A DNA stretch of 64,000 nucleotides, taken from contig NC_054536.1 in the NCBI RefSeq assembly GCF_017654505.1, forward strand, positions 91,478,470 to 91,542,469. The letters are read 5' to 3'. The notes below the pieces were generated by a model that searched no databases, was not told the origin of the DNA, and saw nothing but the letters and a program-made list of their open reading frames with translations. Shown piece by piece: positions 1 through 64,000 of the stretch (position 1 is the stretch's first letter; every line of letters starts with the position of its first letter). Source of the stretch: Polyodon spathula (taxonomy: Eukaryota; Chordata; Actinopteri; Acipenseriformes; Polyodontidae). Both the position numbers and the translations under genes were made by a program.

Positions 1-866
1 GCCAGACAAAGGAAATTGCAAAGCAAGCATTCCTATCCACTTTTATGTTGGGTGGCACTACAGTACAGTATAAGGATGTGGCTACTATTACAACACATGC
101 TGTCACTCAAAGCGACCCATTAATACAATGTGCGGAAATTTTAACCCTGCTCAATGTGTAGGGAAGCATTCTTCTAGATGTGATGTCAAAGGTATCACTC
201 AGTTGTGTACATCACACAGCACGCTTCAATCCAGAATTAAACTGAGAAGTGTGTCTTATTAAGATAGCAAACATGAGGACGACGATTTAGTGCTCTTGTG
301 GTTCCTGGAATTGTAAATGTGGAGCAGCAATAAGTTCAATGCATTTATGTGCCATCCTGCAACCAAGAAGATTGCATCACATTGCTGGCACTCAGATTTG
401 AATCATAAGAGTGAACAGAAATGGTCAAACATGCTTTACAAGACAGGAATGTCAGCTTGGTGAACAGAAAGGCATTCACTTTTAAACATGCAGCTCTTTT
501 ACATAGGTCTTTATACACACTAGCTTATAAGTAATAGATTCAGTTACAACAGTAACGTCACTGTTATTTTTTGTTGTGGGGAGGGGGCTGTGAGGTTGGC
601 GGTGTCGAAACTCAGCCATCGTGTTGGATGATGATAACGTTCTTCAGGGCAATTTGTATAAATGTCCCAAACCTGTATGCCGTAATATAACAAAACGAGT
701 AGCAGGGGCTTGTTATAATGTGTTGCTTGTTGGGTGAACTGTACACACATTGGTGTTTTAGAAGGACTGAATTGGTGCTGAGATGTTTGCCACGTGTTGA
801 CCTGTTAGAGTGGGGCTGTGTGCCACATAAACATACATCCAACAAAAAGGAACTTACTAAACTGAC
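1..866 (-). other. COLQ: COLQ intron, left edge of window
   Basis: No exon, RNA gene or clear repeat is seen here. It lies downstream (minus strand) of the collagen exon ending at 867, whose donor reads GTCAGT. The next COLQ collagen exon must lie beyond the left edge. Confidence 0.6.
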
Positions 867-938
867 CATAGGCCCATTTGGTCCTGACCGCCCCAGTGGC
901 CCTTGCTTTCCTGGGAGACCTGGTGGGCCTGTTCTTCC
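867..938 (-). CDS. COLQ: COLQ collagen-domain exon (24 residues)
   Basis: This is a 72-bp exon of the acetylcholinesterase collagen-like tail subunit. On the minus strand a pyrimidine-rich tract ending in TTGCAG precedes GGA AGA ACA, and the exon ends in ATG followed by the donor GTCAGT. It encodes eight perfect Gly-X-Y triplets starting GRTGPPGLPGKQGP and is phase 0 at both ends. The triplets follow directly on those of the exon at 6206-6232. Human COLQ has a similar GRPGPPGVPG stretch after its ELGRPGRK segment. In the protein this belongs to the triple helix that trimerises the tail and anchors the enzyme in the synaptic basal lamina. The remaining exons are off the window. Confidence 0.9.
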
Positions 939-1475
939 CTGCAACATAAGGGGGGGTGGGGGCTGTTGCTTCAAAAATGACTGAGATTTTTTAATACCCA
1001 AGACAAAGTATAGGCTTAGTATAACCATGTGAAAGCTGCAAAAATCCAATATAATCCAATACAACTTCAGGAGCTGCAATAATGTCTTATACCTTCAGTG
1101 TCGGGGGGCTTCGTCCCAGGACAGCCGTAGATTAATAGAACCTCCTCCTGTAGAAATCCACGATTGGAGAAAACTGGACTGCAACTCCCATTCGATCAAC
1201 ATCAATTTATAAAAAGTTTATATTTTATTTATTCATGTTGAGATCAATGCGTACACTAGAAACAGTGAGCACTTTCACACCGGTACTTACCCTTTTCCAC
1301 AATTCTGTCTTCCTCAGAGTGTATCAAACAAATTTGCTCGTCTCACCATATATTCAAACATCCCTTCACTTCTCACTGATTGCACTAAATAAATAAAATA
1401 TAAACTTTTAATAAATTACTGTGGATATTGATTTTCAAATGGGAGTTGCAGTTCAGTTTTCTCCAAGTTGCGTGG

Positions 1476-1477
<2 letters not shown>

Positions 1478-1570
<93 letters not shown>
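1478..1570. repeat. (TA)n-(CA)n microsatellite
   Basis: About 28 TA units run directly into about 18 CA units. The open frames across it are low-complexity artefacts. It abuts the Tc1-derived fragment that starts near 1585. Confidence 0.95.
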
Positions 1571-1573
<3 letters not shown>

Positions 1574-1584
1574 CATACACACAC

Positions 1585-2072
1585 TGGTGTGCAAGTTGCA
1601 GTTGAATACACTGTTAAGAAAGGGGAACAAGACTACAAGGTTAAAATATGCACAAGAACTTAGAAATTGGACTATGGAACAATGGTCAAAGATGCTTTGG
1701 ATTGTCAATGGATGGACAACGACACCTGTGCCTTCTGCTTGTTATGATGTCAATTCAATGCTTGTTTTCTTTCTATTCTTTATGGGTGTGATCTTCAAGT
1801 ATCGCTGAACCTTTTTAGACAGCTTTTTGGGTCTTCCAGTCCTGGGTTTGCCAATTACAGATGATGTTTCTCTGTACTTGTTGATTATGCTTCGGACACC
1901 ACACCTTGAAAATTGAGTGATGCGAACGATTTCACTCAATATTTTTCCTTCTTTATGCAAGTCAAGGTTGTTGTAATAGTAGAAAACATTAGTGGAGGTT
2001 TGAGTAAATTGCTGATGCTCATAATGCATCAGAGTATAAAAATGCAACATGTCTAAGACTTTTGCATAGCAG
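1585..2072 (-). mobile_element. Rearranged Tc1 derivative, copy 1
   Basis: The left part carries a plus-strand piece of a Tc1 transposase middle region (about 1610-1700), including residues WTMEQWSKMLW. The right part (about 1800-1990) carries the transposase N-terminal helix-turn-helix region on the minus strand, including GKPRTGRPKK. The two pieces therefore face each other. The right end near 2072 has a Tc1-type terminal sequence (reverse complement CTGCTATGCAAAAGTCTTAG) followed by TA. The same inverted junction recurs at 46,587-47,234, so this is a family with a fixed rearrangement. It cannot encode a transposase. Confidence 0.7.
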
Positions 2073-2079
2073 TATATAT

Positions 2080-2082
<3 letters not shown>

Positions 2083-2121
<39 letters not shown>
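2083..2121. repeat. (GATA)n microsatellite
   Basis: About nine GATA/TAGA tetranucleotide units lie immediately left of the Tc1 element at 2131. Confidence 0.95.
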
Positions 2122-2122
<1 letters not shown>

Positions 2123-2130
2123 CATACACA

Positions 2131-3603
2131 CAGTACCAGTCAAAAGTTTGAGTACACTTGCTGGAAAATACGTTTTTTTCATAATTGACAATGTTTTACA
2201 TCGTATACGTTTCTGTAAATACTTGAAAATGAAAATATACAATATACAAAACAAAAAATAAGGAGTATCAAAGCAATGTTCAAGAAAACTGAAAATTGTC
2301 TCTAAATCTTGGATTCCTCAAAATAGCCACCCTTTGCCTTAATAACAGCCTCACAAACACAAGGCATTTGGTTAACAAGTTTCAGCAGGAAACCATCCGA
2401 CATGTCTTCCCAGCTCTTCTACAGCAATTCCCAGAGATGTAGAGCACTTGTGGGTAGCTTTGCTTTGACTCTTCTGTCCAGTTTGTCCCATATAAGTTCT
2501 ATGGGATTGAGGTCTGGAAACTGGGCAGGCCAGGTCATTAGATTGAGTTGTCCTTCACTTTCCTTCTTCGCCAGATAGTTCTTGCGCAACTTTGAGGTGT
2601 GTTTTGGGTCAGCTTGCCATGGACTTGGTAAAGATCACCAACTCTGTCACCAGCAAAGCAACCCCAGACCATGACACTGCCTCCTCCATGCTTGACAGTG
2701 GGAACCACACATGCAGAACTCATGCGCTCGCCCTCTCTGTGTGCATCTTACAAATACTCTGCGGTTGGACCCAAATATTTCATATTTTGACTCATCGGGC
2801 CATAAGACCGACTTCCACTCCTCAAACGTCCAGTTTCTGTATTTTTTGGCCCAGGCAAGTCTCTTCCTCTTATTTTGCATTCTTAACAATGGTTTATTTG
2901 CAGCAATTCTTCCAGTTAGGCCAGTTCACACAATGTCCTCTGAACAGTTGATGTTCAAACATCTGTACTTCTCGTAGCATTTAGCTGAGCTTGTATTTCA
3001 GGGGCAGTTAATTGCCGGTTTTGCAGACTTGTGACTCGAATGAACTTGTTCTCTGATTCTGAGGTCACCCTTAGCCTGCCTGACCTTGGCCACAGCAGTT
3101 ACAGACACTTGAAAAGTTCTTGCGATTTGTCTTAAAGATTGACCATCATTTCTTAAAGTCTCTTTTCTTTGCTTAACTGAGCATATTTTGCCATTTTCTG
3201 CTCCATTACATTCAGGAATGACAAACTTGTGCCTATGCTACCTATATTTATAGTAATTATGGACCCTCACCTGTTAACAGTAATTGGTGACAAAAGGTTA
3301 ATTAAGTAACATGCTAGTTAACTCAGAGAACATCTAACAAAGACACTTTTATACTTAGGCCAGTGTTCTAACACCGTGTTATACACATTTCAGACTTTTA
3401 ACGGACTTGAAATTGACAAGATTTACATTTTCATTTAAAAATAAAATTTTTGAATGCAATTCACTTATGATTATCAGCTTATATAAGTACTTGTATCATA
3501 TAATTAAATATTAAGTGTTTATGGACAAGTCTATACAGTTAAAAGCATAGATAATCATGGAAAACATGGTTTCAAGCAGGTGTACTCAAACTTCTGACTG
3601 GTA

Positions 3604-3606
<3 letters not shown>
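2131..3606 (-). mobile_element. Tc1-like transposon A, degenerate transposase
   Basis: The termini are inverted: CAGTACCAGTCAAAAGTTTG at 2131 is matched by its near complement ending at 3606. The transposase is on the minus strand and broken into several frames. Recognisable pieces are the N-terminal region near 3000-3215, a WTFEEWKSVLWPDESKYEIF block (first catalytic Asp) near 2770-2830, and VPTVKHGGGSVMVWGCF near 2640-2690. Frameshifts and stops make it non-autonomous. Microsatellites flank both ends. Confidence 0.9.

Positions 3607-3679
<73 letters not shown>
3607..3679. repeat. (TA)n microsatellite
   Basis: About 36 uninterrupted TA units directly abut the right end of Tc1 element A. Confidence 0.97.
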
Positions 3680-3681
<2 letters not shown>

Positions 3682-4572
3682 CTGTTTTATAGTTTTATAA
3701 TACATCATTTAGGGTACATTTTCATTTCACAGAGAAGTAGTGCAAATTGTACTTTAAATCCTGAATCATCTAACAATCTAGATTTGTATTGAACACTGTC
3801 ATTGTTCTGACAGTTCAGCCCCACTTCTGTTTGTGAATTTCATCTCTTCTCTTTAAAAACATAAACACTGTGAGCTACAGCACTACTATCTGATGTCCAC
3901 TCTATATAATAGAGACAAAGATGCATCTATTTCGAATGGGCCCTGTCATTCTGCTATTTCTAATTAAATGATGACCTGTAAAACATGTCATGACCTCGGT
4001 GAGGTAATCGTGAAAATACAATGATTGATGATATTGCACATGCACTGAGTAAAATGAAACCGCAGTGCTGTGAATACTCTGGATCCATTGCAGGCAGCGT
4101 ACGATGTGAATCTGATGCTTATGAAAAGTGAAGGGTAACAGCACTGCTTACAATCAGACAGGCTGCTGACAGGACCTAGTTGAGCTTCTTCGATCCTGTC
4201 CTCGCAGTTCAGTTCTGGGCCTCACTCAATTCTCATTTTGAGAAATGTGGGTGTTAAGCTGACATTGCTTGGAACCTGAACTGGATTTGAACACACAGAT
4301 CCCCCTGAGGTTTACAGAATTGAGAGACCTGGGAACCAGCTTGCTATGTCACCAGTGTTATTACTGGGTTGAACTGACCAGCTGGACAGAACAGATATTT
4401 AAACACAGATTAACTCATGGTGTTCTTTATCATTCCAATTAAATTGAGTGAGCTGGGAGCAAAATTAAAACAATAAGAAATCCAATTTCTTTTGTTAGAA
4501 CACCTGGTTAACAAGACAGGATTTTTTTTTATTATCTAAATATAACTAGATTCCTTAGAAAAATACAAATAT

Positions 4573-5820
4573 ACACTGAGCCTACAAAACATTAGGAACA
4601 CCTGCTCTTTCCATGAAATATACTGACGAGGTGAATCCAGGTGAAAGTTATGATCCCTTATTGATGTAACCTGTTAAATCCACTTCAATCAGTGTAGATG
4701 AAGGGGAGACAGGTTAAACAAGGATTTTTAAGCCTTGACACAATTGAGACATGGATTGTGTATGTGTGCCATTCAAAGGGTAAATGGGCAAGACAAAAGA
4801 TTTAAGTGCCTTTGAACGGGGTATGGTAGTAGGTAGCCAGTTTGAGTGTGTCAAGAACTGCAATGCTGCTGGGTTTTTCACGCTCACCAGTTTCCCGTGT
4901 GTATCAAGGATGGTCCACCACCCAAAGGACATCCAGCCAACGGCAAGCCAGTGGTCGAAAACGGCTCATTGATGAAAGGGGCCAAAGGAGGCTGACACTA
5001 ATTGTGCAGAGCAACAGATGGGCTACAGTTAATCAACTGACAGTCCAGTACAACATTGGTGCCGAAAGACCCATAAAAGAATGCACAACTCGTTGTACCT
5101 TGACACGAATGGGGTATGGCAGCCGACGACCTAACCGAGTTCCACTTCTTTCAGCAAAACAGAAGAAGCTGCAGTTGCAGTGGGCTAAGAAATGAAAACA
5201 CTGGACACTGGAGGATTGGAAAAACATTGCCTGGTCTGAAGAATCCCGGTTCCTGCTGTTTCACACTGATGGGAGGACTAGGGTATGGAGAAAACCACAT
5301 GAGTACATGCATCCATCATGCCACGTGTCAACATTGCAGGCTGATGGTAGTGGTGTTATGGTGTGGGGTGTGTTTTCATGGCATACATTGGGCCCCTGAT
5401 AAAAGTGGAGCAACGTTTAAATGCCACAGGATATCTGAACATCACTGCCAATCAGGTGCATCCCTTCATGGCAGCAGTGTATCAGTCTGCTAATGGATTT
5501 TTTCAGCAGGATAATGCCCCATGCCACAAGGCTAGGATTGTCCAGGAATGGTTCCACGAACATGACAGTGAATTCAGCTTACTACAGTGGCCTGCCCAGT
5601 CACCAGATCTCAATCCAATTGAGCATCTGTGGCATGAGATGGAACGAGCTATTCGGAGTAGAGATCCACTACCAGCCAACTTGACACAACTGTGGGAAGC
5701 ATTGGCGTCAACATGGGCCAACATGAGTCCATGCCCCGGTGAATTGAGGCTGTTCTGAGGGCAAAAGGCGGTACAACTCAATATTAGCAAGATGTTCCTA
5801 ATGTTTTGTACACTCACTGT
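4573..5820 (+). mobile_element. Tc1-like transposon B, broken transposase
   Basis: The left end ACTGAGCCTACAAAACATTA is matched at the right end by an inverted copy, with TA on both sides. Plus-strand transposase runs from about 4784 to 5758. Frameshifts occur near 4880 and 5340, and an in-frame stop falls near 5194. The helix-turn-helix N-terminus includes RQASGRKRLIDER. The catalytic region shows WSEESRF, so the usual first Asp of the DDE triad is Glu, followed by QQDNAPCHKAR and [11 protein letters not shown]. The copy is dead but shows the full domain order. Confidence 0.92.
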
Positions 5821-6205
5821 ATATATTTGACGATTTTACTAGACTTTTTTTTCATAACAGGATAACAAGGTATTTAAATATCATTTTACAAAACAATACG
5901 GGGCCTTACCCATTTAATCTGTCACGTTTCAATTTTTAAAATGGAACATTGTCCTTGAATGCTGAATGAAGAGGCTGAACTCTGTTCTTCCTACCTTCTG
6001 TACCAGATGCTTTAGGTTTAGATGGACTGACCATCCCTGTAGTCTGTTTCAAGATTGTAATTACTTAGAATCCCATATTGCTGAGTAGAAGCATTATTGC
6101 ATCAGTCAAAAACATAGCATCAATGCCAACAAATGGTAAGTGCTGTCACATATTGAAGGCAAATCCATTTACTTAGACAATTTAATAAAGACTGCCTGTA
6201 CTCAC

Positions 6206-6232
6206 CTTTGAGCCAGGTCTGCCAATTTCTCC
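6206..6232 (-). CDS. COLQ: COLQ collagen-domain mini-exon (9 residues)
   Basis: This 27-bp exon encodes GEIGRPGSK, which matches GELGRPGRK in human COLQ. The acceptor TTTCTAG and donor GTGAGT are both present on the minus strand, and both junctions are phase 0. The Gly-X-Y register runs unbroken from the exon at 7684-7728 into that at 867-938. In human COLQ this basic part of the collagen domain lies near a heparin-binding site. Here the second basic residue is Ser, so local charge is lower. Confidence 0.88.
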
Positions 6233-7683
6233 CTAGAAACAAAGAACCACAAGGCAGTATTATTTTGGGCATTTGTGGAAGAAACTTTTTTAGTTTTTTT
6301 TTTTTTTTTAATAATCCCTTGAATGGAAAACTTGTCGTAGTATTTAGAAATCAAAATGTATTTGCATTGATCTGGAACAGACTCACACTTTCAAGGACGA
6401 GTCATTAAAGGAATTGGTAAAGAAAGTTATAAACTGATGCCATTCTTCTGTCTAAATAAATACAAAAATGAATTTCCTTCAAAAGGTGCCTATTGACTTT
6501 TTATTTTTTAATATGCTTAGAAAACTCCCTGTATTTTATTAAAACTGCCTGTGTTTTCCAATGTAATATGCAGATTTAGAAGTAAAGCTTGAGAGCCCTG
6601 CTTAGTAAGTTTGAGTGACAATCCTGGCAAAGCCTACCTCTTCACACTCCTGTAGGGAGTTGCAGGCTCAGATTGGCTAACCTCTTTCAGGCAATTTTCC
6701 AAACGGTCAGGCAATTTTCCAGAAAATCACAAAGCCTGGAATCAATCCCATAACAAACTCCGATGTAAAAGGACCTCCGGGTATGCTGATCATTAAGCCA
6801 TATGGTTAATTGCTTTCCAAACAGCCTAATGGCATTCCCTGCTCCAGTAAACCCTGTGTCTGAGGATAAGGTAATAGATTCACAAGCTGTCTGGCCAAAA
6901 CCAAAATTGACTTTCACAACTGACTAGGGCTCAATGGATTTAGATAGTTATCTTTTACAGGTTCACGTCAGCATATTAACTACAGACAGAATTACAGAAT
7001 TGCAGGGCTACACCTAAGAGTAGCCCTGTGGAGTTAGGCAGTCACTGTGGTTTGGGATAAGCTAGAGTTGAACTGCAAAAGTGTTTATTAACTGAATATG
7101 CATGTAAATGAAAATGTAATGAAAGCCTCTTTACCTCCCTTTGGCTTTGGAAGTTATATACAGGAGACTATGGGTTGCATGTGAAAGAAATAAAAGGTGC
7201 TAGACCCCCTGAATTTGTATTGTACTTATTTTGGATCTGTGTTTTCCCATGATATGTATTACCATTTCTGTGCTCTTTGAGATTTGAGGAGTTAAATGGC
7301 ATTTCTGTAGTAAGGGAAGTATATAAATGACCACTAAGGGTATGATTTTTACCCCTTGAAACATTTTACAATGGCAAATCTCTAACATACTAACTGCTTC
7401 ATACTGGCCTCCATTTTTATACTGGCATGGCAATTTATAAAACATTCCAAACATCCATCAGAAAACAATCAGTAATACATGATGATGATAGATACATATT
7501 ATGGGATATTACAAATTCAGGGGGTATAAAGTGTTCCTTTAATGGGAGAACGAGAAGCATATATTAAACATTGTTTTATAACGAAATGCAGCAGTATCTG
7601 TTGAACCAGCATGAGTAAACCTCCAAACATCACAACTAAATGATTTCAATACAGGAAAAAAAACAAACAAGACAGGAACTTAC
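6233..7683 (-). other. COLQ: COLQ intron, no feature recognised
   Basis: This 1.45-kb intron lies between the 27-bp and 45-bp collagen exons. A short poly-A tract on the minus strand (poly-T near 6296-6310) is the only simple repeat. I see no further exon, RNA gene or transposon terminus. Confidence 0.6.
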
Positions 7684-7728
7684 TTTCTCCCCCTTTGGTC
7701 CCATTACACCTGGAATTCCTGGTTCACC
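7684..7728 (-). CDS. COLQ: COLQ collagen-domain exon (15 residues)
   Basis: A 45-bp exon encodes GEPGIPGVMGPKGEK. The acceptor is CTGCAG and the donor GTAAGT on the minus strand, with phase 0 at both ends. It corresponds to GPPGLPGKTGPKGEK of human COLQ. It continues the triplets started in the exon at 8091-8177. Confidence 0.9.
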
Positions 7729-8090
7729 CTGCAGTAACACAGTAAGCCCTTTAATTCACAGCCATGGGAAGAGCAACTTGTCTTCTGCTAATTTATCAGT
7801 GTGGTCTAAAATCACAGGTTCATAGCCAACCTGTTTCAGTGGGAGGGAAGTACAATTGCCATTATTGAGAACTATTTGCTATGGGATTTTGGACAGTACA
7901 TGGATATTTCTGGCATTTCTAAATGTAGTAAAGTTGGCATTTCAGGGTTGCTGTATGGGAGTAAGGTAGTCTTCTACAGGGAATGAGGGACTCCTCCAAG
8001 CTGTCCATTGACAGCACTGTACCCTATGATTAATAATGACTGTTTCTCTGCTACTCTGCGTAAGCAATGACCGGAGCCCAAGCTGCCTAC
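7729..8090 (-). other. COLQ: COLQ intron (short)
   Basis: A 362-bp intron between two collagen exons. Nothing else is seen in it. Confidence 0.75.
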
Positions 8091-8177
8091 CTGTGGTCCA
8101 GCTGGTCCAGAGGGACCCGGAGGACCTGGTATGCAGGCATTCATATTTTTTTCTTCATCTACTTTCTTTTCTTCATT
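8091..8177 (-). CDS. COLQ: COLQ exon: PRAD-to-collagen linker
   Basis: An 87-bp exon on the minus strand follows a long poly-T tract and TAG, and ends before GTAGGC. It encodes 29 residues: a charged linker (NEEKKVDEEKNMNAC) and then the first Gly-X-Y triplets (PGPPGPSGPAGPQ). Human COLQ has the same layout: a linker ending in a Cys, then GSPGPPGPQGPPG. That single Cys just before the helix is conserved here and may take part in interchain bonding. Both junctions are phase 0, and the preceding PRAD exon also ends in phase 0. Confidence 0.9.
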
Positions 8178-9378
8178 CTAAAAAAAAAAAAGGATGCAAG
8201 CACATGAAAGCAGTGTGGATACAAAGGGAAATACCAGAGTATTGTACAGAAACAGTACATCTCAAAGGAAGTGAGTCAGATCCCTGCCGAAGAGGAGTTT
8301 TCACCTTAATTGACCATGCTAATGCACTGGCTCTTGGTGTGACGCTCACTCAGCTACTTACCACCAGTGACTGTATACAGAACAAAGCTTTGCACATTTT
8401 ATTTAAATAAGACGGATATCAAGATTATCAGCTCTTGACTGAACATATATTTAAAAGCATTAAGCGGGAAAATGAGGGCCTTCTTATTGTATAGTGTTGG
8501 ATTTTGATGCATTGTCCCCCACGTTTCTTTCATTCCTACATATGCTTGTTTACCAGACTAATAATACTACACCTCCTTTCTAATGGACTCCTCTTAAGGG
8601 CCTCTTTCCAAGACACAGCACATTTGCTGTACACACATACACAATGGATATTCTTTGGATGTGTTTAAGTCTTTTATTGGGAAGAATATCTACCACTACG
8701 ATGTAAGCTCTGTTATGTGTCAGGATCAATAATCAATCTTTAAGTCTGTTTTTTTTTTTTTTTTTTTACAGAATATGTCATGCTAACCCTCTTTTCTTAG
8801 AAATCAGAAATAATAAGCTATGTGTAAAAGCCTGTGTTTTAGTACATAGATACAAAATAATACAGCACTTAATAAGCTCTTATACTTCGCAGGGCTGGGA
8901 CATCAGGATTTATTTTCCTCCACATTCATAATAAAGTTAATATAATTTAGTGATGCAACAATTCATCTGGCACATTGGTGGTCGTTACCTATCTAAGCAA
9001 CAATAGATATTTTTTGTAACTAGTGAAGCATAGGTAAATTGTGCTTGTCCATCTTTATGTTTCTGGTGGACGGCTATTGAGTATAACTATGGCTTCTAGT
9101 TTTTCTGGTTTTATTTTTGACCACGTGATGTCCCTTTAAACATATTTTGAGCCGATTCGCTTTCCTAATCAAACACTAATTACCAAAGGAAGTTGTTTCT
9201 TTTTACCCTTTTTATCTCCTGCATTTCGTTCTGGCTCTAATCGCCGAATTCAGTTTACCGCATTAGTTTCTGGTAGCATGTTGCTAATTTAAACAATCTG
9301 GTAATCAATAAAAACAGTATAGTAGAATCACATTACTTATACATTGTGTATAATGTTTGTTTAATAATGTCCTTTTAG

Positions 9379-11048
<1,670 letters not shown>

Positions 11049-11102
<54 letters not shown>
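11049..11102. repeat. (TA)n microsatellite
   Basis: About 27 TA units lie immediately right of Tc1 element C, so this element has TA repeats on both flanks. Confidence 0.95.
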
Positions 11103-11105
<3 letters not shown>

Positions 11106-11357
11106 CTTTCAACTGGACTATGACGACCAATCTGTGATGGATAAACAGAAGCACAAAATCAATAGTAAGAAACACTGTTTCACTGTTAATGCACAGAGAT
11201 TACAAATACTGTACTGCAGCTGCAAGCAACGCCCCTAATATACAGATACATATATGCATTTGACAAGACTAGCATCAAGATGAGGTGGGAAATCCTGCTG
11301 ATTTAAATGTGCAATACTATAACGAGGTCTTTGAAAAAACATTTACTATACTCCTTT

Positions 11358-12073
11358 GACAAGGAGAGAATGAATCAGAGCTGAAAATCTCCTTCCCGAC
11401 CTGTGAGGGTGCTGTGCTCAAAGATAGGGGCGCTCCTGACTGGAAGTGCTGACATCCGGACACAGCAGGGACTGGAGGTCGGCCATATTGATAGGTCCCG
11501 AAGCTGCTGTACTGCTGGGCATGTTCCTCATGGCCATCGCTGTAGTGTGCTCCAATAGGGCTGATTTTGGTGCAGTGATGATATAGGGAGGGGCCTAGCA
11601 GTATAGGGAAGCAGTTTTGTGAAGCTCGCTCACGAGTTTTTGGAGCTGCATCGTATTGCTTTTGTTGTTTTACTACCTGTTTTGTGCTTTGCCATTTTAC
11701 AGACTGCAAGGACTGAAATGGACTACCAATATAGAGCTACACTCTTTGCATGTAAAACTGACTAGCCACAGACCCCTGTGCAGCGCTGCATAACCCTGGT
11801 ACCAGCTGCACTGCTGGAATATTGTGTATATTGTGTTTAATATTGTGTATAAGTGTACAGGATTATTTTCCCTGAACTTAACCATTGCTGGTTTTGTTCA
11901 GTATTTATTTTTATTTTTTTTTTGCAAAGTATTTTAACCTGGATCTAACCATTCCTGGCTAATCCAGTTTTTTGTGTGTGTGTGTGTGTGTGCAATAAAA
12001 GCACCCTTGAGGGTTTTGGTTTTTATTTTGATTGGAAAGAAGCTGTTGTGACATCATTTCTATTGCACCAACC
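11358..12073 (+). mobile_element. Probable solo LTR of a gypsy-type element
   Basis: The start resembles the gypsy LTRs at 19.7-20.0 kb, including a CTCC(T/C)TCCCGA...GAGGG(T/C)GCT stretch near 11,390-11,425. Near 11,994 a GCAATAAAAGCACCC polyadenylation region resembles the R/U5 end of those LTRs. No internal coding sequence is attached. The exact ends are uncertain and no target duplication was identified. Confidence 0.45.
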
Positions 12074-12682
12074 ACTACATCTTGACAGCCCCCCCCCCCC
12101 CACACACACACACACACACTCAGAATAGCATTACAACCTACTCATAACTCCCTGCTCATTTTTTGAATGCTTTTAGTTGACTCTGAAATCCATTTATTCT
12201 GACACCACACTGTAGATACTCCTGTGCAGCAGCTATTAAGAGCTCCCCCCAGTATCATGTGCAGCACAGAGACGTGACTGTGAGGCTCAGGTGGATTCTG
12301 GCATCACTGTTGCATCACTGGCAGGATAAATGGACTTCACCGGAGAATCTACAGAAAAATGACAAAGGCCTTGCAAGAAGCTTGATATGCTAATAAGATT
12401 CCTGCACTTTTCAAAGCCCTCTCTCCTTACCCTATAGTAATATTTGTAGTAATATTAATCATTACTTCCTAAAATACCTGATTCCCATATATTCCTATGC
12501 AACTTATCTTGTCATATGTGCTTTTCTGCAGAAAAACACCCAAACACACAGCAAAACTTTTTTCAAAGGAGAGGTTACCTGAAAATCCAAACTTAAGCAT
12601 GTTAACGGCATGCGTGCCCTGTCCCATTTTAGCCAATGATAACTGTCAGTACGGTGCGACTAGCAGTGGCATCATTACTCAC

Positions 12683-12795
12683 CGGACTCCTGCGTTCCTG
12701 CTGCAATGGGGGAGGAGGGGATAGTGGTGGTGAAGGCATTAAAAGACAACATATATTGCCAGGACTTCTTTTCTTCTGCTCCAAAGGTTTGAGTG
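12683..12795 (-). CDS. COLQ: COLQ exon 2: proline-rich attachment domain (PRAD)
   Basis: A 113-bp minus-strand exon runs from the acceptor ...TTATCTAG to the donor GTGAGT. It encodes LKPLEQKKRSPG, then the adjacent cysteine pair in NICCLLMPSPP, a proline cluster (LSPPPPL) and RRSP. Human COLQ has SLDQKKRG...ACCLLTPPPPPLFPPP...GGRSP at the same place. This segment binds the C-terminal helices of four acetylcholinesterase T subunits, and the two cysteines form disulfides with them. The long proline run of human COLQ is broken here by Ser and Leu, but the Cys pair and flanking basic residues are kept. It joins exon 1 in phase 1 (G|CA, giving Ala). Confidence 0.95.
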
Positions 12796-13849
12796 CTAGA
12801 TAAAATAAAATAATAATGAGATAATCATTTACAAAAAAAGGAAGTGTCACGTGTGCTAATAATCAGTTATACGTACTGTCATCTAATAAAGTGTAGTATA
12901 ACCATCACTCTGTAGCGTTTGACTCTAGCTAAAAGTGTAGCCAGTGAGATGGGAACACTCTTGCAGAAAAAAACTACTGTACAGGCTACCAAAGGTAGGA
13001 CAGTTAAGGACAAGGAATTGTCTCCATTGTAAGCTGATCCATGTCTATCTAATTAATGGTAATTCACAAGGGCTGAAAGGGGAATCATTTACAATGTTTG
13101 TTTTTTTTATTTATTTATTTTTTAAACTGCATCATTTGTATGAAACATTAATAAGTGTTTATTTATTATGTGCTATAAAAAAATGTTATCAATACAGATT
13201 TACTGTCAAGACAACATTTTGTTCAAAGTGTGACTGACAATCAACACCCTGCAGTGATCCTGCGAGAGCAGCTGCTGCCTGCTGCACTACTATAGGACTG
13301 GCACAATGGAAACTATGAATGGAATAAATTCTGATCAATTAACATTCTTCCAAAAACTGAAGACAAAGCAGAGAATCTAGTCTCTAATTAATTAATAGTT
13401 AATATATACAAACTGAGAAACAAGCAGTTGCATAAGAGACCATGAATTATAAAACAGTGGTTTTGTAAATCATGTTCTTAATCTTATTGTGCAGTTAATA
13501 GTTTTTAAATTATTCCTTCTAATCTTAAACGCAGCATGCTTAGACACGTTTACTTTCATCATGCTTTACTTCTATGGATAGTTACTATGGATAGTTACTC
13601 TCTTTTCAGGATTTAACTCCTCAAAGTATACAATTGAAAATCGACATGAAGAATTTAACTGAGCAGGTGAGATACAATAATGGCAATGCCCTCCAAGTTT
13701 GATGAAAAATGTGCTTCACTTTACAGCTCTGTTGCTCTCCAAAGTAGCCCAAGGCTACATATACCCCCTTTGTGTATGGGTCCTTATGCCTGGTTATAGC
13801 CAGATTGTTTTTATTCAATACTTAAATAGTCAGTAAATGCCAATGAGAC

Positions 13850-14620
13850 CAATATAATACAATTCAATTGGAGAAAGCATTGGCAGACCACAGGGTTACC
13901 AGCAGTGGCATCACTGAGACCTTCTCTGTGTAATACTCAGCCTACGGTTGAAATGGAAACCCCAGTCACACTTGCAGCCAGTTCACTTTGAATATCTTTG
14001 GCAGTCAATCTCAGATTGTTATTAACCTTTGTCACAATTCTTCTACCTGTTCTTGGTGAAAGAACTTTCTTCCAGACCGAGGGAGCGCTGTGGCAGTACC
14101 ATGAGTCTTGTACTTCTTGATAATGGAAACAATAGTTGAAATTGGAATACTCAAATGCTTAAAAATCTTCTCGTATCTTTCTCCAACTTTATCATAATAA
14201 ATAATTTTCTGCCTAAGGTCTTCAGATAGCTCTTTACTTTTTCCCCATATTGACTTATTGGTAATGACAGCAATCATCTTATGCCTAACCCTTTTATTCT
14301 CTTTAAGAATGTTCACCTACTCTAATTCTAGACTTTTCTAGCATTAGGTTCTGCATTATCATATTGAAATTTCTAGTACCTAGTAGACAATACTGTCATA
14401 GCATCAGAGAGTATGAAAACTTTTGAATTTACATTTTTGGAGTTTTGCCAAAAAACTGCTGAAATAAATAATTGTAGACATCTACTTCTTGTAACTTTTT
14501 CCTCATTCACAAAAGCAAAACTTTTGCTACAAAAGATTTTTCCTAAAATTCTTTGTTTTCAAGAAATTTCTAGAAATTATAATTTTCCATTGGTGTATGT
14601 AAATATTTTGACTACAACTG
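13850..14620 (-). mobile_element. Tc1-like transposon D, truncated
   Basis: The right end near 14,620 has a Tc1-type terminus (minus-strand reading CAGTTGTAGTCAAAATATTT) next to TA. The minus-strand open frame at 14,032-14,316 encodes only the paired-like N-terminal DNA-binding region, including LSEDLRQKIIYY and GTATALPRSGRK. No catalytic DDE part is present and the left boundary is approximate. Confidence 0.75.
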
Positions 14621-14631
14621 TACATCTATAT

Positions 14632-14970
14632 ACAGCTATGGCCAAAAGTTTAGCAACGTCTAAAATTTTAAGATTGAGATATTATTTTAAAAACAAATGA
14701 ACATAATTAGGATATTTTATTTAACATCATGTAATCAAAGAAACTACAAAATGACAATGCAAAAGACTACCGGAAGCCTACGGTATTTCATTTTAGATTT
14801 TGAAATGTCACATTTTTCAATTTTTGTCAGTTTTTCGATAAGTATATGGAAAACTACAATGCGACATGTAATTCAATATGTTAACATAACATTCAGCAGG
14901 TTTCATTCAATTTTATGAGGCAAAATGAGTTAATTCTATAATGTGATGCAGAACCTTTGGCAATGGCTGT
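14632..14970. mobile_element. MITE with short inverted repeats
   Basis: The left end CAGCTATGGCCAAAAG and the right end (inverted CAGCCATTGCCAAAGG) enclose about 340 bp of AT-rich DNA with no transposase. TA lies outside both ends, as expected for Tc1/mariner-mobilised elements. Part of the same sequence recurs inverted at about 32,690-32,820. An ORF inside it is a chance frame. Confidence 0.75.
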
Positions 14971-15293
14971 ATATTGTATGCTGTATGTTGAAATGCCTCA
15001 CAGTTTCCAAACATGTTGTTTAAATGTACAGTAATGTAAAATATATGGTGGCGGAGTCTTCTTGTTTACTGGTCTGTGTAATCTCTATACTGTGTGCTTG
15101 GAGAATGTACATGTATTTTTACCTGTAGAACAATACATGACCCTGGCTTAATGCAGCAATGAATAAGACTAGTTTCCCTTAACAACAACTTTATTCAAAC
15201 TATATAAGAGCAGTGCAAAAGGTTAACAGTTGCTATCCACCGCTACTTTGTATTTTGCTCATAACAAAAGCTTGAAAACTACGGGCTAACTAT

Positions 15294-15909
15294 GGGTCAG
15301 CCTGGAAAGAAGCGAGACTCTGTTGTAAGACCGTATTGACTTGAAAGGTAAATGAGGGGCACCTACAAGTAATAAGGCAGCTGCAACCGTTTACCTAGAT
15401 GTCATGCAGGATCACATATAGGGGCCAGGGTAACGCTGATCTTTTCCTTCGTTTGGGTTAACGCTAGGAGAGAGAAGGACCGAGAGAGGAGCTCTCATTG
15501 TGAAAAAGAATACATGTTGTGATTTGTTGTGTTTGTCTTCATAACTGTCTGTGTTTTCACCACTACACAGCTAAACACACAAATCTGGGGCTGTCGGCGA
15601 GGGTCAGCACGAACCGGATCACCACGGCACCAACCGTCGCGAATTACCTGTGTCTTCACCACCGCACACCCACGTCTGCACTCACCCAGGACTGTTGACC
15701 ATGTGTTTGCTTTTGTTCGGGACTGTGTCCTGTTATTGTTATCCCCGCACCTTACACATTGTTGTGTATAGCCGGGGATTTGTTATTTTACGGTCACCAG
15801 ACCTGGATTACAAATAAAAGCACTTTTTCAATGGACATTGTTGTCTGCCTGTCACTCCTGCATCGCATCACCGCTACACCTGTTCCCCTTTACCAGCCAC
15901 TTTGCCACA
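15294..15909 (+). repeat. 5' LTR of the Gmr1-like element (5'-truncated)
   Basis: It aligns closely with 20,034-20,648 and in part with 21,768-22,021. The AAATAAAAGCAC polyadenylation region is near 15,812 and the end is TTTGCCACA at 15,909. The intact solo copy (19,914-20,648) shows that the full LTR starts TGTGACGG and is 735 bp long. Confidence 0.88.
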
Positions 15910-15917
15910 CGTGGTGA

Positions 15918-16700
15918 TTATGGACCACAACGCGCTGGCGGAGCTGCTGCAGGCGCTGGAGAGCAGACGTGATGCAGAGGAGAGAAGGAGGGAGGAGCGC
16001 TACACAGCGCTCACTGAACAGGTAGGGCTGGCTGTTGCTGCAGCGACTGCCCCTACCACAACACCGCTGGTGTCGCCCCCCGAAGGCAAGGGAGATGAAG
16101 ATGTCAGTGGAGGATGACCCGGAGGCGTATTTGGTGGTGTTTGAGTGGCTGGCTACTGCGGCGGCTTGGCCGTGGGAGTTCTGGGCCAGCCAGTTGGGAC
16201 CCTGCCTGATCAGGGAGGCTCAGGCAGCCTACCAATCCATGAGTGACCATCACGCCACTGATTACGACCTGGTCAAACAGGTTGTCCTCCGCCACCTGAA
16301 TATAACCGCGGAGACCCACCGGGCACGGTGTAGGGAGTACCGGAGTGCCCCGGAGACACGCCCCAGGGTGGTTGCAGAGCGGTTGTGCCATTGTGGTGGA
16401 GCAATTCTGCCATGTGGTCGGCGCCGAAACCCAGGCGTGGATACGGCGCCAAAACCCTGTCACCCTGGAGGAGGCGGTCAAATTGGCAGAAGACTATGAA
16501 GACCTCCTGACTTCTGCCCAGATCAGAATCCTGTCGGCCCCTGCCCTTCGGAGCAGCCGACCTCTCCTCCAACACCAGAGGTGCTGCCCCTGCCCCGTTG
16601 CCATACCAGCAGTGGGACAGATTTCTAACCTATGCCCTCTCTGTCCCTCCTATCTATTTTTGATCAACCAGCCAGGATATCTGGCCAGGTCATGCCCTGC
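15918..16700 (+). pseudogene. gag region of the Gmr1-like element
   Basis: The start near 15,920 reads MDHNALAELLQALESRRDAE. After a frameshift near 16,090 a capsid-like block follows with EDDPEAYLVVFEWLATAAAW and LIREAQAAY. The nested element carries the related EDDPEAYLVAFERQATAAQW at 21,310, which confirms the family resemblance. A degenerate CCHC-like cysteine-rich part lies near 16,580-16,700. Broken by frameshifts. Confidence 0.75.
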
Positions 16701-16789
16701 TGCTATGGAGTGTGATGTGGCCGAGTGCAATTGGGCACCTGAAACTGGTAAGCGTGGGGACAATGGTTGGGAGGGGCCTTGTCTGATTA

Positions 16790-17030
16790 ATGTTGTTTTA
16801 GGGAATGTGAAAACCCACGCATTAGTGGACACAGGTTGTAAGCAAACCTTGATCGGCCACGAGGTCAGGTGGCCATCTCCTGTATCCATGGAGATACGGC
16901 GGCATACCCCACATTAAAAGTATATTTATCGGTAGGACCGATAAAACGTCACCTTGTAGTCGGGGTGGCGGAAAGGTTGCCACACCCAGTTATTCTGGGC
17001 CGAGACTGGCCAAAAGTCAAAGAATTGATG
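16790..17030 (+). pseudogene. Aspartic protease region of the Gmr1-like element
   Basis: The retroviral-type protease active site appears as ALVDTGCKQTLIG at about 16,823-16,860. The C-terminal flap region HPVILGRDWP follows at about 16,985-17,010 in another frame. One frameshift near 16,880 separates them. Confidence 0.8.
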
Positions 17031-17159
17031 CAAATAATGACAGTCTTAACCACACACGTAAACCTGGCAGAAAAAAAGAAAAGGGAACGGATTGGTGATG
17101 TGTTTCCTTTTCACATTGAAATGTGAGGGAGCGTTTTTGAGACAAGGCTGGGGGGTCTG

Positions 17160-18480
17160 GTGAGAGAGTGCTGCAATGGTAACAAACGCCAGTCGAAGGA
17201 AGTGGGAACGCAGTGTGAGCGAGACAGCACGGTTACTGGGCCGACTAGGGCAGAAGTTATTCCAGCCCCTCTCAATGTACCGGACCTGTGGTACTCAAGC
17301 GCGGACCTAGTGTGGGGCCAACATAACGACCCGTCACTGGTGCATGGTTGGGGGCAGGTCCGGTTCATTGAAGGTAAGGATGTTGACGGCGCTGGGGCAC
17401 TAGTATATCCACATTATAGTATCAAGGGGCAATTACTATATAGGGTAAACCTAGCCGCAGGCACAGGACAGCCTGTAACACAATTGTTGGTTCCCCTGTC
17501 TTGTCGGACCGAGATCATGAGGCTGGCGCATGATATCCCTTTTGCGGGGCACCTCGGAGCCGAGAAGATGAGGGAACAGATATTGGCTCGATTCTATTGG
17601 CTTAGTCTTCATGCTGATGTGTCGAGATATGTAGCCACATGCCTAGACTGCCAGCGAGTAGTGCCGGGTTGAGTGCGCCCCGCCCCTTTGGTCCCACTGC
17701 CGATTATTTCCACTCCTTTCGAGCGCATTGCAATGAACATAGTGGGCCCTTTGCTACCTTCTGACTCTGGGTATACGCATATATTAGTAGTGGTGGATTA
17801 CGCAACGCGATACCCGGAGGCAGTTCCATTAAGGTCCACTAGTGCCGCTCCAATAGCCACCGAGTTAGCGCAGATTATGGCTAGAGTAGGGATCCCCAAG
17901 GAGATTTTGACTGATCACGGGACCTGGTTGAACGCTTTAATCAGACCTTAAAGTCGATGCTGAGGTGATTCGTAACACAGAAGCAGAAACATTGGGCATC
18001 GCTTCTTCCCTACCTCCTTTTTGCGGTAAGAAGTGCCGCAGAGTTCAACGGGGTTCTCCCCCTTTGAGCTCCTGTACGGTCGGCAGCCTCGCGGCATTCT
18101 CGACCTGCTGAGAGAGGGGTGGAAGGAGCACAAAGGCTCGTCCAAAAATGTAGTGAAGTATGTGCTCCTACTAAGAGATCGCCTGGATTTGGTCGGTCGT
18201 TTGGCCCAAAAACACCTCAGATCGGCTCAGCACCGACAGCAGCAGCATTACAATAAAAATGCACGGATTCTAACCTTTCGACCAGGAGACAAGGTAATGC
18301 TGCTACTTCCCTCATCAGAATCAAAACTGTGTGCTAAATGGCAGGGGCCTTATGAGGTGACTCAGGCTATAGGGAAAGTAAATTATGAAATTAGACAACC
18401 CGATTGCAGGAATGAACGTAAAATTTACCATGTTAATTTGTTAAAGCCCCAGCAGGCAAGGGAGGTCTTATTTATTGCCA
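17160..18480 (+). pseudogene. Integrase region of the Gmr1-like element (precedes RT)
   Basis: The zinc-binding HHCC domain is seen as GHLGAEKMREQILARFYW...CLDCQR at about 17,550-17,655. After a stop near 17,671 the DDE core follows: ERIAMNIVGPLLPSDSGYTH, VVDYATRYPEAVPL, ILTDHGTW (about 17,720-17,930). A frameshift near 17,950 leads to GFSPFELLYGRQPRG. The GPY/F C-terminal domain comes next (KWQGPYEVTQAIGKVNYEI, about 18,335-18,400). It is followed directly by the RT domain with no intervening LTR or gag, so the order is real in this copy. Confidence 0.88.
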
Positions 18481-18549
18481 TAGGCAATATGGAGGATGAT
18501 TTAGGCCCCGAGCACAAGAGCGATTTCTATGGGGGGAACAATTGGTTCC

Positions 18550-19470
18550 GGATCAGCAAAGAGAGCTGCGTAAGCTTATTGAGGAGTTCAGCGATGTTTT
18601 TTCTGATGTGCCCGGCAGAACAAACTTAGTTGAATATGACATTATCTCTCCACCGGTGTCACAATGCGAGAGAGACCGTACTGGATCCCGAAAAGTCGAC
18701 GAAGTGGCGTTTGCAAAGAGGTACGGGATATGCTCGAGCTTGGGGTGATTGAACCTTCCAGGAGCGAGTGGTGCAGTCCGATTGTCATAGTGGCTAAGAA
18801 AGACAGCATCAACCGCTTCTGCGTGGATTTCAGAAAGATAAACACTATTGCTAAGTTCGATGCATATCCCATGCCTCGGGTCGACAGACTTTTAGACAGA
18901 CTGGGAAAAGCAGGTTTATTTCCACTCTGGACTTGACGAAGGGATACTGGCAAATTCCTTTAACCAGCAGCTCCAGAGAGAAAACCGCATTTTCAACACC
19001 AGAAGGGCTGTTCCACTTTAAAACCATGCCATTTGGGCTACATGGTGTGCCCGCTGCCTTTCAGAGACTGATGGACCAGGTTTTATGCCCACAACATGAA
19101 TATACAGCAGTGTATATTGATGACGTGGTGATATACAGCTCCACCTGGAGAGATCATTTGGCTAGGGTTGCAGTCGTCCTTCAGTATCTAAGGGCAGCCC
19201 GGCTGACAGCTAACTTGAGGAAATGTGCGTTTGCCAAAACAGAGACGCAATGTTTGGGATTTTTAATGGGGAATGGAAGGGTGAGACCTGTGGTCACCAA
19301 AATCCAGGCTTTGGTTGATGCAGCGATCCCCAAAACCAAGACTCGGGTGAGGTCACTACTGGGCTTAGCCGATTATTACCGCCGCTTCATCCCCGAGTAC
19401 GCCACAGTGGTTAACCCGTTAGTCGACCTCACCAAAAAGAGTGCTCCAAATTTAATTAAATGATTTAATT
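18550..19470 (+). pseudogene. Reverse transcriptase region of the Gmr1-like element
   Basis: It opens with QQRELRKLIEEFSDVFSDVP and LVEYDIIS. RT motifs follow: KKDSINRFCVDFRKINTIAK and AYPMPRVDRLLDRLG, then TKGYWQIPL in the next frame, FKTMPFGLHGVPAAFQRLMD, and the catalytic YIDDVVIYSS at about 19,116-19,145. The thumb ends with SLLGLADYYRRFIPEYA. Frameshifts near 18,710 and 18,935 interrupt it. Confidence 0.92.
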
Positions 19471-19703
19471 GAGTGTCAGGGGGCGTTTGATGCTATTAAG
19501 TGTAGGCTTTGCCAGGCCCCCACTCTTATCACATCGGATTTCACCAAGAGATTCATCCTCCACACCGACGCATCGGATGTAGGTTTGGGTGCAGTCTTGT
19601 CCCAAAAAGTAGCTGGAGTAGAACACCCGATATTGTACCTGAACAAAAAAAATGTTACCTCGGGAACGTAACTACTCCATAGTCGAAAAAGAGTGTTTGG
19701 CCA
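19471..19703 (+). pseudogene. RNase H domain, first half
   Basis: The sequence LHTDASDVGLGAVLSQK carries the first catalytic Asp of RNase H (about 19,560-19,610). The frame breaks near 19,650, and the domain stops at ...ECLA where the foreign element starts at 19,704. The domain continues at 21,515. Confidence 0.85.
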
Positions 19704-21514
19704 TAGGATAGAGAGAGAAAGGATCGATGCTGTAAATCTCCCTCCCGATTAGAAAGGGCGCTGTGTAAGGGGGAAGGTAAGCTGCCTCCTAGAGCTGCCA
19801 CCTCGGTGGTAGGTGGAAACCGGAAGGTGACCATATTAGGAAGGGCGTGTAGCTGCAAGTACTCAGGACGATTCCATTGCAGTCAGCTGCGGGGCAGCCT
19901 TCTATTAGGGAAATGTGACGGAAAGATGAGTTCTGGTGATGAATCTTCCTCCCAACCTGTGAGGGCGCTAAAGAACGGGAGGAGAAGCATCTGGAAGGGC
20001 TGGCCTGACAGTTCGTTTCCGGGTCAGGGAAGTGGGTCAGCCTGGAGGGAAGCGCGACTCTGTTGTAAGACCGTATTGATTTGAGAGATAAACGAGAGGC
20101 AGCTGCAAGTAATAAGGCAGCTGCAACCGTTTATCTCGATATCATGCGGGATTACATATAGGGGCCAGGGTAACGCTGGTCTTTTCCTTCGTTTGGGTAA
20201 ATGTTCGGAGAGAGAAGGAGCGAGAGAGGAGCTCTCGTTGTTGCAGAGAATTACGTGTTGTGTTTTGTTGTGTTTGTTTTGTAATTGTCTGCGTTTTGCA
20301 CCACCAGACAGTTAACTCACCTATCCGGAGCTGTCGACCAGGGTCAGCACAATCCGGATCACCACTGCACGGAACCGTCACGAAATACAGTGTCTTCACC
20401 CACCACAAGCACGTCTGCACTCACCCAGGACTGGTGACCGTGTGTTCGTTTTGTTCGGGACTGTGTCTGTGTTATTGCTATCCCCGTGCTTTACACATTG
20501 TTGTGTATAGCCGGGGATTTATTATTTAACGGTCACCAGACCTGGATTATAAATAAAAGCACCTTTTCACTGGAAACTGTTGTCTGCCTGTCACTCCTGC
20601 ATCGCATCACCGTTATACCTGTTCCCCTCCACTAGCCACTTTGCCACAGGAAACCATGGCAACGCGGTGACTGTGGGAAGGAGTTTGCTGGGTACAAAGG
20701 GGAGCAGCTATGTCAAAACCTTGGCTTACGCTAAAAAATGAAACTAGACGGCCGGAGCCTGTATTGATTGATTTGTTTGTTTGGATTACGTGTGTTTTGT
20801 GTTGCAGAGGAGGAGCGAGCCGCGGACCAGCTGAGCACAGAGCACGTCCCCGCACAGCACAGCACAGCACCGCACCGCACCACTCACGGCACCACGCTTC
20901 TCAGCACCAAGAGCACTGCATGCACAGAGAACGTGGGGACGGACAAAGTCCCGTTTTTGTTTACTTTTTATTTTTATTAAGAAGAGCTGCCGTGGACCCC
21001 CCAATACCATTGCTGGTAAAGGGGTGGATTATTTTGTGTTGGTATTTGTTTTGTTATTATTTTCGTTATTATTAAAAAACAGACTGTTTTGGGAGAACGA
21101 TTGTGTGGACCTCCTTCCTTCTCTGCACGTGATCACACTTGGTGTCAGAAGTGGGATTATAATGGACCCAACCGCATTGGCAGCGCTGTTGGAGGCACAG
21201 GAGCCATGATGGAGAGGATGCATGGCTTGTTCCTAGAGGCCAATCGGGGGAGGGAACAGGTGGTTCAACCAGCAGTACCCTTACCAAGGGTAAGGGTAGT
21301 GAAGATGTCGCTGGAGGATGACCCTGAGGCTTACTTAGTTGCCTTTGAAAGGCAGGCAACAGCAGCTCAGTGGCCTCGGGAGTGGTGGGCTACCCAGTTG
21401 GGCCCCAATTTGATCGGAGAGGCTCAGGCAGCCTATTAAGCCCTGACACATGAGCAAGAACGTTGTTGGGAGAACGATTGTGTGGACCTCCTTCCTTCAC
21501 TGCACGTGACCACA
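19704..21514 (+). mobile_element. Second LTR element inserted in RNase H (TSD GGCCA)
   Basis: This block interrupts the RNase H codons. GGCCA precedes it (19,699-19,703) and is repeated after it (21,515-21,519), giving a 5-bp target duplication. Its 5' LTR runs 19,704-19,913 and 20,649-21,137, split by a solo LTR. The LTR end, near GCACGTGATCACA, is followed by TTGGTGTCAGAAGTGGGAT, a gypsy-type primer-binding-like sequence. A short gag start follows (about 21,160-21,440), and then the last ~55 bp of the 3' LTR (about 21,462-21,514). Most of the internal region is deleted. Confidence 0.82.
19914..20648 (+). mobile_element. Solo LTR of the Gmr1-like family (TSD GGAAA)
   Basis: A 735-bp LTR beginning TGTGACGGAAAG and ending TTGCCACA. 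It is flanked by the 5-bp direct repeat GGAAA at 19,909-19,913 and 20,649-20,653. From 20,034 on it aligns with the 5' LTR at 15,294. It sits inside the 5' LTR of the element inserted at 19,704, so it is the youngest of the three insertions. It probably arose by LTR-LTR recombination of a full copy. Confidence 0.9.
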
Positions 21515-21765
21515 GGCCATTAAATGGGCTACTCACTCTTTACGATAATGCCTGCTGGCACACTCATTTAATCTGGTCACAGACCACGCCCCACTCACGT
21601 GGTTAAGCACAATGAAGGACAGCAATGCCCGGATAACTCGGTGGTATCTGGCATTGCAGCCCTTCATGTACCATATGGTACACCATGCGGGGAAAGACCA
21701 CCCAAATGCAGATTATTTTTCCTGGGAGGGGGGAGTAATGGGAAAGATAGATTTAGCCGAGTGTT
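21515..21765 (+). pseudogene. RNase H domain, second half, next to the 3' LTR
   Basis: RNase H resumes here: LVTDHAPLTW-like residues, then NARITRWYLALQPF, VHHAGKDHPNADYFSWEGG (about 21,625-21,735). LTR sequence follows within about 40 bp. RNase H is therefore the last domain before the 3' LTR, with integrase far upstream. Confidence 0.85.
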
Positions 21766-21767
21766 CC

Positions 21768-22021
21768 TTCCACCGCACACGCACGTCTGCACTCACCCAG
21801 GACGGGTAACCGCATCTTGTGTTTTTGTTCGGGACTGTGCCCTGTTATTGCTATCCCCGCGCTTTACACATTGTTGTGTATAGCCGGGGATTTATTATTT
21901 TACGATCACCAGACCTGGAATACAAATAAAAGGACTTTTTCACTGGATATCGTTGTCTGCCTGTCACTCCTGCATCGCATCACTGCTACACCTCTTCCCC
22001 TTTACCAGCCACTTTGCCACA
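21768..22021 (+). repeat. 3' LTR of the Gmr1-like element (5'-truncated)
   Basis: It matches the last ~250 bp of the LTRs at 15,294 and 19,914, including CCACTTTGCCACA at its end. The first ~480 bp of the LTR are missing. Confidence 0.85.
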
Positions 22022-22194
22022 CGTATATACTGTCAAATTGATACTTTCAGTGTAGGCTACATCTAATCTGAAGCAACACCTGCGTGCTAAACACATATCT
22101 CAAAATACACTTTCTAGCAAAAACACAACGACTAATGAACCAGTCTGTTTTGACAGAATATAACCGTTAATGAATGCTTTGTTTTATTTAGACA

Positions 22195-22523
22195 GAATTA
22201 TTATTATTATTATAATAATAATTATAATATTATAATAATAATAATAATACAAATTTCAGTTATATAGCACTCTTCATGCAAGCATTCCAGGGCACTTTAT
22301 AAAATAAATATAAAAAAGCCTGTGTCTAATATATAATCCAGCTACAAATAAACAGACCCAAACAAATACGTTTTCAAACGAATTTTAGGGACTGTCAGAA
22401 GATTAGCATTTTACGATCTCAGGGAACGACCGGGGACATATGGGGTCTGCAGATCTTGAAGGTAAGAAGGGCCAAGACCATGTAAGACCTTATATATAAT
22501 AATAATAATAATAATACTACTAC

Positions 22524-22569
<46 letters not shown>

Positions 22570-22570
22570 C
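22195..22570. repeat. (ATT/AAT)n trinucleotide repeats
   Basis: Two imperfect ATT/AAT tracts (about 22,198-22,249 and 22,494-22,569) flank about 240 bp of AT-rich unique sequence. Confidence 0.9.
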
Positions 22571-22959
22571 GCATCGGTAATAAAGCAAACTTGAAAGAGA
22601 TGTATGCAGTAATTGTATCAATTAAATTTGAATAAAACCAAGAATAAAAAAATCCTGATTAATTTTTGTAATCGCTTGACAGGCCTACTTAAACATTTTG
22701 TTTTAGTACAAATGTACAAGTTATAATAAGCTTACAATAATGGTAGCTTATATATATTTGTTTAAAGTGTTGTATCTCCTTGTAAATTTGAATCTTCCCG
22801 TTTTCACTGTGCCTATTTTAGTTCACTCCTGTAAAGCAGATGTGTCATCACAGAGAGATATCTCTATATTAATACATTTGAATAATACTAATAACAAAAC
22901 TAAATCAAGACCACAGAGAGCTCTGTTTCAATGATTCATGAATTGGGATCCTGTCTCCT

Positions 22960-22960
<1 letters not shown>

Positions 22961-23012
<52 letters not shown>
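22961..23012. repeat. Poly-T tract (52 bp)
   Basis: An uninterrupted T run. It could be the poly-A tail of a minus-strand retrocopy, but no retrocopy is recognisable beside it. The following 620 bp, up to COLQ exon 1, hold a C-run near 23,357 and a (CT)n tract at 23,400-23,425 but no other feature. Confidence 0.9.
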
Positions 23013-23015
<3 letters not shown>

Positions 23016-23635
23016 GTCAAAATGATCCCCAAATTATAAAAGCCAACATAATGAAACCTGTTTAGCTTTGTTATACTAACCTAAGGATTATTTTGATTGG
23101 TATATCTCTTTTTCATATGCTAAAACCATGAAGGGACAATCTGTTTTTTCAAAAAATGCATTGAAACAGTCTATGAAAGTCTATGAAACATACATAACTA
23201 ACTGCTCCTCTGCATTCAGTGTTTGCTGCTACAGGTTTTTCTGTGTGCTGCACTATAAAAGTCATCTGAATGTTTGCTAGTGACATATCTAAAGCCTGCT
23301 GATGTTTACTCTCCTAACATCTGACTGGAGTCCTGTAGCACTGAGGGGAGAAGAGGGGGGGGGGGTATTTATAGAAACAGATTTAAATTTAAATTTGGAT
23401 CTCTCTCTCTCTTGCTCTCTCTCTTCACACTGAAATAGAAATGAACGTGCACAAAAACAAGCCATTCACATAGTACAGAAAAGAATATGCATCCAAAACA
23501 AAAACAAAGCATGCCTCCCCCTCAACAATGCACTGAAATATTAAGTCTAGGAACTATAATCCACATAACCACAAGTGCGTTTTTCTAACAGGCGAGCTGC
23601 ACATAGAACAGAACAATAGGGAACAGCTGCATTAC

Positions 23636-23732
23636 CTGCTGGAAATGAAAAGGTGTTGTCCATGAAGGAGGACTGAGATAATACATAGCTGAAGAGGAGC
23701 TGGAAATGAAATCCAAATGCGATCAGGACCAT
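23636..23732 (-). CDS. COLQ: COLQ exon 1: start codon and signal peptide
   Basis: The minus-strand ATG at 23,732 opens 32 codons beginning MVLIAFGFHFQLLFSYVLSQ. The exon ends PA plus one G before the donor GTAAT. Human COLQ starts [23 protein letters not shown] and continues with ALPSLDQKK, so the alignment of start and end is good. The hydrophobic core (residues 2-19) is a secretory signal; cleavage probably follows Ser-Gln. The phase-1 donor joins the PRAD exon to give PA-A-LKPLEQKK. This start is preferred because it matches the human N-terminus and is the only Met upstream of the hydrophobic core. Confidence 0.88.
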
Positions 23733-23870
23733 ACTGCTTGGAGAGACTCAGCTATTCAAACTCGTGGACACTGGATCGGACTTTGGCTTTCTCTCTCTCT
23801 TCTTTTTTTTTTTCTCTCTCTCTCTCTCGCTCTATCTCTCTCTCTCTTGCTCTCTCTCTCTCTCTCAATA
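23733..23870 (-). promoter_or_regulatory. COLQ: COLQ 5' flank/5' UTR with (GA)n tract
   Basis: Immediately upstream of the COLQ ATG (minus strand) lies about 60 bp of ordinary sequence and then a 75-bp GA-rich tract (plus-strand CT, 23,794-23,868). No TATA box is visible at a convincing distance, so the transcription start is unknown. An untranslated upstream exon is possible. Confidence 0.35.
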
Positions 23871-26280
23871 TGCCTCTGCTTTTAGGAAACAGGAATGCCA
23901 ACCATTTCCCATTAAATCTTTTCCTTGCACCAGACAGGCTATATTTAAACCAACCAACAGATCAGATGCCCCCATAGCAAATATTAGATACTGACACTAT
24001 CAGCTGTGTTATTCACAAAAAAGATCAAAGACTTTGCAATGAATTTGCACCACATCTTATATACTGAAGGTAAATGGTCTGATTAAATTGTAAAAGTCTA
24101 TTTCCTGACAATGCCTTTACTTCACATTTGAATGTTAAAAAATCACCATTTAATGGTTTCATGTGATAAAAATTGTATTTTGTTGAGTGAAAATATAATG
24201 TCGTGTATCAGTTCTACTGTAGATACAGACACACTTATATAATCCAATGGAATGATTGATGAGTACTCTTGGGCTACACTTTAAAACTATAATTAAACTG
24301 GTGTCTGCTTTTTACAGATGTGATGTGATTTAATCATTTAAAACAACACTAATATATAACATATAAAACTGATTCATTTTATACTTCGACATCATCTGAT
24401 TAAAGTAAAACACAATACTAAAAACAAAAACAGGACAATTCAATTAATCTTGGAGATAACATAAAAAACAGAAACAGATACCCAGTGTAAAACGTATCAT
24501 TTTCTGAAGGTTGCTGCATCATAACTGAGAATTGTCTGGGATCTGAACTTACTGTAGTGCAGGGTTAATGGTAAATAAATTGAATAATAATACATTTTAA
24601 ATTGAAATCCTTGAAAACACAAAAACAATTACTGAATTAGGAATTAACTACAGCTTGGTAAATAAAAATTAACATGCATTTAGAAGCTACAAACACCGGA
24701 GTTCATATAGATGAAACAACATCCAGTCCTTGGAGATGTGTCCTCACGACCTCTGCTGCTCAACCATTCAGACCCTACTTATTAAGTTAGTTTACAAGTC
24801 ATAGACAGTCCAGAAGGGCTGCAGCAGCGCACACTGCCTCTGACATTACAAAACACAATATGATTGCAATTCATAAAATGCAACACACACACAATTAGCA
24901 TCTGTCAATAATTAAGCACACTTTTGGCACAACAAGGCAAATGTTTAAAATTGCAACTGCATTTGGCAGATGACATGTTTTAGTGTTGGCGCTGTTTTCA
25001 TTTATACAGGTTATGTAACAAAAAAAAAAAAAACAGTATAATGTAACAGTATTGGTGTACTTGGTAAAGACTCTGTAGACATTACAGATTTCAACAGAGA
25101 CAGGGCCCTGTGCAACCACTATCAGAGGTGAAAATATTGGCCTAACGGCCAGCAGACATGTTTCATTGGTTGTCAGGAGAGTCACATGACAGGTACAGTG
25201 TGCACCTGAAAGTATTTAATGTGAGCAGATACAAATACAGACATGTATGCGACAAAATTAATAATCAGTGTTTCTTTAATATACAGTATAGCATTAGAAT
25301 AGCGAGAAAACTGTTTTGCACCAGTACTTTAAATGTATTTTGTCAGCAAACATAGTACCATTTGCAACACAACAATCACAAATGTAAACTCTATACAGGT
25401 AGTCACTCAACTGAAATATGTAGTTGTTATGATCACATTAAAGCATTCTACTGTACAAATATTATAACAAATAATGCTTGCAACATTTTTACTGTATACA
25501 TACCAATTATGTCTTGTTTAAAGGTGCCACTTGATCGGAAAAAGCTCAGACAATTACTATTATCTATCTAACCAAGAAACCGAACAATCCTGTGCAATCC
25601 CTCAAGTTAATTAAGTTCCAAATTGAATCTGTAATATTTACAGCTTTTAGGAGTTTGGAGACCAGGTGTGCAATATTAATAATTATCAGCACAATGAATT
25701 TCCAGGAACCTATTATTGCTTTAAACACACACCCACACACCCACAAACACACACACGCACACATAATTCTATGATACAGTATTCCAACTCAGCCATCTGA
25801 GGAAATTGTTATATTTTAGAAAATAAATGTTCTTGCTAATCTGAAATAAAAGAAGAACTTAAATAAACTTGAGAATAAAAAAATTGTTTCTAACATGGTT
25901 TATCATCTATTATCATTTGTTTTGTGTATGATCAATTTGCAGATACGGATTTTAAAAAAAGGCAAACGGTGACACCTAGAGGCCAGATTGAAAGTAACAA
26001 AAATACATTCTCTGGTTTGAGGTTAACCCTTTCCATCCCCCACTAGAAGCTGTACTGAAAAAAGGGCTCCTAACTGGACAAAATAAACAGCTGTTGGTAA
26101 ATTCAGAAGAGGCCCTACAGGCTCTCGTAATAGGCTGCACTGAAGAAAACATTTCATGTTTCTGCTTTTTTTTTTAACTGGTAAACTTCTATGCATTGAA
26201 AAACTGATAACATGTTGGAAAAGCATTTTCCAATGTACTAATCAAATATTTTAAATCAAATATTTTTGCCTCAAACTACC
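23871..26280. other. Intergenic region between COLQ and HACL1 relic
   Basis: No gene is seen on either strand. In particular, no exon of the thiamine-diphosphate half of HACL1 was found, although it would be expected here. A CA-rich tract lies at 25,727-25,760. Confidence 0.6.
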
Positions 26281-26525
26281 TACAGACAATATAGACTAGC
26301 TCTGCACAGACAATGTAGCCACAGCTCTACTGCTAGCTCTACACAGACAATGTAGCCACAGGTCCACTGCTAGCTCTACAGAGACAATGTAGCCACAGGT
26401 CCACTACTAGATCTACACAGACAATGTAGCCACAGGTCCACTGCTAGCTCTACACAGACAATGTAGGCACAGGTCCACTGCTAGCTCTACACAGACAATG
26501 TAGGCACAGCTCCACTGTTATCTCT
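26281..26525. repeat. 37-bp minisatellite, left part
   Basis: About seven tandem copies of a 37-bp unit containing CTCTACACAGACAATGTAGC and CACAGGTCCACTGCTAG. The array breaks off where the LINE starts and resumes at 28,892. Confidence 0.95.
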
Positions 26526-28891
26526 AAAGTGGAAATGACAAATGACTGCTTCCTAACACAATTTGTGAAGGCACCCACTAGAGGGGAGGCATGCCTTGAT
26601 TTAGTCTTTTCAAATAACGAAGATAGAATAACTAAAACAGAGGTCAGAGAACCACTGGCAAACTCAGACCACAACATGGTCTCATTTGAAGTGTTTTTTA
26701 AATCCCCAAAAGTAAAGACTAAAGCTAAGGTTTACAATTTTAGAAAAGCAAACTATGAAGGCATGAAACAGAGACTAACAGAAGTAGATTGGAGTAAAAT
26801 AGAGAAAACACCCACAGAAGAAGGATGGTTGTTCTTCAAAAACGTAGTACTAGAGGCGCAAAACAATTATATCCCTAAAGTAGACAAATCTAAATGTAAA
26901 ACTAAATTGCCAAAATGGTTTAATAGATCAATTAAAAAAAATATTCAGCGAAAAAAGGCACTTTACAGAGCATTAAAAAAGGACCAAAAAGAAAAGTACA
27001 CAGAAAGAGTACACAGAACTGCAAATGCAAGTCAAAAAGGAAGTTAGAAAGGCCAAGAGAGAAATAGAAATGAACATTGCTAAGGGAGCTAAAACCAATT
27101 CCAAAATGTTTTTCCAATATTACAACAGCAAGAGAACATTCAAAGAGGAGATTAAATGTTTAAGAGATACAAATGGCAAAATCGTAGAGGAAGAAAAAAA
27201 AATAGCAAATATGTTAAATGATTACTTTTCACAAGTTTTTACAAAGGAAGATACTGACAACATGCCCCACATGTCATCCAGTTCCTATCCAGTTTTAAAT
27301 AACTTTAGCATAACTGAGGCAGAAGTGTTAAAGGGACTAGGAGCTCTTAAAATAAACAAATCCCCTGGGCCGGATGAGATCCTCCCAGTAGTACTCAAAG
27401 AAATGAAAGAAGTTAATTTACAAACCGCTAACCAAGATCATGCAGCAGTCTCTTGACACAGGGGTGGTACCGACAGACTGGAAAATTGCAAACGTAATAC
27501 CGATCCACAAAAAGGGAAACAAAACTGAACCAGGTAACTACAGACCAGTAAGCCTGACTTCTATTATATGCAAACTTATGGAAACTATAATAAGATCCAA
27601 AATGGAAAATTACCTATATGGTAACAGGGTACTGGGAGACAGTCAACATGGTTTTAGGAAAGGGAGATCGTGCCTAACTAACTTGCTTGATTTTTTTGAG
27701 GATGCAACATCGATAATGGATAATTGCAAAGCATATGACATGGTTTATTTAGATTTCCAGAAAGCTTTTGACAAAGTCCCGCACAAAAGATTAATTCTCA
27801 AACTGAAAGCAGTTGGGATTCAAGGAAACACATGTACATGGATTAGGGAGTGGTTAACATGTAGAAAACAGAAAGTACTGATTAGAGGAAAAACCTCAGA
27901 ATGGAGTGTGGTAACCAGCGGTGTACCACAGGGATCAGTATTAGGTCCTCTGCTATTCCTAATCTACATTAATGATTTAGATTCTGGTATAGTAAGCAAA
28001 CTTGTTAAATTTGCAGACGACACAAAAGTAGGAGGAGTGGCAAACACTGTTGCAGCAGCAAAGGTCATTCAAAAATGATCTAGACAAGATTCAGAACTGG
28101 GCAGACACATGGCAAATAACATTTAATAGAGAAAAGTGTAAGGTACTGCACGCAGGAAATAAAAATGTACATTATAAATATCATATGGGAGATATTGAAA
28201 TTGGAGAAGGAATCTATGAAAAAGACCTAGGAGTTTTTGTTGACTCAGAAATGTCTTCATCTAGACAATGTGGGGAAGCTATAAAAAAGGCTAACAAGAT
28301 ACTCGGATACATTGTGAAAAGTGTTGAATTTAAATCAAGGGAAGTAATGTTAAAACTGTACAATGCACTTGTAAGACCTCATCTTGAATATTGTGTGCAG
28401 TTCTGGTCACCTCGCTATAAAAAAGATATTGCTGCTCTAGAAAGAGTGCAAAGAAGAGCGACCAGAATTATTCCGGGCTTAAAAGGCATGTCATATGCAG
28501 ACAGGCTAAAAGAATTGAATCTATTCAGTCTTGAATAAAGAAGACTACGTGGCGACCTAATTCAAGCATTTCAAAATTCTAAAAGGTATTGACAGTGTCG
28601 ACGCAAGGGACTTTTTCAGCCTGAAAAAAGAAACAAGGACCAGGGGTCACAAATGGAGTTTAGAAAAAGGGGCATTCAGAACAGAAAATAGGAGACACTT
28701 TTTTACACAGAGAATTGTGAGGGTCTGGAATCAACTCCCCAGTAATGTTGTTGAAGCTGACACCCTGGGATCCTTCAAGAAGCTGCTTGATGAGATTTTG
28801 GGATCAATAAGCTACTAACAACCAAACGAGCAAGATGGGCCGAATGGCCTCCTCTCGTTTGTAAACTTTCTTATGTTCTTATGTTCTTATG
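26526..28891 (+). mobile_element. 5'-truncated CR1-like LINE with endonuclease end and RT
   Basis: Plus-strand non-LTR retrotransposon. It starts inside the endonuclease (TRGEACLDLVFSN...ANSDHNMVSFE, 26,529-26,700). A linker follows, then reverse transcriptase: SPGPDEILPVVLKE, NYRPVSLTSIICKLMETII, HGFRKGRSCLTNL, VYLDFQKAFDKVPH, SGVPQGSVLGPLLFLIYIND and KFADDTKVGG (to about 28,040). The C-terminal part continues to about 28,537. Frameshifts near 27,035, 27,445 and 28,065 and a stop at 28,536 inactivate it. The 3' UTR ends in ATGTTCTT octamer repeats, a CR1-family signature. Related pieces lie at 31,086 and 40,145. Confidence 0.93.
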
Positions 28892-29507
28892 TACACAGAC
28901 AATGTAGCCACAGGTCCACTGCTAGCTCTACACAGACAATGTAGCCACAGGTCCACTGCTAGCTCTACACAGACAATGTAGCCACAGGTCCACTGCTAGC
29001 TCTACACAGACAATGTAGCCACAGGTCCACTGCTAGCTCTACACAGACAATGTAGGCACAGGTCCACTGCTAGCTCTACACAGACAATGTAGGCACAGGT
29101 CCACTGCTAGCTCTACACAGACAATGTAGCCACAGGTCCACTGCTAGCTCTACACAGACAATGTAGGCGCAGGTCCACTGCTAGCTCTACACAGACAATG
29201 TAGCCACAGGTCCACTGCTAGCTCTACACAGACAATGTAGCCACAGGTCCACTGCTAGCTCTACACAATGTAGCCACAATGCTAGCTCTACACAGACAAT
29301 GTAGGCACAGGTCCACTGCTAGCTCTACACAGACAATGTAGGCACAGGTCCACTGCTAGCTCTACACAGACAATGTAGGCACAGGTCCACTGCTAGCTCT
29401 ACACAGACAATGTAGCCACAGGTCCACTGCTAGCTCTACACAGACAATGTAGCCACATGTCCACTGCTAGCTCTACACAAACAATGTAGCCACAGGTCCA
29501 CTGCTAG
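28892..29507. repeat. 37-bp minisatellite, right part
   Basis: About 17 further tandem copies of the same 37-bp unit. Units differ mainly at one position (GTAGCC versus GTAGGC), and one unit near 29,265-29,285 is partly deleted. Together with the left part the original array had about 24 units. Confidence 0.96.
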
Positions 29508-29635
29508 GTCTTTTTTGTTTAGTTCATGCTTTTAAATATTTGTGTAAAAAAACAACAGCCATGTTCATTGGTGATTATTGGTAAATTGTACCTGCAATTA
29601 TTCACAATACTGATGCTTTAACATCTCTGGGCAAC

Positions 29636-29856
29636 TTACAGGCAGACCTGCAGTCTACCAGCTGATGGTGAGCTGAGGACAGGCTGGCCAACCTACTGTA
29701 GGTCCTCCCCACCTGGGCGGCGCTCAGCCAACTGTGCGGTGCCCGCTGAGGTTGGCAGTGGAACAGCCTGGACTCAAACTGCTGACCTCCAAGCTATAGG
29801 GCGCATCCTGCACTCCACGCGGAGCGCCTTTACCAGATGCGCCACCTGGGAGCCCC
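29636..29856 (-). mobile_element. tRNA-derived SINE
   Basis: Reading the minus strand from 29,856, the head GGGGCTCCCAGG is followed by a pol III A-box-like TGGCGCATCTGG. About 35 bp later comes a B-box-like AGTTTGAGTCC. A non-tRNA body of about 140 bp follows. I see no clear poly-A tail. The tRNA-like head and spacing support a SINE; the family was not identified. Confidence 0.7.
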
Positions 29857-31085
29857 GCATTAACCTTTAAGAGTGATATGAGCACTAATAAGGTATTGCT
29901 GCAGTTTATTACACTATGTTCAAAGGTCCCATATGAAAAGCCATGCTGCATCCCACCTAAACTCTGTGACCTGCTTCTTGAGCAGGATGCTGTTCCTCGT
30001 TATTGAATCCGAGACTTCGTTACGGCTATGTCATGACACAGTCTACATTAGTACCAATGGAAAGCACAACCAGATATGCAAGAGCAATACAAAAAATAAA
30101 AATAAATATTTACAGTGAAACCATTGAGTAAATGCAGAGATATAGCTTTGAGGGAATCTGTCAATTAATTATCAATTAATAATAATGCTGTATTATTTTT
30201 GTTAATTATGAAATATATTCAGATGCACAAAAAAATTGCTGCAACACAGGGTTTAATATTTTTGACCAGCTCTTCTGCACAAAGGTCAACCTTAGTATCA
30301 GAACTTGTGCTTTACATACAGTAATGGCTTAATGGGTTCCAGGGATTACAGAATATTTTTTTCATTGAACTCTTTTAATTAACCCACTTTGAGATTTGAA
30401 CATCACATTAATTATGAGCAACACTGCAATTACTGTCTTGATTTAACAGTAAATGAAACCGAATACCAGAAAGAAAAAAAAAGGTTTGAGGCCTTTCTTG
30501 GATAAATGGGCAATTGTAGCCAACAGGCCTCCCTGTTTACTGACACAGTTTACAGAGTCATGTCTCGAGTCAACATAAATATGGCCGTTAATTAAAACAA
30601 TACAAATCTGTATTTACACTAACATTTCAACTTACTGTAGAGTACTACAGTTAAACTACAGTTTAAATTATACGTAAGCAATTACAGTATCAAGACAAAC
30701 TGCTACCTTCAATTCTGAAATTTAGTTTCCTTGTGAATTTTTGTAGGTCTTTATAAACTGCATTCGACTGGCATTTTGGGGTTAAAATATTTTCTTTGAA
30801 GCTGATTTCTGCACCATGCGTGGTCACCACAATAACTTCTAAATACTCAGAATGCCTAAGGCTACTTACATAAACTAGTTTTATAATCAGAGCCATGTAA
30901 ATATATAAAATTAGACCTGCTAAACAAAAAAAAGAATTGCTAAATCCAGGACTCTAACCTTAAATATGCACTTGTTTTTCTGGTTTGGTAACTGCAGTAA
31001 TGACGAGCATATAAATAAATATCTTTGACAGTCTAACCCAGAGTTGCCAAAACACCATCCTTTGTCTGGAGATGACGCACCCTGT
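29857..31085. other. Intergenic, no feature recognised
   Basis: AT-rich sequence without exons or RNA genes. I looked specifically for HACL1 exons on the minus strand and saw none. Confidence 0.55.
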
Positions 31086-31151
31086 AAGAAGAACATAAGA
31101 ACATAAGAAAGTTTACAAACGAGAGGAGGCCATTCGGCCCATCTTGCTCGT
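31086..31151 (-). mobile_element. 3' tail fragment of the CR1-like LINE
   Basis: About 65 bp (AGAACATAAGAACATAAGAA... to ...CATCTTGCTCG) match the inverse complement of the LINE 3' end at about 28,825-28,890, including the octamer repeats. It is an extremely 5'-truncated copy lying just downstream of the last HACL1 relic exon. Confidence 0.88.
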
Positions 31152-31169
31152 AGAAGGTGTGAGGCTGAC

Positions 31170-31232
31170 CTGTATGATCTTGACATCCGGATGGAATCTT
31201 GGGGGAGGCCAAAATGCAGGATCCAATTTAAT
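31170..31232 (-). pseudogene. HACL1: HACL1 relic exon LNWILHFG (1-bp deletion)
   Basis: After the acceptor TTCCAG the exon reads [10 protein letters not shown]. It loses frame in a run of five C where six are needed, then continues in the next frame as RFHPDVKIIQ before the donor GTCAGC. Human HACL1 has [21 protein letters not shown]. This is the last HACL1 exon seen. Confidence 0.88.
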
Positions 31233-31639
31233 CTGGAACCAAGCATTTGAATCACATCAGCATGCTACACAGCCCTGAGTAAAAGCATTATATTTTAACC
31301 TTCATGATGCTGAACATGCATTGAGTTACCGGAAGTTGTGCATAATTCTTTTTAAAAAGTACCGACACTTGTATTAAGTGATCTAAGAAAAAAGGAAACA
31401 ACACAGCAAGGTCCAATCGTTTCACAACTATTGTAATAATATGTGTTACTGGCTGTTTAATCTAAAACTTACCACTTTTGATCTACAGTATGATTAGTTT
31501 AACAGGCTACCCTAAGATCTCATGGACGTGGAAAACCTACTCAAGTATATATTAAATCAACCTGGTTAAACCTTGGTTCTGTGATTACATCTGTGCAGTG
31601 TAAATGAGTCAGAGTGCCCCAATGACCTTCTAAAACTAC

Positions 31640-31792
31640 AGCAAATGTCATAGTTATATTTAACAGAGCATACTGAGACATGAATGAAAGCCCCACGATA
31701 GGAACCCTTTTCCCATTGGCGTGGTAACAATGGAAGCCCAAACAGGTCAACTAGATTGCTGATAATACTTTTAGCTTGGGAATAAGCAGCAC
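31640..31792 (-). pseudogene. HACL1: HACL1 relic exon GAAY...LPLLP (frameshift)
   Basis: The acceptor ATTGTAG at 31,793 precedes GAAYSQAKSIISNLVDLFGL, aligning with human GAAYAHAEESIKKLVEQYKL. One base is missing after LPLLP, and TPMGKG is found in the shifted frame. Downstream similarity fades and the donor is unclear, so the left end is approximate. Confidence 0.8.
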
Positions 31793-32011
31793 CTACAATA
31801 CACATGTTTTTAATAATAATTTCAGAGCTGCTTTCAGACTCTTCGTTATTGAGGGGGATAAAACAAGCAGTGTCTGTTTATCTCGTCCTCAGCTTGGATG
31901 GTGAAAACTACCGGTAACACTAAGCGCTATCTGAAAGCTGGCCGACGTTATCTTCTTGTAGGGGGGTTGGTTGTTTTGTTTCATATTCAATCGGAATTTT
32001 ACTCAGTCCTG

Positions 32012-32013
<2 letters not shown>

Positions 32014-32104
<91 letters not shown>
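32014..32104. repeat. (GT)n-(AT)n microsatellite
   Basis: About 30 GT units with one interruption are followed by about 13 AT units. It lies in a HACL1 relic intron. Confidence 0.96.
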
Positions 32105-32109
<5 letters not shown>

Positions 32110-32689
32110 TGTTTACTATCTATGAGAAGATTTAGTTTTGGTTTCTCTTAGGGATAAATTACAAACAAGCTGGTTAATTACAATGAGAAAAAAAAAAATA
32201 GCCGAGTAGGATATATTTTATTCTTAACAGAAATCAAACTGATATTCAGAGGTAATATTTTTCATTATATTAAGAAAAACAATTGCATCACACTCAACTG
32301 CCGTTCATTCAATTCTTCTTGTCCCGCCCCATATTAACCAATACACATTCCTGATTCGCTGGTACAGTACTCCCCCAACTTCCACCTAATAGGCTCTCGT
32401 TAACTGTCAGTAAACTGTTTTCAAGCCCCAGAAACAATGCTGTAGTGCTGCAGATCAAAGCCTCTCACGGCACAGTTTCAAAAGTGCCTTAAATTATGTA
32501 ATAAAATATTGTAGCGATTGTAAAGCACAGTATTATTAATAAAGGCCGCCGTCGCTTAAGGGCCGCAGTCATTTTGATCAATTTAAAATAAACGACGCAG
32601 CGCCAAATTGAAGTAATAGGGTACTTAACGAAAAACTGGTGAAAAGTGAAAAATGTGACATTTCAAAATCTAACATGAAATACTGCACT

Positions 32690-32820
32690 ACTATTATGGC
32701 ATCTGGTAGACTTTTGAAATATCTTTTTGTAGTTTCTTTGATTACATGATGTTAAATGAAAGATCTAAATTATGTTCATAAAATTCTAGGAGATGCAAAA
32801 GCTTCCGCCATAGCTGTATG
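32690..32820. mobile_element. Fragment of the 14.6-kb MITE family
   Basis: The stretch TTTTTGTAGTTTCTTTGATT...AACATAATT is the near-exact inverse complement of 14,700-14,755. The end GCCATAGCTGTA matches the left terminus of the MITE at 14,632. One half of the element is missing or diverged. Confidence 0.7.
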
Positions 32821-33039
32821 AAGGTTGACCATTATCACTTCACTTCTGGAGGCTAGTGTTGGCATAGTGAAGAAAGGCAGCTACAAAAATGGATTACTTA
32901 CTTATTTATTATGATGTTCAAAAAGACAAAAACACAGTAAATAACCCTTTGGACAGATTCAATAAAAACTCCAGCTTTAAGCGGCAGTACTGGTTGGTGA
33001 AGAATGCTTGAATAATGAGGTCTTGAGAACCAGGGCTAC

Positions 33040-33152
33040 CTTTACCAATGATAAGGAGAGGTCTCTTGGACTGTTTTAGGACAGACACTGCTTGAGACAC
33101 AGACTGAGGTTGTGCCAAGGTGACTGGAGGTAGCAAGCAACACGGCACTTCT
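33040..33152 (-). pseudogene. HACL1: HACL1 relic exon ending LLIIGKG
   Basis: An open exon with acceptor TTTGCAG and donor GTAGCC. It encodes LPPVTLAQPQSVSQAVSVLK followed by [12 protein letters not shown], aligning with human [29 protein letters not shown]. It is in phase to join the exon at 31,792. No lesion is visible within it. Confidence 0.88.
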
Positions 33153-33386
33153 CTGCAAAGCAAACACAACGCAGACAAGGCCAAGTTAAGTCTAATCTTT
33201 TGTTTACTACACATAATATGGTTTACTGGATGTATAAAAAGTGTGTAAAACATACATCAAGATTTTTTTGCTATCAGTTGACTTAATGCTCTATATTATT
33301 TCATACAAATGTATATGGTATGTAAAACATTTACATGGTATATTAAAATGCAGAGAATACAAATCAAGAGCAATGTCCTACCTCAC

Positions 33387-33452
33387 TTATGAGCTGTCCA
33401 CTTTGCCATTTACCATGTCTCCAGGTATGTCATAAATGCGTCTTCTTACTGC
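33387..33452 (-). pseudogene. HACL1: HACL1 relic exon, stop codon and deletion
   Basis: The readable part AVRRRIY-DIPGDMVNGKVDSS aligns with human [20 protein letters not shown] and the residues after it. The eight residues GRPGACYV are deleted. A TAA stop lies just before the donor GTGAGG. The acceptor side appears one base short relative to the upstream exon. Confidence 0.78.
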
Positions 33453-33807
33453 TTAGAAGGAAGGATAAAAAGTGGCTGTTTTTGGTTTCAGGGTAACCCC
33501 GACTCTGATGTGGGGTACTAGATGGCAGTATTATTCATTGCGTATCATAATACCAATACCACTCTTAATACCAATGACAACTGTGTATCAAAACCATGTT
33601 AATGCAATACAGCAAAAGAACCTGTGTTTTCTTTTTCAAACCTAACACTTATTGTACATTTCTGGTTGATATCAGTAGCACTATCTTACTTTACCTGACA
33701 GGTAAAGCTGTGTAAGATTAGTGCTAAGGGGGACTATAGCACTAGTTACAGTCATAATAGTATAATAGCACTCTGTATGAGGCTTATAAATATCACAGCT
33801 TAAATAC

Positions 33808-33885
33808 CTTCTCAATGACTGATGGAATGGCGTCAAGGCTGCTGGGCCTTGCTGAGAATTTACTATAGTGTCTACAGGCTTCCAC
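33808..33885 (-). pseudogene. HACL1: HACL1 relic exon [10 protein letters not shown], intact
   Basis: A perfect 78-bp exon with acceptor TTCCACAG and donor GTATTT. It encodes [20 protein letters not shown] then PSVIEK, nearly identical to human [20 protein letters not shown] plus PFVIEK and the same length (26 codons). High similarity here implies that decay of the gene is recent. Confidence 0.92.
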
Positions 33886-34524
33886 CTGTGGAATTAAGAA
33901 CAAAACACAATACAAGTATCTTCACAAAAGTATATCATATAAAATGTATATACATTTACAATAACAGGCCTTAACAAAACTGGCAGGAATTAACTTGGCC
34001 ACGAATTAGATCCTACAGATGTTTTGTACGATATTTTTAAAAAATGCTTGCATTGCACAGCACCAGGTTAATTCTACAGGGTTATGTCTCTGCCATAGCA
34101 CTTCTGAATATCCCAGTGTCAATACAGCTACTGTAGCCCAAAATGACATATGCAATCATATATTTGAAATGTTATGCAGTGCATGTTTCTTTTTGCAAAT
34201 CCATTACTTTTTCAACCTTGGATTATCATGGCCTATTATTAAGAATGGCATTTGGCACTTAAGGCAGTATGTGTATATTCGTCTTTAACTGTTTATGATC
34301 AACTGAAGCTGGAGATTTATTTTTCAAAGCGGAAAATCAGATTGCTTTATCTGTGCATTTCTGACAAACCAACCAGGATTTTAAAAAATGTATGTATTTA
34401 ACCATCTATTCATTTAACTTCATTATCTTTCCCTCAGAAGCTTGTGTCCGCATTACTAGTACAGAACAAATTAAATCCATTGTTGACTGAAAAGTAGTGC
34501 ATCAATAAAACACGGTTACATTAC

Positions 34525-34605
34525 CGGCAATTCATGTTAGGATTTTCCATTCTTCTTAAGGCATGAATGAGACCTGGACCGTAGACAAGAAGACACACTG
34601 CTGGC
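34525..34605 (-). pseudogene. HACL1: HACL1 relic exon [10 protein letters not shown]
   Basis: An 81-bp exon with acceptor TTTTTTCAG and donor GTAATG. It encodes [16 protein letters not shown] then [10 protein letters not shown]. Human HACL1 has [26 protein letters not shown]. The conserved Gly-Gly after HAL has become Arg-Arg. The next expected exon (PLLVIGGSSERNQ) was not found between here and 33,885. Confidence 0.88.
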
Positions 34606-35779
34606 CTGAAAAAAAAGATTCCCATAGTAACAAACAAAACATATCCAGATCTGTAGACAAAATATTGATAGTGTCTACATGGTACCTACAGCAGCTGGAA
34701 GGCACGTTTAAAACACCTGTGATATACCACAAGGCACAAAACTTTGTGTATATAATGAATTAGCCGACAGCAGAAGCAGCATAGCAAGCCTATTTTGGGA
34801 AAAAAAAAAAATAATAATTTGCTAATTTAGGACAGTGAGGAAAATGTGTCTGCTTAAGACAAGTTATTTATAACACTTAATGAAATGCTTTACCCTTAAT
34901 CACTCAAAACAAAAACACAGCATTGTGTTTAATTAAATCTTAAGAGCAAAACCTGCCTTACATATTCTGTTCTGGCATTTCCTCGGTATTGTATAAAATG
35001 ATAATTTAAAGGGCAATTAAATCAGACAGGATCTTTAAAAATAGAATTAGAATTTATAACAGTAGTTTAAACGTACTTTTCATGAGTCTACTGCATTTTA
35101 ATGTTAACAGCAAAGGTGAACGTCCGCTGCTTGCCATCTATTCATTTCTCGTTCCCACATTCTTAATCCTAGGCTCTTGGGCTGCCATGGCAACTTCTTT
35201 TTATACTGCATTTGAATTTTAGATATGGTAATTTAAAATACAGTACCGAGATAGACAGCTCTGTTGAATATGTTGACCAATTCAGAGATTCTGGCTATTT
35301 GAAATGTTTGATTTACTGAAGAGTAAAAGTATGCATATTAAGCTAATTACAGTATGCTTTTTTACTCAGCATACAATACAATGATTCACATATTTTCATG
35401 TCTGCTCTTGTCTTATAAAGGCTTTTTAAGTGCTAGATATTTTTATTTTTTTACACTTTTTGTAATTTTGTAGTTCACCTTGAGAAATGACTGTTAAATC
35501 ACTTCTCAATACTTCACCATGATTTCTTAGGGTAGGTGTCGTCCTACTTATGTACAGTGTGATGGAAACTAACAGGGGTATAGAGAGACCAATACTTGCA
35601 CATTTGTGTGTGCAGTAAGCAAAGTGAACATGAGTTACACCCTGCAAAGTTTACAAGAAATACGTTATATTACTATTGCCATGTCCTGTATTGTCCGTAT
35701 TGCAGTGTTATATTTTTATACATATTGCCAACTGTTTACATTTTTTTTTATCCCACAGCAAAAACCCCTTGCCACCCTT
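34606..35779. other. Region upstream of HACL1 relic, no feature recognised
   Basis: HACL1 5' exons should lie from here upstream, but none is visible. The sequence is AT-rich and unique-looking up to the gypsy fragment. Confidence 0.5.
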
Positions 35780-37860
35780 TACCAACCCCCAGGTACTGTC
35801 ATTGTAGGATGGACCGGAGATGGCACCTTCCTTAATGCTACTGTCCACATCGGAGTACCATGCATCGCACTCATCGATACAGGGTCTTCCATCACTATTG
35901 TCTGCCTAATGTGATACACAGAGCCAGGACAATCCCACCCCAGTACAACTGAGAACGGTAACCGGCTCCTACCTCTGCCAGCCCATCAGTTCCACTCCCG
36001 AGGGATTGCCACCCAATATAGCAAGAGGTGCATCATTTGTTAGCAGTTCAAACCCTGCGCCCCACCCCTGCTACCCCCTCAGCCCAACACGGAGCTCAGT
36101 CGGCGGTGAAGACGGTCTGGTGCAACAGTTGCGAGGGGCTGTGGATACTGCTGATTGAGTTCCAGGATGCTGGTCTGAAGAAACTGGCTGCCCTCACCTG
36201 GTCCAGCATGTGATTGACACGGTAGAAACCCGCCCCATTCGCCAGCAACCACACCACCTCCCCTGTCCCGACAAGGAGCTGTGGATCACATATTGTGAAA
36301 GATGCAAGAGACGGATGTCACCGAGCCCTTGGATAACCCCTGGGCCTCTGCGGTAGTGCTTGTACCCAAGAAAAATGGGACTTGGCGATTCTGCATCTCA
36401 ACGAGGCCACAATAAAAAACTCGTACCCCCAACCCCACATTGATGAGTCGCTGGACCTGAAGCCCACCCCAAGACTGCCTTCTCCAGTTCAAGGCCTGTG
36501 CAACATGCCTGCCACCTTTGAAAGGCCTATGGAGCAGGTACTGACAGGCATCCCCCCTCAGCACTGCCTGGTCTGCTTAGATGACCTTCTGGTCCACGCC
36601 GCCACATTTGACGAAGCCCTGGCTAACCTGCAGACCACGTTACAGCGCCTCAAGACTGCCAGGCTCAAGTTGCTTTCTGATAAGTGTTAACTGATGCAAA
36701 GTGAGGTGGCATTCTTGGGACACCGTTTGGGGAAGGATGGGATCAGCCAACCAACACCAGCTGCAGGGATTCTTGGGTCTGGCCTTCATACCCCAGTTTG
36801 ACACCATCGGCGCCCCCCTCCACCAATTACTCCACAACAACCAAACTTTCCTATGGTCCGAGCATTGTGCAAACGCTTTCGGCTCCCTGAAAGATGCACT
36901 GATCCAGGCCCCCATCCTAATGCCCCCAGGACCAGAGTTGCCCTCCCTCCTTGATACCGATGCCATTGATCAAGGACTCGGGGTGGTGCTGTCACAACAG
37001 ATGGCCAGAGGCGAGTGAGTCATTGTATTCTTCAGCCGAGCCTTCAACCGTGCCGAATGCAGGTATTACGTCACCCGCCGAGAACTCCTGGTAGTAGTCG
37101 CTACTCTCAAACAATTCCGACCATACCTGTGTGGAAGACACTTCACCCTGTGCATGACCATGCCTCCCTCCAGTGGTTGGTTAGTTTCAAGGAGCCTGAA
37201 GGACAACTCGCCTGCTGGTTGGAGCAACTCCAAGAGTACGATTTTGTCATCCAACACTGAGCTGGCAATCGCCATCAGAATGTGGACTTCCTATCGAGAC
37301 GTCCCTGCTTGTAATCTGGCTGCTGCCACTATAATAAGAGGGAGCAACAGGAGTAAGAGGAAGGAACCAGGAGAGGAGAGGGAGAGATAGGAAAGGCATG
37401 TTACGAGCTCACCGTTGTTCCAGCCACAGTGGAGAGCAGAACAGGAGCAAGACCTGGACTTGCAGCCCATCTTCCTATGGCTTGCAGGGGGTATGTGGCC
37501 CACTTGGGAAACCATTGGCATCTGCTCCCTAGCTACAAAGGTCTGTGAGCACAGTGGGGAGGCTTGGCCCTCCGGGAAGAGGTCCTGCAATGGTGCTGGT
37601 TTGAACCAGCGTCAAAGAGGAGAGATGGCAGCTGGTGGTTCCCCGTACACTATGCTGCCGACGAGACATGGAGGTTCACTGCTGCCGTTATGATGGCTGC
37701 GCAGCCCGCAAGGGCCCTCCCAGTCAGTCCTGTTTGCCTTTGCAGCAGTTCCCGGTTGGAGCGCCCATGGAACAGTGTCTGACAATGGCAGATCAACGGT
37801 TTCTTCTCCCAGTTCGGAGCCCCCCAAGAGTTGCACTCTGACCAAGGAGAAACTTCATTT
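35780..37860 (+). mobile_element. Ty3/gypsy fragment, plus strand: PR-RT-RH-INT
   Basis: Protease CIALIDTGSSITIV lies at about 35,865-35,907. RT pieces are PLDNPWASAVVLVPKKNGTW (about 36,325), ATFERPMEQVL and the catalytic VCLDDLLVHAATF (about 36,570-36,610), and VAFLGHRLGKDGI. RNase H includes LDTDAIDQGLGVVLSQQ (about 36,955) and FSRAFNRAECRYYVTRRELL. An integrase piece FFSQFGAPQELHSDQGE ends the fragment near 37,850. The order is standard for Ty3/gypsy. Frameshifts and deletions abound and no LTR is attached. Confidence 0.85.
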
Positions 37861-39960
37861 CCCAGTGTTTCTCCATTTCACAGCTGAACTTGCGCATTAA
37901 AGTGAAAAGAAATACTTCATTTCCCAGTCTTCAGACCAGCTGCTTGCAGTGCGTAGGTGGGTCAGAGCTTCTTCAAAGGTAATAGCGTGGACCAGCAAAT
38001 CATCAAGGTACTCCAATGAGCGTCCGCTCCATCAGGCGCTCGAATGTCGCAGGTGCGTTACAGAGTCTGAAAGGAAGAACCTTGAATTGCCAGTCAGCAT
38101 CCAGTGGAGAAGGCTTTCTTGGGGCAGGCGACGCTGTCGAGCTCCACCTGCCAGTACCCGCTTCTCAGATCCAGGGAGAAGAACCAGGCAGAGCTGGCAA
38201 CCAGGACGAAGGACTTATCTTTGCGAGGCAGGGGGTAAGAATCCTTCTTGGTGACATTACTGAGGCGGTGTTGTCTTGGGCACCAGGACAACAGGGGACC
38301 CCCAGGGCTGCTTGATGGTTCTTTGACGTCGGTGGCCTGCATCTCTTGCAGCATCTGGTTGGCTACCTCTTGTTAGGTTATGGTGAGATGCCGTGGGGGT
38401 TGGCGAATGGGGCGGGTGTCCCCCATGTCAATGGAGTGCTCACTAAGTGGGTGCACCCCGTCTCTATCGGCTATGCAGCAAAGAGGTCAGGGAACTCGGA
38501 AAGCAACAGCCGGTCACATTGATCGCTTCTAGCCCTTCACAGTTCAAGTCCAGGCCTAGGATGGAGGGATCTTGAACGGCAGCTATCCAGACTTCATGGT
38601 GGTATTCGTAGCCTCCACATTTGATCCTCAATCAAATGTGGAGATCCTCGCACTTCTATGGGGGCTAGTTCACCAGTCACCGTCCGTAGCCAGACAGTCA
38701 CTCAGGTTTTCCAGTCAGTGCGGGTTTGGTGGGTGACATCAGGGTGGACGACACTTATAGAAAAGCCTGTATCGATAAGAGCTGTGCACGGTACGTCTTC
38801 GATCTTGACTGGGGTGTATAGGAAGGCTTCTTCTTCGGTGCGCCCTACAGCAGCAGGAACAGATGTCAAAGTGCAGCTTTGGGGGTCGGGAGGTGGGGTC
38901 TGCATCTTCCCCTCTATGCGGACCTGTTCTCTTTTCCCAAAGCCTGACAGGCATCGGTCTCAGCGTCAGTAGATCCTCTTTATGTCCCGCACCCTCTCAT
39001 TGTTCCACGGTCTGTTCTTAAGTATGTAAGGCCCCCTCTCACTCTCCTGTTCTTGCTTGATCCAGGAAATTTGGAGGTTTCTGTAACTGATTTTGCAGCA
39101 GCAGGCTAGACTTGCTTTCTGTAATTCGCCTCTTCAGGGCCCTTAAAAGGACTCTGTAGTCAGCTCTTTCCTCAGGTTCCAAATCCAGTAGTATCTCTAG
39201 TGTGGCTCCTTCAAGTGGTGGGTTAGATAAGATGCCTTCATGACGAGCTCCAGCCGCGCTCAGTGGCTGAGAGCGCAAACTGGGCCAGGAAGGGTTCAGG
39301 CGATGTCTGCCCGGAGAAGGGGGGGGGGGGGGTTCAGTTTAGGGCAGGAGAGGGTGTGTGCCTGAAGCAGCAGTGCAGTAGCAGGGTTTGTCGGTATGGT
39401 GGATGTAGGGGCCGGTGATGGGGTGGTAGTAGTAGGTAGTGGCCTCTTGCTGTGTTCAATTAACAGCTGCTCAAACTGTTTCAGCAGGGTCTAGAGGTGA
39501 ACTTGGGCAGCCAGAGGCGAGGGTCTTGGTTGGTCTGCTCCAACCACTGACTCAGTGCAGGACATCTGTAGTTTTGAGGGTCTGGAGGCTGTTGCATTGG
39601 TGGGGGTCTGTTTTGGCTCTGCAGCTGTTCCAGGTCGAGCTTCTGGGGAAGCAGCGTAAAGCAGAGTTCTGGGGGCGGCACGTCTCGCAGCAGGGTAAAC
39701 TCCTTCTCAGTATATCGGCAGTGTGGGGAAAGGCAACATAGGTCTGCTTCTTTTTGTCCACTTTCGTGAACACTCCCTCTTCCAGCTTCTTCATCAGCCA
39801 GGCAGCTGCCCATTCTCTGTTCCCTGCTTCTAGGGTGTTCAAATCCAACCTCTTCATATGCCACTGTTCCCACCACCCCCCCCCCCCCCCCCCCCCCCGC
39901 AAGTTCAGTACAGAGCACTCAAAGTCCCAATTCTCAGTTTCATTGACCCTGCACTACAAT
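37861..39960 (-). mobile_element. Ty3/gypsy fragment, minus strand: gag-PR-RT
   Basis: Read on the minus strand from about 39,960. Gag-like frames occupy 39,918-39,040 (including LLDLEPEERADYRVLLRALK). Protease is CTALIDTGFSISVVHPDV (about 38,760-38,810). RT is AWFFSLDLRSGYWQVELDS (about 38,180), PATFERLMER and LDDLLVHA (about 37,990-38,060). It stops near 37,920 and meets the plus-strand fragment tail to tail. The two pieces look like the same or a closely related family. A run of about 20 C lies at 39,878-39,898. Confidence 0.82.
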
Positions 39961-40144
39961 ACACTCAAGGAGTCTTTTTGTAAAAAGGTAGAGATGTTTC
40001 GTAAGTGTATTGAATGAAAGACTCATTAACATGTGAAGCTCTGAGCTTTATATAAAAAGAGTACAGTAAGTGATAGAACCCAATTTCACGTTGTGACTTT
40101 TTAGTTTGTTTGTAAAACATCTCAATAACAAAGAGATAGCACTG

Positions 40145-40680
40145 TTGCAGCAGCAAAGGTCATTCAAAATGACAAGATTCAGAACTGGGCAGACACATGG
40201 CGAATTACATTTTATAGAAAAAACTGTAAGGTACTGCACACAGGCAATAAAAAATGTGCATTAGAATATTGCATTATTAATATTGCATTATTATATTAGA
40301 GATACCGAAATTGAAGAAGGAATCTATGAAAAAGACCTAGGAGTTTTTGTTGAATCAGAAATGTCTTCATCTAGACAATGCGGGGAAGCTATACAAAAGG
40401 CCAACAAGATGCTCGGATATATTATGAAAAGTGTTGATTTTAAATCAAGGGAAGTAATGTTAAAACTGTACAATGCATTAGTAAGACCTCATCTAGAATA
40501 TTGTGTTGAGTTCTGGTCACCTTGCTACAAAAAGGATATTACTGCTGTAGAAAGAGTGCACAGAAGGGCGACCAGAATTATTCCGGGTTTAAAAGGCATG
40601 TCATATGCAGACAGGCTAAAAGAATTGAATCTATTCAGTCTTGAGCAAAGAAGATTACAGGGTGACCTGATTTAAGCATT
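40145..40680 (+). mobile_element. Fragment of the CR1-like LINE (RT C-terminal part)
   Basis: It corresponds to about 28,050-28,565 of the LINE copy. It reads EIEEGIYEKDLGVFVESEMS, REVMLKLYNALVRPHLEYCV and RRATRIIPGLKGMSYADRLK. It has neither the catalytic RT motifs nor the 3' octamer tail, so it is an internal fragment. Confidence 0.92.
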
Positions 40681-41302
40681 CAAAATACTAACTAATGCTT
40701 CATGTCTTAGGTCAAGAATTAATGGTTGTATACAGGATAACAAAAATACACATATATAGACAGAGTACAGAGATTGGCATAGATCCAACTTAACCTTTTA
40801 TTGTGAAATTGTTGAAAACTGTTTACAACTTGATAGAACTCTCCAAAGAATCACATTATTTGTTTGGAGCAACTTCAAATGAAAAAAAAAAAACAGATGG
40901 TGCAACCCTTTAGTGCATAGATTCAGTCAGTACACAAACTTTCACTTTACCTCTTATCACATGATGTGCACGAAGAATGTGAAACTAAGAGCTGAATTAA
41001 ATCCAGTTGTGCCATTCTATAGGCATTGGGCAAATTCATATATATATATTTTTGCATACTATGCATTGGTAGTATAGTGTATGTTCTATCTCATGTGTTT
41101 ATGTTCAAGGTTAAATATCAATTATTCACTGTCAAAAGCCTATATATATTTTAGTCATATTTGAAAAAAAAAAAAAACATTAAAACACATTTTAATTTTG
41201 GTAGTTGCAAATACCAAACCTGAAAGTATGCAAAGAAGGGTTTTCAAAAGGAAATTGCAGCTTAGTTAGTGATTGTTTGAAATTGATGAAATTGTTACAT
41301 TT
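40681..41302 (-). other. Probable 3' UTR of the small secreted-protein gene
   Basis: Downstream (minus strand) of the stop at 41,303. A canonical AATAAA signal occurs on the minus strand at 40,797-40,802, about 500 bp past the stop. The region otherwise holds only A/T-rich sequence and a few A runs. The exact transcript end is not determinable. Confidence 0.45.
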
Positions 41303-41458
41303 TCACACATAAAAACTGTTGTTCTCCAGCTTCTGCCTATATCTGTCATAGTTGGAGTTTATTTTTCCTCCCATATTGCCGAGCAGTTTGTCTTTTCTCC
41401 CCATGCCAACCAGCTTAATGCCTCTTCTGTTAAAGTAGGACTGGAGAATGTTGTAAAA
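41303..41458 (-). CDS. C2orf66-like secreted protein, last coding exon
   Basis: The acceptor CTCTTCACAG is followed by 51 codons and TGA at 41,303-41,305. The exon starts in phase 0 with FYNILQSYFNRRGIKLVGMG and ends YDRYRQKLENNSFYV. Joined to the exon at 42,553-42,672 it completes a 91-residue protein. The block NLFYNILQSYFNRRG resembles, from memory, the DLFFRTLQAYFKGRG block of human C2orf66, and the tail with Y-x-x-Y/N-S-F is similar in kind. It contains no cysteine. Basic pairs (RR, RK) could be processing sites, which is speculative. No lesion is seen. Confidence 0.8.
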   Translation of the reverse strand, partial: FYNILQSYFNRRGIKLVGMGRKDKLLGNMGGKINSNYDRYRQKLENNSFYV

Positions 41459-42552
41459 CTGTGAAGAGAACGGAGAGTTCAAACATGACATCGTGGTCTT
41501 GTTAAACAATCAAGGCTCACTTTCAAGCCATCTACATCAGGTACACTGGTTGAAAAAGTGTAGATATTGAAAAAAAGAATTCTGCATGATCCAGGATGGT
41601 CAAAACAGAAATAAAAGCAGTCTGTTGTAGCCTCATGCTGTAGTTTTCTGTCATTATACAGGCTTTTTTTTTACTGTGTAGTATGCTATATTTAGTATAC
41701 AAAGATAAAAAGACACCAGCAAATTAGACACAAATTATTTTTCTTACTTTGAATCATTCTCGCAGTCTAATTGCAGACTAATATGCTGTTTTGGTAATTC
41801 ACACACAATACCAGCTTTAAAGCTTGTTTGTGCATTTTTTTAAACGAGCATTTCCCAAAAGGATTCCAAGTGCATAGGTTTTATCTTCAGTGCAGGAGAT
41901 GAGTTAAAAGCAAATATTTATTTGTGTGCATTGTAACCTGTTAAGGACATAACTGCATAATAATGTGCACAAACAAGACATGTGAATATAGGAAGAGTAA
42001 AGTTCAGAAAGTAGTCTGTTTATATTGTTTAGCAGAGAGTTTCATGAACTAAACATACAGATAGAAAACTACTAAACTAAATTCAATAAAAAAAAAGAAA
42101 AAACTGCCCAGCATAGGACATTTAGGTGGTACGTTAACCAGTCTCTTCTCTTCGCTTATACCGGGTTTTTTCAATTAAGGGTTACCAGTATTTTGATACC
42201 GGAGTTAAGGGAAGTTTAATCTGTGATGCTTGCTCCAAGTAAAAAAAAAGAATGAATTGCACATTATCTAAAAGAAAATCCCTTTTAATAAGCATCTAAT
42301 TTCCTACAAACAAACAAGCTGCAAGTAGTATATCAAACAGGATTAGTCACGTATTAGAGAAATATTAAAAGAATAATCCATTTTTAAATGATTCACGTTC
42401 CTTCATTTCCAGCATACAAAACTGTAGAATCATAGAAATAATTTCCAGATTAGTATTACATTTACTGACAGATCATATACTGGTATTTAATTTCAATGTA
42501 TTGTTTAACAAAATTATTATTTTAACCAAAATAAAAGTGTGAAATAACTTAC
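41459..42552 (-). other. Intron 2 of the small secreted-protein gene
   Basis: A 1.1-kb intron with donor GTAAGT at 42,552 and acceptor CACAG at 41,459. It is A/T-rich and carries no recognisable transposon. Confidence 0.7.
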
Positions 42553-42672
42553 CAGGTTCCTGTTCTGTGGATTTCCTAGATATTTCCATTCTTCACCTGA
42601 ATCAGGCTCCGGTGTAACACAAGTAGCAAGTAATATAGTCACAAGGACTGCTGCAAACTGAGCATGCTTCAT
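42553..42672 (-). CDS. C2orf66-like secreted protein, start codon and signal peptide
   Basis: After the acceptor CACCCTGTAG the exon begins G-ATG. It encodes 40 codons: MKHAQFAAVLVTILLATCVT, then PEPDSGEEWKYLGNPQNRNL, ending before the donor GTAAGT in phase 0. Residues 5-18 form a hydrophobic signal-peptide core, with cleavage likely before PEPDSG. The E-W-x-x-L-x-N-P-x-N-R-x-L pattern matches my memory of the mature N-terminus of C2orf66 (W-x-P-L-N-N-P-x-N-R-D-L). The start is the only Met before the signal core and lies one base after the splice site. Function is unknown; a secreted peptide or hormone-like factor is inferred only from the architecture. Confidence 0.8.
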
Positions 42673-42821
42673 CCTACAGGGTGCAAAATAAGAATGCACA
42701 AACATACATCTATATCTTGTTTAACAAGTTAAGAAAAAACACATTAAATCATAATCAAACTGACCCTGTTGATATTGCTGATGCATGCATTTCATCAGGG
42801 AGAAGTGTGTGTGTGTCTTAC

Positions 42822-42890
42822 CTGACTGAAGTTTGAAAAGCTTGTGGACACAAAACGCAGGTTTGTCAGCACAAACGATTTTCCTCTGTG
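42822..42890 (-). other. Noncoding exon 1 of the small secreted-protein gene
   Basis: A donor CAG|GTAAGA occurs at 42,821/42,822 on the minus strand, about 95 bp downstream of a TATA box. The predicted exon of roughly 70 bp has no ATG in frame with exon 2. The layout (TATA, short 5' UTR exon, signal-peptide exon) is typical of small secreted-peptide genes. The transcription start is inferred from TATA spacing. Confidence 0.55.
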
Positions 42891-42917
42891 TCCTCTCCAG
42901 CCCTCTTTGCAGCCATC

Positions 42918-42924
42918 ATTTATA
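42918..42924 (-). promoter_or_regulatory. TATA box (TATAAAT) of the small secreted-protein gene
   Basis: On the minus strand GCTATAAATG sits about 30 bp upstream of the inferred start near 42,890 and 95 bp before a good splice donor. Nearby upstream sequence (minus strand 42,970-42,935) shows no recognised factor site. Confidence 0.55.
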
Positions 42925-43847
42925 GCTTGCATTACAATAGCCATCCCACTCTTGAATTGCAATGCGATGAGCGCAGTAAATGAACCCCCCATTGTGACTA
43001 ATAACAGGATTAGCAATTATTCACTGGTGATGAAGGAAAGTAGAGTACACCCAAAAGGAGTTGCAGCAGCAGAATGAAGTAAGAAGGTATATACTGTATA
43101 TGTTATCCTTTATCTATTTGATTGAGATTTAATTTTCCATAAAATACAGCATGTTGTTTTCCTTTTTGGGGGGGGCACAGTCCTGGGCATTTTTTTTACC
43201 GCTTCCAATATAACATTCCCTATTTTGGTGTATTTAATAGTACATGATTTTCAAATGACTATTTCAGGCTGTGTTTTAGTGTTATTGAGCTTTGAACACT
43301 TGATTGCATATCTAAAATCTTATTCCACTTTCAATTTTATTTGTGGTGCTTTAGATTTAATGACCCTCATGTTGTACATTCACTCCATAAAATACAGCAT
43401 GTTGTTTTCCTTTTTGCTAGGTTCCATTAAAACATAAAAGAGGACACACAAACCTGGTACCTTACTATACAATACCAACACTGCCTGAACCCTTCAAATA
43501 AGAAGAGCTGTATTTCAAAGTACCGCTATGCCATTAGAACTAAATGTGCCATGACCACTAGCCATAAAATGTCAATGCAAAAAATGAAGTGATCATTCAC
43601 AATGGTCTGGAGTGCAGTGCAGGAGTGCACAGTAGAACTTCATTTAGATGGGGTTGGGGGGAGACGTTTTACAAAGAACTGATGTAAACAATTGTCCGTG
43701 TTTATTTGTTTCTGCCTTAAAATACCTGAGAATGAGCCACACCAGTCTTTGTGTCACCCTTCTTAGCAAGTACATTAATGCTTACTACAATGAGCGTTGC
43801 AGTATTTTCAGCAAAGCCCATGCCACTCTGGATATGGGTGTGCATTT
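42925..43847. other. Upstream region, no further feature recognised
   Basis: A 32-bp segment including AAAATACAGCATGTTG is repeated at 43,138-43,165 and 43,388-43,418, each followed by TTTTCCTTTTTG, so there is a short direct duplication 250 bp apart. A G-run lies near 43,170. No exon is evident. Confidence 0.5.
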
Positions 43848-44235
43848 GTGGCAGGGCAGAGCCCTGCTCGGAAATGGTGTTTTGTTTGTGTGTTGGTTGG
43901 GGTGGTTGGCAGGGACGGGGGTTAATTCCTATCCCTGTCAAATACATGTGAGAATGTGGCTGTTCCCAAATTAGATAATTGGTGCTAACTGACTAAGAGG
44001 CAGCAGTTGGGGTTGGAGAGAGATAGAGACACAGAGACAGAGGCAGAGACAGACACAGACACAGACAGGGCTCCAGGTCACTTGGGTGACTTGGAGTGAG
44101 GATTTTCTTTTGATTTTGTTGATCTGTGAGCGGATTTCTTTTTTTTTTTATTATTTAAATAAATGCACTCTCTGGCACTTAACTGCAAACTCCTGTCTGA
44201 CCTTCTTGTTGTATTCCACCACCAGTCATCTTGTC
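43848..44235 (+). mobile_element. Possible solo LTR
   Basis: Begins TGTGGCAGGGCAGAGCCCTG and contains a GA/CA-rich middle. It has AAATAAATGCACTC near 44,157 and ends near TTGTATTCCACCA, which is the general layout of an LTR (TG start, AATAAA, short U5). No target duplication and no second copy in this window support it. Confidence 0.4.
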
Positions 44236-44401
44236 ATAGCATCAACAGAGTCCAACATTCTTCAAAGGTATAATTCATAATATCTACATTATTAAAAAAA
44301 TATTCACTTCAAATAACTGTTTAATATACTGAACTCTTATGTATACATTTTGTTATTTTCTATTTATACTTCTGCAATTTAGCATACTATTCCCTATAAA
44401 T

Positions 44402-44418
44402 CCCCCCCCCCCCCCCCC
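44402..44418. repeat. Poly-C run
   Basis: A run of about 17 C. It is a likely site of sequencing or assembly length error. Confidence 0.9.
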
Positions 44419-44719
44419 GAAAAAATAAAGGAAATACCAACTTGAAACAAGATCTACAAGGATATCATGAAAAATGTATGTAGTGCATAAAGGTTCATGC
44501 CAATAGATCATTAGACCTTTAATAGATTGCGCTAGCTGTTCCTGAGATCACATGTTTAATCTCATGGTTGCTCATGGCTGCTGGGACTGGTGCACTTTGT
44601 TTTTATTCTCTTCTTTACTACAGGTAAAAAAAAAAAAAAAAAAAAAAGTCCTTGTTTTGTCTTGGCAGTCATTGCTGTTTTGCGGCAGTGTCATACTGAC
44701 TCTTCACAAGAGGACAGTG

Positions 44720-45560
44720 GACATTGCCTTTCTGCTGTTTATGAGAAGAGTCACGCTGAACCTGAACACCTGTGGTGTGTGCAGCCAGCAGAAAGCGCTG
44801 GAGCACATGAGCAAAAAACTGGAGATATTTGAAGAACAGGCAACTGAGACTTTACGAGACTAGCATAACTCTAATAGAAAAGTATAAAGTGAAGCATATC
44901 GTCTACGCACTGCCTGGATGAATCAGATGCCACTACTGGCTTCTATTCAGATCCAGCAGTCATTTGCAACTGCATTTGGATTAAACTTTCTGGCAGCCAA
45001 TATTCACAGTATTGTCTTGAATATGACCAGCAGTGGCATACCCCTTCACACTCGGTTTACCATTACAACACAGATACTAAGGAAGGCAGGCTTCTAGTGA
45101 CCAAGGTTCCTGTGCTCACAAACAGTGGTGGTGGCTCTTTTAAGAGCAATGTCTGGGATGTTTCCAGTGTGCAGCCCCATCCACAGTCTTCATTCTGTGT
45201 AAACAGAGACCAAGTGTGTGGTGGACCCTCAATTACTAAGATTAAAATCTGCCCAGGCCCCTTCCATGCAATAATGATGTATGATAATTACACGTTTGTC
45301 CCTCTTGTCGAAACACAAGTTGACTTTGACAGTATGTGATGGCCGTTTCTGCTGCCGATATCACATATCAACGTACCAACTCTACCAGTGAGCTCTATTC
45401 CCTCGGTGCTTTTAATGGGCTGCATGCAGTCCATGGTATTTATTACCTGGAGGTGTGCGCCCTGGTTAAGTGTGCTGACTCAAGCAGGGAGAGATGCAGA
45501 GAAGGAGTCATAGAGGCTGAGAGGTGGTTCAGAAACGGCAGAAGCACAATGCTGCATCAA
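44720..45560 (+). pseudogene. BTD: BTD (biotinidase) relic lacking its catalytic core
   Basis: Plus-strand pieces of the biotinidase/vanin family appear in order. First comes the N-terminal block with QQKALEHMSKKLEIFEEQAT (44,779-44,840; human [20 protein letters not shown]). Then YKVKHIVY, and shifted by one base [20 protein letters not shown] and [10 protein letters not shown] (44,895-45,030). Then [35 protein letters not shown] (about 45,265-45,310), and ELYSLGAFNGLHAVHGIYYL with EVCALVKCA (about 45,393-45,480). At least four frameshifts separate them. The ~140 residues between IFEEQAT and KVKH are missing; they hold the Glu-Lys-Cys nitrilase triad. Best match is BTD rather than vanin by FH-x-x-MMYDN and by synteny. 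Confidence 0.85.
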
Positions 45561-45599
45561 TGCCAGTTCTGAGACGTCATAACTCGTCTGTGTGAAAGG

Positions 45600-45940
45600 G
45601 GTAACAAAACCCAGTATATTCAATCCCAGGGTCACTTTGTTTGGGATGCTGGAGGATGCAGTGCTAAAGGTTATCGTCTCACTCCGCAAGTCATCCTAGA
45701 CCTAATAGCTGAATTGAGGGATGAGCTAGACCGCAGCATCAAATAAGGAACCACTATCCCTACACACGTCAAAGTGTGTGCACTGTCTCTGCACTGCTTA
45801 GCTTCAGGTTACTTCCAGACCACAGTTGGAATGTCTGGAGGGATAGCCCAATCCACCTTTTCCAGTGATAGGCACATTTCTGGATTTCATGCTAAAAGGG
45901 CAGGCCAATACATAACTGATGCTGGCCGAGGCTTTTTTTA
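45600..45940 (+). mobile_element. PIF/Harbinger transposase fragment (probable)
   Basis: Adjoining the BTD relic, a plus-strand frame reads GYRLTPQVILDLIAELRDEL, then after a stop HVKVCALSLHCLASGYFQTT and VGMSGGIAQSTFS. The order of helix, LASG-x-FQ and VG-x-x-GI-x-QST resembles the N-terminal part of Harbinger/HARBI1 transposases. No catalytic DDE part is recognisable and no terminal repeats were found. Confidence 0.6.
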
Positions 45941-46586
45941 AGACTCTCAGCTCCATCTTGGAAAACTTTTTTTTTCTTTTCCGTGTGTCAAAAGGACTTT
46001 GCTACCCATCCTGACATATTTTTTTTGGTTTGTATTTGCGTGCTCCACAAATGTCAAACAGCAACTACTGCTCTCTGTACTTTTAAGTGCGACTGCTAAA
46101 TTGACCAACTCACTGAGACCCTGTGCACTGTGCCTATACTTACATCAGCCCCATAATGTTTTTCTTATAAGGCATTTGTATGAATAATATTTCCAACAGT
46201 AATAAAAAATTATTATGATTTTATTTCAAGCAGTATTTCCAGTGATCTGTGAGGAGATCGGTCTGAAGTAAATAATATCTAGATGTGCCTTTTACATAAT
46301 TTGTTGGCTCTTGCATGATTCGTACAATGTTCTCAGGAGGAATAATCTGAACGTTTCTTAGGCTTTTGTCATATCAGACCCATGTATGCCTATTTGAAAT
46401 TGAATTAGCACAATCCTGATATCTTTTATTCAGGTTTATGAATTAATTAGGATCCATATACTTGAATTGTATAGGCAATTGTGTAGCCCCTGGTAATGTT
46501 CAGTTTAGCAGATTCTACTGGAGCATGTGGGAGCTAGTATTGTTAAATGGTTTACACAGACATTTTCAATGCAGGAAATCTGGAAG
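45941..46586. other. No feature recognised
   Basis: AT-rich sequence between the Harbinger-like fragment and the foldback Tc1 derivative. No exon or repeat identified. Confidence 0.5.
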
Positions 46587-47234
46587 CATACAACAATTTA
46601 CTCAAACCCTCCACTATTTTTTTTTACCACTATAACAACCTTGACTTGCATAAAGAAGGAAAAACATTGCAAGGCTGAAGCATAATCAACAAGTGCAGAG
46701 AAACAGACTCTGTAATTGACAAACCCACGACTGGAAGACCCAAAAAGCAATCTAACAAGGATGAGCAATACTTAAAGATAATATCTTTAAGGAATAGAAA
46801 GACAAGCGTTGAATTGACAGCAGAACTGGCAGAAGGCACAAGTGTCGTTGTCCACCCATCAACAGTCCAAAGCACCTTTGACCAGTGTTCCATAGTCCAA
46901 CTTCTGTGTTCTTGTGGATATTTTAGCTTTTTAGTCTTGTTCCCCTTTCTTAACAGAGGTATTCTGTTAAGTATCGCTCATCCTTGTTAGGCAGCTTTTT
47001 GGGTTGTGGGTTTGTCAATTACAGATGATGTTTCTCTGTACTGTTGAATATGCTTCAGATACCACAGCTTGAAAATCGAGTAATGCAAACTATTTCACTC
47101 AATGTTTTTCCTTCTTTGTGCAAGTCAAGGTTGTTATAATAGTAGAAAACACTAGTGGGGGCTTTGAGGAAATTGTTGATGCTCATAATGCATCAGAGTA
47201 GAACAAAGCAACATGTCTAAGACTTGCACAGCAG
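46587..47234. mobile_element. Rearranged Tc1 derivative, copy 2 (foldback)
   Basis: Both arms carry the same Tc1 transposase N-terminal region in opposite orientation. The left arm (46,587-~46,810, plus) includes a GRPKK-like ...TTGRPKKQSNKDEQY frame. The right arm (~46,975-47,200) is its inverse. Between them, about 46,880-46,960, lies a minus-strand piece with WTMEHWSKVLW. Read on its minus strand, the centre plus left arm match copy 1 at 1585-2072 closely, including the same artificial junction. The right terminus near 47,234 matches that of copy 1. Confidence 0.75.
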
Positions 47235-48169
47235 TATATGGTATATATAATGTTATGTTTCTGCCAACTTCCCAATGTTTCGGTATGTTAAACATACCTT
47301 TGTCAAGGGAAAGTGTGTTTGAAAACAAACATTGGCAGTCATTATAGGCTTTTGATGCCATGGCAACTACTCTCCCTTATTTTTATTGAAATCTATTAAT
47401 GTGTTTGATGTCATTTACTGCACAGTTAGTAATGTCACGATCTACTGTTCCTTTCTGTTTAACCCTCCTCGCATCGTGGTATTGAGTCTATTTCTGTATT
47501 TGTTTTCCTTTAGTCTTCTGTATTGTATATTATCTAATAGTATTTTTTCTAAAACTACAAATTGTTTGTCATTCATGTTATGTTACTTTTTTGTTGAACT
47601 ATTTGTTAATTGCCTTTTTTGAGAGCTGCTTCTGTATTATTTTATATAATGCTGCACTTGCCTCTCCTACATATTTTATTTTGTTATATATATTGACTGA
47701 AAGAAAATGTACCCCATTTCAACTCAGAGTGTGGAATTAGAACTGCAGGTGATACAACTGAACCACAGTAGTGCACTCAGGAAAGAGACATTGTCTCTAA
47801 CATGCTGGTCAATATAAAGCAAGAGGGATTGCAAGCTAAGCTTACCATCTGGACCAGTGTCTTTATAGACTTGGAGTGTCTTTTTAATACTGGTACTTCA
47901 AAGCTGGTGTCCAACTGCATTCAATCTGTTTGAGCTGAGAAGTTCGCACGTTGTCTGCGCCATATCGTAATTTATCAGTCCACTGAATTTCTTCAGGCTT
48001 GTTGCCTACATGATGTCTTTGAGAATGAGGCAGTCTGTCTGAGGTAAATATGTGTAATCAATTTAAGTGCATTTACTTATCTGTTATTGTATTATTACAT
48101 GCGTAACCTATGGAGGATATCTTTTTTACTCGGCAGTTGATTCATTTACATACTCTGTAGGAAAATGAT
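47235..48169. other. No feature recognised
   Basis: AT-rich DNA with chance open frames only. The composition changes abruptly to GC-rich at about 48,170, where the next gypsy element starts. Confidence 0.5.
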
Positions 48170-50879
48170 GCTCTAAGAGAACCTTTCTCGAGGCTTCGGC
48201 CCAGCGGCAGTCAACCCCGGGGCCCGAGCTAACCGCCGAACTCCAGCCACTGATGATGGAAGTCTGTCTCGGCCCCCTAGCTCAGCAGCAGCCCACACTC
48301 TGGCAACATGACATGGACACTGCAGCAGCTCCGAGTCGCATTGGCGAGCGGCACTCAAGCCTGATCAAGCCAGGGAAGTTTAGCAGGAAGTATATGCCAG
48401 GAAAAGAGAGGCTGCAGAAAAGCTGGGTGTCTTGGCCGTGGACACTGAACATTTGGCAAGCCGTGCCTTCAAGGATGCGCCACCTGAGCTCACCGAATGG
48501 CTTGCCCTCGACCTATTCATCCATGGCCTCTTTCCTAGAGAGCTGCGTCTCCATGTCCATCTGGCCCACCCACGCTCCATCTCACAGGTACTTGAGAAGG
48601 CAGATAAAATAGAGGCTTAATGGAAGAGTCCAGGGCCAGACGCCATAGTGGAACCAGAACCGTCCAAGCTGCTGACCTTTCCGGGACTAAGAGCAAGGGG
48701 GAACCCGAAGGGGAGGCAGAGCAACCACGGAAACCGCCAAACTGCTGTCAGTGTCACTGGCCCTTCACCAAGCCATGACCTTGGCCTGATCCTACTAAGG
48801 CACCTCAGCCCCCCAAGCCGCCGGGGAAATGCCAGCGGGTCGGCGTAGTGGAGGAACCACCAACCCATCTTACAGCACCCTCCAAACCAGCAACCCTCGG
48901 GTTCGTCGGGCGCATAGGACAAGGGAGAAGCCTGCATATCCAGTGCCAGCTTAACGGATTCCAGTTACAGGCCCTGGTCGACACCGGATCCACCATTAGT
49001 CTGCTATGCCCCGACACCCTTCCTATGGACAAAGGGGGGAACCTAGAAGTGTGGCACCCCACTACAGCCAGGATTAAGACATTCACTGGCCAAGTGGCAC
49101 CCATCCATGGCAAATGAGTTCTAGAAATCTGATTGGGGGACCTCCTCCTGGCCCATGAATTCTGGCTTGCTGACATTGGGGACCCGTGTATCCTAGGCTT
49201 AGATTTACTCTCTAAGGCTATTGCACGGTTGGTGCCTCAGGGTTCCGGAGCCAAGCCGTTACCAGGGGTCCACCAGACGCTGGGCTTCCAACTACACAGC
49301 CCTGCCACAGACACCACCAATGCCGCACTCCTCCACGTGCAAAAGGCTGCCACGACCATGCCAACTCAAACTGAAAACCTGCCTACCACCTGCCCCGACA
49401 CTGAACCCCTGGAACAGGAAGGAGTGGTAGCTGAGCTGTGGAAACGCAGCCGCAATGGCCTATCTTCTGACGATCAGAAGTCACTCTCCCACCTCTTGCA
49501 TGAGTTAACGCAACGTCTTCTCCGCTAACTCCCAGGACTATGGCTGCATCGGGTTAGTTCAACACACCATTGACACAGGTTCCACACGCCCCATCCGCGA
49601 AGGGTTTCTCCACCCACTACTGGCCAAAAAGGAGGCTGCTGAACGGATGGTGTGAGAGATGGCTGCTGCCGGAGTCATCGAGCCATAGGACAATCCTTGG
49701 GCAGCCCCCGACCTGCTAGTAAAGATGGAGGAAAGGACCTACCAGTTCTGCATGGGCTATCGCCAACTCAACGCAGTGTCCCACAAGGACTCTTACCCTC
49801 TTCCCAGGATCGACGAGGCCCTAGATTGCGTCGCCGGGTCTTTGTGTTTCAGTTCCTTGGACCTCCGGAGTGGGTACTGGCAAATGGAACTAGACACAGC
49901 TGCACATGCCAAAATGGCTTTCTCCCTCGGACAAGAGCTTTGGACTGTGCAACTCTCCCGCTACCTTTGAGCATTTAATGGAAAGAGTTCTAGTGGATGT
50001 ACCCCGGTCGGTTTGTGTAGTCTACTTGGATGACCTTATGGTGCACGCCCCCATCTTTTAGTAGCTTCATGAAAGACTTTGCCCGACTAGCCAAGCCTCT
50101 AGATCGCCTAACCGAGAAAAGATACCGGTTCCAGTGCGACTCTAACTGCCAGAAAGCCTTCAACCTGCTTCCGGAAACTCACCCAGACTCCGGTTCTCGT
50201 CTTCCCTGATCCCCCAGAAGGAATTTGTCCTGGACACTGATGCTAGCAATGTGGGCATCAGGGCAGTACTTGCACAACCGACGCCAGAAGGAGAACAAGT
50301 GTTAGCCTATTTCCATGCCTCTCTCCAGTGGCTGCTGTCTTTCAAAGAGCCCAAAGGACAGGTAACCCGTTGGATAGAGGAGCTTCAGGGGTTTGACTTT
50401 GCCATCTGCCACCGAGCTGGTCATTGTTATGCAAACGCATACACTCTCATGCCGCCCCTGTGAGGAGAGCTTGTGCTAGTACTGCATCTGCCTGGAGCAG
50501 AAGGAGCGCCTGCATGAACTGGAGGTGAGGGTCGTTAGCGACGGGGACAACGACGCCACGTCGCTTTTCACACCGGTAGCCCTCCAACAACTGCAGCAGG
50601 ATGACCCAGAGGTAGCCCCCGTCCATCAGTGGAAGTTAGCCGGACAGTGACCTTGTAAGGAGGACCTTGCCAGGATTTCCCCCGCGGTCAAGGCGCTCTA
50701 TGGTCAATGGGAAGGTTTGGAAATCAAAGAAGGCATCCTGTACCGGCACTGGTGACTCTCACCGCTGGCAACTACTGGAGCCAGTGTCATGCCGACATGG
50801 AAACTCACTGCCGCTGGTGAGACACTCTACACTGCAGCAGTACCAAGTGGGGGCACGCCTCGAGCAGGTGGGGGTCGAC

Positions 50880-51916
50880 GTCCTGGGCCCCTTCCCTGCA
50901 CAGATCTTGGCAACCATTACGTTCTTGTGGCCATGGACTACTTTATGAAGTGGCCCGAGGTGTATGTGGTGCCCGATTAAGGCGCCATCACCTGTGCAGG
51001 CGCCCTACTGGAGGGAATGTTCTCCCAGTTCGGTGTCCTCGAAATGCTACAATGCGACCAGGGAAGAAACTTTGAATCCCAGGTCCTTCATAGGGTTTGT
51101 GACCGTCTGGGTATTCGCAAAACCCGGACGACGCCTGTCCACCCTCAGAGCAATGGGTTGGTGGAGCGTTTTAATAGAACGATGTCCATCCAGCTGTCGA
51201 TTGTGACCTCCAGCCACCAGCGCGACTGGGATAGTCACCTGCCCTTGACACTTCTGGCTTACCGGACCACCACCAAAGAATCTACGGGCTGCACCCCAGC
51301 AGCCCTGTTGTTTGGCTGCGAGCTGCATACCCCAGTTGAGCTACAGTTTGGGAAATCACTGGAACTGGAGTTGAGGGAGGGCCCCGGACTGAAATATCTG
51401 GCCACTCTCCAAGATTGCCTGGAAACTGCCCATGCTTTCGCCCGGGAACATCTACAGGGGGCTGGAGTCTGCCAGAAACAGGCCTATGACCACCGTACCC
51501 GTGACCAAGAGTTCCAAGCAGGTGAGCTGGTCTGGGTGTATTGCCCGCGGCACAAGAAGGAACTCAACCCTAAGCTGGATAGCGTCTGGGAAGGACCCTG
51601 CCAAATCCTAGAGCGTCTGACAGAGGTGGTCTACTGCGTGAGACTCCGCACCCTGAATTGGATTGTGGTGCTGCACAGAGAACATCTGGGTCGCTACCTA
51701 GGAAATAATTCCAAGGACCCCGCGGCCGACCACCCATCCCGGCAAAGCCCCCACACCAATACTGCTCCTGCCTCACCGGACTCAGAGCCTGCCCGCTCTG
51801 GGTCTGCACTGACCAGCCACCGCCACGCCAGTCTCCCCCCCTGCCTCGCCGGACTCGGAGCCTGCTACAACTGGGACCAGACAGCAGACCCTGCTCCGGA
51901 GCCAGCAACAGCGTAG
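50880..51916 (+). pseudogene. Integrase region of the 48-52 kb gypsy element
   Basis: The longest open frame of the element, 51,017-51,916 (299 codons), carries the integrase core MFSQFGVLEMLQCDQGRNFE (Asp of the DDE triad), HPQSNGLVERFNRTM (Glu) and TPAALLFGCELHTPVELQFG. A GPY/F-like C-terminal part follows with LVWVYCPRHKKELNPKLDSV and HREHLGRYLG. The first catalytic Asp appears upstream as VAMDYFMKWPEVYVVPD in another frame near 50,930. A stop at 50,979 separates the two. Confidence 0.88.
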
Positions 51917-51990
51917 GCTGCCAGTTCATTTCTGTCGCCGACTATTTGTCTATGGCCAGCCAGGACAGCTGGAAGCAGGGGGGGGGACGA

Positions 51991-52430
51991 CAGTGTAACG
52001 AGCTGGACCTGAAGCTAGAGCTACTCCCCTCTGTCGGACGGCTTTGGGACACTTGGTGTAGAGACTCATTTGTATACAGTGGAGCAAAGGACTATGGGGA
52101 TGGTCCAGTACCCGATTATTTTCCAAAACTATAAATGTTATTGTGTTAAAATGAAGAGTTTTATCTTCTGTTATTGTTCCTGTGACCCTCTGTATCTGTC
52201 TATGAAATGTAGGTCAGTCACCGTCATGTCACCATCTAGTCCGTGTGTGCCCCTTCCCCTCTGTGTGTCCTGTTTTTGGCTTGTTTCTTTCCCCAGTCTC
52301 TCTCTGTTGAGAAGATGTGTTGTCCTTTTAAGGGTTACTGGGAATTAAATAAAAAGCCCTTCTGCTAAAGATCCATCACAGTCTCTTTCATTGAACCCAT
52401 GCAAGCAGAAATGCTACAATGCAACTGCAT
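51991..52430 (+). repeat. 3' LTR of the 48-52 kb gypsy element
   Basis: Starts TGTAACGAGCTGGACCTG shortly after the integrase frame, following a purine-rich tract GGGGGGGGACGACAG. It contains AATTAAATAAAAAGCC as polyadenylation signal near 52,345 and ends near 52,430. Without a second copy the exact end is uncertain. Confidence 0.7.
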
Positions 52431-55400
52431 TTTAACTCACATAATTTTAAAAAGAAATACATTTTATACTGCTGCTTCAGGTTGTACTAGTATTGCAATT
52501 GTTGACTTTTTCATTACTGGAAAAAATAGAAATCTGACCAACAATAACATGCAGCATTTTCATTAGTGACGTAACTAGGAATTAGATTTTCTGACTGAAC
52601 TTATATACAACATACCCTCGTTATAAAGAACCTGTTGGGGTCCATGCCTTTTGTTAGTTATATCGAGGGGTTCATTATAGCGAAAGGACAATCAAAATGA
52701 ACAATAAACTGTTTGAGTGAATAAAAGTAGAATTACATGTACCTGTTCGTCTCATCTATGCAGCAGGCCTATTCTGCGTTATCCTACAGCAAATGGACTC
52801 AGAAATGAATTGACAGCACATTCCCATTTAAAAGGCTGAAATAAGAAAACAGCAACAAACAATATCTATTGTATCTTGTGGTAGTATGAACATGATCTGT
52901 CCAAAACACTGGGGGTTTATGAATCAGTCGCATCTTTTTGTCTTTGTGATCACTTGAGAATTATATAGCCTTTTATCATCGAAGTATAACACAATGGTCC
53001 AGATCTCTTTTACTTTTACAGTGGCTGAAAAAAACAAAAAGCTTTACTACACTATATAATGATAATGTTTTTTTTTTGTGTTTAATATTCAGGGCATTTC
53101 TAACCGTTAGTTCTATTTCCACCACATGATTTCAGTAATAGTGCTGCAGAATTTGACATGGCAATAAAGCAAGCGTGTCTGAAAGCCTGTTTTTTGGCTG
53201 AAAACAGGCACTTTAGTTACTATTTAAAGAATAATGGAAGTACTAGTTATAAAACAAACAAACCATGAAGAACATTTTGTCTTGCCTTAAAAAGTATTGT
53301 AGTCAGTGAAGGAAGCTGTTCTATTCAAAGATTTTTAAATTTTTCTTTTGGAACTGGCGTGGATTTCTATGTAGGCTATGAAATAAAAATAATGAAAGAG
53401 TTATAAGAGAATGCATGGCTGGTGTGACTCATCCAGACGACCACAGCAATTCAAAAGGCCTTAGATTATTTCTGAACTTCAGTTTATATTAGAAAAAGAA
53501 AGTATCTGTATAGAGTCATGGTGACAATGAAAATGTATCCGGGTTCAAACGAAGGAGCTGCTGAGGTCGAGTCATTTCAATGTGCTTTCTTTTTATACCT
53601 GGCTTGGACAGATAAAGGTGTGTTATTTATTCATTTATTTTGTGTGTGTAGTGTGTAGGCAGGAAGAAGTTTGTCTTACCTTTAAATACAGTCTTTGTAT
53701 TGGTTGTCAGTATAGGAGGTCTTTATACAGTGTTAAGAAAGGCTTCCTGGAAATGACAAATGGCAAGGCCTTTTGGGAATGCTGTGAAAAACTACACAAC
53801 TCACTTTGACATCAAATTGGCTGCCATTATTGTATATAATAATCTGACACCACAATCATTTGATAGGATTTGACAATCCAGATATGTCTGGTTTGGATTC
53901 AGTTTTCTTGTGGAAAACCTTTAATTCACAGAACATGTTCATAATGAAAAGGGACTTTGAAAAAAAAAAGCCCCACATCATCAGTCCTTAACAAAGCATT
54001 CTTTAAAACAGTTTTCTGACTAGCCTACCAGTCACAGATCAATCTCATTACTTTTCTTTGCTGTTTTCTTAACCTGTGATGGGCATATCCTTGCAAGGCG
54101 CACATTTCACGCTGTGACTTGTAGAAGTTTGGGATATTGAGCATTTTACATAAACAGCATTGACCCTGTTGCGTATCCAAGCGAAGGCTCCCTAGTAAGA
54201 CCATGTTTTTTTTTTTTTTTTATTATTATTTTTTTTCTGAGACACAACTTAAAAGGGGGTGTTAGAAAATGGAATTCCATTTCTTCAAAATGGAATTTGA
54301 TGAGTTTGGGTGATCAGGCACAAGGACATGGACAATCTGTCCACCAGGTGTCACTAGTGCTTTGTCACAGAGTGACCATAGAACCAGTCTTCTGTTGTAA
54401 AACTGCAAGCACCTTTTTTGAATGAAAGGTATATGCAGCAGAGATGTCTGGCTCTTTCATAGGAACAGCTTAATTTATTTTCTGGTTTGCCCTCTGACAA
54501 AGGGAATGAGAATGTAGAGATGGGAGCCCAGCTAACAAGATTTAAGTTTTTGCAGGTATCAAGTAAAGAGCCTGGTCACCCACACCTCTGATGTAAAACG
54601 CTGGATGAAAAGGTCTGTCATAGTGTTCATAGAGCTGAGCCTGGTGCAGAGTTCGAATCTTGTTGGGAACGGGCTGATTTGTCAGACATGAATTGGATAA
54701 CTTAAACTAACATGTATGAAATAATATGATATACTCTGTCAATAATTCTAGTAATACTGTATGTATTCCTTTCAAATAAATCTGTAAACCCAGTAGAAAA
54801 TATTATGTAGCTTTTTGTGTGCAGCACGTAAAAGAGCCTGAAGAGAACGTCTGGGCTGACCTTCTGTTGGCAAGCTCTTATCAGATGAAGGCAACTCTTT
54901 TAACTAGGTGCCAGACCTTGTTAGAACATTCTAGTTTGATGAGAAAAGGTAGCCAACTTTCTGGAGAGTTGCTGTGCTAAGCAAAAAAGGAATAACATAG
55001 CCCAAAGCAAACAAATATATATTTTTACTAATGTAGATGTTTAATGTAGAAAAAGAATAAAAGTCTTGTAATGGCAAAACTAAAAAGACTTAGAAAACCA
55101 GTGTATAGTTTAACTAGTTCAAGAACAGACTCCCAGTCAAGTCTCTTTTTAATGAAAGATGTGAGTTTGATTATAGAGAGGATCTTGGCATTTAAATTGC
55201 TGACCATCAGAAAAAAAGCATTGCCAAAACCAATAACATCTCCAGCACTGCTTCCACTACAAGTAGGTAAGAACAAGGTTACAAACTTAGTTGTATTCCT
55301 TCAGCAAGTTCACTGTTAAAGTTAGTTTATACTATTTCATCTTCTTGTCTTGCTTTTCCAAATATAACATTTCTAATGGCTGTATTATTTTGGTCTTTCT

Positions 55401-56125
55401 AAAAATGTGCTTATAACTCAAGGGCTCATTTTAGCTCAGTTCTTAATACTTATTTCAATTAAGGTACATGACTAATAACTATACTTTTGTTCAACTAAGA
55501 AATATAGCAGCACTTTTAAAACTGTAAATTACTGATTCGAGTATTCTGTTTCCATTACTTTAATTCAGTGTAAAGTCAAGCTTGTAGAAAGTTATTGATA
55601 AGGCTAAACAAGATCTGCAGTTCATAGGTGTCTTTATGTTTTATACGTCACTAGCTTGGTATATTTTCTTTAATTTAGTGTAAAGTCAAGCTTGTGGAAA
55701 GTTACTGATAAGGACACATTCCTTATTTTGGTATGATATCTGGAGGTGGTTGGTATCGTGTACTCTTCCTGCATCTTGTAATCTATTGCAGTAATATATC
55801 TTATCTGCAAGGTGTGGTGTCAAATGCATGTTATTATAAAAGGACCAAGAAAAGGTATGGAAGGATATTAAGCTACACTGGAAAACAAAGAATCACTGAA
55901 AAATGATGTCACCACAGGTTAGTTATAAAAAAGCTTATCTAAACTCCATGTTAGACCAGAGGAGGAAAATAAGACTGCATACAGTTGTTTCCAAAATTGG
56001 TAATTACACACATTAATGCCTTTTTCGTATTACATGCTTAATAGTTTAATAAAAGCATTTGTATTAAGAAAATAAAGTGTTGTATTGAGAGAATCATTCT
56101 GGGTTGATCCACACAATAAGACTCA
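52431..56125. other. Intergenic region between BTD relic/gypsy and ANKRD28
   Basis: No gene, RNA or clear transposon is visible. A segment at 52,612-52,690 contains paired CCTCGTTATAAAGAA and TTCATTATAGCGAAAGGA sequences, reminiscent of a DNA-transposon terminus. A similar 30-bp motif (AGTGTAAAGTCAAGCTTGT(A/G)GAAAGTTA) occurs twice, at 55,568 and 55,677. Confidence 0.5.
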
Positions 56126-56370
56126 CACCAATGAGCCAGTTCACACATGCAACATACACCAGTGAGCCAGTAACACATGCAGCACAAAGACCAGTGAGCC
56201 AGTGACACATGCAGCACAAAGACCAGTGAGCCAGTGACACATGCAACACAAAGACCAGTGAGCCAGTGACACATGCAACACAAAGACGAGTGAGCCAGTG
56301 ACACAGCAACACAAAGACCAGTGAGCCAGTAACACATGCAACACAAAGACCAGTGAGCCAGTGACACAGA
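56126..56370. repeat. 32-bp minisatellite
   Basis: About 7.5 copies of a 32-bp unit containing CCAGTGAGCCAGTGACACAT and GCAACACAAAGA. Small deletions occur (GACACAGCAAC near 56,300). Because 32 is not a multiple of three and the unit lacks stops on the minus strand, all three minus frames stay open. The resulting ORFs are artefacts. Confidence 0.95.
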
Positions 56371-58989
56371 AACATAAATAAACTGAAATCACTCTCCTCC
56401 CCGCAATGGGTATTTAACTTGTGTGGCCAAGCTTGTTTTGAAGCAGATACCAGTGTCAAAAAAAATGCAATATAGCTCAAGAAATCAATTTGACCATGAA
56501 TAAGAAAATAGTAAGGGTCATACACACATTTTTATTTATTCAGAAAACAGTACTCAGGAGTAATTTAAATACAGTCAAATTTTTTATATATATTAGTCAG
56601 CAAGTTTGTTGAAAGGAGTGCTAGTAGTCTCGGACAACCTGGGGGTCCGCAGACTAAGTCTTAAGAATACCCCTCCCCCCCCTCCAATAAAAATAAATAA
56701 TTCTACTTGTATCTTTTTACACTAAGTTTCATCTTTTGAAATAATAATAATAAAAATAATCATTTTAATGTGCTGGAGGTGTCTCTGCTGCCTTTCTCTG
56801 AAGTTAGTCCAGTGACCCTTGTCATCTTGTGTGGCCTCTTTGTCACAACCCCATTTCCTAGACAAGTTACTATGGCAGGCTGCTGGTTTGATGCAGTTCC
56901 CCTTTTTAAGAGAAAAGTAATGCATTTTATGTGCCTTGCGATATTTTGGCATGGACAACCCCCATCCGGAAAAACAAAACCCCCAAAATACAAACAAAAG
57001 CATGATTTGTTTGATTGTCATCTTCTCCGTACACTTGCTCCCTAGCAGTGGTGTCAGCTAAGCTGCATTTTTATATCCCCTTCTGGAAATAGTTAGGCGT
57101 AATACACTAGAGTCCAGTACTCTGCAGACAGTTCATACTCTATTCTACAGCACTGTTCCTTTTGGAAACAAAACTCTAAAAAATGTCACTTCTTATTTCT
57201 CCTCTTTAGAATTCCATGCAGGGATCTTGGGTAGAAGTCATATTTCCAAGAAAGAAAACCAAAAAAAAAAAAAAACTGACATCTACACAATAAAACCTGG
57301 ATTTACTCAGCCAAGTAAACTAAGTAGTGAGCTGCTCAACAAAGGGGGGACGGTCGGACACCGATGCACTACGAATAAGTAGCCACACATCACAGCAAGT
57401 CACTTTGTTGGCTGCTTAATTCAGGTTTCACTGTATATAAAATTTACACATAAATACCACAAACAATAAAAATCGACTTAAAATTACATATAACCCACAT
57501 GTGGATTTTATTACAATCCATCAAATATACAGGAATCTCAGAGATGTATTTAAAGAGTGCAGGTAGGTATAGTGTCCAAGCAGTCACCATTTCCTATGTA
57601 CATGCTATCATTTCATCTCTTCAAAATAGAATCACAAAATGTATTAAAACAGACAAAATTGTCCCGTTCCACACTGCTATTTTTCAGAAAACCAGCTGAT
57701 ATACTGTACAGAGTTCCAGTTTAAAATGCACTGAAAATAAAAAGAAATGTTTTAAAAGTTCACATGCAAGACTGGCAATATCTTGCATGTAAAAAAGCAA
57801 CGCCTGCAAAATTCATAAAAATGGCAATAAATGACAAGCAACAAAAATACAACAAAATAAAACAAGCTGTATCTGGTTTCAGATATAAGATTAAAAACCA
57901 TGCAATCCTGGCATTGGTTTTTATACAGTGTTTTTTATTCCACATAAAATTAGTGTCAAACTTGAAATATTCAGGGCCATGTCTTTAAAGTAATGTAGCG
58001 TTCCTTAAATTTGTCACAGTTCTTAGGCTGCCACCCCTGACCTAATGACCCCAATTATTAAAAACACGAAGGCACCAAAACAAAAAAAAATGCTAAGACC
58101 AACATAGATCATAAAATGCAGAGATATAACACAACATAACTGAAAATGCATTTATTATTCAAGCACATGTGGGTCCATTATACTGAACAAGTGAGCTCAT
58201 TCTGACGTGTTTTATCCACCTCACTCACACTTTTCAAAAGCTTATTTTAAAAGAAAAAAAAAAAAAAAAAAACATTACAATAAAATAAGGATTTCAAAAA
58301 ATTACTAATTGGTGTTTATAGTGTAACAAGTATAACCCTGACAGCACCATATTAGCTGGTCTTGATATTATATAATAGAAAAGTAAGACACTTGTTAAAA
58401 AGAAGGTATTCTTCCCATCTATATTTTATTTCCTCTACGCACTTGGATTTATGCTCTTACCAAAATAACGAAGAAGAATGACTTTGTTGCCTTTCCATTA
58501 TAATAAATGAAATTAATCTTAATAAAACATAACTAAAACTGAAAACTATACTTGCTCACAGTGGGTTAAAAAAAAAAAAAAAAAGTTAACTACTGTATTT
58601 GGTCCCTTTGGCAACTTACTGATCAAGTGCTAATATCCCCCACTGGTTTATTGCCGACAGAGTTTTATATTTAGAGTCCCATTAATTTTAAAATGTTGCT
58701 TCATTCTAAATAACATATTTTAGTAGTACTGCTTCTGTAATGACTTCTGGCACTGCAAATTAAATAGTAAAAGGTACAGAATAATAAAGTAATTGGCTTT
58801 TCTTTTTGCCATCAGCTTTGACAAAGAAACCCAGCATCCTTCCATTTTTACACACTTGGGCTCATCTGATAGTCACTCAAGAAACAACAATACCAGCCAA
58901 TGAAATCTTGTTTGAGCTCTTCAGGTTTGGATAGTCAAAGCTCTCCTTCAGTAATTTCTCAGTCGTTCACACATGGATTCATAGCGGAT
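56371..58989 (-). other. ANKRD28: ANKRD28 3' UTR and downstream region
   Basis: Downstream of the ANKRD28 stop on the minus strand. No other gene is seen. Candidate AATAAA signals on the minus strand occur near 58,153 and 57,508 and further left near 56,535. Long poly-A/T tracts lie at 57,257, 58,253 and 58,568. A long 3' UTR would fit the human gene, but the end is not fixed by sequence. Confidence 0.45.
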
Positions 58990-59276
58990 TCAATAGGTCT
59001 CAGAGTCCGAGTCATTGAGTTCATCGTCTTCATTGTAAGGGTATCCGTCCTCCCTTCCAATGTTGTTGAAACTGCAGTAGGAGCTGTGTTCGTTCCTCAA
59101 GATGGGCAGCGAGTCGAAGGTGACTGTCTTGGAAGTGTTGGTGAAGTGATTAATGGCGTTAAAACTAAGAGTGGGCAAAGCAGTGTTAGGAGACACAGGC
59201 ATCATGGTGGCCAATATAAGAGCGAGGCAGTCAGCAACGTCTTTGTTTGGGGCACATGCCAAGGCGGGTGTGTAAC
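58990..59276 (-). CDS. ANKRD28: ANKRD28 last coding exon (C-terminus)
   Basis: The acceptor CTTTGCAG precedes GT-TAC, and the frame runs YTPALACAPNKDVADCLALI to ...SSYCSFNNIG and DELNDSDSETY, ending TGA at 58,990-58,992. This is the C-terminus of the ankyrin-repeat regulatory subunit A of protein phosphatase 6. Human ANKRD28 ends almost identically in DELNDSDSETY. The first ~20 residues finish the last ankyrin repeat; the rest is an acidic, probably disordered tail. The phase-1 junction joins the exon at 60,004-60,095 (G|GT, Gly). No lesions are seen. Confidence 0.96.
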
Positions 59277-59328
59277 CTGCAAAGAAAGTTTGTTCAGAAA
59301 TAAAACAGACATTAACTAGTGGCCTTAA

Positions 59329-59366
<38 letters not shown>

Positions 59367-60003
59367 AGCAATGGTATTATCCACAATTTGACTATTCGTT
59401 CCGAGCCTTGCCTGTTTGTATGATTTCCTCATTTCCCCTTCTGTATCATCACACCACAAGGCTGGTTCTGTCTAGTATCTGGGATACAACAGAGCTTTAC
59501 TAAAAATAAAGACACAAACTAACTTCAACTGTAGAGGTCGCCACAATAAAAATGGTTAAATATTAACTAAGCCCAGGTAATAAATAAATAACCTTGGTCA
59601 ACCTTTTATTAATGATTTCTTTCTAGACACGATTCTTAAAATGGGTGTCCCCTCAACTACACAGAATAAAGCTGCCTTAAAAAAGTCCCTCTACTTCCCA
59701 AACTCTACAAATATCTAAAAAAATAGTCTGCAGGTCATAGAACCAACCCTAAATCAATAAAGGCCCCATGCTGCTAAACCAGAAAACCAAAACACCTGAT
59801 GTGCAGCCACATCTATCCAATACAATTAAAAAATGGCACAATAACACCCACTGTAAATACAATTGTACACTTAATCTGCAGCAAAATGAAGGAAAAAAGT
59901 ACAACACACATGGTTAAAGATGGTGAAGATCGTTGATGATGATTTTATGAAAGTTTTCTTTTACTAGAAAGCTGATTTAAGTGCAGCATGGGTTAACGCT
60001 TAC
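59277..60003 (-). other. ANKRD28: Last intron of ANKRD28, with poly-C run
   Basis: A 727-bp intron. A run of 37 C (59,330-59,366; poly-G on the transcribed RNA) lies only 54-90 nt upstream of the acceptor of the last exon, in the region where the branch point is expected. Otherwise AT-rich. Confidence 0.85.
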
Positions 60004-60095
60004 CATTCTCATCTACAGCAAGAACACTGGCGCCTTTTCCTAAAAGTTCTTGTACTACCACAGTCAGACCATGGCGGGCAGCCACATGCAAGGGT
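60004..60095 (-). CDS. ANKRD28: ANKRD28 ankyrin-repeat exon
   Basis: A 92-bp exon with acceptor TTCCCCTAG and donor GTAAGC. It encodes [20 protein letters not shown] and [10 protein letters not shown] plus one G. Human ANKRD28 has the same segment with Asn for His and Met for Val. It is one canonical ankyrin repeat (T-PLH-A-A--G hairpin and two helices). ANKRD28 uses such repeats as a scaffold for PP6 holoenzyme assembly. The reading frame continues perfectly into the last exon. Confidence 0.95.
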
Positions 60096-60333
60096 CTAGG
60101 GGAAAACAAGAAGCAACTTTAAACAAAGACAGAACAAAACTGGGCGAAATAACTACTAAATACAATGAAATATAGGGTTCCATTTTTTGTACAACCTAAA
60201 TTATCCTGCAAAGTAGTGTGATTGTGTGACTAGGATCACCCCTTAATTAAATGATGTGTTGACTGAAATGAGGGAAACAAAATGATATTATTAGGCTATT
60301 AAAGTACTTAGATGGCATAATTTTATTTATATA

Positions 60334-62071
<1,738 letters not shown>

Positions 62072-62716
62072 TATAAACCACGATGGGTCGCATCTGGCCT
62101 TGTCGTTACCTGCTTTTCTAAGAGTTTTCCTGACTGACAGGAATACATTGTTGCTGATTTTAAACTTGCTGTTAGCAGAGATGTTGAAACTGTTAAAATA
62201 TGTATTTAGTCCAGCTCAGTGTTAAAACTGGAGACTGAATACTGATCCTTAGTTGAACTTGCACTGGCATAAAATTCCTTTAAATGATGTTGAGATTTTT
62301 TTGACATTTCCATAAAATAAATGTCCATAATTTTTTCATTACATACATTAACCAACCCATTTTTTTTTTTTTTTTTCAATCTTTCAATGTTTTCTTCTTC
62401 ATTTAGCTGTTCCTCATCTGCTGTTTTGTGTTTACTCTTGCTTCACTCAAAGTTGGTGTTCTACCAGTTATGTGGACTTTCAAACCCAAATATATTAAAG
62501 GAAATGGGTGAAATTAATAACAAACTAATAAATAAAATGGCAGTTTGTCAAGTAATTTAGAATGTAGTGGGGCGCAGTGATTTATTCAGTGTGAAGTGGC
62601 TCATTAGTATGCAAGCCATGGTATACGCTATATATACACATGGTCATGTGATGCTGTTTAACCAGTCAGGGGTTGTTATTTTTCCCAAGATGTATGTATG
62701 CATGTATGTGTATATA

Positions 62717-64000
62717 CAGTGGCTTGCAAAAGTATTCAGACCCCTGACCAGTTCTCTCATATTACTGAATTACAAATAGTACACTGCAATTTCGTTCTAT
62801 TCGATATTTTATTGTAAAACACTTAAATTCAAAATCAATTATTGTAAGGTGACATTGGTTTTATGTTGGGAAATATTTTTAAGAAAAATAAAAAACTGAA
62901 ATATCTTGCTTGCATAAGTATTCAACCCCCACACATTAATATTTGGTAGAGCCACCTTTCGCTGCAATAACAGCTTTAAGTCTTTTGGGGTAAGTATGTA
63001 CCAGCTTTGCACACAGTGTCGGAGTGATTTTGGCCCATTCTTCTTGGCAGATTTGCTCCAGGTTGTTCAGGTTGGTTGGACGACGCTTGTGGACCGCAAT
63101 TTTCAAATAGTGCCACAGATTCTCAATGGGATTGAGATCAGGACTTTGACTGGGCCACTGTAGGACATTCACCTTTTTGTTCTTGAGCCACTCCAATGTT
63201 GCTTTGGCCTTGTGCTTGGGATCATTGTCCTGCTGAAAGGTGAATTTCTTCACAAGCTTCAGTTTTTAAGCGGACTGAAGCAGATTCTCTCACAGTATTT
63301 TCCTGAATTTTGCTCCACACATTCTTCCTTCATTGTAACAAGATGCCCAGTCCCTGCTGATGAGAAGCATCCCCACAGCATGATGCTGTCACCACCATAC
63401 CTCACTGTAGGGATGGTGTGTCTTTAGGCATGGGCAGTGTTAGGTTTGCGCCACACATAGCGCTTTGAGTTTTGGCCAAAAAGTTCTATCATGGTCTCAT
63501 CTGACCACAAAACCTTTTCCCACATCGCAGCTGGGTCACTCTCATGCTTTCTGGCAAACTCCAGACATGCTTTCAGATGGTACTTTTTGAGTAACGGCTT
63601 CTTTCTTGCCAGCTCCCATACAGGCCAGTGTTATATGGTTGTTATATGGTTGACTGGTGCACCATTGCTCCACTCCCAGCCACTGAACTCTGTAGCTCCT
63701 TCAAAGTGATTGTTGGCTTCTCTCACAAGTCTCCTTGTTTGAGCTCCTTCTTGTTTGAGTTTTGAGGGACAGCCTTTTCTTGGCAGTGCCTGGGTGCTGT
63801 GATGCAGCTTCCACTTCCTGATTATTGATCCAACTGTGCTCACTGGGATATCCAAACACTTGGATATTACTTTGTACCCTTTTCCTAATCTATGCATTTG
63901 TATTACTTTCTCTACCTTCTGCAGAATGCTCTTTGGTCTTCATTTTCCTATTCACAGACTTACCAATGATCCTTCAACAGTGGGGTTTTTATCCAGAAAA
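62717..64000 (-). mobile_element. Tc1-like transposon F, cut by window end
   Basis: Same family as element C: the terminus CAGTGGCTTGCAAAAGTATT begins at 62,717. The minus-strand transposase C-terminus is intact here (63,253-62,936): [40 protein letters not shown] and the end AAKGGSTKY. Further right come frameshifts (about 63,265-63,430) and the N-terminal region with MHRLGKGYKVISKCLDIPVS (63,631-63,897). The other terminus is outside the window. Confidence 0.93.

Follow-up and report, generated by a model that had tools for sequence, protein, structure and literature searches.

C2orf66, the PF15846 protein of tetrapods, coelacanth and sharks, is one of the closest known relatives of the gene described here. 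It is alike in its signal-peptide-like start, its core (EEKWKxLxNPRNRDLFFRTLQAYFxGRG) and its two predicted helices, and differs in its longer middle stretch and in a C-terminus that is KG in most cases. Searches of the open-licence literature found no functional study of C2orf66 and no mention of a paralogue, no paper for DUF4720, and nothing usable on the synteny block or paralogon; C2orf66 is reported as a protein-array hit (PMC11323535).

The corresponding fish proteins form a grouping separate from C2orf66, with QNR or QSR/KSR and LQSYF or LQSYL; in 26 of 29 rows the last residue is V or E. Zebrafish c16h2orf66 (Danio P0132) and Polypterus P0123, a 'C2orf66 homolog', fall in the same group as the present gene; their records name them as C2orf66 orthologues, and the tree makes them paralogues. 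Since these and others are already on record as 'C2orf66 homolog', the term unannotated, which an earlier note on this DNA had offered as one possibility for mammals, does not fit this gene, and it is the label that hides the paralogy. If the fish 'C2orf66' is a paralogue, orthology tables for the family are wrong, and knockout or expression work on fish c16h2orf66 says nothing direct about human C2orf66. The Labeo rohita member (P0141) is labelled '2-hydroxyacyl-lyase 1', a hint of HACL1 adjacency there. A second copy in two cartilaginous fishes, Pristis P0129 and Chiloscyllium P0148, has the QQNRDLFFRILQSYFTG core, as has the paddlefish protein; Pristis is also alike in closing its signal region with CVTPEP and in having a GLGRKEKL tail (GLGRNERL in Chiloscyllium). 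This second copy is represented by two rows only, that of Chiloscyllium being without its C-terminal end, and where it falls in the tree changes with the root.

The window, that is, the whole 64,000-nucleotide stretch of Polyodon spathula DNA analysed (contig C3, 91478470-91542469), carries a member of the fish group. C2orf66 proper is called type A below, the clade of the window gene type B, and a turtle and gecko set type C. Taken as a whole, the reading that we consider probable is that of a functional gene of a second ancient clade of the C2orf66 family, type B, split from type A before the cartilaginous lineage left that of bony fishes, most likely an ohnologue within the ANKRD28/ANKRD44 paralogon and encoding a secreted ligand.

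The gene, its family and its neighbours

Read on the minus strand, the two coding exons splice in phase 0 and encode a product of 91 residues, MKHAQF...NNSFYV (MKHAQFAAVLVTILLATCVTPEPDSGEEWKYLGNPQNRNL from exon 2 and FYNILQSYFNRRGIKLVGMGRKDKLLGNMGGKINSNYDRYRQKLENNSFYV from exon 3); exon 2 encodes the signal-peptide-like start and the beginning of the conserved core. The coordinates, junctions and product put forward in the earlier note all stand on this reading, and the donors and acceptors it named are where it placed them (Table 1). This is a real small gene for a predicted secreted protein: chance is countered by the DUF4720 match, the identity with sturgeon proteins and the homeologous copy, all given below. 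A recent retrocopy is ruled out by the intron, which is common to the homeologous copy described below. A carp-like protein of 72 residues from a metagenome contig (P0153) runs past the same leucine as ...TRTL then VS, like read-through of a GT donor, so the intron is very likely at the same place there.

Table 1. Positions of features, counted from the first nucleotide of the window
Feature	Position	Strand	Remarks
Collagen-like exon	615-1094	-	Collagen 18.5 bits, below cut-off 27.2
Tc1/mariner transposase-like open frames	9765-10460, 60638-61676, 62939-63265	-	by eye
G+C-rich LTR-retrotransposon-like frames	16026-19460, 36337-39338, 48169-52131		by eye
LINE-like reverse transcriptase	26448-28535; second fragment 40265-40675		by eye; second fragment just downstream of gene
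37-bp minisatellite	28892-29511 and 26296-26526		17 and 6.2 copies; one unit at two places 2.4 kb apart
HACL1 remnants	30222..34685	-	frameshifts and stops; 2-hydroxyacyl-CoA lyase match for one exon, E 0.001
Possible poly(A) signal, ATTAAA	41191..41196	-	AATAAA at aligned place on C4; putative use
Coding exon 3	41303..41458	-	acceptor TTCACAG before 41458; FYNILQSYFNRRG core, tail, stop TGA; 51 codons and stop; open in homeolog
Phase-0 intron	41459..42552	-	1094 nt, after L40 codon; same position in C4 copy (819 nt)
Coding exon 2	42553..42673	-	acceptor TGTAG before 42673; ATG at 42672, coding part 42672-42553; 40 codons; donor CTG/GTAAGT after 42553; open in homeolog
Predicted non-coding exon 1	42822..42895	-	3′ end 42822, donor CAG/GTAAGA after it; 5′ end assumed about 25-30 nt past TATA box; region and donor kept in homeolog
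TATA-like box, TATAAAT	42918..42924	-	upstream of exon 1; GCTATAAATGATGG kept in C4 homeolog; putative promoter element
BTD (biotinidase) pseudogene	44720..45569	+	Vanin_C E 8e-11; pantetheinase E 4e-6
32-bp minisatellite	56127-56368		7.6 copies
ANKRD28, last two exons	58993..60118	-	open; 59996-60118 (Pfam Ank E 4e-6), last exon within 58993-59376

The product matches Pfam DUF4720 (PF15846) over residues 14-57 with 42.1 bits (cut-off 27; E 8.3e-11), a score above the gathering threshold that confirms the proposed membership of the C2orf66 family; two relatives, P0001 and P0002, score 50.4 and 48.9 bits. A profile search gave 160 proteins, and the 120 listed, human included, all have PF15846 and in most cases bear the name C2orf66 or C2orf66 homolog, hence the equation of DUF4720 with the C2orf66 family. 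A second profile search gave 42 proteins with fish relatives at the top: Megalops, Anguilla, Aldrovandia, Conger, Polypterus, Danio and other carps, catfishes, characins, Arapaima and two cartilaginous fishes. Searching with the single sequence returned two proteins, predictions from Acipenser ruthenus and A. sinensis, at 87-88% identity over the full length. Residues W29, L32, R38, L40, F41, L45 and Y48 are invariant across 31 aligned rows, and eight core residues are so over 60 rows, from sharks to mammals; the window protein has both family traits, the signal-peptide-like stretch and the W-K-x-L...R-x-L-F...L-Q-x-Y core. A search of solved structures found no relative, its single match being at E 3.2.

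The A. sinensis prediction, P0002, starts with MEISRKSTEQ, which is exon 2 in another frame, and continues with apparent intron sequence. The model is faulty, and it suggests that the A. sinensis assembly has exon 2 a second time a short way upstream.

Among the neighbours, the HACL1 remnants include two exons with Pfam TPP-enzyme matches below cut-off; with the 2-hydroxyacyl-CoA lyase matches, HACL1 is the probable name. BTD is the presumed identity of the pseudogene rather than vanin, and a frame overlapping that pseudogene (44893-45336) had no useful match in domain or protein searches. The ankyrin exon is backed by Pfam, and the minus-strand frame 58993-59376 fits the placing of ANKRD28 16 kb away in the earlier note; the name and the assignment of this last exon are presumed, a protein search with it having given low-complexity matches only. 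The collagen-like exon is probably COLQ, by the gene order in human.

The predicted secreted chain and its possible role

The hydrophobicity profile peaks at residues 8-19 (mean 2.77); beyond residue 22 the highest mean for any 12-residue segment is 0.04. The window protein has one hydrophobic stretch, at its N-terminus, and the claimed signal peptide is present as a signal-peptide-like start. With the mature chain taken from residue 21, 71 residues remain, with no cysteine and a net charge of +5. The signal peptide would pass this chain, some 71 residues long, to the secretory pathway. A short helix would be formed by the chain's conserved core, EWKxLxNPxNRxLFxxxLQSYFxxRG, with a second helix near the C-terminus. 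AlphaFold places helices at 35-51 and 76-87 in the window protein, and at 36-52 and 80-99 in coelacanth C2orf66, in low-confidence models (mean pLDDT 63 and 65 respectively) with a low-confidence link between the helices. We infer that the helices would be the active part and would signal through a receptor. The most likely function, by the same inference, would be that of a secreted, cysteine-free helical peptide serving as an extracellular signal. The chain would then be a peptide ligand working extracellularly, probably in a neural or neuroendocrine setting, though for the window protein this role is put forward tentatively, its chance being somewhat short of even.

The same features would also suit a matrix, enzyme-binding or antimicrobial helical peptide. 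Such peptides likewise combine a positive charge with a lack of cysteine, and the core helix has a hydrophobic moment no higher than that of shuffled sequences (p 0.13-0.41, five sequences), for which reason amphipathicity is not claimed. However, the invariance of the eight core residues over 60 rows is unlike fast-evolving defence peptides, and most type A proteins end in glycine, as a peptide bound for amidation could. With these points on either side, a product of this other kind is rather unlikely, and the ligand reading is kept.

Terminal glycine is the substrate of the amidating enzyme PAM. It is found in 98 of 117 type A proteins (in 89 of them as KG or RG), in none of 29 ray-finned B proteins and in one of the two cartilaginous B-like ones, and the window protein, ending in ...NNSFYV, is without the C2orf66-type glycine tail. 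Type A may therefore be amidated and ray-finned B not. An internal G-R-K after residue 59 was considered as an amidation-cleavage site and rejected: it is found in sturgeon, the window protein and Pristis and is GKK in Polypterus, and it is absent from eel and zebrafish.

In the table for dissected eyes of slc4a7 morphants, zebrafish c16h2orf66 is among the 15 most risen genes, in the company of gh1, urp2, ghrh, npvf, otpb and pomca, and also of homeobox genes and a heart myosin gene (PMC11403715). The tabulated changes may reflect brain and pituitary tissue carried along with the eyes, and say nothing on mechanism; if so, they are a weak hint that c16h2orf66 is expressed in neural or neuroendocrine tissue.

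A wider proposal can be offered as speculation, with the chances against it: C2orf66 and the window gene might belong to a so far unrecognised family of vertebrate peptide hormones that arose in the early genome duplications, each being one arm of it and the turtle and gecko set perhaps a third. Reciprocal loss would have left B to ray-finned fishes and A to mammals, the arms would differ in their C-terminal finish (A having a conserved terminal glycine suited to amidation, which ray-finned B lacks), and B would resist loss after further duplication while its neighbours decay.

The homeologous copy and the probable maintenance of the gene

When the fish's own genome (an assembly of 1,541,705,134 bases) was searched with the window, a second intact copy of the gene was found on contig C4, the match being in four pieces (75-88%). 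The product of this copy is MIYSVSQFAVVLVTMLLIACVTPEPDSGEDQWKSLGNPQNRNL / FYKILQSYFNGRGINLVGMGRKDKLLGNLGGKTSSSYDRYRQKLEDNDSFYV; both its coding exons are open, and its intron is at the identical position. In the block comparison 26 of 35 matches passed a filter on strand and rough offset, and, repeats aside, matches follow the same order on C3 and C4 over HACL1, the gene, BTD and the end of ANKRD28. The genome of this fish is duplicated, and the window is one member of a pair of homeologous blocks, a point missed in the first reading. Both copies of the gene, judging from their sequences, have been kept intact since the sturgeon-paddlefish genome duplication.

The neighbours have fared differently on the two sides. 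Compared with seven C4 exons of HACL1, which are readable there, the window remnants have four indels in 486 aligned nt, three of them frameshifting, and in-frame stops in three of the seven (one exon being aligned over just 22 of its 69 nt). BTD, whose last exon on C4 is an open frame of 392 codons, has seven indels in the window, all frameshifting, in 803 aligned nt of two exons (nt 289-974 of the 1176-nt C4 frame being aligned). The decay of HACL1 and BTD in the window block is gene loss after the acipenseriform genome duplication. With two neighbours dead in one block, the retained gene pair serves as a natural control, and suggests preservation of this uncharacterised secreted protein.

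The gene itself, over 265 aligned nt (the first codons, MKHA versus MIYSVS, being left out), differs from its C4 counterpart by two indels, both of 3 nt, without frameshift or early stop. In 868 aligned nt of nearby non-coding sequence there are 46 indels, 39 of which are not multiples of three; at that rate 12.3 frameshifts would be expected in 273 coding nt, against none observed (Poisson 4.7e-6). The upstream stretch, with the TATA-like box, exon 1 region and first donor, is 89% identical over 328 aligned nt with three indels, and when it is added to the non-coding sample (42 in 1196 nt) the expectation is 9.6. At the rate of the neighbouring pseudogene exons it falls to 2.1, with a probability of none of 0.12; these exons had protection of their own for some of the period. 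Substitutions give Ks 0.196 and Ka 0.105 over 91 codons, a ratio of 0.53 (bootstrap 0.23-1.31), and the ratio for the 70 mature codons is 0.37 (bootstrap 0.13-1.21), that is, weakly below 1; divergence in intron 2 is 0.31.

It can be asked whether the window copy is on its way to becoming a pseudogene, with a frame open by chance in a block that is being lost, with the C4 copy as the working gene. The broken HACL1 and BTD adjoining it fit such a course, as does the figure of 0.12 just given. The branch to the window protein is also long (0.09-0.11, versus at most 0.02 for two Acipenser rows and 0.05 for C4), two residues are missing in frame, and otherwise kept sites are altered, for example WKSL to WKYL and GRG to RRG (RRG is also found in opossum and rat C2orf66). 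Against this, all splice sites are kept, the frame is undisturbed where about a dozen frameshifts would be expected at the non-coding rate, and the promoter region is conserved; with Acipenser as the yardstick, the window and C4 copies deviate alone at 11 alignment columns each. Incipient decay is thus improbable, and the combined evidence of the alignments favours a maintained gene, the window copy being perhaps under somewhat relaxed constraint.

Paralogy with C2orf66

For the trees, 33 of 153 fetched proteins (14 type A, 13 ray-finned B, two cartilaginous B-like and four sauropsid) were used with the window protein; they are unrooted and rest on about 95-99 columns. In the full set B and the cartilaginous B-like copies lie on one side of a branch with support 94/95, and A likewise with 67/83; without the four long-branch sauropsid rows and Arapaima, A stands apart from B and the shark copies at 100/100. 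As long as the sauropsid rows are kept, only 56-67% of bootstraps set A apart on its own side of a branch. The ray-finned B rows lie on one branch side at only 58/65 (full set) or 62/35 (reduced set), and a further tree nests the shark pair among them.

Among the rows from cartilaginous fishes, three are of A type (Hypanus, Heterodontus, Scyliorhinus) and two are B-like (Pristis, Chiloscyllium), and a single clade of shark A and shark B-like copies is rejected at a cost of 42 log units (p 4e-4), a result that holds for any root. A shark-specific duplication is rejected with it as the source of the B-like copies. Since the two kinds do not form one clade, the A/B duplication predates the divergence of cartilaginous from bony fishes, and the earlier claim of a paralogue is borne out to that depth; the early duplication is supported by these trees. 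By tree path, shark B is much nearer to the window protein than to C2orf66 proper. That the shark copies belong in B is suggested by branch lengths and the parsimony of a single duplication, and depends on the root.

The two early whole-genome duplications (2R) are the probable origin of the split. Presumably C2orf66 is near ANKRD44, and the window gene is linked to ANKRD28 in both homeologs, C3 and C4; elsewhere the linkage is one of name hints only, namely the P0141 label and zebrafish chromosome 16. A small-scale duplication before jawed vertebrates would also yield two clades. The tree dates the split only to before the parting of cartilaginous and bony fishes, and no lamprey row is among the matches listed. 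But ANKRD28 adjoining the gene in both homeologs, with C2orf66 presumably near ANKRD44, is what a duplicated block predicts, and this makes a small-scale event decidedly improbable beside the 2R origin.

Least probable of all, to the point of being very hard to sustain, is that the window gene is an ordinary fast-evolving ray-finned orthologue of C2orf66 with no second paralogue: public records do say 'C2orf66 homolog' for fish sequences, and among the matches listed each ray-finned species has one type only, but a clade of the A proteins of bony animals with B is rejected by AU tests (p 8e-9 and 4e-6, at a cost of 42-43 log units), which with the trees places the window protein outside the clade of tetrapod, coelacanth and shark C2orf66, shark A and B-like copies are not one clade, and the neighbour is ANKRD28, not ANKRD44.

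As to the distribution of the two paralogues, no species among the matches listed (rows being clustered) has both A and B, and no ray-finned row there is of A type (13 were filed by tree, the rest by match rank). The mammals among the matches listed (120 of 160, and 42) all have C2orf66 proper, which is no proof that B was lost.

A third type of C2orf66-like protein is found in the turtles Natator and Platysternon and the geckos Sphaerodactylus and Gekko (P0149-P0152), one of the four being labelled 'EF-hand calcium-binding domain-containing protein 7'. With these rows in, the groupings of A with shark B (p 0.39), of B with C (p 0.375) and of A with B without the shark copies (p 0.38) are all allowed. 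Grouping C with B and the shark copy, or with A, differs by 0.07 log units, so that the two are equally likely. The sauropsid proteins have QNR, LQSYF and RGI in common with the window protein, and could be the tetrapod B gene.
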